Positions 1 through 64,000 of a stretch of DNA of 64,000 nucleotides are shown here, one piece after another. The position numbers and the translations under genes are program-made. The stretch comes from Vitis vinifera (Eukaryota > Streptophyta > Magnoliopsida > Vitales > Vitaceae): NCBI RefSeq assembly GCF_030704535.1, contig NC_081823.1, positions 25,236,001 to 25,300,000 on the forward strand, given 5' to 3'. A model generated the notes under the pieces. It was not told the origin of the DNA, did not search any database, and saw only the letters and a program-made list of their open reading frames with translations. Positions within the stretch are counted from its first letter, which is position 1. Each line of letters starts with the position of its first letter.

Positions 1-560
1 TCTCTGGGGGTTTAATAATGTTTGGATGGACAACACAAATGTAAGGTCGATGGTTGTATCATCAATAGTTTTTTTTTCATCATTTCCCTTATACTCTTGA
101 CTCAAACATATTGAACAATTGCAAAGATGAAAGCATTTGATACCATTTCAGATGGAAGTGTGTCAAGTGATTACATACTGTCAAATATCAAGCACCTCAA
201 TTTTTTCAAGTTCTTGAGCTCCATTGGTAAGTATTTTATCCTTCTATCCACAAAGTAAGATATTGCAAGGTAACTAAGTTGCCAATCTCCACAGGTAAAT
301 TCATAAGTTGATCATTGTTTGACATGTCTAAACCTCTTATGATAGGCATGTTTGTGAAGGATCCATTTTGAAATATGACTCACTACACTCACTCGATGCC
401 AGAAAGGTCATAGTATGAGGGAAATATGGTGGTTCCTTAAGTTTCTTCAATGTTGGTATCCCACAATGGCATCCTCTGCGTCTCTTTCCATTCTTCAACT
501 TCATGAGCTCTGTGTATCAGGGAAATATGTGAAATCATTCTCCATCTTCAACTGCTGCAT
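1..560 (-). pseudogene. CC-NB-LRR resistance gene fragment (LRR region), cut by window edge
   Basis: The plus strand of this stretch lines up with the LRR-coding parts of the two resistance genes in this window, for example the shared run TTTAATAATGTTTGGATGGA at about 11-30 and 20199-20218, and AAATATGGTGGTTCC near 422 and 20658. It therefore encodes LRR sequence on the minus strand. No long open frame survives on that strand and the spacing around 360-420 differs from both intact copies, so it looks decayed. Homology fades around 560. The upstream NB-ARC half is not seen; the 3' end lies beyond the left edge. It is outside the tandem duplication unit that starts near 1074, so it is a third, separate member of the cluster. 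Confidence 0.75.
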
Positions 561-1073
561 CAACTGCAGAAGGAAATGTAGAAGGAAGAAGTTGATTCCA
601 ATTATTCTCCTTTGTTTTGTGATTTTGCATTAAAGAAACACATCCCAACAGCCTGACAGATAATGCTTATGAAAAATAAAATAAAGAGATATTATGAAGT
701 GAAAATAGGATTATCCCAATGAATGAAACAAAGGCATTCTCTTGATTTTCAGTTGATGCTTCGTTTTCCCTGTTTTAGCTCCTTAAACTCTTTCTTTCAG
801 CTGCACTCTAAAATCTCTGAATTTTCACCTTCTTTCCCCCAATGCTCCCTTGGATTTACAGTAGGCAACCTCCCAAGATTTGATTTTGGGTATCAATTTC
901 ATAGTTCTAAGATTTAAAATTCCAATTCATTTTCTTTTTCTTTACATTATTTTTCTCAACAAATAAGTAGTTTATTATCTTCTAATTTTATGAAATCAAC
1001 CAAAATCTCAAACAGAGCACCTACAAAACCACAAAAAAAGAAAGGGAAAAAGGGAAAAACTACTAATTCAAGC
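561..1073. other. Intergenic, no gene seen
   Basis: AT-rich sequence between the resistance-gene fragment and the left edge of the duplicated unit. The short open frames here show no recognisable domain. Confidence 0.5.
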
Positions 1074-1712
1074 TTCCTTTCAATACGAAAGTGTTGAATC
1101 TATATTTATAATCTTCTATTTTTAAGGCACAGGATGACAATAGACTAATGAAAGTAAAACAGAAGCTTTGACAAGATAATCAGAGCTTGGAGCTCAAGTT
1201 TGTAGACATGGAAGCTCATGTGCAGTTGAAACGATGAAAATGCCTAGTGATGATTCAGCAATGCACTAATCGAGGCTTGTGGGGATTGTCGTGTCTTCCT
1301 TTGAGCTTCTGCATTTTGGTTTTTGAATTTCGTGGAGATTAAGAGATTGTTTCCTGGAGGAGGTGGGAGAAAAATAAATGATGATGTTGCTAAACAATCT
1401 TTACAAATAACATCTATTTTTGCATTTTTCTACAAGAATTTTACTCCCAAGTCCCAAACAATCTAATGAAGTATGTAGAGTGAGAAATCAAAGAGAAACT
1501 AAATATAATTAAAATACATGAAAAGTTAAAATAATATTCCAAATAGAAAATAAAATAATATCTTGAGAGGTCGACTCAAACAATCACAATGCACATTTGG
1601 AACTGGCCATATTTATAAAATGAAATTTTTTAAATACAATTATATATATATATATATATAAGGAAGAAAAAGAAGGAATTACTTGTAATGAGACGAATGC
1701 AATAGGTGTTCA
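1074..1712. other. 3' flank of resistance gene 1
   Basis: Homologous to 18927-19566 downstream of the second resistance gene. Contains a short TA run at 1641-1660 and no open frame of interest. It probably includes the 3' UTR and polyadenylation region of the gene to the right, but no single site can be fixed. Confidence 0.5.
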
Positions 1713-4391
1713 TCACTCGGATTGAAAATATGGAGTGAGGTTGTGCATAATGGTTTGATCCTCCCACTCCAATTCATCCCACCATTCTTGGTCTCCCTTG
1801 ATTTTCTCGAATTTCTTGCTCACTCCAGTATTGGAATGAAATGGCAGCTTCCTCAAACTTGGACATCCAGACACATGGATGTGTCTTAAAGATGGAAAAG
1901 GTAGGGCACGTCCATATATACTTCTTAGCTTTGGTAGCCATATTAAAGTGAGAGATATGAGTCTCGAGAATACACCCACATGATCTACTTCAATTTCTAA
2001 AACTTCACTCTTTTCATCATCTATCACTTTTTCCATTGATTTACATGCTGAAACACTTAGAAATTGAAGGCTTGGAGCACAAATAAGCCATGTCAAATTC
2101 AACAATTCACCACATCCGGATATGTCGACATCACAAAGGTTGTTCAAGCATTGGTGCCTTGGGAATTTTGAGTAGACCACCACTTCCTTTTCAAAATTGA
2201 TTTTCACATCTTGCAATTCAAAACAATTTCTAATACGGAGTGTCTCTATATAAAGGGATAGTTGGACCAGGTTCATACGCTCACAACCTAATTGCACCCA
2301 TCTTGTGGATCTTTGCAACTTGTGGGAGTTAAGTAATGTTTGGATGGATGATACACTTGTAAGGTGGATAGATATATCATCAATGTGTTCTAGCTGCTCT
2401 AACTCTTCTAATAACCTTCCTTCATCATCTCCCGTAAAGTCTGACCCTACAATCGTGCTATACATGCTGAACAATTGCAAAGAGGAAAGACTTGATACCA
2501 TTTGAGATGGAAGTGACTTGAGCGAATACATTTCATTCAATATCAAGCACCTTAATTTTTTCAAATTCTTGAGCTCCGCAGGTAAGTATTTTATACTTAG
2601 ACCCGAAAAATTAAGATATTGCAAAGTAACTAAGTTTCCAATCTCCGCAGGTAACTCTGTAAGTTTAAAATTGTTTGACAAGACCAAAACTCTTATAATA
2701 GGCATGTTTGTAAAGAATCTATTTGGAAATGACCGAATAAACTTATGTGATGCCAAAAAGGTGTCCATATTAGGGAAATATGGTGGTTTCCTAAGTTCTT
2801 CAATGTTGGTATCCCACAATGATATCCTCTGTGTCTCTTTCCATTTTTCAACTTCCTGAGCTCTAATCGGTTCAACTCCATCTTTTACCACAAATTTGTT
2901 CTTCTTCTTCCCGTTTTCACGAGCCAACCACAAAGCCATATCACGAATAACATCATGCATCTTCAAATATTTGTCTTTTTCATCTAATGGAGATCTGCCA
3001 TTCTCTAATAGACATGCCAGCTGTAAACTTTTAATAACTTCTTCTCCTTGATTTCTTGCTTGTTGTATGTTGTCATATTCATCCAGAAAACCCTCCCCGA
3101 TCCAAAGTTGTATAAGATTTCGATGAGAGATTTCATAATCCTCCGGAAATAAAGAGCAATATAGGAAACACAATTTGATGGTTTCATCGGGTAGGCTATC
3201 ATAACTGAATGCCAAGCGTGAAAACAGACGATTCTCCATACCTGGAAACTTTGCCGGATAATTCTTCAACATTTTTATTTTTTTCTCCCATTCTTCGGGT
3301 GTTTTTGTTCCCGCCATTGCTCGCCCTATGGTGATGAGGGCAAGTGGTAAGCCGCAACACTCTTTGGCAACCATCTCCGCCAACTTTGGTATATCTGGAT
3401 GAGAATTTATGGTGTCTGCTCCCACCTTGGTCTGAAACAGAGCAAAAGCATCCTCCCATGGGAGACAATTCATTTCAATGCTCTCTGTAACTTCCATATC
3501 TTGGCACACATCTTTAGATCGCGTTGTAAGTACCATCTTCAACTTATCTTGAGGATTGAGAGGAGGAATACCAACTTTGGATAGATCCAGCCGCTCCCAT
3601 ATGTCATCTAACAAAAGCACAAATTTCTTTGTCTTCAGGACATTGAATATTTCTTCTGCCCTTTCATCCTCACTCCTACCTTCCCATTTATCTTGGGGAA
3701 TCTCCACTTTATTGAAAAGAACTCGCTGAACCTTTTCCACATTGGCTGGTCTGGACACAGTCACCCAAATCACTGCATCAAATTCAAGCCTGGTTTTGAG
3801 GAGCTCATTGTTGATCCTGGTCAAGAGGGTGGTTTTGCCCACACCCCCCATTCCATATAATCCGATACTGCTTACCTGCTCTCCACCATCTTGGAGCCAT
3901 TTCCAGACCTTCCCAAACAACAAATCTTGGCCCACAGTCTTTTCAAGCTGCCTCTCCATCACGGGAGGACTAGGCAAAGGTTCAGCAACTACACTGAAAT
4001 TTGAGCCCTCCGTCTTCTTGACCGTCACAGCATCCATCTTTTCAAGTACCATCTTGCCAAGATTGTAGCTAGCGCCACAGTTTTTAGGACAACAGGTTCC
4101 GAGACATTTCTTCTGGATTTCTTCATCACCTTTCGCCAATATTTCCTGCACTTCTTTTTCCATGGCTTCTACTCCGCGGAGCCAGCCATCAACTACACGA
4201 AGATGCTTCTTCTGACGTTTCTCTTCACGTTCCACCCTTTCCTTCACATCTTCGTACAGGTTCTTGAGTTCCTCCATTTCAGTTCTCAAAGAGTTGAGAT
4301 TTTGTGGGAGGTGACGGATGTAAACAGCACGCTTAGCAGTGCAATCCCACAAGCGAGTGGCGGCATCCAGGATGGGGCTCACACAATCCAT
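1713..4391 (-). CDS. CC-NB-LRR (RPS5-type) disease resistance protein, copy 1
   Basis: Single-exon gene of 892 residues, usual for RPS5-like CNLs, which are intracellular immune receptors that bind ADP/ATP and act at the plasma membrane or in the cytosol. Coiled coil at about 1-140 with the run MEELKNLYEDVKERVEREEK; P-loop GMGGVGKTTLL at about 180-190; kinase-2 LLLDDIW near 259; RNBS-B VLTTRS near 287; GLPLA near 347; RNBS-D CFLYCSLFPEDYE near 408; MHD in KMHDVIRD near 478; leucine-rich repeats from about 550 to the end. All nucleotide-binding motifs are intact. The start is the first in-frame ATG (4391), giving MDCVSPILDAATRLWDC, typical of the family; the frame is open for 26 codons upstream but without ATG. 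It is a close paralogue of 19567-22281. Ligand or guardee unknown. Confidence 0.93.
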   Translation of the reverse strand: MDCVSPILDAATRLWDCTAKRAVYIRHLPQNLNSLRTEMEELKNLYEDVKERVEREEKRQKKHLRVVDGWLRGVEAMEKEVQEILAKGDEEIQKKCLGTCCPKNCGASYNLGKMVLEKMDAVTVKKTEGSNFSVVAEPLPSPPVMERQLEKTVGQDLLFGKVWKWLQDGGEQVSSIGLYGMGGVGKTTLLTRINNELLKTRLEFDAVIWVTVSRPANVEKVQRVLFNKVEIPQDKWEGRSEDERAEEIFNVLKTKKFVLLLDDIWERLDLSKVGIPPLNPQDKLKMVLTTRSKDVCQDMEVTESIEMNCLPWEDAFALFQTKVGADTINSHPDIPKLAEMVAKECCGLPLALITIGRAMAGTKTPEEWEKKIKMLKNYPAKFPGMENRLFSRLAFSYDSLPDETIKLCFLYCSLFPEDYEISHRNLIQLWIGEGFLDEYDNIQQARNQGEEVIKSLQLACLLENGRSPLDEKDKYLKMHDVIRDMALWLARENGKKKNKFVVKDGVEPIRAQEVEKWKETQRISLWDTNIEELRKPPYFPNMDTFLASHKFIRSFPNRFFTNMPIIRVLVLSNNFKLTELPAEIGNLVTLQYLNFSGLSIKYLPAELKNLKKLRCLILNEMYSLKSLPSQMVSSLSSLQLFSMYSTIVGSDFTGDDEGRLLEELEQLEHIDDISIHLTSVSSIQTLLNSHKLQRSTRWVQLGCERMNLVQLSLYIETLRIRNCFELQDVKINFEKEVVVYSKFPRHQCLNNLCDVDISGCGELLNLTWLICAPSLQFLSVSACKSMEKVIDDEKSEVLEIEVDHVGVFSRLISLTLIWLPKLRSIYGRALPFPSLRHIHVSGCPSLRKLPFHSNTGVSKKFEKIKGDQEWWDELEWEDQTIMHNLTPYFQSE

Positions 4392-4582
4392 GGAGAAAAC
4401 AGGTGATGGATTGGAGTTGGAGAGGTGGAGAGAAGATGAGCAAGGAGAAAAGTAATAGTGGAATATCACCTCTCTTTTTCCCAGTAAAAGACTGAGAAAT
4501 CAGTGCCGGCCGGAGATTGTGGTTGGAGCCTACGTTGAATGCTATAAAAAATTCATAATCTGTAGATAATACCAATAAATAA

Positions 4583-4740
4583 TGTCATTGTCTTCTATGT
4601 ACAGACTGTGTAAAGATTAATAAAAGACTCACCACTTGTGATACTTAGACTCGTATAAAAAATTAATAAACTGAATACATATTGCCTATAAAAGACTCCA
4701 CCATTTGTGATAAGTCACAATTTTTCTAGGGTAAGGGTAA
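4583..4740. repeat. Single copy of a ~105-bp upstream repeat
   Basis: The run GTCATTGTCTTCTATGTACA begins an approximately 105-bp unit that recurs as a three-copy array at 6509-6775 and once at about 22475 upstream of the second resistance gene. It lies 190-350 bp upstream of the resistance-gene start. Confidence 0.7.
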
Positions 4741-4785
4741 GTTACTATTTATTTCTTTTTATTATATTTATTTAAACTTTAATGG

Positions 4786-4788
<3 letters not shown>

Positions 4789-4869
<81 letters not shown>
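4789..4869. repeat. (TA)n microsatellite, about 40 repeats
   Basis: Uninterrupted TA dinucleotide run of 81 bases. At the same place the other two copies of the block (near 11936 and 22590) have a short TA run or a T tract, so the array expanded only here. Confidence 0.95.
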
Positions 4870-4872
<3 letters not shown>

Positions 4873-5118
4873 TTAGAGCGTTCATAATAGGAAACCCTAG
4901 ATTTTCTTTTTTCTCTTTGAATTTTTTGGATTTCACATGGTATTATAGAGCAAAATTGATCTTTTAATAAAACTTTTGATTTATGATCTCATGGAAGAGA
5001 GTTTAATCTCATACATTTGCAAAAAATGGTCTTTTTATATTCGTTTTATTATAAAATTCTCTTTTGTCATATTTAATTATGGAACATCGTAATGGATGAT
5101 CACATCATTTTTTCCCCA

Positions 5119-5210
5119 TTTGATATGCTATTGAAATAGCTTTTCTAGCTATATTTTTTCCCTATTTGATATGCTATTGAAATAGCTTTTCTAGCTATAT
5201 TTTATGCTAC
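5119..5210. repeat. 46-bp tandem duplication
   Basis: The run TTTGATATGCTATTGAAATA starts at 5119 and again at 5165, a 46-bp period. The homologous blocks near 12200 and 22850 have a single copy. Confidence 0.85.
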
Positions 5211-5790
5211 TCCGCTCATTTCATAAAATATTATTCCTTATTTAATTATAACTACCCAATATTTGGGAGATCCTTTCCCCGGACCCATACGTCTTTCTAT
5301 AGGTTGGATGGTGATCGTTGACTAATATATTATGATATCATGTTGTATATAAAATTCATTCATTCATTTACTTTTAATTTTTATTAGGGGATAAAATACA
5401 TTTAACCTCAACTTATGTTTCATATATTAAGCTTAATTTTTTTCCCCTTTTCCTTTATTTCTTATCCTTTCATTTTTTTTCTCAATCTTTCAAGATCCAA
5501 AAACAATATTGTATTAATCGGTAATATAATGGCTATAATATATTTACATTAATTATGAGAAACTTCGATGGTGTTTGTTTGTTTTTTTTTTTTTTTATTG
5601 AATAGAAAAAGTTTAAATATTTAATTTTTTTATTCAGTTAAAAGTAATTTACTATATCAACTAACATAATTAAAATGAACTTGTTATTCATAGGTTCATT
5701 TTAATTATATGGGACGATATCAACATGTTACTATTAATGAAAAAACCAAATATTTTAACTTTTTCTATTCAATCAAAAAACAAATGAAGT

Positions 5791-6508
5791 TATATGGCTT
5801 CATATAGATAATACCCAAGTTTAACTAAGGTAGTACTTGAGGCCAGTTAAGATAGTACCTAAAGTAAATTAAGGTCGCACCTAAGGGTTATTGAGGTAGT
5901 ACTTAAGGTACAGTCGCGGGTTCATTCGGACCCAATACTTTAAGAGTCTCTCTTGCTTCATTTTCTACATTGTTTCCTTTAGTTTTTTAAGGATTTCGCC
6001 GATTTAATGGTCTAGGAGAGATGTTTGGTGTTATTTCTTGCTGATAAAACTATATTTGACAAGAATTTGCTAATCTAGGACACATTTGGAGGTTAGGGTT
6101 TCAATTTTTGGGTACATACTCTCTCCACTCGAGCTCCTTTTCGTTTTTCCTGGATTCTCTTGGACTCCCATGGCTCCTAGATGAGCCGAAAGACGCGTTT
6201 AATTGACACCGCCTTGGAGTTTTGGATTTGGGTTTTTGAACTTAAATGAGAGAGATTTTGAGTTTTCAAGAGTGAAAAAAGATGAGAGAAAACTTCCAAA
6301 TGAGAGAGGGTGGCATGGAGGTTGGGATGATGCTGAGGATGTTGAGCTGGAGAAATGGAGGGACAATTTGGACATAGAAGATGGAGCCGGCTCAAAAATG
6401 ATAATACTTTTCCTATTAAAAGCTTATTCTCATATTTCCATTGTTGGGTTTTAAAAATGCTATTATATTGGGATGGGAAGCCCAAAGCACAACTTTCCCA
6501 AAAAAAAA
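5791..6508. other. Unique spacer with short imperfect repeats
   Basis: Not homologous to unit 2. At 5821-5915 there are four diverged copies of a roughly 23-bp motif around AAGGTAGTACTT. Short open frames on both strands at 6177-6485 overlap each other and show no domain; I do not call a gene. Confidence 0.5.
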
Positions 6509-6775
6509 TGCCATTCTCTTCAACGTACAGACTGTGTAAAGATTAATAAAAGACTCCACCACTGGTATAAAAATTAGTAAACTGAATACATAATGCCAAT
6601 AAAGTAATAATGTCATCGTCTTCTATGTACAGGCTGTCAAGCACCATAAAGATTAATAAAAGACTCCACCATGTGATACATAGAATGTTATAAAAAATTA
6701 ATAAACTGAATACATAATGCCAATAGATAAATGTCATTGTCTTCTATGTACAGACTGTCAAGCTCTATAGCAATT
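6509..6775. repeat. Tandem array of three ~105-120-bp units
   Basis: Units start near 6509, 6612 and 6733, each beginning with a variant of CATTGTCTTCTATGTACAG and containing AATAAAAGACTCCACCA and AAACTGAATACATAATGCC. The same unit occurs once upstream of each resistance gene (4583 and about 22475), so this is an expanded second copy of the resistance-gene leader region. Confidence 0.8.
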
Positions 6776-7491
6776 AATACAAGACAATTCAGAAATAAAA
6801 CTATATAATGCATGTTAGAGTACTTATTTATTTAGAAGTTTTATTTAGTTACTATTTTTCTAGAGTATGGGTAAGGTTGTTGTAGACCCCCATTTTGGGG
6901 CTGATTTTTCTCACCATTTTTGCAGCTCATTTTTTGCCAGGTGTCACGTTTCTAAGTTACTACATGCTATCTTCTGGTTAACTGTTGAAGAATCAGGTGA
7001 ACTTTTGAGAGCCATTGGAAGCTTGACACATGGCTGGAATATTCAGAGGAAACGCATTTTGGCTGTTAGAGGGAGCGTTGCCAGCTGCATGGAGAGGTGC
7101 CTTTTTTTGCCAGAAAAAGATATTTTTGAGGGGTTGTTGGGGAAGATTTTTTTGGAGGGTGCTTTTGGTGGTTGTTTTTGGATAGGGATTTGGGGAGTTT
7201 TTTTTTTTTTTTGGCTTGAGGAATACCAGTTAGGAGGGGAGAGAGTTGTAGGGAGATATTTTTGAGAGGTATGGGTATCCATTGCCGAGGGGAGAGACAT
7301 TTTCTGGAGGGAAGTTCATTTTTCTTGGGTAGTGACAGAGAGAGAGATACAGAGTGTTTTGTTTGAGAGAGATTTTGGCTTGGGAGATTATAGAGGAAGA
7401 GATACAGAGTCAGAGACAAGAAGAGATACGCGTGGGGAAAGCCTTGAAAGAAGAGGGTTTAGGTATTATTTCTGTGGGTTAGCGTTTCGGC

Positions 7492-7556
7492 GGGAAATCG
7501 CTAAGTTGGTTAGAGTCCTGGTCCGTCACGCCAGAAGTCGCGGGTCCCTGTTCTTG
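7492..7556 (+). other. Degenerate tRNA-Asp-like sequence
   Basis: Reads as acceptor, D-arm and anticodon arm of a tRNA. The anticodon stem is CTGGT/GCCAG enclosing loop CCGTCAC (anticodon GTC), preceded by AAGTTGGTTAGAG as D-arm and followed by AAGTCGCGGGTC. The T-loop consensus GTTCGAAT is lost and the 3' acceptor does not pair, so it is a relic and not a working tRNA. Confidence 0.5.
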
Positions 7557-8517
7557 CTGTTTTACTGTTTTAGGTATCATGAGACTCTGTTTTTAATGTT
7601 TGAATGTGTTTGTTGGGGATTTTCACTTGACTCAGCTTTGATTTCTAACCTGTTTTTGTGTCCTCTGCTTTTGGTATTCCATATGTGATATTGGCATTCA
7701 TGATTTGATTTTGTTTTCAAAACTCATTTGAAATCTGTTTTAGCCCATTCTTATATCTGAGCCCATTGATTGATATATGAAATGAGATTTGTGGGGTTTT
7801 TTTCGTTTTCTTCTACTTGTGCCCTTTTTTTTTTTTTTTTGTTTTTTGTCCGTCCCCTGTCTCTAGCATCCGCCCATGGTGTACATCAATTTTCACATCT
7901 TTACTTGAGGAAGTAAAGAACTACAAGAAATGTATTCTCAGTTGGTGAGTATGATGAGTTGCAGCATGTTTGTCAAGTTATGGGGTGTCTGATTCATTTT
8001 GTGGGAGGCTATTCTCGACCAAGAGCATCATTTTGTACACTCCTCTTCCAGTTTTTATTGACTTTTTCAGTTTCCACCTGGTTTGGATAGCAAGGCCACT
8101 GCATCCTTTTACTAGAGAGCGATTTATATATTGAAGACAAACCCACTTTGCGTTTTGGAAGCGTGCTTGATTCAATTCCAGAATAACTTCTCATTGTTTC
8201 TCAAATCACGATTGGAAGAGATATTTCCCAGGGGACGCATGGTATTATCATTCATGGGCAAGAGATCTCCAGATCCCGCTGCAGATGAAAGTTGGAACCA
8301 TTGGCAGTATTGGCAGCTTGACTATACTAGAATCCGAGTTATCAGCTGTTCCAGTGATACTTGAAGAGTGACTATGCTTAACAGATGTCACAGAAAGAAT
8401 TACATATTTGTGAACGGATTGAAATGCAGATGGGATTCCCGTCAATGTGATTATCGGTGGTTTAGTGAAATACATATTTGTTTATTCCCTTTCACCTTTA
8501 ATCACGTGCATGTGTCT

Positions 8518-8867
8518 CATCCCATATCACCTATCCCATGCATGCACCCATAGCCATCAAATCTATTGCTTCACACCCACCAAACCCGCGCCACATGTAC
8601 CCACGACTAATCCATCCCATGCATGCACCCATGGCCATCAAACCCATTGTTCCGTACCCACATCAACCTATCCTACACCCACGGCTGTAACTCATCCCAT
8701 ATCACCCATCCCATGCATGCACCCATAGCCATCAAATCCCTTGCTTGGCACCCACCAAGCCCGCGCCGCATGCACCCACGGCTAATCAGCGCTGCATGCA
8801 TCCATGGCCATCAAACCCACTGCTTCATTCACATCACCCATCCCACACGTACACCATCCTATTCTTG
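8518..8867. repeat. C-rich tandem repeat, two units of about 175 bp
   Basis: CATCCCATATCACC starts at 8518 and again at 8693. Each unit contains two shorter copies of a segment reading about CATGCATGCACCCAT then GCCATCAAA. CATGCATG occurs at 8537, 8618 and 8712, and CATGCA at 8795. The open frames across it are repeat products only. Confidence 0.8.
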
Positions 8868-8889
8868 TCAATGAGATATGTCACCCGCT

Positions 8890-10028
8890 ACCGGCGTCAT
8901 GTGATGAAGGTGGAGCCTTTTGAGAATGAGCAAGTTGCAGCTGCATCTATGGGTACAGTCAAGAATTGGGCAATTTCTTTCGAATACATGGAAATCATTC
9001 TTCCAGCTAACGACAATGAAACGAAACCATGCATGGCGTTTAGCAAGATTAATTTCCCGTCTTTGGCACCTGTGACCCAAGTCTCAACATCCCACAATCA
9101 TGCAGCCTTCGTCATGCAGTCTGGAGAGGCTTCCACTTGTGGAAATTATTCCTCCTTTCGCTGTGGGCATGGAGATACAGTTTGTCCCATGTTCCGGCTC
9201 GACTTTGTTGAAGCACTGAAGGAAGTTCCTTACAAGCAGGTTGTTGCTAGGTTTAGTTTCGCCGCGTTTCTCCCAATAAAAGGCCATGTCTTTGCATGTG
9301 GAATGAACATACATGGTCAGCTTGGTTATGGTGACACTGTAGACAGACGGACACTTAAAATTGTTGAACTACTTGAAGGTGTTGATCCTGTGGTTCAGAT
9401 GGCTGCATGACCAAGTTGTGTCATGGCCGCAAATGATGATGGGACTGCCCACTCTTTTGGGTTTGTGACAAATTTCTGTCTTGCCTAGGATGAACAGCAT
9501 AATGAGCTCTGACCACGTGTAATTCAATCAATTAAAAGAAAGACTGTTCATGTGGTTCTCATCTCTGCTGGTGATGAGCACGTGGCGACACTTGACTCCA
9601 GTGGATTTGTATATACCTGGGGCAAAGGTTATTAGGGTGCATTGGACCATGGTGATGAGATTGGTAAGACTGCTCCTGAGATCTTAAGCAGCCTTAAGAG
9701 CCACCTTGCTGTGCAGGTTTGTGTATGGAAGAGGAAAACCTTCGTCTTGGTGGATACCGGTTCTGCATATGGTCTTGGGCAGATGGGTTTTGGTAGTTTT
9801 GGGTTTCCAGACAGGGGAGATTCTGATAAAGTCACGAGGCCTTGGATCCTTGATAACCTGAGAGGCCACTACATTTCTCAAATGAGCACAGGTCTGTATC
9901 GCACCATTACAGTCATTAATAAGGGACAAGTCTTTGGGTTAGGTGACAATGAAAGAGTACGACTCGGGCACGACACCTTGAGAGGAAGCCCCGAACTTGC
10001 TGAAATTTTTTGTTCAAGAAGCAACTGA
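8890..10028 (+). pseudogene. RCC1-family (UVR8-like repeat) protein, intronless decayed fragment
   Basis: One reading frame over about 1.1 kb encodes RCC1-type beta-propeller repeats: GHVFACGMNIHGQLGYGDT near 9282, SSGFVYTWGKGY near 9597, GSAYGLGQMGFGSFG near 9760 and KGQVFGLGDNERVRLGHDT near 9922. The frame is broken by stops at 9408, 9486, 9510 and 9633 but never shifts. RCC1-like plant proteins serve as nucleotide-exchange or signalling propellers; this copy cannot. The absence of introns and its place inside a transposable element suggest capture by a retro-mechanism. The parent gene is not in this window. Confidence 0.8.
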
Positions 10029-10349
10029 TAATGCAGGCCTTGACTCGAAAAGTTGCAATGAGGACTAGGTTAGGAGCACCCTAGAAGAATATTTTTGTGT
10101 CATGTGGGGAGGTTTCAAGGATTTCTATCCCTAAAGATCGTGAGTCCGGTTCTGTTGAGGATGAATGGAATGTGATCTGGGAAATCCTCAAGTGAACTAG
10201 GGAATCGGTCATATCCTGCGCATTCTATTCTGCATGTATCAATTCGCATGAGGCGAAAACTGTTAGGTTCACACCTTCCTCCACCTCTCATATGCATGGC
10301 ACGTGGCGTTCTCTAGCATGTATAGAAATGGAAGGATGATTTGAAAGTA

Positions 10350-10740
10350 TGGGACAGATTGTTGCTGTTGAATGACTGGATGGAAAGAGGGTCTTCAAGG
10401 CTACTGTGCTGATGGAGAACAATGACTTCTGGTCTATAAGTTTACGCCTCTGAAACCACTGGAGTATCGTCATCTAGATCTTCCACCTAATAAAGAATTA
10501 CTGGATTGGAATATAAGAATGAAAATAGTGGTTGGTACAATCATGAGATTGGAGCACTTGCATGATGAAGCGAGTCCTTCAGTTATTTATGAAGACTTCA
10601 AGTCACCCAATACTTCACTAGAAGAAAGGTCTCACTTCTAGCTTTTCGATTGGGGCTTGCAAAGTCAGTGTTAGATGCCTATGCATATGTGACAGCATGA
10701 GTAATAGGAACTTTTGGACATGTGGCTTCACAATAAGTAC
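10350..10740 (+). pseudogene. Receptor-like cytoplasmic kinase (class VII, PBL/PBS1-like) fragment
   Basis: Pieces of a protein kinase domain in order: GQIVAVE (VAIK-like strand) near 10350; YCADGEQ, a stop, then LLVYKFTPL near 10402-10455; LDWNIRMKIVVGT near 10503; LEHLHDEASPSVIYEDFKSPN near 10552, which is the catalytic loop with HRD replaced by YED; a DFG-like DWGL near 10650; and IGTFGHVA near 10704, matching the usual MGTYGY. There is at least one frameshift after DWGL and several stops. It follows the RCC1 fragment on the same strand inside the same element and has no introns. It is non-functional. Confidence 0.75.
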
Positions 10741-11885
10741 CGAGGTGCAGTTGATTGTGATGCTTATCATGTGACTGATCTGAGACCTGAAGAGTATGGT
10801 ATTTCATCATGCATTGAGGGCAGCTTGAAAACAGTGATATCACCCATCCTTTTCCAACTAAGATAGCGGTGTTGAACGCAAATGGAGAATGGGTGCTTCC
10901 CAATGACTCCTCAGTGGCCACAAGCAGAGGGGTGAACAGGGTCCCACAACACTGTTGTCCGAGTTGATTATTATTCAAGCATCCATTGTCATGGGATGGC
11001 CACCCTTAATCCGGATGCCATCACCACACTTCATCCTCTTTGATTTCGAAAACAATTTTTCAAATCTCTTTTCCTCTAATAATTTTCAGGATTTTAGTTT
11101 TTCATTAAAATGACTTAAAATCTCCAAATTTTTTCATCCTTAGCCTTTTTCTTAGGCTTCAAAATAATACGTTCTTCAATAAAATTTGCTGTCATTTTCT
11201 TTGGCATGCAATCTTCATAATCTCTTCTATTTTGAAATGTTTTGAAATAAAATCAGAATCAAATTTCGTAATTCCAAGTGATGGAATTTATGAAATTAGT
11301 TCAAGCAAAAATAAATGGGCTTTGGTGGGGGCCCGACATGTGATTTCCTAATTGATTGATTGATTGATCGGCTTGTTTGCCATGCATGATTGATTTGCTC
11401 TGTTCCATGATATGTATATAATTATTTTGTGGTTGTACACTAATCTCATTTTCTTAAAAGCGTGTTGCGGTTAGTGGTCCAGGTATACGTCTACTCTCTT
11501 TTTGGTCATTATCTATGTATTTTCTGATTCCCGTATGTGCATGATAGATTAGGATATCCATTGATTTTTCTATTGATTGCCACGTCAGTTTCATCCTATT
11601 AGTAGAGACTTGACTTCAGGGACTTAGAGGGGTGCTACGGTTCATACCGTACCTTCCCAATAAATAACCTGATCCCCAAACCCGATCCGATTTTTCATAG
11701 ATCACCTTTTTTCCAAAATAAGGAGTCGTACTTAGGGTTTTCTTTCTTATTTTGTTTGCCCTTTAAAAAATAAATCAAAAATAAGTGGCGACTCCAAGTC
11801 ATTTTTAATTAATAAATCATTTTTTAAATAAAAATTGAGTTCGCCATTGAGTGAGAAATGCATGAGCTGAAATGTGGGGTCCACA
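10741..11885 (+). other. Non-coding 3' part of the 5.0-kb element
   Basis: No recognisable coding sequence. Contains four GATT repeats near 11351 and ends with an LTR-like stretch (about 11590-11885). Confidence 0.45.
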
Positions 11886-13500
11886 GTTGTATTTTTTTTC
11901 CTTTTATTATATTTATTTAAATTTTAATGGTATTGTATATATATATTTTTTTAAATGTTCATAATAGGAAACCCTAAATTTTCTTTTTTCTCTTTAAATC
12001 TTTTGGATTTCACATGGTATATATCATAGCAAAATTGATTCTTTAATAAGACTTTTGATTTATAATTTCATTGAAAAGAGTTTAATCTCATACACTTGTA
12101 AACAAAGTTTATTCATATCCGTTTGATCGTGAAATTCTCTTTTGTTGTATTTAATCATGGGATATCATAATGGGTGATCACATCACTTTTTTCTTATTAG
12201 ATCCGTTATTAAAATAGCTTTTCTAGTTATATTTTCTACTACTCCGCCCATTTCATAAAGTATTCTTCCTAGTTTAACTACAATTACCCAGTATTTCGAA
12301 GATCCTTTCCCCAAACCCATACATCTTTTTATAGGTTGGATGGTGATTGCTGGCTGATATATTATGATATCATGTTATATATAAAATTCATTCATTCATT
12401 TATTTTTAATTTTTACGAGGGGATAAAATACATTTAAACTCAAACTTATGTTTTATATATTATGCTTAATTTTTTTTTCCCTTTTTCTTTATTTCTTATC
12501 CTTTCCATTTTTTCACGTCTTTCAAGATCCAAAAACAACATTGTATTAATAGTAAATAAGTGGATATATAGTAATATAATGGCTATAATATATTTACATT
12601 AATTATGAGAAACTTTGATGGTGTTTGTTTTTTTATTGAATAGGAAAAGTTAAAATATTTTATTTTTTTATTTAGTATAAAGTAATTCGCTGATATCAAC
12701 TAATATAATTAAAATGTACTTATTATTCATAGGTTCAGTTTAATTATATTGGATGATATCAATATATTACTATTAATGAAAAAATCAAATACTTTGATTT
12801 TTTCTATTCAATCAAAAAACAAATATCACTTTCTAAATTATATTTGGTTTAGAAAAGTATTAAGAAAAAAAATATTTTAAAAAAATTATTCATGATTGGT
12901 TGTAAACTGAAAAATAAAAAAATAAAATCAATTATAATTAAAATTAATAAGAAACTTATATGTTTTAAAATTATTTAATTTTTATATAAAAAATTAAAAT
13001 AAATAAGACCAATTTAAAATAACATATAAAAAATAATTTATTGACTTTAAATTTATTTTTTATTTTCCTTCACTTTTTCTTTTATTCTATTTTTTCTACC
13101 TCTTTATTTTTTATGATATTTTCTCTCTCTTTTTTTCCAAAATAAGAAATAGTCATAATTTTTTGTTATCCCAAAATTGGTCAATTATGATCCAATACTG
13201 TGAAAGCAAAATTTGTAGGCGGTGGGTGGATGACATATAAGCTTCACTAGTTGTTTGATCCACATGTGTAAATTTTAAAAATTTATTGAATATGACTTAT
13301 CAATTTTTGTGGAAATGACATATAATCTTCACTAGGATATGGAAATTTCTAATAAGCATCCTTCATTTTTCATAATATTACGAGCATGCCACTAAAATTG
13401 TCAAGAAGTAAATTCAACATAAAATTCCAAAAAAAAAAAAAAGAGGTCAATCAGTATTGGAACTACAAGACCCAATGCCAGTCCCAAAACTAAGAAAAAC
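11886..13500. repeat. Resistance-gene upstream block, second copy in unit 1
   Basis: Homologous to 22540-24190 along its whole length and to 4740-5790 in its first kilobase. It starts with the right-hand GTTGT target duplication of the 5.0-kb element. Very AT-rich, with no genes. It leads directly into the 3' end of the aminotransferase pseudogene, as in unit 2. Confidence 0.8.
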
Positions 13501-13540
13501 TAAGCCTAACCTTGGACTGAAGGCAGCAATGCTCCTTCTC

Positions 13541-15141
<1,601 letters not shown>

Positions 15142-15255
15142 TTAACAAACAGAGGAAAGCTTTCGTGCACCAATTTAAGAAGAAGGCCTCACAGCAAATG
15201 GAGGATATAAAAAAGAGGAGTCGAATATTATGTTACAGTCGGGAGTAGGGGTCTC

Positions 15256-15438
15256 CAAAAAGCCCGCGGCCCGCGGCCCGCTTTAGGCCCGGCCCGGCCC
15301 GAGCTCGTTTATGGGCGGGCCGGGCCGCGGGCCTAAATTTAGGCCCGGCCTGGCCCGTAGGCCCGCCCTTAGGCCCGGCCTGGCCCGTAGGCCCGCCCTT
15401 AGGCCCGGCCCGTAGGCCCGCCCTTAGGCCCGCCCATT
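15256..15438. repeat. GC-rich subterminal array of the hAT element, left end
   Basis: Repeated GGCCCGGCCC, GTAGGCCCGCCCTTAGGCCC and similar units in an otherwise AT-rich element. A counterpart with the same CCCGGCCCG core sits at 18273-18392 by the other end. Such subterminal repeats are the usual binding sites of hAT transposases; that role is inferred here. Confidence 0.8.
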
Positions 15439-15646
15439 TAAAAAAAAAAACTACAAAAATAAAAAGTATTAAAAAAAATATTCATTTCAAAATTTTATTC
15501 ATTGAATGTATAATTACATTTAAAAATGTGGGAAAATTTTACATCACTACAAAATAAATACATCCCAACTAGGTTGGCACCTATTTATTTGTCAATCATT
15601 TGTATTTTTCAACCACAAAAAATAAAAATAAAAATATAATATACAT

Positions 15647-17659
15647 TTAGTCATTATTTTCTGGCGGTGATGGCGAACTATCATGCATCCATGAAGATCT
15701 TGATAGTTTTAAAGATTCCATATCGGCAAGCATCTCTGTTTCTCGAATGGAATCGTACATCCTTTTTTCTGCAATTTCCCAATCTTTTACACATATCCCT
15801 GCTTCAATAACGTCTGGCGCTAAGTTGCATCGTTTTTTACTAATAACTCTTCCACCTGCACTAAAAGCAGCTTCTGATGCAACTGTACTCACAGGAACTG
15901 TTAGTACATCACGAGCAATTATAGAAAGCACAGGATATTTGTGTTGATGTGATTTCCACCATATTAAAATATCAAAATCTTCTTGATCTTCAAATGGAAT
16001 TATATCAGTATTAAGATATTTATCTAAATCAGATGTATTATTTGGAGAACTATTTGTTGTCTTTTTTCGACTTTTCAACATTTCTAGAGCTCCTTTATAA
16101 AAAGATGAGGAGTTTGTAGATGTAGGTGGTAATTTATTAGTATTAATATCATTACCATATTTTTCTTTATAATAGTTATATAAATTATATAATAATGAAT
16201 TTATTTCATTTTTAATTTCTTCAATTTTTATTTGGTCATTAAAATAAATAATTGTTAACCATTCATCCAAAGCTTCAAATTTCAATCTAGGGTCCACAAT
16301 TAAAGCAATATAAAAAATTAAAGGTATTTCTCCCCAATATTTTCTAAATTTTTCTATCATTGCAAATATTGTATCATTAAATATTTCAAAACTTAAATAT
16401 TTTTGAAGTACAATAAAAATATTAGTTATTTGCATAATAACTCGATTTGAAGTTGGATAATATACACCACAAAAAATGTTTGTTGAAGTATCAAAAATTT
16501 CAAAAAGATCTCTTAAAAGATCCGCAACATGCCAATCATAATCACTTAATGTATAAATATCTGCATCAGAATCATTGTTAAGTAATTGTATTTCATATAA
16601 TTCGACTACTTTTCTATATTTTGTAATATTTTGTAAAAGTTTATATGTGGAATTCCATCTAATGGCCATATCCAAATTTATATTTTTTCTTTTCATATTT
16701 AACATTTTGCAACAATAAAAAAATAATTCATGTTTTGCTTGAGAACTATTAATACTATATGCAATGCCTCTAATTTTTTCCAATGTATCATCAACATTTT
16801 TTAATCCATCCTTTACAATTAAATTTAAAATATGTGCACAACAACGCACATGAAATATTTTAGCATGATCATCTTTTACTTGCCAATATAGTTTTAGTCT
16901 ATTTATTGTTGCATCATTATTAGCAGCATTATCTAATGTTACTGTCAATATTTTATCACGAAGGCCTAAATTTATAATTTCTTCATTTATTAAAGTTGCT
17001 ATATTTTTACCACTATGTGGAGCATTTATTAATTTAAATGAAATTATTCTTTTATTTAATTTCCATTCATTATCAATGTAATGAGCAGTTATACATAAAA
17101 AACCAGTGTGAGTTAAAGATGTCCAAATATCAGATGTTAAACAAATATTTCCTTCAAAATTTGCAAAAAAAATTTTTAAAATTTCTTTTTATGTATAAAA
17201 TTTTTTCATAATATCTCTTTTAACTATATTTCCAGACCAACCTTTAAATTGAGGATTAATACCTCGTTGAATTGTTCCTACAAAATCATGAGTTTCCATC
17301 ATGTTAAAAGGTTGTTCTGCTCTTATTATATAATCAATCATTTCTTCACGACAGTTAGATTCATCATAAGAAAATGTTTTTAAATTTCCACTTTCATTTT
17401 TACCTAATTGCATATAATTTCTAATATCTACATTATTTTTAGTTTTACAATTTTCGTGATGTCTTTTTAAATGACTTGTGCCTGCATTTGAGCCACCAGT
17501 AAGAAATTTATTACAAATTTTACATTTTGCTTTTATTTCTTTTTTATTATTTTCTAAAATTATTTCTACTCTATCAAAAAAATTCCATATATTTGAAGTA
17601 AATTTTTTGTTTGATGATATTTCATCACATGGACTAGATGAAGAAGCACTTGTTATCAT
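15647..17659 (-). pseudogene. hAT transposase (BED finger / hAT dimerisation), one nonsense codon
   Basis: A single frame of 671 codons starting at ATG 17659. The N-terminal BED zinc finger is CKICNKFLTGG...HLKRHHENC at about residues 45-70; the RNase-H-like central region follows; the C-terminal hAT dimerisation domain has WWKSHQHKYPVLSIIARDV and VSTVASEAAFSAGGR. One in-frame TAA at 17189-17191 (codon 157) separates BED finger and catalytic part; frame is kept on both sides with no other stop. It is therefore recently inactivated or the stop is a tolerated polymorphism. A full-length copy elsewhere would be needed to move this element. Confidence 0.92.
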
Positions 17660-17966
17660 ATTATAATTATTGATAAAATATTATGCCAAAAATAATAAAG
17701 TAATAAATATAAAAAAAAATGTAACAAAAAAATAAAGTAGTAGGGGTGAAGTATGTTACTCAATTAGAGAACCGATGCAGAAATTCCTAGCAAATTTGAA
17801 CTCTTGGAGCCACCAATGCTTGTTTTGCACCACCAACAATATTGTATAATTTGAGGGAAAAATAAAAGAATTTGAAATATTGTAGAATGTGAGAGAAATA
17901 GAGAGAGAAATAGAGAGAATTTGATGAAAAAATGAAAAGGGAGAAGATGTATTTATAGGAAGGTTT

Positions 17967-18004
<38 letters not shown>

Positions 18005-18006
18005 GC

Positions 18007-18084
18007 CATGTGACCGTTGCCCAACGGTCACATGGCAGCTAGGAGCATGGATTGGAGCTCCAACGGTCACATGACCGTTGGAGC
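18007..18084. repeat. Two adjacent hyphenated palindromes sharing AACGGTCA
   Basis: 18007-18034: CATGTGACCGTTG, spacer CC, then its exact reverse complement. 18057-18084: GCTCCAACGGTCA, spacer CA, then its exact reverse complement. Both arms are 13 bp and perfect. They lie about 350-425 bp upstream of the transposase start, so they may be operator or transposase sites, or form hairpins in the leader. Confidence 0.9.
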
Positions 18085-18158
18085 CTTTAATTTTTTTTAA
18101 AAAAATAATATACTTTATGTTATATATATATAACTAACTCTAACATTTAACACAAAAG

Positions 18159-18229
18159 TAATGTGGCTCAGTTGGTTAGAGCCTTTACTTTGAACCATGA
18201 GGGGAGGGGTTCGAATCCCCCCCTCTCCA
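18159..18229 (+). other. tRNA-like sequence with perfect Pol III A and B boxes inside the hAT element
   Basis: TGGCTCAGTTGG (18164-18175) fits the A-box consensus and GGTTCGAATCC (18208-18218) the B-box, with 32 bp between them. The middle has ACTTTGAACC like a Gln(TTG) anticodon loop, and the T arm GGGGTTCGAATCCCC is perfect. The 5' acceptor strand does not pair with CCTCTCC at the 3' side, so I do not call a working tRNA. Confidence 0.65.
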
Positions 18230-18272
18230 TTCATTTCTAAAGCCATTTTGGCTTATTTAAAAAAGCCCAAGG

Positions 18273-18392
18273 CTTGGCCCGCCAGCCCGCCCCCAGCCCG
18301 GCCCGCTGGCCCGGCCCGCTGCCCGCCCCCAGCCCGCCCCGCCCAGCCCGTGGGCCGAAGATTTTTCCCTGGCCCGGCCCGGCCCGCCCGTT
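18273..18392. repeat. GC-rich subterminal array of the hAT element, right end
   Basis: Repeats of CAGCCCGCCCC and GGCCCGGCCCG just inside the right inverted repeat, the counterpart of 15256-15438. Confidence 0.8.
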
Positions 18393-19309
18393 GGAGACCC
18401 CTAGGTCGGGAGCAATTTTTATCGTCGACATAGTTGTTATTTGCAACGAATATGTTTCCTGCTATAGTGAATAAAGCCCCACTATTTAGGCTAATAATAA
18501 CTTGATGGTATTGCCAGTATTTTGGGTATTCACTTAGAATTTTTAAATATACAAATAAAGAAAATCAATGCATCAGAATAGTGCACTTTACCAGGCATTG
18601 ACAAAATAAATGATCACAAGTTGTTCTTTTGTTTACATAATTATGATTAGGATGACTTATGCACCCCTATCTTGGCAAGCTTTACAGGGCTAAGTACTGA
18701 ACATAATCAGGACTGGACAACACTTTTTCATGGAACGCACTTATGTTCTTGAGCACCCTAGGACGCCAAATTATGAACATAAGGAAGGTAAATCTCTTGC
18801 CATCACCCATCACTAGTTTTCCACATCAATTCGCTCATCTATGTGCTCATCATTAGAATCACCCAGACAATTACTCTTACACAGGGATTTCTATTGTGGG
18901 ACAGTTTTAGCAACTGAAACTCGAGCTTCCTTTCAATACAAAAGTGTTGAATCCATATTTATCATCATCTTCAAGTTTTATGGCACAGGCTGACAAGAGA
19001 CTAATGAAAGTAAAACAAAAGCTTTGACAAGATAATCAGAGCTCGGAGCGCAAGTTTGTAGACATGGAAGCTCATGTGCAGTGGAAAAGATGAAAATGGC
19101 TGGTGAAGATCCAACAATGCACTAATTGAGGCTTGTGGGATTGGAGAAGATTGTCGCATCTTCCTTTGAGCTTCTGCATTTTGGATTTCGTGGAGATTAA
19201 GGGATAGTTTCCTGGAAAAGGAGGTTGGAGAGAAATACTTGATGTTGTCAAACAATATTTACAAATAAAATCTATTTTTGCATTTTTCTACAAGAATTTT
19301 ACCTGGCAG

Positions 19310-19339
19310 TTGTGCATAATGGTTTGATCCTCCCACTCC
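19310..19339. repeat. 30-bp templated insertion copied from the resistance-gene 3' end
   Basis: TTGTGCATAATGGTTTGATC and the following ten bases at 19310-19339 are identical to 19610-19639 (the last codons of the gene on the plus strand), exactly 300 bp away. Unit 1 has unrelated bases here (about 1446-1460). Confidence 0.85.
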
Positions 19340-19566
19340 GAAGTGCGAACGAATCTAATGAAGTATGTACAGTGAGAAATCAGAGAGAAACTAAATATAA
19401 TTAAAATACATGAAAAGTTAAAATAATATTCCAAATAGAAAATAGAATAATATCTTGAGAGGCCGACTCAAACAATCACAATGCACATTTGGGCTTGGCC
19501 ATATTTATAATATGAAATTTTTTAAATACAATTATGTATATATATAAAACGAAGAAAAAGAAGGAA

Positions 19567-22281
19567 TTACTTGTAATGAGACGAATCGGATTGAAAATAT
19601 GGAGTGAGTTTGTGCATAATGGTTTGATCCTCCCACTCCAATTCATCCCACCATTCTTGTTCTCCCTTGATTTTCTCCAATTTCTTGCTCACTCCAATAT
19701 TGGAATCAAATGGCAGCTTCCTCAAACTTGGACATTGAAACACACAGATGTATCTTAAAGATGGAAAAGTTAGGGCACGTCCATGTATACTTCTTAGCTC
19801 TGGTAAACAAAACAAAGCGAGAGATCTGAGTCTCGAGAATACGCCCAAATGATCTACTGCAATTTCTAATATTTCACTCCTTTCATCATCTATCACTTTT
19901 TCCATTGATTCACATGCTGAAACACTTAGAAATTGAAGGCTTGGAGCAAAAATAAGCCATGTCAAATTCAACAGTTCACCACATCCAGATATGTAGACAT
20001 CACAAAGGTTGTTCAAGCATTGGTGCCTTGGGAATTTTGAGTAGACCACCACTTCCTTTTCAAAATTGATTTTCACATCTTGCAATTCAAAACAATTTAT
20101 AATACGGAGTGTCTCTATATAAAGGGATAGTTGGACCAGTTTCACATGCTCACAAGCTAATTGTAGCCATCTTATGGATCTTTGCAACTTGTGGGAGTTT
20201 AATAATGTTTGGATGGATGATACATTTGTAAGGTCGATGGATATATCATCAATGTGTTCCAACTGCTCTAACTCTTCTAATAACCTTCTTTCATAATCTC
20301 CCATATAGTATGAGTTTGCAGTGTCATAACTACTAAACAATTGCAAAGAGGAAAGACTCGATACCATTTGAGATGGAAGTGGCTTAAGAAAATACATATT
20401 TTTCAATATCAAGCACCTTAATTTTTTCAAGTTCTTGAGCTCCATAGGTAAGTATTGAATACTTGTCCTCGACAAATTAAGATATTGCAAGGTAACTAAG
20501 TCTCCAATCTCCTCAGGTAACTCCTTAAGTTCAAAATTGTTTGACAAGTCCAAAACTCTTATGATAGGCATGTTTGTAAAGAATCTATTTGGAAAGAATC
20601 TATTTGGAAAGAATCGAATAAACTTACATGATGCCAAAAAGGTCTCCATATTAGGGAAATATGGTGGTTCCCTGAGTTCTTCAATGTTGGAATCCCACAA
20701 TGATATCCTTTGTGTCTTTTTCCATTTTTCAACTTCCTGAGCTCTAATCGATTCAACTCCATCTTTTACCACAAATTTGTTCTTCTTCTTCCCGTTTTCG
20801 CCAGCCAACCACAAAGCCATATCACGAATAACATCATGCATCTTCAAATATTCGTCTTTTTCACCTTCTTCATTTACGGGAGATATGACATTTTCCAATA
20901 AACATGCAAGCTGTAAACTTTTAATAACTTCTTCTCCTTGATTTCTTGCTTCTTGTATGTTGTCATATTCATCCAGAAAACCCTCCCCGATCCAAAGTTG
21001 TATAAGTTTTCGATGAGAGATTTCATAATCCTCCGGAAATAAAGAGCAATATAGGAAACACGATTTGATGGCTTCATCGGGCAGGCTATCATAACTGATT
21101 GCTAATACTCGAAACAAATCCTCCTCTGTACCTGGAAACTTTGCTGGATAATTCTTCAACATTTGTATTTTTTTCTCCCATTCCTCGGGTGTTTTTGCTC
21201 CCGCCATTGCTCGCCCTGTGGTGATGAGGGCAAGTGGTAAGCCGTCACACTCTTTGGCAACCATCTCCGCCAGCTTTGGTATATCTGGATGAGAACTTAT
21301 AGTGTCTGCTCCTACCTTGGTCTGAAACAGAGCAAAAGCATCCTCCCATGGGAGGCAATTCACTTCAATGCTCTTGGTAGCTTCCATCTTTTGGCATACT
21401 TGTTTAGATCGCGTTGTAAATACCATCTTCAACTTATCTTGATGATTCAGAGGAGGAATACCAACTTTGGATAGATCCAGCCGCTCCCATATGTCATCTA
21501 ACAAGAGCACAAATTTCTTTGTCTTCAGGACATTGAATATTTCTTCTGCCCTTTCATCCTCACTCCTACCTTCCCATTTATCTTTGGGAATCTCCAATTT
21601 ATTGAAAAGAACTTGCTGAACCTTTTCCACATTGGCTGGTCTGGACACAGTCACCCAAATCACTGCATCAAATTCAACCCTGGTTTTGTGGAGCTCATTG
21701 TTGGTCCTGGTCAAGAGGGTGGTTTTGCCCACACCCCCCATTCCATATAATCCGATACTGCTTACCTTCTCTCCATCATCTTGGAGCCATTTCCAGACCT
21801 TCCCAAACAACAAATCTTGGCCCACAGTCTTGTCCAGCTGCCTCTCGATCACGGGAGGAATAGGCAAAGGTTCAGCAACTACACTGAAATTTGAGCCCTC
21901 CCTCTTCTTTACCGTCACAGCATCCATCTTTTCAAGTACCATCTTGCCAAGCTTATAGCTAGCGCCACAGTTTTTAGGACAACAGGTTCCGAGACATTTC
22001 TTCTGGATTTCTTCATCACCTTTTGCCAATATTTCCTGCACTTCTTTTTCCATGGCTTCTACTCCGCGGAGCCAGCCATCAACTACACGAAGACGCTTCT
22101 TCTGACGTTTCTCTTCACGTTCCACCCTTTCCTTCACATCTTCGTACAGGTTCTTGAGTTCCTCCATTTCAGTTCTCAAAGAGTTGAGATTTTGTGGGAG
22201 ATGACGGATGTAAACAGCACGCTTAGCAGTGCAATCCCACAAGCGAGTGGCGACATCCAGGATGGGGCTTACACAATCCAT
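19567..22281 (-). CDS. CC-NB-LRR (RPS5-type) disease resistance protein, copy 2
   Basis: Single-exon CNL of 904 residues, close paralogue of 1713-4391. Start is the first in-frame ATG (22281), again giving MDCVSPILDVATRLWDC; the frame stays open upstream without ATG. Motifs are intact: P-loop GMGGVGKTTLL at about 180-190, LLLDDIW near 259, VFTTRS near 287, GLPLA near 347, CFLYCSLFPEDYE near 408, KMHDVIRD near 481, then LRRs. Differences from copy 1 concentrate in the LRR half: a five-residue repeat FFPNRFFPNR (15-bp duplication at 20581-20610), three extra residues before KMHD, and a C-terminal tail extended by five residues. Both copies appear capable of coding functional receptors; divergent LRRs suggest different recognition, which is inference. 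Confidence 0.94.
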   Translation of the reverse strand: MDCVSPILDVATRLWDCTAKRAVYIRHLPQNLNSLRTEMEELKNLYEDVKERVEREEKRQKKRLRVVDGWLRGVEAMEKEVQEILAKGDEEIQKKCLGTCCPKNCGASYKLGKMVLEKMDAVTVKKREGSNFSVVAEPLPIPPVIERQLDKTVGQDLLFGKVWKWLQDDGEKVSSIGLYGMGGVGKTTLLTRTNNELHKTRVEFDAVIWVTVSRPANVEKVQQVLFNKLEIPKDKWEGRSEDERAEEIFNVLKTKKFVLLLDDIWERLDLSKVGIPPLNHQDKLKMVFTTRSKQVCQKMEATKSIEVNCLPWEDAFALFQTKVGADTISSHPDIPKLAEMVAKECDGLPLALITTGRAMAGAKTPEEWEKKIQMLKNYPAKFPGTEEDLFRVLAISYDSLPDEAIKSCFLYCSLFPEDYEISHRKLIQLWIGEGFLDEYDNIQEARNQGEEVIKSLQLACLLENVISPVNEEGEKDEYLKMHDVIRDMALWLAGENGKKKNKFVVKDGVESIRAQEVEKWKKTQRISLWDSNIEELREPPYFPNMETFLASCKFIRFFPNRFFPNRFFTNMPIIRVLDLSNNFELKELPEEIGDLVTLQYLNLSRTSIQYLPMELKNLKKLRCLILKNMYFLKPLPSQMVSSLSSLQLFSSYDTANSYYMGDYERRLLEELEQLEHIDDISIDLTNVSSIQTLLNSHKLQRSIRWLQLACEHVKLVQLSLYIETLRIINCFELQDVKINFEKEVVVYSKFPRHQCLNNLCDVYISGCGELLNLTWLIFAPSLQFLSVSACESMEKVIDDERSEILEIAVDHLGVFSRLRSLALFCLPELRSIHGRALTFPSLRYICVFQCPSLRKLPFDSNIGVSKKLEKIKGEQEWWDELEWEDQTIMHKLTPYFQSDSSHYK

Positions 22282-22474
22282 GGAGAAAACAGGTGATGGA
22301 TTGGAGTTGGAGAGGTGGAGAGAAGATGAGGAAGGAGAAAAGTAATAGTGGAGTATCACCTCTCTTTTTCCAAGTAAAAGACTGAAAAATCAGTGCCGGC
22401 CGGAGATTGTGGTTGGAGCCTACGATGAATGCTATAAAAAAATTCATAATCTGTAGATAATACCAATAAATAAT

Positions 22475-24190
22475 GTCATTGTCTTCTATGTACAGACTGT
22501 GTAAAGGTTAATAAAAGACTCACCACTTATGATACATTGTGGTTGTATTTTTTTCTTTTTATTATATTTATTTAAATTTTAATGGTATTGTATTTTTTTT
22601 TTAAATGTTCATAATAGGAACCCTAAATTTTCTTTTTTCTCTTTAAATCGTTAGAATTTCACATGGCATCATAGCAAAATTGATTTTTTTAATAAGACTT
22701 TTGATTTATAATTTTATAAAAAAGAGTTTAATCTCATACACTTGCAAACAAAGTTTGTTCATATCCGTTTGATTGTAAAATTCTCTTTTGTCGTTTTTAA
22801 TCATAGGATATCATAATGGATGATTGTATCATTTTTTTTTCTTATTTGATCCGTAATTGAAATAATTGTTCTAGTTATATTTTCTACTACTCCGCCCATT
22901 TCATAAAGTATTCTTCCTACTTTTCTAGTTATACGGAATATCCTTTCCCCGAACCATACATCTTTCTATAGGTTGGATGGTGATCACTAGCTGATATATT
23001 ATGATATCATGTTAGTATATAAAATTCATTCATTCATTCATTCATTTACTTTTAATTTTTACTAGGGATAAAATACATTTAATAGGAGATAAAATGCATT
23101 TAAACTCAAACTTATGTTTCATGTATTATGCTTAATTTTTTTTCCCTTTTTTTTTTATTTCTTATCCCTTTTTTTTTTTTTTTACGTCTTTCAAGATCCA
23201 AAAGCAACAGTGTATTAAAATCGTAAATCAATGGATATATAGTAATATAATGGTTATAATATATTTACGTTAATTAGAAGAAACTTCAATGGTGTTTGTT
23301 TTTTTATTAAATAAGAAAAGTTAAAATATTTTATTTCTTTTATTTAGTTAAAAATAATTTATTGATATCAATTAATATAATTAAAATGAACTTCTTATTC
23401 ATAAGTTCAATCTAATTATATTGAATGATATCAACAGATTACTATTAATGAAAAAAAATCAAATATTTTAATTTTTTCTATTTAATAAAAAAACAAATAT
23501 TACTTTCTAAATTATATGTGGTTTTGAAATGTATTAAAAAAAGAAAAAATATTAAGAAAAATAATTTCTTTATGATTGGTTGTAAATTGAAAAAAAAAAT
23601 CAAATATAATTAAAATTAATAAGAAACTAATATATTTTAAAATTATTTAATTTTATATAAAAAAATTTAAAATAAATAAAACCAATTTAAAATAACATAT
23701 AAAAAATAATTTATTAACTTTAAATTTATTTTTTTATTTTCATTCACTTTTTCTTTCCTTCTATTTTTTCTATCTCTTTACTTTTTTTTTTTTTGATATT
23801 TTCTCTCAATTTTTTCCAAACTAAAAAATAGTCATAATTTTTTGTTTTTCCAAATTTGCCTAATTATGATCTAATATTGTGAAAGCAAAATTTGCATATG
23901 GTGGGTGGATATCATATAAGCTTCACTAGTTACTTCATCCACATATAAAAATTATTAAAAAAATTAATTGAATATGACTTATCAATTTTTGTGGAAATTA
24001 ATAGCTGAATTGACGATCCAACAAGGGTTTTAGAAGTATATGGAAATTTCTAATAAACATCCTTCATTTTTCATAATATTACGAGCATGCCACTAAAATT
24101 GTCCAGAAGTAAATTCAACATAAAATTCCCAAAAAAAAAAAACGAAAAGGTCAATCAGTATTGGAACTACAAGACCCAATGCCTGTCCCA
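22475..24190. repeat. Upstream block of resistance gene 2 (single copy)
   Basis: Contains one copy of the ~105-bp leader repeat and the AT-rich block that is present twice in unit 1. It gives the empty site for the 5.0-kb element. No genes seen. Confidence 0.75.
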
Positions 24191-24263
24191 AAACTAAGAA
24201 AAACAAGCCTAACCTTGGACTGAAGGCAGCAATGCTCTTTCTTCTACTTTGAATTGCTCCCAT

Positions 24264-27200
24264 CTACTTTGAATTGCTCCCATCAAGTGCTGGAAGAGAC
24301 CCGGAAAGAACCTCAGCTGCCAACTCCAACTCCTCTTCTGTTATGATCAATGGAGGCACCAGCCTCACAACATTCCCCTTTCCAGAGGTGAGCACCAGAA
24401 GGCCAGCTTCTTGACAGGCAACCACCAGCGGCGAGGCCTGGACGTCAAGCTCAATCCCAACAATGAGCCCAAACCCACGTACTTCTTTCACATGTGGGTT
24501 ATGTCCCAACTTCTGGGTTAAAATTTGCTTCAGGTATTGGCCCTTCTTGGCGACGCTGGCCAAGAAGCTGGGTTCTGAGATTTTTTCAAGGACAGCAAGA
24601 GCAGCGTTGCAGACAAGGGGGCTGCCAGCAAAAGTGCTTCCATGGTCACCAAAGTTTATGGCAGAAGCAACTCGTTCGGTGACCAGTACAGCACCGATAG
24701 GTAGGCCTCCAGCAAGAGGCTTGGCTAGTGTCATTATGTCAGGGAATACACCATAGGACTCATGAGCCCAGAGGTGCCCAGTTCGGCCTAGACCACATTG
24801 AACCTATAGAACAGGATCAGAACATGATCAAGATAGGAAAATTGAACAAATAATTAAGGACAAAAAGTAGGAATTTGGTTTAAAACAGAAGGCTGTTGGA
24901 GCTACAAACAAAATGAAACAGATTATTCACACAGAATAAATCTCAAATGCAGTCTCATCACCTTTGGACACTTCTGCTTTTCAAAGACAGAATCCTCTAC
25001 CATTTTTCATTCTAGTTGGGATTCAGCAAACAATGTAGTGTGCTTTTATGTATTAATTCCCTAACTGCATGATAAATGGAAACTGGATTCTGACAACAGC
25101 TTGTTTTTTATTTCAATTCATATTGGTTTGGGAATTGGAGTTTGGAAGAAAAAAACACCTTCACCTCACTCATTTAAACATAAAAGCAATAATGGCGATT
25201 TAGGGATCCATCTATAGAATTCCTATCTTTTTTGTATCTTTTCATGCAGCAAGTATTTTAATTTTTCTTTTTTCCTTTTTAATTTCTTATGGGGTTGGGA
25301 GTGCAAACAATTCTTCCTAGTCTAGACATCATCCCAATATCTTCTGGAAAACATTATTCATTAGCGAAGTAGTGAAGCAGAAAGTTTCTATCTGAAATGA
25401 GTTGAGGCCTAGCAGTTAAGTGGACATCTAAAGAAGGTAAACCAAGAGACACCAGATTGAGGCAAATACCCAATATGCGCACCAAACGTAAAATCTATGA
25501 AATCAAATCTAAGGGGATTGAAAAATGACTTTCGCAGATATTGTTTTCTGATATAATACAGTAAGTTTTAGGAAAATCTGACCATAAAATAAAATCCTTT
25601 CATGCATGTACTGAAAAAATTATCTGCAATTTGGCTGTTTCCAATCAAGCAATATAGGTAACATGATTGAACATATAGGATCAGTTTGAGCAACTATATT
25701 TCATCACTGAAATGTTTATTACCTCATCGAAAACAAGGAGAACCCCAGCATCATCACAAGCACTTCGCAGAAATTGTAAAAATTCCTTTGTTGCACTGTA
25801 TATACCCCCTTCTCCCTGGATGGGTTCCACAAACACTGCTGCGGTTTTGCCTTTCTGAATCAGCTCTTTTGTAGCTTCTATATTTCCATACTCTACAAAA
25901 GTGACTCCAGGCATAACAGGTTCAAAAGGTGATCGATAATGCTCCTTGCTGGTCAGAGCAAGAGCACCCATGGTCCTCCCATGGAAGCTATTTGTAAAAG
26001 CTATGAAATCCGTGGGAGGCTCCTTTGCATCCGGATGTGAGTGCCGCTGAAACTTCCTTGCAAATTTTATGGCAGCTTCATTTGCTTCTGTTCCAGAATT
26101 TGAGAAAAACACACGATCAGAAAAAGAACAAGCCACTAGACGCTTGGCAAGCTCCACCTGCAGCAAAATCATAACTGCTTAACAAACAGAGGAAAGGTTT
26201 CGTGCACCAAATTAAGAAAAAGGCCTCACAGCAAATGAAAAAAGAGGAGTTGAATATTATGTTACAGAGGAAAGGTTTTATCGTTGATATAGCTGTTACT
26301 TGCAACGAATATGTTTCCTGCTATAGTTTCAGTAACGAACCATTTTTGCTATTATAAGTTTTGACTTTTCAATATGATGAAACAAGACAAGTTATTTTGA
26401 ACTGCACAAAGGCAAACACTTTTAGAAATATTCCAATGGCTTTTGGATCTAGAGTGACATGAAAAAGGGAAGGAAATTTGTATAAAATAAAGTTCTCTCC
26501 TTTCTGCTATTAACATAGGCTTTGCCACCTAATTGACTGTAGTAAGCCAAATTTCTTCATGGGGAGGGTCTCAAATACCTTGCATCTGATTGAATTAGTG
26601 AATAAAGCCCCACTATTTCGGCTAATAATAACTCGATGGTATTGCCAGTATTTTGGGTATTCAGTTAGAATTTTTAAATAAACAAATAAAGAAAATCAAT
26701 GCATCACAATAGTGCACTTTACCAGGCATTGACAAAATAAATGATCACAAGTTGTTCTTTTGTTTATATAATTATGATTAGGATGACTTATGCACCCCTA
26801 TCTTAGCAAACTTTACAGGGCAAAGTACTGAACATAATCAGGACTGGACAACACTTTTTCATGGAACGCACTTATGTTCTTGAGCACTCTAGGACGCCAA
26901 ATTATGAACGAAAGGAACCTAAATCTCTTGCAATCACCCATCACTAGTTTTCCACATCAATTCGCTCATCTATGTGCTCATCATTAGAATCACCCAGACA
27001 ATTACTCTTACACAGGGATTTCTATTGTGGGACAGTTTTAGCAACTAAAACTCGAGCCACTCTGAATCAGTCAAATTCTGCAGGTTGTTAGTGTGTGCTG
27101 TGGAAGTGTATGGCAGTTCAAATTTATGCATTTTCTTTTTCTGGAAATCACAATGCTTTCTGTGAGAAGCCTGAACCAAACATCAACCCTAGCTCAAGCT

Positions 27201-29219
27201 CTTTCCATAGAAACTAGAAAGGACAATCCATATATAGCTGATTACTTCCAGACTTGCCAGGCTGCTCTGGTATGTTGTTCCCTGACTTCCCAGTGTCCTT
27301 GGCAGCAGGACCCAGTTTTTTTCTCTTCTACCTTCTTTCTGTAGGTATGCCACTAAAAAGGGTACAACAATTGGGGTTCCTTTTCCATAGTGCTCTGAAT
27401 AATTTTTTTGAACCAGGCCCAACCCTAAATTAAAAAAACATCAGCTCAAGCTTTCCCATTTTGATTCACATTTTTCATGGCCTTTTCAATGGTGTTATTA
27501 CAGCAGTCCTATATCAAACAGGCTTTTTACCTCTCTTGTCTAGTTTCCTACCATGCAATGTGTGTGTGGGAAGAGGAGAAGAGAATTTTCGTGCTACATC
27601 ACTGGTTTAATAATAATATTGACAACTGAATGGGTACTCTAGTTTGGCAAGGGAAGAACATACTAGGGAGGAATTATCTAAATAGCACATCAACTCCCTA
27701 AAACCAATGTCTCTTCCCAAACACAAGCATAGCCTACAAGTGATGATAAATAGATGAGGTATACGTATGCTCATTGCCACTTCATCAGTCAAAGAAACAT
27801 CAAGAAGTAGACTGTATGGTTTATTACTGAGGAAGACCTGCCTGATATTTGATTTAGCTATCATAACAAGTATAAAATACCATCTATTAATAAACATTAC
27901 GAGAATCTGGAGTTACATCCCAAAATGCACACAGGGTGTGGAGAGATTTGAATTATAAAGCTTTTATGATAACTAGTGCATGATGTTCCATATATGTAAC
28001 ATTGGTGAAGTTCAATAATTCATTTTTTCTAGCCCTGGTAATTCTCTACTCTTTGGCAGTAATCCCTATACAAAGTTGGAATAAGAGGCATTTCTCAATT
28101 CTCTACACGCATATGTACAAAATACACAAATAAATTACAGTGCACTCGTATAGTAATAGTTGATGCAGAAGATGTACATGATAAACCTACAAATGTGATT
28201 TTCTCTCAGGAAGTTTAGATGATCCAAGGAAATTACACAATGCCTATTTTGCTGGAAAAAATATGTGAAGGCACAAGTCCATTGTTACAAATGAGAGTAT
28301 CCTGAAACAAAAAACACGATGAAAGGAAAATCTAAGTAGCTTCTTTTCTGAAAATCCTAAAAAAAAACGATTCTATACATCATTAGAAACACAAGGAAAA
28401 AAAAAAAAAAAAAAGGGAATTTGAAAATGTAACTAGAAACAAAATATTTTGTGTCAAATGCTACATGAAGAAACAAAAAAAAAATGTTTTCATTTCCAAA
28501 TAAGGCACAAATGCCCTTAAACCTGAGAAAATGTAGAAAAACAAAGTAAACAGTCATTTTTGGATCTCAAATTACCTATTATTTGAGGTCTAGGAAAGGA
28601 AAACCTCCTGACTCACAACTGTAATACAATCATTTGGGTCTGTCAAAGTAGTTCTTCATTTTCCAGAAACCAAAACATAAGATTAAAAAACTCAAAGAAC
28701 CCATTTTCTTTTCTTTTCCTCAATTTTCCAAGCAACCAAACAAAGTATTAAGGAAACATATCAACAACAAAAATCAAGAGAAGCATTAACCTGAGGGATT
28801 GAGTAGTAGATATTGCTGACGTGGGTCAGCGTGTTTGCCTGTTCAATGACGGCTTTCAACCAAGTTGGGTCACCATGTCCAAGTGAATTCACTGCAATCC
28901 CTGAACTCATATCCAAATACTCTCGTCCTTCAGCATCATACAATTTGCATCCTTTTCCGCTCACAAGTACAATTGGAGTTCTTGCATATGTTCCCACAAT
29001 AACTCTCCCTTCCATCTCCATGACATCCTTGCTCTCCCCAAACCCTAATTTCCCTAAATTTGCAGACTTTGGCGCTTTAACCTCCACATTAAGGCATGCA
29101 GAGACGGCTCTCTGACCATTGACCTGAACTAATGTTCGTCCTCCCTCTAGCTTGAACACCCGATGAACAGTGTTTGCTTGAGAAACTGAACTGTTGGGAA
29201 AAACATGCATGCAGCTCAT
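24264..29219 (-). CDS. Acetylornithine aminotransferase, organellar (three exons)
   Basis: Exons 28791-29219, 25723-26157 and 24264-24803, all with GT-AG borders in phase 0, give 467 residues, the usual length. The enzyme is PLP-dependent and converts N-acetylglutamate semialdehyde to N-acetylornithine, with glutamate as amino donor, in plastid arginine synthesis. N-terminal about 70 residues lack the conserved core and are Ser/Val/Arg-rich, as a transit peptide. Motifs: [14 protein letters not shown] in exon 1; [14 protein letters not shown] near 164; [13 protein letters not shown] near 202; VEPIQGEGG near 253; [12 protein letters not shown] near 286; PLP lysine about K316 in [12 protein letters not shown]. 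Start is the first ATG (29219). The Arabidopsis orthologue is WIN1/TUP5, reported as a bacterial effector (HopW1-1) interactor. Exons 2-3 are duplicated at 13541-15120. Confidence 0.93.
26158..28790 (-). other. Intron 1 of the aminotransferase, containing the duplication breakpoint
   Basis: 2.6-kb intron between exons 1 and 2. Homology to unit 1 ends inside it at 27057. Donor CAG/GTTAAT at 28791/28790 and acceptor TGCAG/GTGGAG at 26158/26157. Nothing else is recognised. Confidence 0.8.
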
Positions 29220-29262
29220 CCTATTTTGCAATCTTTGAGATTTTCCCTTTCACTCTGCTTTC

Positions 29263-30593
29263 CTGCCAAAAAATGAAGGAAAAGGAGATATATTAAGATC
29301 TTGAATTTATTGGGATCCAAAAAATGCAAAACCTACACCAACCCGGCCTATGTATTTCATTTTCTGTAAAACAAAGAGCAAAAACATACAATTAACAATC
29401 CATTTCTCATTTTCTCTCTGATTCACCAAGCACTCATTTTGCATAGATTTTTAGTTTACAATTAGAAATTCACATTAAAAAAGTCGCAGAACCATTTTCT
29501 TTAATGAGAAAATACAGGAAAAGGAAAGTAAACTAAGATTTGGAGTCTCATGTTGTTTATCACTGAACACAATGTAAGAAAAGCAAGAAAAACAATTGGA
29601 AAAGGAAGCTAAACTAAGATTTGGAGTCTTATGTTTTTTATCACTTAAACATAATGTAAGAAAAGAAATTAAACACAGTTCAGACATTCTTTCTCACACA
29701 TGGAGAGTGGCTGGAACACATGACCTCCTGCCAAACCAAGCTCTAATACCATGTTCAATTACCAATTTTCTTAAAAGTTTAAGCTTGCAAGACTTGGGTT
29801 CACAATGTATATCATGTTCTTTAACACTATCCAAGACAAATGACCCAATGCAAAGTTCATTTTAACTCCGCTGGTTGCTGAGGATATGCAGGAAAATAAA
29901 GCCCATAAAAAAGCTCCATTGAACTGAGCCCAAATACAGCTGTTCAATTTAGTGGTGAAAATGTCCTTTTTATTTTAATTGGTTATGCGTTGGAAATGAA
30001 AATAGCTTGAAACATAAAATCATATAACATGTATTATTTTCTTTTCTTTTTCCTCTCTCTGAGCAACCAAACAGACAATTATTTTCTTTAATTCACCTAA
30101 TTAAGCTTAGAGATTCTCATTGTAACTCTGACCCATCAAAGGAAACCTTAATTTTGCACATATTTTTAGTTTTTAAATACAAATTAATGTTAAAATCAGC
30201 TGCAGAACAGTGTTTGGTTGCCGAGAAAATGCAGGAAAACCAAAATAAACTAAATTTGCAGTCTTGCTTTTTCACTGCCTGAATCCCGATAAAAACGAAA
30301 GCAACCTCTCAGCTAACCATAATGCAAGAAAATCAACTCAATGAAAACTTTAATTTAACCCCATTTGGATGCTGAGAAAACGCAGCCCCCTCAAAAAAAA
30401 AAAAAAAAACCTCCATTGAACTGAGCATTCATGTGGGTTTTTTCTTTTCTTTTCTTTTCTTTTCTTTTCTTTTCTTTTTTTCCCTCTCAGCATGAAGTAT
30501 GAGAAAATCAGGAAATGTTCCATTTTCTTTTATTTTTCTCAGGTTTTTCAGCCACCAAACAGAGGGAAAAGAAAAAAAGAGAGGAAGTTTTAC
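29263..30593 (-). other. Probable leader (5' UTR) intron of the aminotransferase
   Basis: Acceptor TTTGGCAG/GA ends at 29263, 43 bp before the start codon, and a donor AAG/GTAAAA lies at 30594/30593 next to a GC-richer exon-like segment (30594 to about 30750). The intron is inferred. Inside are two tandem copies of an about 81-bp unit (29515-29670, with AAACTAAGATTTGGAGTCT), later related copies near 30220-30350, and the motif TTTGGTTGCCGAGAAAATGC. A TTTTC repeat runs from 30439 to 30476. Confidence 0.55.
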
Positions 30594-30759
30594 CTTTCAA
30601 TCTTCTGAATGAATTCTACCGCTCAAGGGACAGAGGCTTCTCACCTCAGCTATGATGCTCTGGCAAAAAGAGGAAGATATTTTCAACTGCTGAAGGAGCA
30701 ACGGAGCATGCACATGGAGTTCGATATGTTTGGCGGCTGGGATATTCTTTTCTCTTCTC

Positions 30760-33570
30760 TCTTCTCCTTTTCCTTTTATGACAAAACGTTATTAGAAAGA
30801 GTCCATCAATGCTCGCTAGAATATCTTATATTGGCTTTCTATAGATTTTTATTTTTATTTATTTTTATTTTTAATGACCCTAATGTATATTGAATTAAAA
30901 TTTATTAATTTTTTTAAGCTTGGTTAATAAAAGAATTTAATTTTTATTTAAATTATTAAATTTAATTTGCATTTGCATAAACTTTTTATTTTTTATTTTT
31001 AAAATTTTAAAATAATAATAATGATTTACATTGAAAAATTAATGATTTTAAAAATTATTTATAAAAATTTTACTTCATCAAATTTAAAAAGTTTTAAAAA
31101 TAATTTTTAAAGATATATAATAAAACTATATTTTTTATAGAAGTTTTTAAATTTAAAAACAAAAATAACAAGTATGTCCCTTATTAATATTAAATAATAA
31201 ATTTGTTTATTTATATAATCCAAAACAAAATTTTTATGTTGTGTTTTTGTTTTTTTGAAAATAAAAAAAACATGAAAATGCATTTATTATCAAATACTTA
31301 TAAAACAAGTTTTCGAGAATTGTTTCGGAAACATATTTTAATTGTTTTTTAGTGATTGTTTTTTTTTAAAAAAAATTGAAAATAATGTACCATAGATAAA
31401 AGTTATTTTTTAAAAATACAAAGAAGGTTAAAAACATTACAAATTTTCAAACTAATTTTTGCTCAAGAAAACATGTTAAAATTGTTTCTAAAAATAATTT
31501 TCAAAAAATAATTTTTAAAAATAATTATAATCTTTTTTTTATTCAGTTATCGATTTTGTTAATATATCAACAATCAAATCAATAGAAATAAAGTAGATAT
31601 ATATATATATATATATTGATGGTTAAATTTTACAAAATGTTAAATTATATTAGATGAAAATTTGGACAAAAAATATTAATGAGACAGAAATTGATTGGAT
31701 TTTATGAAAATATTAAATAAATGGTTTCTTGATCAAAATTTATTAAAGTGTTAAGAAAAACTCTAAAAAAGAATGATATTATGATAGGTCCAATAGTCGG
31801 TTCAAACGATTTGAAACCGGTCCATTGGATAGACAGTTCAAAAGAAGGCCATCGGTAGACAGTCTGGTCGGGTCCGCCGATTCGAGTTTCAAAACACTGA
31901 CTTAAGTTATACGAAGTAGTTTTATTAGAAAAATTGAGATAAAGTCATGTCTTTCGGCCCATTTTGATATTATTCAAAGTTTAGAGGCCCATTTTCTTAA
32001 CATTCTGAGCCCAATAGCCCAAACTAAAAGACAATCCCACCCTAGCGTGGGAGTCTTCTTCTCGAATCCCAGTTGATAAAGTGGCAGAGACTACCGCTCC
32101 AGTCATGAGACCGGAGCACCGGAGCTCAATCCTGAGCTGGTCTTGCAACTCCTGGGAGGAGACCCACAAAATTCAACGTTGTTCCTTTCCGAAACCTCCG
32201 CTTCATTCTTGGATTCACCAAAACCTGGCAACACTCCAGAAAAAAATTATTTCACGAAAGGTTCGACTTCTGAAGTTATAGAAATCAAAATCAAAATCAA
32301 AATCAAAATCGAACCCAGAAATCAAAACCACCCAAATTATAGAAATCGACACCTTTTTCGGTGCTGTGGCAGATGGGTTGCAGAAATTGGGAGTTTTCTA
32401 GTGCGATCTAATGAATATTCCAATGCGAAAATGACCAATTTTTTTCAAGATTCAACCTGGCGAAACTCTCCAAAATCTACCCAGCAAGCAAATTGTTCCC
32501 AAGATCATCAAGCACTGTGAGTCTTCAAACCTGGTGACAAACTCCGGAAACGACCCGGAAAACCAACAATGGGGAAACCCATGCATGGTGACTTCAACCT
32601 CGTGGATGGAGGCGGGACAGAGGCTGCGATCTTACGAGGCCACCATCATCCATTGAAGCTGGCGACGCTAGCGAACGACGTCGGGAAAGGTGGCTTCGGT
32701 GATGCTGCCAAGGTGGTGGTGTTGAGTTCATCAAAGGGCTAAAACGGAAATGTCCAAGGATTATTGTTTTCAGTTTGCTTGGTGGGTTTATTTTTGTTAT
32801 TGGACCCTTGATCCGAACTCTGCAAAAATTGGGTTACCATATTTTCAATGGTTTTGAAATTGGTTCTGTTTATGTAATTTTTTAAAACATTTTTTAAATT
32901 ATAAAATTTGTCATTTTCAATACATTGACTATTATTTTAACATCTATTTAGATTTAAATGTATTTAAGAATATAAAATAAATTATTTTTTAATTTATAAA
33001 TATTTATGATTTTATTTTTAAATTAATATGTAAGAAACTGAATCGAATGTATGATTTCTTATTAAATTAAGTTTTATACCATATTGAACTACCAATTTTC
33101 TTAAAAATATAAATTTATAATATTTAGATTTAATATACATATCATGGCATCATGCTTCTTGATAATGTTCACAAGTAATGTTATAATTTCTGATTAATCT
33201 TATATATTCTAAGCGACCCTTAAACTTAATAGTAACTTTTTTTTTTTTTTTCAATCTCCCACAATTAAGTTGTGGTTGCTTAGGGCCAGTACTATACTCA
33301 AATTTAGTGATAGAAAGATGGTTCCTTTTTCTTCCTTTTTTTTTTTGTTTCTTCTATTGGCCAACAACGAAAGATAAAGTCATTGAATATTAACATGAGT
33401 CTTCAAAATTAAAGTTGTTTTTCAAATATCATACAAGAATTTTATAAGCATCATGTATGAACGGATGCCAAAAACAATAAAAATAATGCATACAAAACAT
33501 ACAAGTTTTGGGATTATTAAGGAAGCAGGATATGTATATTGAATCCAAATACTATAAATTTAAACTTTTA
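30760..33570. other. Intergenic DNA, no supportable gene
   Basis: AT-rich from 30900 to 31770, with a TA run at 31597-31616. A GC-richer stretch at 32000-32760 has open frames on both strands without a domain, plus a short AAATC repeat at 32284-32310. Exon-like base composition there could mark a degraded gene, but nothing fixes strand or frame. Confidence 0.45.
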
Positions 33571-33947
33571 GACTATGTTTGGTCCCGAAAAATACTAAGA
33601 AAAGGGAAAAAAATCATGTGAAAAATTATTTTCTTTAGTTTGGATAACATAGAAAATATGATGAAAAAAAAATTAAGGAAAATATCATAATATTTTTCCT
33701 ATTGTTTTCCTTTAAAAATAATGAGAAAAATAAGAGAAAAAGAGAAGGGAAAAGTTGGGGAAAATTTTATTGGGCTCGTGGTCTTCACTGATACCACCTT
33801 TTTTTCCCCCAAACTCCGGTCCCGCCGCACCACCACACCCCGGCCTGACCCAAACCCAAACTCGCATCGAAGCCTTAACCCTAATTGCACCAAAACCCTG
33901 AAACCAAAAACGACCACTAAGCTCCACAAAAAGAAACCCCCCACGAA

Positions 33948-35710
33948 ATGCAACGTGGAGGGGCGACAGGCTATCACAACGCTCTGGGTAGCACAATCGA
34001 TGACGACGAGTGTGCGAAGGTCATCAATGGCGTCAGCGCCGGAGGAGACAAGGCGGTTGAGGAGTACTTGAGCTCGATCGGAAAGACGGTGGAGGTCAAT
34101 GACCATGTGGAGTTTGGGGGGATCGGGGGAAGACTTGATGTTGTGTTGAGGATTGTGAAACCAAGGTTTGGTTAATTTTGATTTTGATGATAACAAAACA
34201 AGGTTTAGAACTAATGACTACATTTTAAGTGTGATTAGGTAAGACGACTTCCAAAGTGGCAATTCAAAGACAAATCAAGCCAAAGAGAAATCATGAAGAA
34301 GAAGACCACCTCAAAGAGAAGAGTTTTTTCAAGACCAAAGCTTCTTAAGATCTCTTTGTAAGGTTGTTGGTGCACTAGGACTTTCATGCATTTTATTCTT
34401 TATTTATGCACCAAAATCATCCAAGAGTAATATTGTTTTAAATATCTTAAGAATTGGATGATTTCATGTTTTCAACTAAAACCTTGTGTTAAATGATTTT
34501 CAAACTTGTGTTAAAAGGTTTTAAGTTGAAAAAGGTTGAGTGTTGAGCAAAAAAAATGGCTCAACTGGTTCAACCGGTCGACCGGTTGTGCTCGTCTGGT
34601 CGAGGACCGGTTGAGGGAGGCCAAAAAGTTTATCTCTCTCCCAGTGCCTTCTCTTCCTAGTCAAGGTTGAACCTCAACCGGTTGAGGTCTGGTTGAGGAC
34701 CAGTTGAGGCCTAACAATCACTTTTCTTAACAGCTAGTCAACCGGTCGACCCCTAACTCGACCGGTCGAACCCCCAAGGGCTAGTATGACTTTTTTCTTC
34801 TATAAAAAGGCTCCAAACTTCATTGTTTAATAAACAAAAACCTTCCCAAATCATTCTTAATTATATTTGAGCCTTGGAAGAGTATTTTTGAGTGCACCAT
34901 TATTCCAAAACTTGCATATCTTTAGTGCACCATCCAATCCTAGTTTCTCTTGTATCATTTGAGCTTAAAGTTCTTGTGTTAGGATTTTTGAGAGATCATT
35001 TTATTTGTAAATCTTTGAGAGGAATTTTCTCAAGTGAGGGGTATCACTTGAGAGGTTGGTCAAGAGTGGGATAACTCTTGAGAAGTGTAAAGGGTGCTTG
35101 GAGCCAAAAGTCCAAGAGGGTGAATTGGAACCATAATCCAATTGTAAAGAGATTGGAAGCTTGGTTAAAGCTTCAAGATAGTGGAACCCTCACTTGGTTA
35201 GGAGGTTGAGGAGAGTGGACGTAGGCAGGGAAGTGCCGAACCACTATAAACTCTCGTGTTTGCACTCTCTTTTCCCTAACTCTTTTAAATTATATGCAAT
35301 TGTTTTTATTTTGTTTATTATATACTTGCATATAATTGTCTCTTTTTTTTGTATAGTTTAAATTTGTGAAAAAGAGACTATCACCCTATTTACCCCCCTC
35401 CCCCCTCTCTAGAGTGATTATCATAGTTTGGAGTAGCCTCAGATTCCTAACAAGGATGGTAGTGGTGGGGTTTCTTGAGGGTGTTAGGACGTTGTATTGA
35501 GGAAGAGATTGGAGGACAAAGCTATGGGTGGCCATTGGGGGTGAGTCGTGGAGAGTTTGTGAGAATGTGAATGGAGTTCATTACATAGAAGGGAATGAGA
35601 AATGGAGTTTAGCCACCTCAGCAAATGGCTTCGGTTATTTAAGCGCCGCACGGTTGCTTGAGAAACATGTCTCCTCCATGAATCAGATTTTTTTTAAAGT
35701 AGAACTATAG
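33948..35710 (+). pseudogene. Unrecognised gene fragment split by a solo LTR
   Basis: An ATG at 33948 opens a frame encoding about 67 host residues (STIDDDECAKVINGVSAGG and AVEEYLSSIGKTVEVND are typical pieces) before the LTR at 34154. After the LTR, 35458-35710 continues with GC-rich coding-like sequence, including WRVCENVNGVHYIEGNEKW in another frame. Across the inserted LTR the first frame would reach a stop within about 15 codons, so the original gene structure is uncertain. I do not recognise the family. The GC content is clearly above that of the surroundings. Confidence 0.35.
34154..35452 (+). mobile_element. Solo LTR, 1.3 kb, Copia (SIRE/Maximus-like)
   Basis: Begins TGTGAAACCAAGG and ends GATTCCTAACA, flanked by the 5-bp duplication AGGAT at 34149-34153 and 35453-35457. 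The segment GATTTTGATGATAACAAAAC near the start and CACCCTATTTACCCCCCTC near the end are typical of large plant Copia LTRs. A GGTCGACCGGTT-type repeated stretch lies at 34570-34770. Orientation follows from these landmarks. No internal retroelement genes, so it formed by LTR-LTR recombination. Confidence 0.88.
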
Positions 35711-36400
35711 AACAAAAGACATTGTTTTATTCATTGAGAATATTCATTTGTACAACAGGGTAGGACTTTGGCTTAGGGTGGGGGTAAGGAATCAATTTGT
35801 TGTTAATATTATTGGTTTTAGTGTGAGTTAAATAAAGCTTGATATGTTGGTGGTTTTAAGACAATTTCAAATTGACGTTCACAACTATAATTTGACTTGA
35901 TACATACTAAAGCCGATAATTACTAAAGGTGCTTTTAATATTTATTTTAATATACTAAAATCAAAATTACCGACATGGGTTTTAAACTTTAATTACTAAA
36001 CTCGATATTTATTTTATTGGGATCGGAGTTTGATTTTCACATATATTCCTGTATGTAAGGAGCAATGTTTTGAGTTAGGATGTGGGTTGATTATATGTTT
36101 CTGCAATAGTTTTGCAAAACTGATTTTTAGAAAATAAGAGCACAAAATTTATTTTATTATTCAACAAATTGATAACCATCTAAGACAAATTGTTGATTTT
36201 GTTTTTATTTCATTTTTCCTTGACTTTTTTTTTGTGGTTAACCAAACAAAAGAAAATGAATTTTTTTTTCCTATGAATTTTCCATGGATAACCAAACAAA
36301 CAAGTGAAAAAATTTATATTCATTTCCTTAGTTTTTTCTTTCCTTCCATTTTTCCTCCCAATTTTCTTTCTCGCCCATTTTTCGGGAACCAAACATAGCC

Positions 36401-37581
36401 TTAGAAAAATTGGTTGTTTAACATGATATTAGAATTTAGTTTGGTGAGAAGTCATGAGTTTGAGCCATCTTACCATAATTTGCATGTTTGTTTCCCTTAT
36501 TTATTTCCACTTGTGAGTATGAAGCTATACTTTCAATTCTATGGGATACCTCTCTCCCAATTTGCAATTCTAAGGTGTCTCTTAACATGCGAGTATAATA
36601 GAGTCACACATGAGGAAAGTGACAATGACGAGGAATCACAAGTTTTTCTTAATAAGAAATTTTTTTTGTCATTTTCTACAAATTCTTTCCACCTTCCCTT
36701 TCATCATATGGTAACATCAATCCTTTAGAATTCTACTATTATAGATCAAGTGGAATATTACTATGTATAGACAAGATTAATCTAGATACATGGGGCCATG
36801 GACCACAAATGAACCAAATTACATAAACTAGTTAGGACAATATTGATTCTTTTGAGTCATTATTATTTTTTGCTTTTGTAAAGTGAAATCACCATCAACA
36901 ATTAGGAAGCCATGAAATCTAAAACTCACAAGAAAATTTCAACTGAAAAACCAATGTAAGAAGAATTTTAGTAATGAACAAAAAATGGAATCAAATATAT
37001 AAGGAAAGGCAAGTGTTTCTGTTCTGGATATGGCTTCATTGCAAGTCCCTCCCATAGCATGAAGCAGTACCATGGAGCAATCTTCCCAATGGAAGTACAT
37101 GTACATTTAGCAAATTCATATAAGCTAATGGACGAGGATTTTCCTGGTTCCCCTAGAAGCCATCAAGTTGTAGATTATGATGATATTTGTTTTTAAATTA
37201 AATAGAAAAAGTAAAAATATTTTACTTTTTCTATTAAGTTAAAAGTAATAAGATCAACCAAAATAATTAAAAGTAACTTGTTATCAATAAGTTCAATTTA
37301 ATTTTATTGATTGATATCAATAAATTACTTTTTAGTTGAATATTCTAACTTTTTCTATTTAGCCAAAAGACAAATACCACCTCTTTCTCTCTTTCTCTCT
37401 CTCTCTCTCTTTATATATAAATGTGAAAATAGTTGAAGGAAATATGTTTCAAGCCCATTATAGATGATAAGGAGGTGTATGTTATGTCTCAATATTTCAT
37501 GTTACATGTCTACTAGTCAACATGAAACTTTATTTTTCATGGATGATGAGCACTTAGGTGAAAACCCTCCAAAACTCTTAA
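36401..37581. other. Intergenic, no gene seen
   Basis: A 104-codon open frame at 36414-36728 shows no domain. A CT-rich microsatellite lies at 37381-37411. Confidence 0.45.
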
Positions 37582-38118
37582 TCAAAGCTTCTCTATAATT
37601 CTAAAGGCAGCCACAGTAAGTATATCAAAGACCTTCAGATCATAGTAAACATTAGGTGGCACATAAGTCTCATTTGAACTCACAAACTCGTATCGGCATG
37701 TGCCTTGATATAGCGCTGCTTCGCGCAAGGACAGTTCAGCGCTATCATAGCTGCCATTCTTTAGCTCCAAAGCTGCTGAATTTAGCGCCTTCTTTGCATC
37801 AGAACAGTGCAGGAAGCAATGTTCATAGGCTGATTTTGTGGCATTGTGTTCAGGATTAGAACCTAAATTCGACATGTTGCTTGCCAAGTAGCTAGAGTGG
37901 CTCATCAAACAGTCGATGATGATGTTGGCAATCCCTACCGCATCGGCTTTCCCCGAACGCTCGTCAGATTTTACACACTGCATGCATACTACTGGTACCT
38001 CAGCAGTGTGGCATGCACTTTCAATTAGTTTGTCTCCTGCCTCTACGGGGTTGAGTGTTTGGCCAAAGAAGAGAGGGGATGAAAGAGTGAGAAGAAAAAG
38101 AAGAATTACAGAAGCCAT
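37582..38118 (-). CDS. Plant invertase/pectin methylesterase inhibitor family protein
   Basis: Single-exon, 178 residues, the normal size. A hydrophobic signal peptide (about 1-19, MASVILLFLLTLSSPLFFG) directs secretion to the apoplast. The four cysteines of the PMEI fold appear to be C36, C45 (IESACHTAEVPVVC), C101 or C105 in AYEHCFLHCSDAKKAL, and C141 (YQGTC). Members bind and block either acid invertases or pectin methylesterases; the sequence does not decide which. The start ATG at 38118 is in good context, with a TATA box about 50 bp upstream. C48 and C70 are additional cysteines. Confidence 0.85.
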   Translation of the reverse strand: MASVILLFLLTLSSPLFFGQTLNPVEAGDKLIESACHTAEVPVVCMQCVKSDERSGKADAVGIANIIIDCLMSHSSYLASNMSNLGSNPEHNATKSAYEHCFLHCSDAKKALNSAALELKNGSYDSAELSLREAALYQGTCRYEFVSSNETYVPPNVYYDLKVFDILTVAAFRIIEKL

Positions 38119-38165
38119 GGATGATAGCTGAAGTGTTGGTGTAGTTGTTTAGCATTCTCTTAGCA

Positions 38166-38173
38166 CTTATATA
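38166..38173 (-). promoter_or_regulatory. TATA box of the inhibitor gene
   Basis: TATATAAG on the minus strand, 48 bp before the ATG at 38118. This implies a leader of about 20 nt. Confidence 0.6.
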
Positions 38174-38446
38174 CAAGATGAAATCTCTCATTATTAATTG
38201 CTTTGGTGCAGTTACAGAATAGAATTTGCTATATGATAAATGCAATTGTTATTTATTACGTATCTTCTACAATTGACTTCCTTTACTCGTGTTTGTTTGT
38301 TCTGTGATAAGGAGAAGACATTAATAATAATAATAAGAAATGATTAATTCTAGGTATTTTTAATTAGCTCAGTCATATTTAATTTAAGGGCTGAATCTAT
38401 AAGTCTTTAATCCGATAAATGAAATCTTTATTTTATTGATTGAGAA

Positions 38447-38744
38447 GGTTATGTTTGGTTTTCGAGAAATTTGAAGGAAAATGTAAGGAAAAGAAAATAG
38501 AAGGAAAAGTGGAAAGAAAAAAAAAAATTCAAAGTTGATAAATTATTTTTATATGTTTCTTTAAACTTATTTCACTTTTTTTTTTTATTATATAAAGATT
38601 AAATAATTTTAAAATACATAAATTTTTAAATAATTTTAATTATATTTTATTTTCTTTCGTATTTCTCATGGTGAAACCAATCACGAGAAAACTATTTTTA
38701 TTAACATTTTTCTCCTTTGCACTTTTTGAGAACCACACATAGCC
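38447..38744. repeat. MITE-like repeat, about 300 bp
   Basis: Left end GGTTATGTTTGGTTTTCGAG and right end TTTGAGAACCACACATAGCC are imperfect inverted repeats. No coding capacity. No clear target duplication. Confidence 0.45.
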
Positions 38745-39200
38745 CAAAGGTTGCTTCAAGTAAACTATTTGTATAAAATTCTAGAATCAATCATCCTAAT
38801 TAATAACTTGATCAATCAACTAATTACGATATCGTCAAAATTATTAGGTTTCTTCTGCACTTCACTACCCAGTTGTCATCCTCAGTATTTTTGCTTATCC
38901 CATTGTCATTAAATGCAAGAAAAATAGTAGAAGGAACAAAATAAGTTCAAGATATGTTATCCTGAATCTTCCTAAGTTCCATTTTGGCATGACTTTCTAG
39001 TTCAAGAAAGTTTTTTTTCCATAGTAATTATCAAGATGGTTCATTGAATTAGTAGGACCTCTTGTTATATGCCATGATTTAGATTTTTTTGCAAAAGATA
39101 GATATTATGGGAAAAGATTTGTTTTAACTCAAAAAAAAAAAAAAAAAAAAACTAGTTCCTTACTAAAATACTTAACAAAGTACAAGAGATAAAAGGCTTA

Positions 39201-39583
39201 GGGCTTGTTCGGTAACTATTTTCAAAAACAGTTTTTAAAAATAATTTTTGAAAACAATTTTTAAAAATTATTCTATAATATTTGTAAAACAAAAATCTAT
39301 TTAAAAACCTGAAATGTATTTAACATGTTTTTAATACTTTTTTTAAAAAATTTTATTTTTAGTTCTTTATTTTTAATTATTCTACATATTTATATAATTA
39401 TTTATTAAAATAGTCATTAGAAAAAAAGTAAAAACAATTAAAAGATGTTTTCTAAAAATACCATGTTTTCTATTTTTGAGAATGAAAAACAGAAAACGGT
39501 TTTTAATTATCAAATATATTTTCCTTATTTTTTTATTTTAGAGAGTAGAAAATTATTTTCGAAAACAATTGCCAAATAAGCTT
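39201..39583. repeat. MITE-like repeat, about 380 bp, hAT type
   Basis: GGGCTTGTTCGGTAACTATT at the left and ATTGCCAAATAAGC at the right are inverted, with AT-rich internal sequence. The GCTTGTTTGGCAACTGTTTTC style is common for hAT-derived MITEs. Target duplication not evident. Confidence 0.5.
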
Positions 39584-40639
39584 TTGGAAGCCTTTTTTGG
39601 GCTATTATGATTAAAGATGTTTCTTTAAACAAGATTATTGTAAATGTATTTGAAATTATCTATAAATATGTTCAGGTTAAATATGAGTGTAAAAATCCCC
39701 TTTATAGATCTTGTAGTATGAAGTGCTTGAATTGGCCCTTCTCCTCTCTTCTTTATTTTCACTAAATAAAGATATGAATTGAAATGATAAATTTGAAAAA
39801 AGTGGCATCTTATCTCATTTTAAAGGTCATTTATATCTTCCTTTTTCAAGTTTAGAATGCTTGTGAAACTTGGACTTCTCTAAAGGGTTTTTCTCACTTT
39901 CTTATGAGACTCAAATGATTCCACTGATCATAATAAGTACTTTCTCAACCACCCTACATTACTTTCTTAGACCTCAATGATCCTTACTACCTACTACACA
40001 ACTTTTTAGAAAATTAAATTATGGGTCTTTACAACATAGGTACAGCACACACATGACTCCCACCAAACACACTTGCTTGTAAGAGATGCTGCAAATTGTG
40101 AATTAGGTTAACCAATCTGGTTTTCTGAACAAACAATATATTTTGCTATGATGATGAGAGACTTAAAAACATCCATACCGAGACCCCATTGATCCATCAT
40201 CACAAATCTAAGCATGGGATGCAAAGCATTAGAGATAGCAACATGCATCCAATAAACCAGCTCTCTATGTGTGAGAAAGATAGGATTTTTACATGCAAGA
40301 TCAGAACTTCATATATATGTTATTATCTCATACTTGGGACAGAATAGGAACCCTATGTTTTGGTCTGCAGGAAGTAATCTCTCCCTAGCTGGAGATTCAG
40401 CAGCAATCGTAGCAAAGAAATGCCAAAAAGTCGAATTTGAATTTATTAACTTAAGCTGAAAAAAACTAACCCTAAACCTAAACTACAACCATGGAAAAAG
40501 AACTAGCCAGTAGAGAACAAAGAAGTCTCTCCTCTGTTGGATGTGCTCCTGCTTCTGCTAGGAGAAGTTCCCCAAAAAAATAGAAGTTGTTGATTCCTTA
40601 TAAAGTGGAGTCAGAATCCCCTCTCAAAAGCATTCTAAA
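39584..40639. other. Intergenic, no gene seen
   Basis: No recognisable coding sequence; short open frames only. Confidence 0.45.
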
Positions 40640-40644
40640 GAGAC

Positions 40645-40985
40645 TGTTGGAAGCAGGGGAGGTTATCACACCAAGCAACTGAGAACAGAGATGTGCTGCT
40701 ACTGATCTGATTTTTTTATTTGATCATAAGGCTGAATTTATACAGATTGTGTAACAGATATGACCTCAAAAAAAGCATCAAATCAAGCTACTTATTGAAC
40801 AAACAACTACCTCCTACAAAATAGCATCAGAATTTAACTTAAAAGCAAAAAACATAAAAATAGCAACAGTAAAAACAAAAACATAAAAATAGCTTCAGCA
40901 TTCTAGTAATCTCGTTGACTTCAATTGCATGTGGTTGACGATTTCAGCCTTTCCCTCAGCAGCTACTAAGGCATAACTCTCAACA
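40645..40985 (-). repeat. 3' LTR of the Copia element
   Basis: Direct repeat of 44903-45242; ends in TG...CA. Confidence 0.95.
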
Positions 40986-40997
40986 CTCCTCCTTGAC

Positions 40998-43900
40998 TTA
41001 GGAGCTGCAAACTCCAAGTCTTTTTCGTAGAAACTCAAATCTTATTTTAGGAAGAGCTTTAGTCAGAATATCTGCATTCTGACTTTCTGTATTGCAGTAG
41101 ACTAGCTGTATATCTCCTTCTTTCTGTACTTCCCTCAGAAAATACAATTTAATCTTGAAGTGCTTTGTTTTACCATGAAAAACTGGATCATTTACAATAG
41201 ATATAGTGGCTTGGTTGTCTACAAACACCTTTGTACTCACTTCTTGCTTCATATCCAAATCTGTTAGCAACTTTCTAAGCCATAAGGCTTGATTTACAGC
41301 TGCAACAGTAGCAATATACTCTGCCTCAGCTGTAGATTGAGCCACGACTTCTTGCTTCCTTGAACTCCATGAAAAAACACCAGAACCAAAGCTAAAACAA
41401 TAGCCTGAAGTACTTCTCATATCGTCAACATAACCAGCCCAATCACTATTAGAAAATCCATGAAAATTGAAACTTTGAACTTGACTGAACTTAATGCCAT
41501 AATCCACAGTGCCTTTAACATATCTTATCACACGCTTTGCTGCCTGGAAATGAATTTCACTAGCACAATGCATGTATCTCGAAAGTAGACTTACAACATG
41601 CATTATATCGGGTCTTGTTGCAGTCAAGTACATTAAGCATCCAATCATGCTTCGATAAAGTCCTTCATCTACCTTTTCAGCACCGTCCTCCTTACAGAAC
41701 TTCTCTTTCTGGTTCATAGGGGTAGATGTAGGTTTGCATTCCTCCATTTTGAATTTCTTCAGAATTTCTTTGGCATATTTTTGTTGGCAGATGAAAATCT
41801 CATTCTGCTTCTAGTGTATTTCCATTCCCAAGAAGTAAGACATCTCACCTAGGTCTGTCATCTCAAAGACCTGCTCCATTTCAGCCTTGAATTTGTTCAC
41901 AAACCCTGCATTACTTCTTGTTACAAGCAAATCATCAACATATAGAGAAACAATTAATATATCTTCTACAATCTTCTTAATTTAGAGTGTAAATTCACTC
42001 AAGCTCTTGTGAAAGCCTAAAGTTAGCAGGTGAGTTTCAATCCTGCTGTACCAGGCTCTAGGGGCTTGTCTTAACCCATACAAGGCCTTCTTAAGAAGGT
42101 ATACTTTTTCTTCTTTTCCTTTGATAGCAAAACCTTCTGGTTGTTCGACAAAAATCTCTTCCTCCAGGTAGCCATTTTCTTTGAGCTGCAAGAGCCAACA
42201 ACATCTTGATTGTATCCAAACGAGCTACTGGTGCAAAGGTTTCCAAAAAGTCAACACCAAACATTTGTGCATACCCTTTGACAACCAGCCTTGCTTTATG
42301 TTTGTTTATAGAACCATCAGAGTTGAGTTTTGTTCTGTAAACCCACTTAACCCCAATAGATTTTTTGTGTGAAGGTCTATATACTAGCTCCCAAGTGTTG
42401 TTCTTGTCAATCATATTTAGCTCCTCCTGCATTGCAACCCTCCATCTTTTATTTTCAGCAACTTCAACAAACCCTGTAGGTTCAAGAACAACTATATTAC
42501 ACCTTTGATAAATATCAAAAAGTGTCCTGAAACCTCTAACTGGAAGTTCATCAACATCTTCATCAATATATTGCTGATTCTGCTCATCCCAGCTCCATTT
42601 CTCCGTTTCCAAAAACTTAACATCTCTACTTACCACAATTTTACTATTTTGTGGCAAGTAGATTCTGTAAGCTTTTGGGGTGCTGCTATATCCAATGAAA
42701 ATTCCTGGTTCTGACTTTTTATCTAGCTTGTCTCTTTTCACCTGAGGAACATAAGAGAAACACAAGCAACCAAAGGTCTTTAAATTCATTAGCATAGGCT
42801 TATAACCAAACCAGGCCTCAAACGGTGTCTGTTTCTACAATGCTTTTGTTGGTAGTCTATTTAGCAAAAATACTGTTGTATTTGCAGCTTCAGCCCAGAA
42901 ACTTTTTGGCAGCTCTTTCTCATGCAAAAGACATCTTGTCATCTCCATTATTGTTCTATTTTTTCTTTCCACCACCCCATTTTGCTGTGGGGTGTATGGT
43001 GCAGTGAGCTGGTGATCTATGCCTGCATCTTCACAAAATTTGTTGAATTTTTCTGAAGTATATTCTGTACCATTATCCGACCTTATAACCTTGATTCTGT
43101 ATTCACTTTGATTTTCAACCATGACCTTATATCTCAAAAACACATCAGCAACCTCAAATTTGTAAGTGAGAAAATAAATCCAACAAAATCTTGTGTAGTC
43201 ATCAATAAATGCAATATAGTACTTACTCCCTTTCAAAGATGGTGTCTTTTGAGGTCCACTAACATCTGTGTGAACCAATTGTAGTTTTTGTGTTGATTTC
43301 CATGCTGCTTTTTTAGGAAAATGACGTCTTGTTTGCTTCCCATATTGACAGGCTGCACATATAGGAAGTTCTTCTTCCAAATCAGGGAGTCCTTCTACAA
43401 TCTGATTCTTCTTCATGTAGAGCATGACATTGTGGTGGAAATGCCCTAATCTTTTATGCCAAAGCATTGTATTGTTCTCATGTTGTGCAGCAGCAATTTG
43501 CTCATCTTCTAACATATTCAAGGCAAAACTTTTGCCTTTCATTTTTATGTTGAACACCTTTCTGCCTTCAGCATCCTTGATTATGCAATTTCTATCTTCA
43601 AAACAAACTTTAAACCCTTTCTCAACAAGTTGTCCAACACTTAGCAGATTTTGGTCAATGTTAGGCACAAACAAAACATCAGAAATGAACTTTAAACCTG
43701 TTAGGCTTTCAATAGCTACTGTTCCTTTACCTTTTACTGGAATATACTCACCATTTCCAATTCTGACTTTGGAAATAGCTGTCCTATCAATCTCCCTAAA
43801 GAGATCTTGATCATATGTCATGTGGTTTGTGCAACCACTGTCCACGAGCCAACTTTTAGAGGTGCTTCCGTTTGCAAAACATGTTGCTGAAAATAGTTGC

Positions 43901-44808
43901 TTCTCCTGGTATTGTTCAGCTGCTACATTGGTTTCTCCTTGCTGTTGCTGAGTTCTACAGATCCTTTCTATGTGTCCCTGTCTACCACATTTGTTGCATT
44001 TCACATCTGGTCTCCACCAACATTTTTGTTAAGGATGATTTGTTTTCTTGCAATGAGGACAGGGTGGATAGGTTCCAGTTTTTTGATTGTTTTTGTTGCT
44101 TGGCTTATTGTTGTTCTTTTTGTTCTTCCTCCTTCTTGTGTTGCCTTCATTGGTCTGTGTCTTTGCTTGAAAAGCTCCTTCTACAGAACTTCCTTGCCTC
44201 ATGAGTCTTCTTTGTTCCAAAGCTTGTAAAGCATTTAGTAGTTCTGCCAAGGTGATACTTGACAAATCTTTTGTGTTTTCCAAAGAAGAAATTGTAGCTT
44301 CATATTTTTCAGGAAGTGTGACAAAAAAATTTTGAACAACTCTTTCATCAAAAAACTCTTTACCTAGCAACCTCACCTTGTTTGTTATGGTAAGAAGTTG
44401 TTCTGCATAATCTTTTATGGTTTGAGACTCCTTTATCCTCACTATTTCAAATTCTTGAATCAGATTCATAACCTGCATATTTCTGACTCTTTCATTGCCT
44501 TGATATTCTTCCCGTAGATGATTCCAGATTTCTGCAGCAGATTCAAGTTGCACGATTTTGGTGAGAATTAATGGTGAGACTGCAGAAAATAAGCAAGCCT
44601 TGGCCTTAGCCTTCCTCGTCTTTTTCTCCTTATGGTTTTTCATCTGTGCCACAGTTGGATTGGCTCCAAGTGGAGAAATTTCATAATCTTCCTCTATTGC
44701 TTCCCAGACATCAAGAGCCTGTAGATGAACAGTCATCCTGATAGCCCAAGTTTGGTAATTTTCTCCATTGAAGATTGGTGGTGCTGCTGTGAAGCTTGCT
44801 TCTTCCAT
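40998..44808 (-). pseudogene. Copia gag-pol, disrupted
   Basis: Gag starts at ATG 44808 (UBN2-type, 259 codons) and is cut by a stop at 44029-44031 just before the zinc knuckle CNKCGRQGHIERIC. The protease site WLVDSGCTNHMT, GAG-pre HKRLGHFHHN and the integrase core HTDVSGP...DDYTRFCWIYF follow in the same frame down to a stop at 42835. After 42795 comes the N-terminal reverse transcriptase. Near 42180 the conserved segment with the first catalytic Asp (usually QLDVKSAFLNG) is missing; only [15 protein letters not shown] remains, in a shifted frame. Further stops lie at 41982 and about 41817; YVDD is kept near 41930. RNase H is open at 41747-40998, with DNQATISIVNDPVFHGKTKH. Not able to transpose by itself. 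Confidence 0.92.
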
Positions 44809-44902
44809 TTCTGCAAGGTTTTCAGATTCAGGTTTGGTATACAGTGTTTAGGCTCACACACCTCATTGGTCCCTCAAGACAAAAATTGCTCTGATACCAA
44901 AC

Positions 44903-45242
44903 TGTTGGAAGCAGGGGAGGTTATCACACCAAGCAACTGAGAACAGAGATGTGCTGCTACTGATCTGATTTTTTTTTTTATCATAAGGCTGAATTTATAC
45001 AAATTGTGTAACAGATATGACCTAAAAAAAAGCATCAAATCAAGCTACTTGTTGAACAAACAACTACTTCCTACGAAATAGCATCAGAATTTAACTTAAA
45101 AGCAAAAAACATAAAAATAGCAACAGCAAAAACAAAAACATAAAAATAGCTTCAGCATTCTAGTAATCTCGTTGACTTCAATTGCATGTGGTTGACGGTT
45201 TCAGCCTTTCCCTCAGCAGCTACTAAGACATAACTCTCAACA
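44903..45242 (-). repeat. 5' LTR of the Copia element
   Basis: Promoter-end LTR for the minus-strand element, next to the Met-tRNA primer-binding site at 44888-44899. Confidence 0.95.
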
Positions 45243-45247
45243 GAGAC

Positions 45248-46483
45248 CCAAAATCCATATATACTAAAGACATCTCAAAATCATTGCAAAGTCTGGCCAA
45301 AATTAGAGCTCAATCGAGTAAGGAAGTATGACAATCTTCCTTCTCAGATGCTTCTCAACTTCCTCCAGTGCTCTCCTATTGTTTTCTACACGCTTCTAAG
45401 ATCTTGCCTCCAAGCTCCAGTGATTATCATCCATGACCATTCAACTAGGGAGCTTAATGATAAATAATTGTAAAACAAGACTGAAAACTCTAAAAGCTAG
45501 CATGAAACTAACCTTCACTGAGGCTAGCATAAATATGGTTGATTGAGGGTCATGCTATAACTAATAAACTTGCTCAAAGATTTATAGCAACATGGATGAT
45601 AAATAGCAATTTATGGTGTTCGTCGATCAGAGAGGTAAAAAACCACAGGATATAGGGACACGTACAAATCCACCATGAGGAATTCGAAATTGCAACCTAG
45701 TCTTATCAAACCAAGGATAAGGTCAAATATTCTAAACTTAAGGTCCTTACCCAAATTCCTAGGAATGTTTTGACAATTCCTTTCTCCACTACTAGTTCTG
45801 AGTTTGCATTTGGTATGGCCAGTTGAATACCTCATCCATATCATAGTTTATTGTCTCCAAAAAAAGAAGGTTGAGATGCTTATTTGTGAACAAAAATAGC
45901 TTTGATTTTTACTAATACCCATTAACTTGTGTGAAACAATGGAAGAAATTGAAAATCTTAAGCAAGGTATTCTAAATTTAAGATCCATATCCATTTTTTG
46001 TGAAATTTTCTTAATTATTATATAATTTATGTGTTTTTATTTATATGTATACTTTTTCTTGTTTAGATTTTTCATGTGCATTGGAGGAGCCTATGGTTAT
46101 TGATGATTAAGTGTGATCGAAGTTATTTTCATGGTTGTTAATTTTACTCTAATTTATTGTATATTAAATTTAATTCATTGTTATTATTTTTATTACATTG
46201 GTTTGTGATTGTTAATTTTATTCTAATTTATTGTTATTCTAAATTTAATATATTTTTATTTGATTTATTTTATGGTGATGAAGTATGGACATATTGGACC
46301 TTGCTCATTAGAGTACTTGCTATGGGATGATATTGGAGAAGATCTTGCTATGAAGTTTATATACATCGTTTGTTGCTATGAGATGGAGATTGGAATTTGT
46401 GTATTTTTTTATTTCTATAATTATGTATGTTTAATGGATCATGGATAATGTTGGATTATTATTTTCTTTAATACTAGCTTATT
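45248..46483. other. Intergenic, no gene seen
   Basis: AT-rich; 46140-46260 has repeated TCTAATTTATTG. No LTR for the downstream Copia could be found here. Confidence 0.45.
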
Positions 46484-49400
46484 GCTGGTCTTGGCATTGA
46501 ATATGATTCTGTGGTTTCAGTTGCCACTTCTAGAGTTGAATCTCATTCTTTAGAAGATCTATGAGGATTGTTGCTAACCCAAGAAAGTCGAATCAAGCAA
46601 CATTCGATGAACTCTAATGGATCTCAGCCAACTGTGAACCTTGTTTTTTCAGAACCAACAAAAACGATTCAACAATGGAACTCAAAGGTTTAATTAGGGT
46701 GCTTCTCAATCTTACCAAGGAGCACAACAATTTCAAAATAATAGAGGATAGGGTTATGGAGGAGGTCACTCATGGAATGGCAATTCTAAGCCATAATGCT
46801 AGCTTTATGGAAAATTTGGACACATTGTCCAAAAAAGTTACAATTGATTTTACCCAAATTTCTCTAGGTTTACAAATAGGTTAGCCTCTACAAACAACAA
46901 TGTTAGTAAAAATATAGGTTCAATGACTACAATATTAGCTACTCCAGAATTACTCAATAATGATAATTGGTTTCTAGATTTAAGAGCAACAAATCATGTT
47001 ACAAATAACCTTAGTAATTTGAACTTTGGTTTTGGGTATCAATATAGAAGTAAGATCCACATGGGTAATGGTGCAAATTTGATTGCTTATTCTGGTTTTT
47101 CCCTCATTTGTTATTTTGATTCACCTAGAGCTTTTTCTTTATCTAATATGCTACATGTTCCCCATATCACTTGCAATCTCATCAGTGTTAGTCAAATTTC
47201 TAGAGAAAATAATGCGTTCTTTGAGTTTCATCCATCTATTTGCATTATGAAAGATCTAGCAACGAGAACACCTTTGCTTAAAGGGAAGCTACATAAAGGG
47301 CTATATCGGTTCAACATGTTCAAGGCTGAATCATCTTCATCAACTAGTTCACATTAGTTTTCCCCTATTATTCCCAAGGATCACCAAGTCTTAACTCTTG
47401 TATCTAGTAGAATAGGAGGTTGTGGTTCAAATTCTCCTATTTCTTCTACTTCTAATTAAAGTGATGATAATGTTAAGTCATCTACTATTTTGAGTTTGTG
47501 ACATAGAAAATTAGGACACCCAACTCTCTTTATTGTCAAACAAGCCTTGTCAAATTGTAATTTAAGGTTTTCAATGAATGAGAATGATCATTTTGGTTCT
47601 ACTTGTCAATTTAGCAAAAGTCACAAATTGTTTTCTCAAATTCTTTGACTATGTATAATGATCCATAACAATTAATAGAATTTAATATTTGGGGTGTTGC
47701 TTCATTTACATCTAGGAATGGATCTAGATATTATATTAGCTTTGTTGATGTGTATTCAAGGTACACTTGAATCTACTTCTTAAAATCCAAATCTAAAGTT
47801 AGCTAAACCATTCTACATTTTAAGGCTCAAGTTGAACTTCTCTTAAATAAAAAGATCAAAACCCTTCAAATTGATTGCGGTGGTAAATTTAGATCACTAA
47901 CTTCATTTCTACAATCAAATTAATGGAGTCACTTATACTTCAGAACAACATGGTCTTGTAGAAAGGAAACATAGGCAAATTATAGAGACTGGTTTGACCC
48001 TCCTAGCTCAATCTTCTTTACCTTTGAAGTTTGGGGATGATGTTTTTGCAACTATTCTCTACCTTATCAACAAGGTGCCGATATCAGTTCTTCATGGACA
48101 ATCTCCCTTAGAGAGGTTTCTTCGCACCAAACCTAATTAGTCCTTCTTAAAGGTATTTGGTTATAAATGTTTTTCATACTTGAGACCATATAATTCTCAT
48201 AAATGCAGTTTTGTTTAGTTCCTTGTATGTTTGTTGGATATAGTTAGAAGTACAAAGGATACAAATGTTTAGATCTAAGTAGGATCTATATATTTAAGCA
48301 TGTTACCTTTGATGAAAACATGATTCCATTTGCTTCCAAAAATGTTCCTAAATGTTCTACAACCTCTAATCATGTTAATACCAAGTCATGGCTCCCATTA
48401 TTGACCATAGTTCAGCCTACGATCCATCCTAATACCCTTCATGTACACTAAGTCTAGTCATATTTTTCCTTGTTCTTTGAAAGAACTTGATCTCTCTACA
48501 ACTCAAAAGACAAACAAGTTCAAGAACTAGTAACAATTTTACCTTAGTTTAGTCTAAACCATTGAAAACTCAACAACCTACCATAACTTCATTATGGAAT
48601 ATCTACTCAACGAGGTCCAGGTCTAAAGTAGGGATTTATAAACCTACAGTGCTGCAAACAACTGATTTTCTTTTGTTGAGCCAACTACAATGTAGGAAGC
48701 TCTTCAAGGTCCCCTATGGAAAGTTGCTATGTAAGAAGAATATGATGTTCTGATTGTCAATGACACATGGTTTCCAATTACTTAACCTTCGAACAAGAAA
48801 ATTATTAGTTGCAAATGGATTTTCAAACTTAAGAGAAATTTAGATGGTTCTATTACTCGTTACAAGGCACGACTGGTTGCAAAAAGGTATCATCGAAGGC
48901 CCAGTCTAGACTTCCCAAAGACGTTTAACTTAGTGATTAAACCAAGCATTGTTCGAGTAGTTTTAATAGTAGTTTTTTCTCAAAATGGGGAAGATTCACC
49001 AACTAAATGTGAACAATGCATTTCTTAATGGTATTCTTCAAGAAATAGTTCTAATAGAGCAATCCCTAGGTTTTGAGAAATCTATGATTTCTATTCCATT
49101 AGTATGCAAGCTTCACAAAGCCCTTAACGTATTAAGAGAAGTTCCTTGGGTTTGGTTTGATAAACTCAAGGATTCTCTCTTACATCTTGGTTTTGTGAGT
49201 TCTAAAGCTTATCAATCTTTATTCCTTAGATTTACTTCTACTTCATGTATTTATCTTTTGGTCTACATGGATGATATCATTATCACTAGAAATGATTCAC
49301 TTGCAATTTCCACATTGATCTCCCTACTTAATAAGAAGCTTTCACTTAAGGACCTTGGCATTCTTCATCATTTTTTTGGGAATTGGCATTCTTCATCACT

Positions 49401-50255
49401 TTTTTGGGAATTAAGGTTCAACATACCGAAAATTGAGGACTCTTAGTCTCATAAGAGACTTATTTTACTGATGTTTTAAGAAAGGCTAAGATGGTTACAA
49501 CAAAGGCTTTTTCAACACTTATTGTTGGTAGTTTAAGGCTCTCAACCCATCAAGGTGAACTTATTCTAGATCCCAAGCTTTATTGGAGTATTTTAGGGGG
49601 TTTGCAATATGCTACTATCACCAGACTTGAGATCCCTTATAGTGTGAATAAAGTGTCTCAGTTTATGCATAATCTGTTGGATTCTCATTGGTAGGCTATT
49701 AAATGAATACTTCAATATCTTAATGACACTCTTCATCGTGGTCTTTATCTTTCCAAACCTTACATTTGTTTCTTCAAGGTTTTTCCAATGCAGATTAGGC
49801 ATTTGATCCTGATAATAGGAAATCAACTTCAAGCTATTGCATATTTCTTAGACAAAACTTGGTCACCTAAAGCTCCAAGAAACAACACTCCATCTCTTAT
49901 TCTAGCATTGAAATAGAGTACTAGAGTCTAACTAATACTACTACTGAAATGGTGTAGTTGTAGGGATTGTTGAAAGAACTACGAGTTCCATAATTTCGAA
50001 CACTAGTCATTTCGTGTGCTAACCTCAACGTAGTATCATTAAGTGCTAATCCAATTCAACACTCGGATAAAACACATTAAGGTTGATCTTTACTTTGTTC
50101 ATGACAACGTTTTGGAGAAAACCTTGGCTATTCAACATGTTCCAGCCTATGATCAAACAACATATATCTTCACAAAGCCTCTCTCATCATCCTCATTATG
50201 CAAACTTCATGACAAGCTAAATGTCATCTCTCTCTACGCTTTGCTTGTGGAGGAG
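46484..50255 (+). mobile_element. Old, left-truncated Copia retrotransposon
   Basis: In several frames, in order: the gag zinc-knuckle part LYGKFGHIVQK near 46800; protease region 46923-47357, where the usual LDSGATNHVT reads LDLRATNHVT; integrase pieces near 47680-48130 (IDCGGKF near 47870); reverse transcriptase 48770-49450 with QLNVNNAFLNG and YMDDIIIT; and an RNase H tail ending IFTKPLSSSSLCKLHDKLNV at 50157-50216. There are many stops and frameshifts, and a 28-bp tandem duplication at 49358-49413. The N-terminal gag and 5' LTR are absent. A purine tract TGTGGAGGAG precedes a TG at 50256 that begins an LTR-like region. Confidence 0.88.
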
Positions 50256-50450
50256 TGTTAAAAAGCATTCTGAAACTTCCAGAGGGATTCTTCGACCACG
50301 TGGTGTTGAATAACAGGTTGGGTTGTTAGGGTTTCTCCTTTTTGTATAAATCCTTGTACCTTGTACTTAATAAAATAAAGAGAAAAGAAATACTCCTCTG
50401 CTCATTTTTATCCTATGTTTTTCTCTATTTCTCTCATAATGCTTATTTAA
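50256..50450 (+). repeat. Probable 3' LTR start of the old Copia
   Basis: Starts TGTTAAAAAGCATTCTGAAA right after the purine tract and contains CTTGTACCTTGTACTTAATA, like transcribed Copia LTRs. The right border is not fixed. Confidence 0.5.
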
Positions 50451-53400
50451 CCCTTTCTACTTCCTTGGTTGAGAATGACTTTTGCACTTAGTATTATTTT
50501 CATCCCTTAAACCTGAAATTAGACTCAAAATAGAAGTTAGATCCATAGCTAGAGACATAGAACCAAATTGAGTTAAGTTGGATGATTTGAGCTTTTTATA
50601 TATATATATTGTATAAATCATGTCATAGTTGTGCAATTGGAGCACATATTTTGGCTCTAATCAAAGGGGGTTTGGTTTGGTTTAGTTTTTCAATTAAATT
50701 ATGGTTGATTTGGTTTTTAACTACATGTAAAATAATTATGTCAGTTTGATTGAATTTATGTATAAAAATTGATTGAATCAACCTTATTTGCACCTTAGAA
50801 CGGATGCAGGGAGCAACAAAGAAGGGATGTAGGGAGGATAGCAAAATGTCTCAAGGATTGCCTAATAAAATTTGAGGGATGTAAGACCTTTTATAGGCAA
50901 AGTCCAATGAGACTCTTCTATAATGGTTGAATGACCATAATAGAATAAAATAAAATAATTTGATTAATTTGATTTAATAAAAGCATGTTCTGAATTTCTC
51001 ATTCAACCTTCCTTGACCCGATCTGTCCTTTAATCAAGAAGACTTAACTCAACTTAGAATGATCAAGTAAAATAGGATTAGAGTTAAAAGAATTAAATAA
51101 AAATAGTTTTAATTTGTAAAAACTGTTGGAATCCTAGACATACACAGGAGAAGAGATGACATGCGTTAAGGTTTACTGGGCTGAGCCACCTGAAATCTCA
51201 CTCAATTAAGCCTGGGCTTCTTGGGCACATGAGGTTTTCACTTTCTTCTCCACAAGCCCATGAGGTTAAGGAAGTGGGAAGCAATATACAACCAAAAAGA
51301 TTCTTATCATTTTCAATGTGGGATTAACACCTTTAGTTTTTTTTTTTCTTTCTTTCCACTCAAATACACACTCTTCCAACAAATATATTATATTAAAAAA
51401 TTTATGGAGTTGAATGATAGTTGTGAGTTTTTATTGTTTTTTCATTGTTGATTTAAATTGTCTCTTCTCCATCAACATAGGCTCTCAAACCAAATCATAG
51501 ATAAATCTAGAATGTTGTAGAATTTTGTCTTCAATTATTATAAATTAAAATGTCTCTTTCATTTTTTATCCATAATCTCATGAATTGAAAAACTTAAATA
51601 TTTGCATAGCAAATTAAGATTAAGAATATACTATAATGATTTACTGTCAACCTAGACATTGTTTGTTTTGACTCAGTGGATCCTTATAATTTAAAACACA
51701 TTTACAAGATTAAGTGGATCTTACACATATAAAATGTCAAGAACTTTTTCCCCTATCTGATGTGAGATATCACAATCACCTCTCATATAGACACAACATC
51801 CTTGTTGTGTCTTATGGGATTGTGGTGACAAACAGTCAAATACCCCTTATAGACCCTACTAAACAAACGTTTACAAGAAGTTAAAGACCGATTCTGATAC
51901 TATTTGTAACAACTAACTCCCAACTGTATAGATATTGTTCTCTCAGCCTAATGACCCTCACGATATTAAAATGTATGTATATGTATACATAACTTTTTCC
52001 CTTATCAAATATAAGATATCACATAAATACTTCATTATATAATCCATTATTGCCTATAGAAAAAGAATAATAAAGTTAGAGAAAAAAGTGGTTATGGCTC
52101 TTATGGGAGGTCATGGTGGCCATATTATAACCCTTAGTCTAAGATGCTTGATTTTCTAATATTAAGTAGTTTCTACATAGCTGGGATTGAGATTATGAGA
52201 GAATGAAAGTAAATAAAAGGGAAAAAAATCAAGAATTTTGGTCTTAGTCAGTCAAGCTGACTATAGCATAAAAATCCAAAATTAAAGAATAGTGACAGAG
52301 AAAAAGTTCTTTTTAATGCTTTACAACAAACAAAAGAGAAAATAGGAAAAAAAAGAAAAAAGGAAGTTATTGGTGATAATGCTAGACATGCATGTTATAA
52401 TCGTTAGAATAAGATTCTTGTTTTTGTATTAGTATAAGTAGTTTCTATAGTTGGGGTGATGACAAAAAGAAAGAAACTTGGCTAACCCTTCAACCTTAAA
52501 TTGCCATATTTTTGGCCAAAGTTTGGCAAATAACCAAATTTCATTCATTTGCCTATCAATTTGTTCTTAGTAATCCAAACCTAAAGTTTGGCCAATTTAT
52601 CAATCAATATTTTTTTCTTGTTCAAGTATTATTTCCTCAACTCTAATAATAGTAGTTGCCATGACCAAAAGGAAAAAGAATCCAATTCCAAATATAATTT
52701 CTCTACATTTGTGTGAAGTTGAAGTCATTCTTTGATGTGAGTTTCCAAATTCAGCAAAGCCCACAAATATCTTGGGCAATAGAAAATTATCCCCATTCAT
52801 TTATTGCAATTGTAATATCTGAAAATTCAAAAAAAAAAAAAAAAAAACAAAGAATGAAAATAACACTCATAATTTAGTATAAGTTGAGATGAGTGGAGAA
52901 TCTTGCAACTCTTTCATTTCCCAAAATGTCAATGGAAAGGGATGGGTGTACCCACTTTGATTCAAGTTACCAATATTCATCTAATGTGATTTTCTATGGG
53001 GAAATATTTTTGCATAATTATTTTATGTTATTTTATTTTTCTAAATTTTGGATTTTGATTTTGCAATTGTATCATGCATTTGGTTTATCATCAGATTGTG
53101 TTTGTTCAAGATGGATCCAATCAAATGTAATGGCTTGACCAAGTGAGTTAATATTAGGTCAAGTTTATAATAATAATAATTTTATTATTATAACGATGAT
53201 GATAATGACTCCATTCTTTAACAATCAAATTTAGTAAGCATACAAGCTTACCAAAGATGCTTATCCTTTTTGTTTCTTTCTTCTCTTGGCCTTTCCACTT
53301 TTTCTTTTCTAAGGTACCAACTAAGAATTAGTGAGAAAGTTGAGTTTATTTATGCCTCATTTGCAATTTCTTAAATTTTGTACTTTGATAGGCAAAATTT

Positions 53401-53714
53401 ACAATTTTCCTTGACTAATTATTTTACATTTTTCACCTTTAGTTATATTTGTTCAATCCATTTCCCAAGTAGGGATGACAATAGGACAAGTTTTTTGGGA
53501 TAAATGCCCCGTCCTATCCTTAATGAGACGGATTTGAAATTTAAATAATCGGATTAAAGGCAGATTTAAGATTTTTTTTTAAAACCTAGAATGGGTTCGG
53601 AGTATGTTTGAGTATTGTCTTGTTTCGCCTTATCCTATCTCGTCCCTATTATATATAAAATTAATTTTAAAAAATAATTTATTTTAATTTTAATTTTTCT
53701 ATTTTTAATATATA

Positions 53715-53745
<31 letters not shown>

Positions 53746-55323
53746 GAATACATTTCAATAAAATAAGTTATAAAAAATTATAATATTTTAATTATTTATA
53801 AAATATTTTTATTTTAATATAATTTAAAAAAATTAAAATAATTTTTTTTAAAAAAAGTAAACAAGGTAGGGTTGGATAGGTATGGGAAATTTGCATATCC
53901 ACCCTGCCTTGTCTTATCTCATTTAATTGATGAAAATCATTTTAAATAAACAGGATGAGATTGAGATGAGAGTGACCTAGTATGCCTTATTGCCATCCTC
54001 ATTCCCAAGCCATCTATTAAAAAAATATATATATACAAAATACATTTTTTTATTTTTTAAAGATTGTGGAAGTGGACTAGACCATACCTTTTAAAAAAGA
54101 GAAAAAGAAAAAGACGAAAAATATGGTTAGATGATCTCATTCACTTGCTTATTGTATATCATATAGCATGTAAATACACAATGCCCCATAACCAGGAAGG
54201 GAGGGTGGGACTAAAGTCTATTATTTAATCATATTTAGACTAAAAATTAATTATAATTTAATTTTTACTATTAAATGACACTATAAACATGCATGAGAAT
54301 CACCGTAACACCAAAAGCTAGGCCAAAACATCAACAAAAATATCGAATATTTGAATGAAAACAAATTCCATGAAAATAACTCCTCTTTTGTTTTCTTCCT
54401 TGGAATGCACCCTTTCATTTTCCCTTCAATGTAGAGTTCCCCGTCCATAGGCCCTCCAAAACCCCGCTTGTCAAAAATATTTTAAAGTATATTTACTATA
54501 GTTTTAACCCAAGATCCCGAAATATACCTACTTATATCATAATATAATAAATTAAAAAAATTATTATAAAGATAGAAAAGTCTTTATAAACCCGTTTAGA
54601 TGAGGAAAGTGATAAGAAAATGACATTATTATTAGCTCTATTTTATTTTATTTATAATTATAAATAAATAAAATAATTAAAAGGATGCTTAGAAAAAATG
54701 ATTGCTTTTACCATTGGTGTTTAGTATAAATAACATCGTGAAAGATAACGAGAAAGAAAATTATATGTCGAATTTTATCATTCATAATTTGAAGATAAAT
54801 TAAAATATAAATATATAATTTTGGTGTTAAGTAAATCTATCAAATGATAAAATGTAGCTCAAAAATAAAATAAAAATTAGATTTTTTTTCATATTAATAA
54901 GAAAAGAAAAAAGAAAAAAAATAATTGAAAAAAGAAAAGAAAAGAAAATAGTCCACATCTAAAACATGTTAATGCCACCAAATAATTTTTTTTTTTTTTT
55001 TTAAATTAGGAGTCCTTTCTAAATCATTGCAAAACCAACGGCTGGTGAGTGACAGACACCCCTCTATGATCAACACGTGTCAACCAGGGGGTAGTTTCGT
55101 AAACTGAAAAGTTCACAGAGTTCTTCTATAACTGCTGCCCCTGATTTGCTTCTCCTTCTCCACGTCCACTCAACGGCCTTTTTCTCTCTCTACTTTCTCT
55201 CTCTAAAAATACAGTTTCGGAGTTTCCTCCCATCAATGTCAGTGCTGGGAGGGCCTTGTACTTAAGAGTGCAACCCCATTACTGCACTTCAGGCTGTTGG
55301 TTTCTTGCTAGAAAAAAAAAAAA
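50451..55323. other. Gene-poor AT-rich intergenic region
   Basis: No supportable gene. Contains an AAT microsatellite at 53714-53745. At about 51740-51910 there is decayed dispersed-repeat sequence (CTGATGTGAGATATCACAAT, and CTGATACTATTTGTAACAAC) of a type often found in plant retroelements. The last 150 bp, CT-rich (about 55150-55210), are probably the promoter and leader of the potassium transporter. Confidence 0.5.
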
Positions 55324-58300
55324 ATGGATACTGAAATGGGTTCTGTTAACCAGGAGTCTCGACTGGTGAGTCAGTGGTTCACTCTCTGTTTGGCTCCTGA
55401 GAAAGGAGTGGAAAATGTGTTTTCAGTTAGTCTGTTTTTCCATTGTTTTAGATTTTTTTTTTTAATAAGGAAATAGAAAGAGGGTACTGAACAACCAAAG
55501 AATGTGAAGTTGTGGTTTGTAGTTCATTGGTATGTGGCCTTAGTTGAATTTAAAGTTCTTTTTGTTGGTTTGATATTTTTTTTAGCTGTTTGGTTCCTGA
55601 GAAATCTGTGGAAAGCGTTTTTTTTTTTTTTTTTTTTCAATTGCATACTTTTTGTGCTGCTTTAGGGAAAGGAAGTCTGTTTGGTTCCCAAGAAAGTGTG
55701 GGAAATATGTCGGAAGGTGGTAAATTTTCTGTTGTTTAAGTTTGTTGTTTTCTATAAGCAGTAGAACATGATAGTTGCATCCAGAGAATTCGAATATGTG
55801 GCCGGTAGTTTTGCTGTTTTTCTTGTTTTATTCCAATTTGTCAGCAGCGAAACAGAGACGTATGGAGTTTCTCTAGTCAAAGCATCTGTTTGGTTCCTGA
55901 GAAAGCTGTGGAAAATATGTGTTAAATGCATTTCTTTTCTGTTGTTTTAGTATTTTTGGAAGAAATAGAAAGATGGTACTTAGCTACCAAAGAATTTGAC
56001 TATGAGACTTGTGGATTCAGAGTTCTTTTTCTTCATTTTTACTCTAATTTTTTCGGCAACCAAACAAATTCTTATGGAACTTTGTGAGTTATTTCATTGA
56101 ATTTTGAGGTTCTTTGTGCTGGTTTGGTCTTTATTTGTGCTTTGTTTGGTTCCCGAGAAAGCTGTGGAGAACATGCTCTGACGTGCACACATATTCTATT
56201 GTTTTAGTACAAAGAAATTTGTTTGGTTCCTGAAGATGATGTGAAAATTAGTTGGGAAGTTTATACATTTTGTGGGGCTTTAGTGATAGAAACGGAATAA
56301 TAGTAATTAGCGGCAAAGAATTTGAATATAAGGCTCCTAATTTCATTTTTTTTTCTCTCTCCTTTTCAACTCCAAATTCTCAGCAACCAAACAGAGGCTT
56401 ATGGACTCCTCCTTGTTATCCAAGAAAATTGTGGAAAATATCTTTGAAGTATGCACACTCTATTGTTTTGGTCTTCCAAAATACAAAAAATTATATTTAG
56501 CAAACAAAGAACTTTGAATAAAAGGTTGATCTACTCCATATTTTAGCTACCAAACAGAGCCTTGAGATGGTAGTTTTGAGATTTCAGGAGTTATGTCCAC
56601 TGAATCTCGAGGGTTTTATGCTGCTTGGTCTTCTTTTGTTTATATTTCAAAGACACTCTTTTTCGTGCTTCAGCTTATAGAGTAGTTTGATTCAGTTATA
56701 GTTTGATTCAGTTAACATTCTTAAGTTATTTCGGGTTTTCCTATTATACAAGCTTTACATTGTAATCACATGTTACCATCAACCAGAAACAATCAAACTA
56801 CCACATTTGAGGCTGTGTTTGGTTATTGTAAAATGTTGGGAAATGATAGGAAAGGTAACAAAAAAGGAGGTTGCGCCTTCAAATTATCACAAGGAGTATC
56901 AGTAGTTTGCAGAACAAAAAGAAAAGACGATTATGGAAATAGGGAATAAAAAAGATGAAAACTATCAAACAGGGCTTAAAATTTTGTTTGGCCTTCATCT
57001 TTGTTCTCTTTTTTGATATTTGGTTTTCATATTCCACTTCAGACATCATTTTTCGGATTTCTGTTCTGTTTTGCTTCTGATAAAATGGAGGAAAGTAAAA
57101 GAAAATACAGTTTGAAGTCCTAATAGGACCCGATTATACGAAGAGGCTCTACTTAGTTATGTTCTGTTTGAATTTTCATATATAAAGAATAGGCCATCCT
57201 ATATTTTTAGGGATATTCATAGTCAAAATTATTCCTACCTTTTCAATTTTCTTTGTTTCATCTGCAGAAATTCTACAAGACAACTCTATGTCTAGCCTAT
57301 CAGAGCCTTGGGGTTGTTTATGGGGACTTGAGCATTTCCCCAATATACGTCTACCAGACCACATTCTCAGGGGGGATGAAACTTTATGAAAACAACCATG
57401 AGATTCTCGGGGTACTCTCTTTGGTTATCTGGACTTTGACTATTATCCCTCTCTTCAAATATGTTATATTTGTATTAGGAGCTGATGACAATGGTGAAGG
57501 TGCTCACAACTTCCCAAATTATTGGTACAAATAACTTTTGTTGTAATTTTTTGTTGGATGTAACAACCAGAGCGGCATCCTTGCAGGTGGAACCTTTGCA
57601 TTATATTCACTGCTATGTCGACACTCAAAGATGGGCCTACTGAACGCTTCCTATGCTGCACGAGAAAATATATCTTCTTGTGACTCTCAAATTCCAACAG
57701 AGGAGACGAGAACTAGTTTACTTCTAAAGGAATTTTTTCAGAAGCATCGGAGTTCACGTATTGTGCTGCTGCTAGTCGTTCTCCTTGGCACAAGCATGGT
57801 TATTGGTGATGGAATCCTCACCCCAACAATGTCGGGTATTTAGTTCTAATCATGATAAAATCAACCAAACTGTCTTCCTTTTTCTGCAATGGTTCATGAC
57901 TTATATTTTGTTTATTCTTTTCGTTTAGTCCTCTCTGCAGTTATTGGAATTAAAGTGCAGGTTAAGGAGTTGCATGAGAGTAAGTATGATTTAGCAGCTA
58001 CCATTTCTTAAGGACAAGGAAAAATAGTGTGAATTTTCCTGGGACTCCTTTCTAATGATATGGTTTAGTTTGTTTGGAAGAGTAGCAACTAAATTACTCT
58101 AATATGCCAGATCATGCTGTCATTATTGCCTGCGTTATCTTGGTGGGACTTTTTGCTCTTCAGCATTTTGGGACACACAAAGTTGGGTTTCTTTTCGCTC
58201 CAATTCTGATAGCTTGGCTGCTCTGCATCAGTGGCATAGGCATCTACAACATTATTCACTGGAATCCTCATGTTATCCGTGCTATATCACCACACTACAT

Positions 58301-60803
58301 CTATAACTTTTTTAGGGAAACTGGAAAAGTTGGGTGGAGTTCGCTTGGTGCCATTGTTCTTTGCATTACAGGTCAGTTGATTGGGAAAACCCCATGAAAT
58401 GTCCCACCTATTGCAAACAATAATCCCTTTGGTAACAATGGAAAACTATTTTCTATAATCAGGTGCTGAAGCTATGTTTGCTGATCTAGGCCATTTCTCC
58501 AAACTCTCAGTCAGGGTAATTTTCCTGAACATTTCACTTCTTTAGAAGCCATTAGAAAAGGAATCATCAGGAAAGGGCAAATATGAATGGCCCTCCTATT
58601 TTAGCTGCTAATATTGCAAATTTTTTGAATGTTAAAGAAATATACATTTAAGGTATTGTTTTTGTCGTGTCCATGTATATTGCAGATTGCATTTACAGCC
58701 ATTGTTTATCCTTGCTTAATTCTGGCATACATGGGTGAAGCTGCTTACTTGTCCCAAAACCGCACAGATGTTGAACATAGCTTCCACAAGGCTATCCCTA
58801 GTAAGATTTATGGTAACAACAATTTTGTTTGGTGTAGGATTATATTATCAAATACATTAATTTGGTTGGTTCCATCACTTTGACATTTGTAGTTCAATCA
58901 TCTAGTGTTTTTAAAAGTTTTCTTACAAAATAATTCGCAGGTTGTTGACGGCATGTAATGTTATACTATAGAAATAATTGTCATTGAAAGGGTATTGTAT
59001 CTGGCTTCTGTCTTTAAGCTAGCAGAAAGGAAAGGCATCAATTGCTAATTGATTCAGGATGACACCAGAGCTTTCTACAATCTCAACCCCAAGGAGAAAC
59101 AAACCCTAGTACATTATTTTTTAGTTTCAGATCTGCCAATTTGCGTGGAATATCAAAGAATTTGGATTCTTGGGAACCCTGTTCAAATATCTGGAATGTA
59201 GATTCTTTGGAACCCTGTTTCAATAACTGAAATCTTGTTTTGAGCCTGCATGTAGATATGCTTCCACTACTTTAATTAGCAGTCTGTTTCAACTTTCATT
59301 CCATATGCTATTGTTTGGTTAATTGCTGCATACTATAATATGCTGTAATTTTGTGTGCTTAATGGTCCATGAAGCAAGTAACTTACGTTTGTTTTATTTT
59401 TGGAAAAATTCTAATTTCCCTTTCTTTGCTCATTTTCTTCTTTTTTGCTCAGAGCTGATGTTTTGGCCAGTATTTATCATAGCAACTCTTGCAACTGTTG
59501 TGGGAAGCCAAGCAATAATTTCAGCTACCTTCTCGATTATTAGCCAGTGTAGGGCACTGAGATGCTTCCCACGGGTGAAAATAGTTCACACTTCAAGCCA
59601 AGTGCACGGACAAATTTACATACCAGAGGTGAACTGGATTTTGATGGGATTGTGTATTGCTGTTGCTATCGGTTTTAGAGACATTTCCATGATCGGCCAT
59701 GCATATGGTTTGTGTTTACTACTCTCCCTTCTCATTGTATGCGCTTCTCTTCCAGTTTCTTGGTTTCATTGTTGTTTGATCTGCAGGTCTTGCTGTGATC
59801 ACTGTAATGTTTGTCACAACTTGTTTGATGTTTCTCATTATTAGTACGGTTTGGAAGCAAAACATTATGGCAGCATCCATGTTTATAGTCATATTTGGAT
59901 CTGTGGAGCTACTGTATTTCTTGGCATGCATTGCTAAAGTGCAAAGAGGAGGCTGGCTTCCCATCCTCTTCTCTTTAGTCTTCATGTCTCTGATGTCTAT
60001 CTGGCAGTATGGGACTTCAAAGAAACACCAATTTGAGCTAGAGAACAAGGTATGCTTGGAGAGCCTCTTCAGCCTTGGCCCAAGCCTAGGCATAAGTAGA
60101 GTTCCTGGAATAGGCCTAATTTATACCAATCTAGAGTCAGGGGTCCCTCCCATGTTTGCCCATTTTGTCACAAACTTTCCTGCTTTCCACCGGATCCTCA
60201 TCTTTGTGACGCTCCAGTCATTGATGGTTCCAAAAGTTCCACCTGGTGAGCGTTTCCTTGTTAGCCGGATTGGCTCATCAGAGTTCTACTTGTATCACTG
60301 TGTTGTGAGGTACATTTTTTCAAGTCTCGAATCATCTAATACTAATTCACTGCTGTATTCTATCTCCTGACCTTAACTCTGTCCTGGTGTTCAGATACGG
60401 ATACAAGGATGTGAGGGACAGCTATGACTTTGAGACTAAGCTGATCGAGAAAGTGGCAGCATTCTTGCAAAGTGAAGAACTGGCAGTCACGGAGCAGCCG
60501 ATGGAGAAAGCAGTGGCAACAGGAAATGGGGCTGGTGTTGGTTCTGGCAAGAGGAGAAAGGTGCAGTTCCAATGTGTGGAATTGAACGAGGAAGTGAAGG
60601 AACTCATGGAGGCAAGGGAATCTGGTGTGGCATACATGATTGGAAATCCATCTATAATTGCTAATGAGGTGTCATCCCCAGTGAAGAAGTTTGTCATCAA
60701 CGTTGTCTATGGCTTTCTCCGACGTAATTGCCGCCTACCCGCCATTGCTCTTGGGATTCCACACACCTCCCTGGTTGAAGTGGGCATGGTCTATCATGTC
60801 TGA
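55324..60803 (+). CDS. KT/HAK/KUP potassium transporter (ten exons)
   Basis: Exons 55324-55365, 57268-57499, 57587-57835, 57929-57979, 58111-58371, 58463-58515, 58686-58800, 59453-59707, 59787-60309 and 60395-60803; all GT-AG, phases consistent, 729 residues. A plasma- or endo-membrane K+/H+ symporter with about 12 membrane segments. Seen: signature [15 protein letters not shown] in segment 1 (about residue 26), [83 protein letters not shown]...[21 protein letters not shown], and the family C terminus [15 protein letters not shown]. Exon 1 codes only 14 residues, so the large first intron follows the start immediately. Sequence style fits the cluster with KUP1/KUP2-like members; exact orthologue not decided. 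Confidence 0.95.
55366..57267 (+). repeat. Diverged repeat array forming intron 1 of the potassium transporter
   Basis: The motif GTTTGGTTCC(T/C)GAGAAA then TGTGGAAAA recurs at 55388, 55588, 55679, 55888, 56144 and 56221, and its reverse-type partner AACCAAACA(A/G)A near 56058, 56386 and 56548. The units of about 200-260 bp share TTGTTTTAGT and ACCAAAGAATTTGAATAT. Nothing coding. Confidence 0.75.
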
Positions 60804-60875
60804 ACATACGGAAACAGAAAAAACATCATGGAGGTGATAACAGTATAAGAAAAAGAAAACTGTAGCCATAGAGGG

Positions 60876-60907
<32 letters not shown>

Positions 60908-62647
60908 GTATGCTCATAGAACTAGAAAAAGCAACACTTCTATGTATACATGTGCATTTCTGTTCCAATAATACTACAATTATACATAGTTTTTAGTGGT
61001 GAATTCTGTACATATATGTGTGTGGTGAATGATTCAGAATCTTTATGGGCCTGACTGGGACTCCTTGGACAAGAAAAACCTAGAAGAGATGTCAGTTTTT
61101 CTTACCTTGTCCTGATGGAAAATATGAACAAAAATTATACATGTTGATGTAAGGTTTGAAACTTTTCTTCCATATATGAGTGCTTTCTTCGTCTGATGGC
61201 ATACTTCCTATTCTTGTAGAATCTTCCAAGCTGTCGGAACCTGGGATGGGATAGGAGGCCACCTCTCCTAGTCTTCTTGGCTGGGAATCCTGCTTGGAAG
61301 AAGAAAAGTCAATTTTTCTTACTTAGTCCTGATAGAAAATATTAACAAAAATTATACATATTGATGTAGGGTTTGGAACTCTTCTTCCATAGATATACAA
61401 TATGAGTGGGATGACAATTAGCAACTTTAGAGAATTCAGCTGCTTTGAATGATTTCAATTACGGCCATTATGCGATTGTTAGGTGATTAAAAAAAAAAAA
61501 AAATCATTTTTAAGGTCTTGGCCATCATGTGATTGATGTGGGATTGCTTTCAAGGCTTTGGCCTTTTTGTGATTAAGCGATATCCTTTATAAGAGGTCAA
61601 ATTTTATAGGCGATGGTTGTTGCTAGGGTCATCTCTTAGATGGGATCAACCCTTGTGTACGGAGTGATGATAGATGATAGTAGTGGTATAATTATATTTA
61701 TTGTATTGCATTGTGATGGGTTCCATAATGATGTCGTGACCAAATAGTTTATGGAGGTGGGGCACCACCCTTCTAGCCTTGTCATATGGTAAGAGATTTC
61801 TATGTCCCACAATTTTTTAGAACGTCTTACGAAAGTTACTTAGAAATGCGTTAAATTTGTACTTAAAAATTATCATATTTTATTTTTAAATAAAATCTTT
61901 AAAAATTTGTCAAACAATCTTTTAAGTTAAAAAATCATCTCATGTTCTCCAAACGAACCCTCTATTTTAGAAAATCATATTTTCATTTGTTTTCCATGAT
62001 CATTACACTCTCTACATTAGAAACTTGAGATAGAAAATTAAGGAAAATATCACACATCGAAAAAAAATAAAAATCAAATTCTCATACACATTCCATCTCT
62101 ACAATTTCCATTAGAGACATGATACTAACGGTCTAGTCTTCACTGGTTTTTGGGGCCTCCTCTTCCATGTTCCATTGTAGTCTCCATTTGCATTGATGGA
62201 AAATTCAGTAGTCTTTGCTTGAGGTTGATGATGACTGGAGTACTTCTTCAATCCCCATCTGCAATGGAGATACTGGGAAAGCTTCACTTTGATTCTTATC
62301 AACATGGTTTTGCACCATGGGCGGTGTAATGAAGCTCGATCATGTCAACATGGTAGGAAGCTTTGCTATGGTAAATTACTGATCCAATTTGATCCAAATG
62401 CTATAAAAACCAGTTTCTTTTTTGTATAGAAGCATGATGAGATTCTTGAGAAGGAAGTGGCCATTCAACTCAAAGGTATATATAAAGAGATTGAGAGAGA
62501 AAATAATCTTCATTATAGTAGGAAAGAAGTGATATATATGGTATTAGATTGGCTATTTTTTATGGGGGAAAAAATGGTGAGCTATGTTCATAATGTCAAG
62601 TAGAGTTGATCTTAATAGGCTATTATTTAAGTAGTTAATCTTCAAAT
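60804..62647. other. 3' flank of the potassium transporter and intergenic DNA
   Basis: The 3' UTR probably extends to about 61000 (AATAAT near 60968). A direct repeat of about 100 bp occurs at 61090-61190 and 61307-61408 (TCCTGAT.GAAAATAT and ACAAAAATTATACAT shared). A 64-codon open frame on the minus strand at 62111-62305 has a TATATA at 62474-62482, but its protein is not recognised. Confidence 0.5.
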
Positions 62648-62883
62648 TGATAAATGGTAGTTTTTTTATTCATTCTTTCATTCGTTCATGTACAGAATAT
62701 ATATAGAGGGTAATCACCCTTCTAAGAATGGGAAAGAATGATACAAGGAAAGAATGATATAAGGAAAGAACAACTAATATCCTAATATCTCAACTTTCCT
62801 AATATTTAAACATTCCTAATATCTCAACACTGAATGATATGAGGAAAGAATGATATAAGGAAAGCATTCATAATATCTCAACA
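62648..62883 (-). repeat. 3' LTR of a Copia fragment
   Basis: Right border TATCTCAACA at 62883 is followed by a purine tract on the minus strand (62884-62895) and then the RNase H stop. The left border TGATAAATGG at 62648 is a guess from TG...CA. Confidence 0.6.
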
Positions 62884-63243
62884 CTCTCGCTCAAGTTGGT
62901 GCATAGATGTCACACATGCCCAACTTGTCTAAAAATTTTGAGAACACTTGACTTGAGACAGCTTTGGTGAGGATATCGGCCAATTGATCTTTTGATCGAA
63001 TCTTAGGCAATTCCACAATCTTATCATCCAACTTTTCCTTAATGAAGAATCTATCCACCTCGACATGCTTTGTACGATCATGTTGTACTGGATTATGAGC
63101 AATGTCACATGCGGCTTTATTGTCACAAAACAATCGGATTGGTTGCCTAGATAGGTAACCTAAATCCTGTAAGAGGAGTTTTAGCCATAATGCCTCACAA
63201 AGTCCTAGAGTCATACCTCTAAACTCCGCTTCTGCACTTGAAC
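62884..63243 (-). pseudogene. Copia RNase H C-terminal fragment
   Basis: Minus-strand frame with SSAEAEFRG, ALWLKLLLQDLG, FCDNKAACDIAHNPVQHDRT, KHVEVDRFFIKEKL and DILTKAVSS, the typical end of a Copia polyprotein; stop at 62891. The upstream part is missing: homology stops near 63243, where unrelated sequence begins. Confidence 0.85.
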
Positions 63244-64000
63244 GAGTGATTCGTGCCCACTTGGTGTATCAGCTGATTCATGTCCAGCTGATGCTCCTTG
63301 ATTGAGGGAGTAATCAACAAAATTTATAACCTATTACACCATGACTAGGGTAGCAAAGATAAAGCTACTATAGCATAGTGGCTCTAGGATCGTTCACTGG
63401 GAAGGGTTTTCAATTCATAAATGATACCAATTCAAAGATGAATTGGTGCCCTTTCATTTCAAGGTTAGCTTAAGAAATAAAACATAAACTTTGATTGAAA
63501 AAGGTTTAGGTTTAAGCTAACGGCAAAGGAAGTAATGGAAATTACTTATGAAGAAAAACATTCCTTGGAGGTTTAGGTTCACAAGGGAGGTTCCTCATGC
63601 AAAAACAGAGCTCCGGTCACTTGGTTCATTTCCTCGCATTAGAGAATTAACATATAGTCAATTCTCTAACCGTTGTTGTACAAATGCTTCCCTTTAATGG
63701 GTTCAAACACTAAATCACTCTCACTGATGCACCTTGCAATGACTCATACCTCTCACCTAACATTTACCATTCAAGGTGATCTTTAACCTTGGATTACCCA
63801 TCAAAAGCTTGCAAGAGATAACTAATGGATGTCTCCTTGGAGTCCAAAAGCTTAGCAAGTGTTGGCTATTCTAGAAAATCCTACCTTCAAACCACCTCCC
63901 AAAGGCTCGCAAGAGATAAACTAGTGCATCTCAATGGATGGAGATCACTTGCCTTATCAAGTGTTGGCCCAGGTGATTTAAAGGCGTTTTAAGCTAACTA
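63244..64000. other. Unresolved sequence, repeat-like, no gene
   Basis: It interrupts the Copia fragment. CTTGCAAGAGATAACTAATG and CTCGCAAGAGATAAACTAGT near 63809 and 63906 form an internal repeat with about 97-bp spacing. Probably non-coding transposon DNA running off the right edge. Confidence 0.4.

Follow-up and report, generated by a model that had tools for sequence, protein, structure and literature searches.

A 5005-bp insertion occupies positions 6881–11885 of the window, i.e. the whole stretch of 64,000 nucleotides of Vitis vinifera DNA analysed here. It starts with TGTAGACCCC and finishes with GGGGTCCACA, its termini being TG...CA, and self-comparison reveals a terminal inverted repeat of 10 bp in which 9 of 10 positions match. 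The pentamer GTTGT stands exactly on both sides, forming a 5-bp target-site duplication. Pieces of host genes, all on the + strand, fill the middle of the element (about 7.98–10.83 kb), and the features of the locus are collected in Table 1. An earlier note, made from the sequence alone, had claimed the same borders together with the TG...CA ends and the GTTGT duplication, and these claims are borne out by the sequence, the self-comparison and the site alignment described below.

Table 1. Coordinates of the insertion, its gene pieces and its paralogous sites in the window.
Feature	Position	Strand	Basis
Paralogous empty site, both flanks spanned, pentamer unconserved	4713..4796	+	site alignment
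Target-site duplication, left copy GTTGT	6876..6880	.	sequence and site alignment
Whole insertion, TGTAGACCCC...GGGGTCCACA, read as a probable solo LTR	6881..11885	+	ends, self-comparison, site alignment
SABATH (Methyltransf_7) fragment, relative's residues 130–233	7982..8292	+	Pfam E 6.9e-19 and protein alignment
Tandem repeat region, 163-bp match, 85% alike, shorter internal repeats	8516..8848	+	self-comparison
RCC1-family fragment, residues 147–491 of P0001	9018..10053	+	protein alignment
PBS1-like RLCK-VII kinase fragment	10340..10733	+	firm 10393–10659, weak either side
Probable beta-ketoacyl-ACP synthase (KAS) fragment, 28 residues matched	10750..10833	+	NCBIfam E 0.012
TATATAA, possible LTR promoter (U3/R border)	11415..11421	+	string match only
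AATAAA, possible LTR poly(A) signal	11659..11664	+	string match only
Target-site duplication, right copy GTTGT	11886..11890	.	sequence and site alignment
Paralogous site in unit 2, right flank and GGTTGT only	22541..22594	+	site alignment

Paralogous sites and relative age

The borders were checked against a paralogous empty site. We joined the flanks with a single GTTGT, aligned the joined site within the window and compared the scores with those of shuffles. Across the junction, the joined site aligns to a stretch of unit 1 (4713–4796) over 84 columns with a score of 106, where the left flank alone reaches 38 and the right flank alone 76; over 500 shuffles, the scores average 22 and peak at 40. 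As the five bases at this junction, the counterpart of GTTGT, differ there, the site supports the insertion borders but not the pentamer. The empty site had previously been placed in unit 2. Indeed, the right flank together with GGTTGT matches 22541–22594 with a score of 96, but the left flank is unsupported, scoring 18 alone, whereas shuffles of the whole site average 25, and the best empty site is thus that of unit 1.

The surroundings are themselves duplicated, 4880–5785 and 11886–13300 both being related to about 22.5–24.0 kb. Since the insertion is missing from two of the three paralogous sites and present at only one, it most simply postdates these duplications of the surrounding region.

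Gene pieces carried by the insertion

The RCC1-family fragment was compared with the best 120 of 201 matched proteins listed, among which P0001 (492 residues) is the closest. Positions 9018–10010 correspond to residues 147–477 of P0001 over 331 codons, in one frame and without a gap, with four stops and 250 of 331 identical residues (76%); residues 475–491 continue in a different frame up to 10053. As parent of the fragment, P0001, the closest relative among the matches listed, is only a candidate. The RCC1 relative presumably goes under the label AT3G15430.

We then asked how the fragment's 81 differences from P0001 are distributed. Of the best 120 listed proteins, 107, kept by length (470–505), were aligned; conservation was scored from the aligned proteins other than P0001–P0007, and 10 orthologues served for comparison. 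Each of five conservation bins has a similar share of the differences (5/24, 19/64, 20/75, 21/84 and 16/84), and 16 of 84 invariant columns are altered, whereas the 10 orthologues, with 40–84 differences, alter 0–1 of 84–85 such columns (0/84 in one that has 84 differences). Since the differences ignore protein conservation, the RCC1 fragment evolves free of protein constraint; a functional RCC1 domain is rejected on the same evidence.

The mode of decay was also considered. At least 85 substitutions were counted in 9018–10010, a minimum, as amino-acid-changing codons only were used; they comprise 60 transitions and 25 transversions, with 38 changes of G>A plus C>T against 22 in the reverse direction. 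No indel lies inside this stretch and one follows directly after it. Two local non-coding alignments show 0.18–0.19 indels per mismatch (0.10–0.13 excluding pure A/T runs), from which about 9–16 indels would be expected at ratios of 0.10–0.19. In two other duplicated alignments, gene-like ORFs included, the ratios are lower (raw 0.06–0.14, about 0.04–0.05 excluding A/T runs), giving an expectation of about 4–12 at ratios of 0.04–0.14, which makes the indel argument moderate. Hence the indel deficit is suggestive, not firm, and such substitution-rich, indel-poor decay fits copying-type errors.

In the kinase fragment, 10393–10659 is identical to a Nelumbo CDL1-like protein at 47 of 89 residues, again without a gap over the 89 codons. 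Its top match in the PDB is PBL2 (E 1.5e-13), and Pfam Pkinase is found with an E of 0.0052, below the model cut-off. Weak matches stretch the fragment to about 10340 and 10733, and an internal loss of about 25 residues was judged by eye. The SABATH fragment is identical at 67 of 88 residues to a jasmonate O-methyltransferase-like protein of Vitis riparia over 8029–8292, where it contains two stops; its upstream piece, 7982–8029, is in another frame, the change lying near 8029. Further downstream, the 28 matched KAS residues lie in a 44-residue piece, with an NCBIfam E far below the model cut-off and a PDB E of 0.23; Pfam gave no match for the piece, and the whole frame matched 0 families in NCBIfam. 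A motif that we take to be that of plant KAS I aids the assignment of 10750–10833, which, going by sequence, is probably a beta-ketoacyl-ACP synthase fragment.

Altogether, the element holds pieces of at least three unrelated host genes, a fourth being probable. The earlier note had named two fragments, RCC1 and kinase, on the same strand and without introns. Both exist, their common strand extends to all pieces, and the gapless 331 RCC1 and 89 kinase codons confirm that they are intronless, but the count of two sources falls short, as the SABATH piece had been overlooked. No intron-sized gap was seen in the gene pieces. In cotton, RCC1 genes are reported with 3–16 exons (PMC6479978), and 69 of 72 RLCK-VII genes with 4–7 exons, within a range of 1–8 (PMC10494381); for SAMT of birch, five exons are given (PMC7544025). 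On this family-level comparison (cotton, birch), the uninterrupted alignment of the RCC1 and kinase stretches is consistent with spliced RNA having been captured, while the high share of processed pseudogenes reported for V. vinifera compared with four other plants (PMC7935947) leaves room for other retroposition routes.

Nature of the insertion

The insertion had been interpreted as a non-autonomous LTR-type element without retroelement proteins. The latter point stands: with Pfam, in six frames of the element and with stops read as X, no retroelement domain was found at E ≤ 0.1, and the sole minus-strand match was a zinc finger (E 0.021, below the cut-off). Self-comparison of 6881–11885 revealed neither terminal direct repeats nor an LTR pair, and TGTAGACCCC and GGGGTCCACA do not recur inside the element when up to one mismatch is allowed. 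In viral contigs, a collection that says little on this question, two end patterns had no exact match. Since neither a retroelement domain nor an LTR pair was found, the insertion is not an LTR-flanked element, and we rejected that candidate. Without terminal direct repeats, the element can be called LTR-type only on condition that a single LTR makes up all of its 5 kb. Thus, of the former interpretation, gene capture and LTR-style integration remain, but not the LTR-internal-LTR layout, which is the normal layout of the maize element Bs1. A full non-autonomous LTR element, whether LARD, TRIM or Bs1-like, would share the TG...CA ends, the 5-bp duplication and, as in Bs1, captured host genes; we nevertheless regard it as highly improbable given the missing direct repeats and unrepeated end motifs. 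Moreover, LTRs are identical when an element inserts and are unlikely to decay past recognition while the 5-bp duplication stays exact.

TG...CA is the signature of retroviral integrase, and together with the 5-bp duplication these ends point to retroviral-type integration. We therefore consider it reasonably probable, by elimination, that the insertion represents a solo LTR, some 5 kb long, of a Gypsy family with large LTRs (Ogre/Tat/Athila-type), and that spliced gene pieces were gained in the LTR. A solo LTR would explain both the missing LTR pair and the missing polyprotein, and fits better than a non-autonomous LTR-internal-LTR element. The suggested membership in a Gypsy family would accord with a survey of plant LTR retrotransposons, in which 5-bp duplications occur in 93.4% and, among the largest elements (non-chromovirus), many are described as having tandem repeats where non-coding regions are expanded, as well as LTRs reaching about 5 kb (PMC6317226); our insertion resembles the large-LTR Ogre/Tat/Athila elements in all three respects, by description only. 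Among the Gypsy lineages of V. vinifera, Athila and Ogre are reported as the most represented (PMC10845522).

Several smaller features were noted in the element. The repeats at 8516–8848 are not listed by Tandem Repeats Finder at a score of 50. Near the 3' end, TATATAA (11415) is followed by AATAAA (11659) in the order of U3-R-U5; these are weak string matches only, the element containing one other TATA-like string, at 8125, and nine AATAAA in all. Self-comparison also revealed a self-complementary stretch of 35 bp near 11801–11835. A 3' hairpin, GGAGTCG...CGACTCC, is no more stable than shuffles (z −0.85), and a tRNA-like stretch near 7490–7560, spotted by eye, was dropped, as it was called neither by ARAGORN nor by Rfam, whose search gave merely two snoRNA matches with E above 1.

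The terminal inverted repeat and the absence of an LTR pair are also what one would see in a DNA transposon of the non-autonomous kind that has short terminal inverted repeats, makes a 5-bp duplication and captured genes in the Pack-TIR style, and several gene pieces on one strand resemble transduplication. Yet, we know of no plant DNA-transposon superfamily that makes 5-bp duplications (Mutator makes 9, hAT 8, CACTA 3 and Harbinger 3), and TG...CA speaks for a retroviral integrase. Gene capture at the DNA level, moreover, usually retains introns, and no intron-sized gap is apparent here. We thus hold a DNA transposon to be quite unlikely. A Pack-MULE, which has long terminal inverted repeats and a 9-bp duplication, was rejected on account of the 10-bp inverted repeat and the 5-bp duplication, and so was a Helitron as the whole 5005-bp unit, as Helitrons make no target duplication and have 5' TC and 3' CTRR ends, against TG...CA and GTTGT here.

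A gene-carrying element, e.g. a Helitron, could instead have entered a solo LTR later, so that the gene pieces would be nested cargo and never part of a replicating LTR. Plant Helitrons typically carry multi-gene, same-strand cargo, and the mid-element position of the gene pieces would agree with nesting. We deem this unlikely, however, since the fragments look spliced and the self-comparison, a general one, gave no inner pair of ends.

Proposed gene capture inside an LTR

For a solo LTR with captured cargo, the following course of events can be envisaged. Spliced host mRNAs would have been joined to the element RNA by template switching in reverse transcription; this joining would have taken place near the 3' LTR, the gene pieces becoming part of the U3 region and then being copied within both LTRs. 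Recombination between the LTRs may later have removed the internal region of this copy, and the cargo would have decayed without protein-level constraint, as tested for the RCC1 piece. More tentatively, we propose that the LTR itself may act as a capture device: three to four pieces of spliced host mRNA in the U3 of a Gypsy-type LTR would have made it about 5 kb long, and each insertion or solo LTR would spread a same-strand exon array just upstream of a promoter.

Plant LTR elements are known to capture host genes, and maize Bs1 took from three sources, being described with pieces of plasma-membrane ATPase, xylan endohydrolase and beta-1,3-glucanase genes (PMC13317346). Hence the suggestion of the earlier note that two captured sources are uncommon does not hold, given three sure sources and a fourth probable one here, and three already in Bs1 (PMC13317346). 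Our element is like Bs1 in its LTR-type integration and in its pieces of three unrelated host genes, none of them full-length, but differs in that no LTR pair is present and the gene pieces would sit within an LTR. LTR-captured genes in rice and sorghum (PMC3726574) likewise involve LTR retrotransposons carrying host sequences; there, the example presented has paired LTRs, a PBS and a PPT, and many captured genes are reported as expressed, whereas our element lacks an LTR pair and its RCC1 piece is unconstrained. Captured gene pieces are unmentioned for Ogre/Tat/Athila in the available text of PMC6317226. Three to four sources within an LTR instead of between two LTRs would be a variant of known capture. 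In the available texts of the literature on capture in LTR elements and solo LTRs we found no description of this element or of multi-source capture inside an LTR, which is no proof of absence, and searches of the literature by sequence strings of the element and by AT3G15430 returned nothing.

If it was the LTR, not the internal region, that acquired spliced host sequence, the growth of LTRs in large plant Gypsy families could in part be due to host mRNA. Solo LTRs would then disperse arrays of exons that end up annotated as spurious genes, of which P0121, a public protein record named 'Serine/threonine-protein kinase PBS1 [Vitis vinifera]', would be an example. Stretches of the element's RCC1 and kinase pieces and of parts downstream make up this protein, almost all of them identical (85/85, 58/60, 36/38, 26/27 and 11/11, with 14/19 in a short piece); in one more, over-extended match the first stretch is identical. 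Given this near-identity, P0121 is, to judge from the alignments, a gene model derived from this element or from a copy nearly identical to it; another assembly's version of this very locus may be its source.

A public protein and the RCC1 piece

The public Vitis vinifera protein P0121 bears the database name 'Serine/threonine-protein kinase PBS1' and carries RCC1 domains too. P0121 is a chimeric gene model put together out of pieces of the 5005-bp main element or of a near-identical copy. Within this element, the decay of the RCC1-family piece is rich in substitutions and free of indels when set against the duplicated alignments within the window.

Other features of the window

A TA tract and a tandem repeat lie near the paralogous empty site, which spans both flanks of the main element. 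Unit 1 is the paralogous copy holding that element. Relative to unit 2 there is a second insertion, and its two ORFs look by eye like a putative hAT transposase. The paralogous long ORFs, inspected likewise, look like putative CC-NBS-LRR resistance genes. Finally, the direct repeats, ~4.6 kb from end to end, resemble the LTR pair of a young retrotransposon.

Positions and properties of the features discussed
Feature	Coordinates	Strand	Details
Main element	6881-11885
RCC1 piece	9018-10010
Empty site	4713-4796		unit 1
TA tract	4789-4869		perfect, 40.5 copies
Tandem repeat	5107-5203		46-bp unit
Second insertion	~15239-18416		~3.2 kb; unit 2 empty near 26267-26276
ORFs in second insertion	15647-17188, 17189-17680	minus
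Paralogous ORFs	1713-4499, 19567-22389	minus	928 and 940 residues, counted between stop codons
Direct repeats	40643-40985, 44901-45242		343 bp, 97% identical
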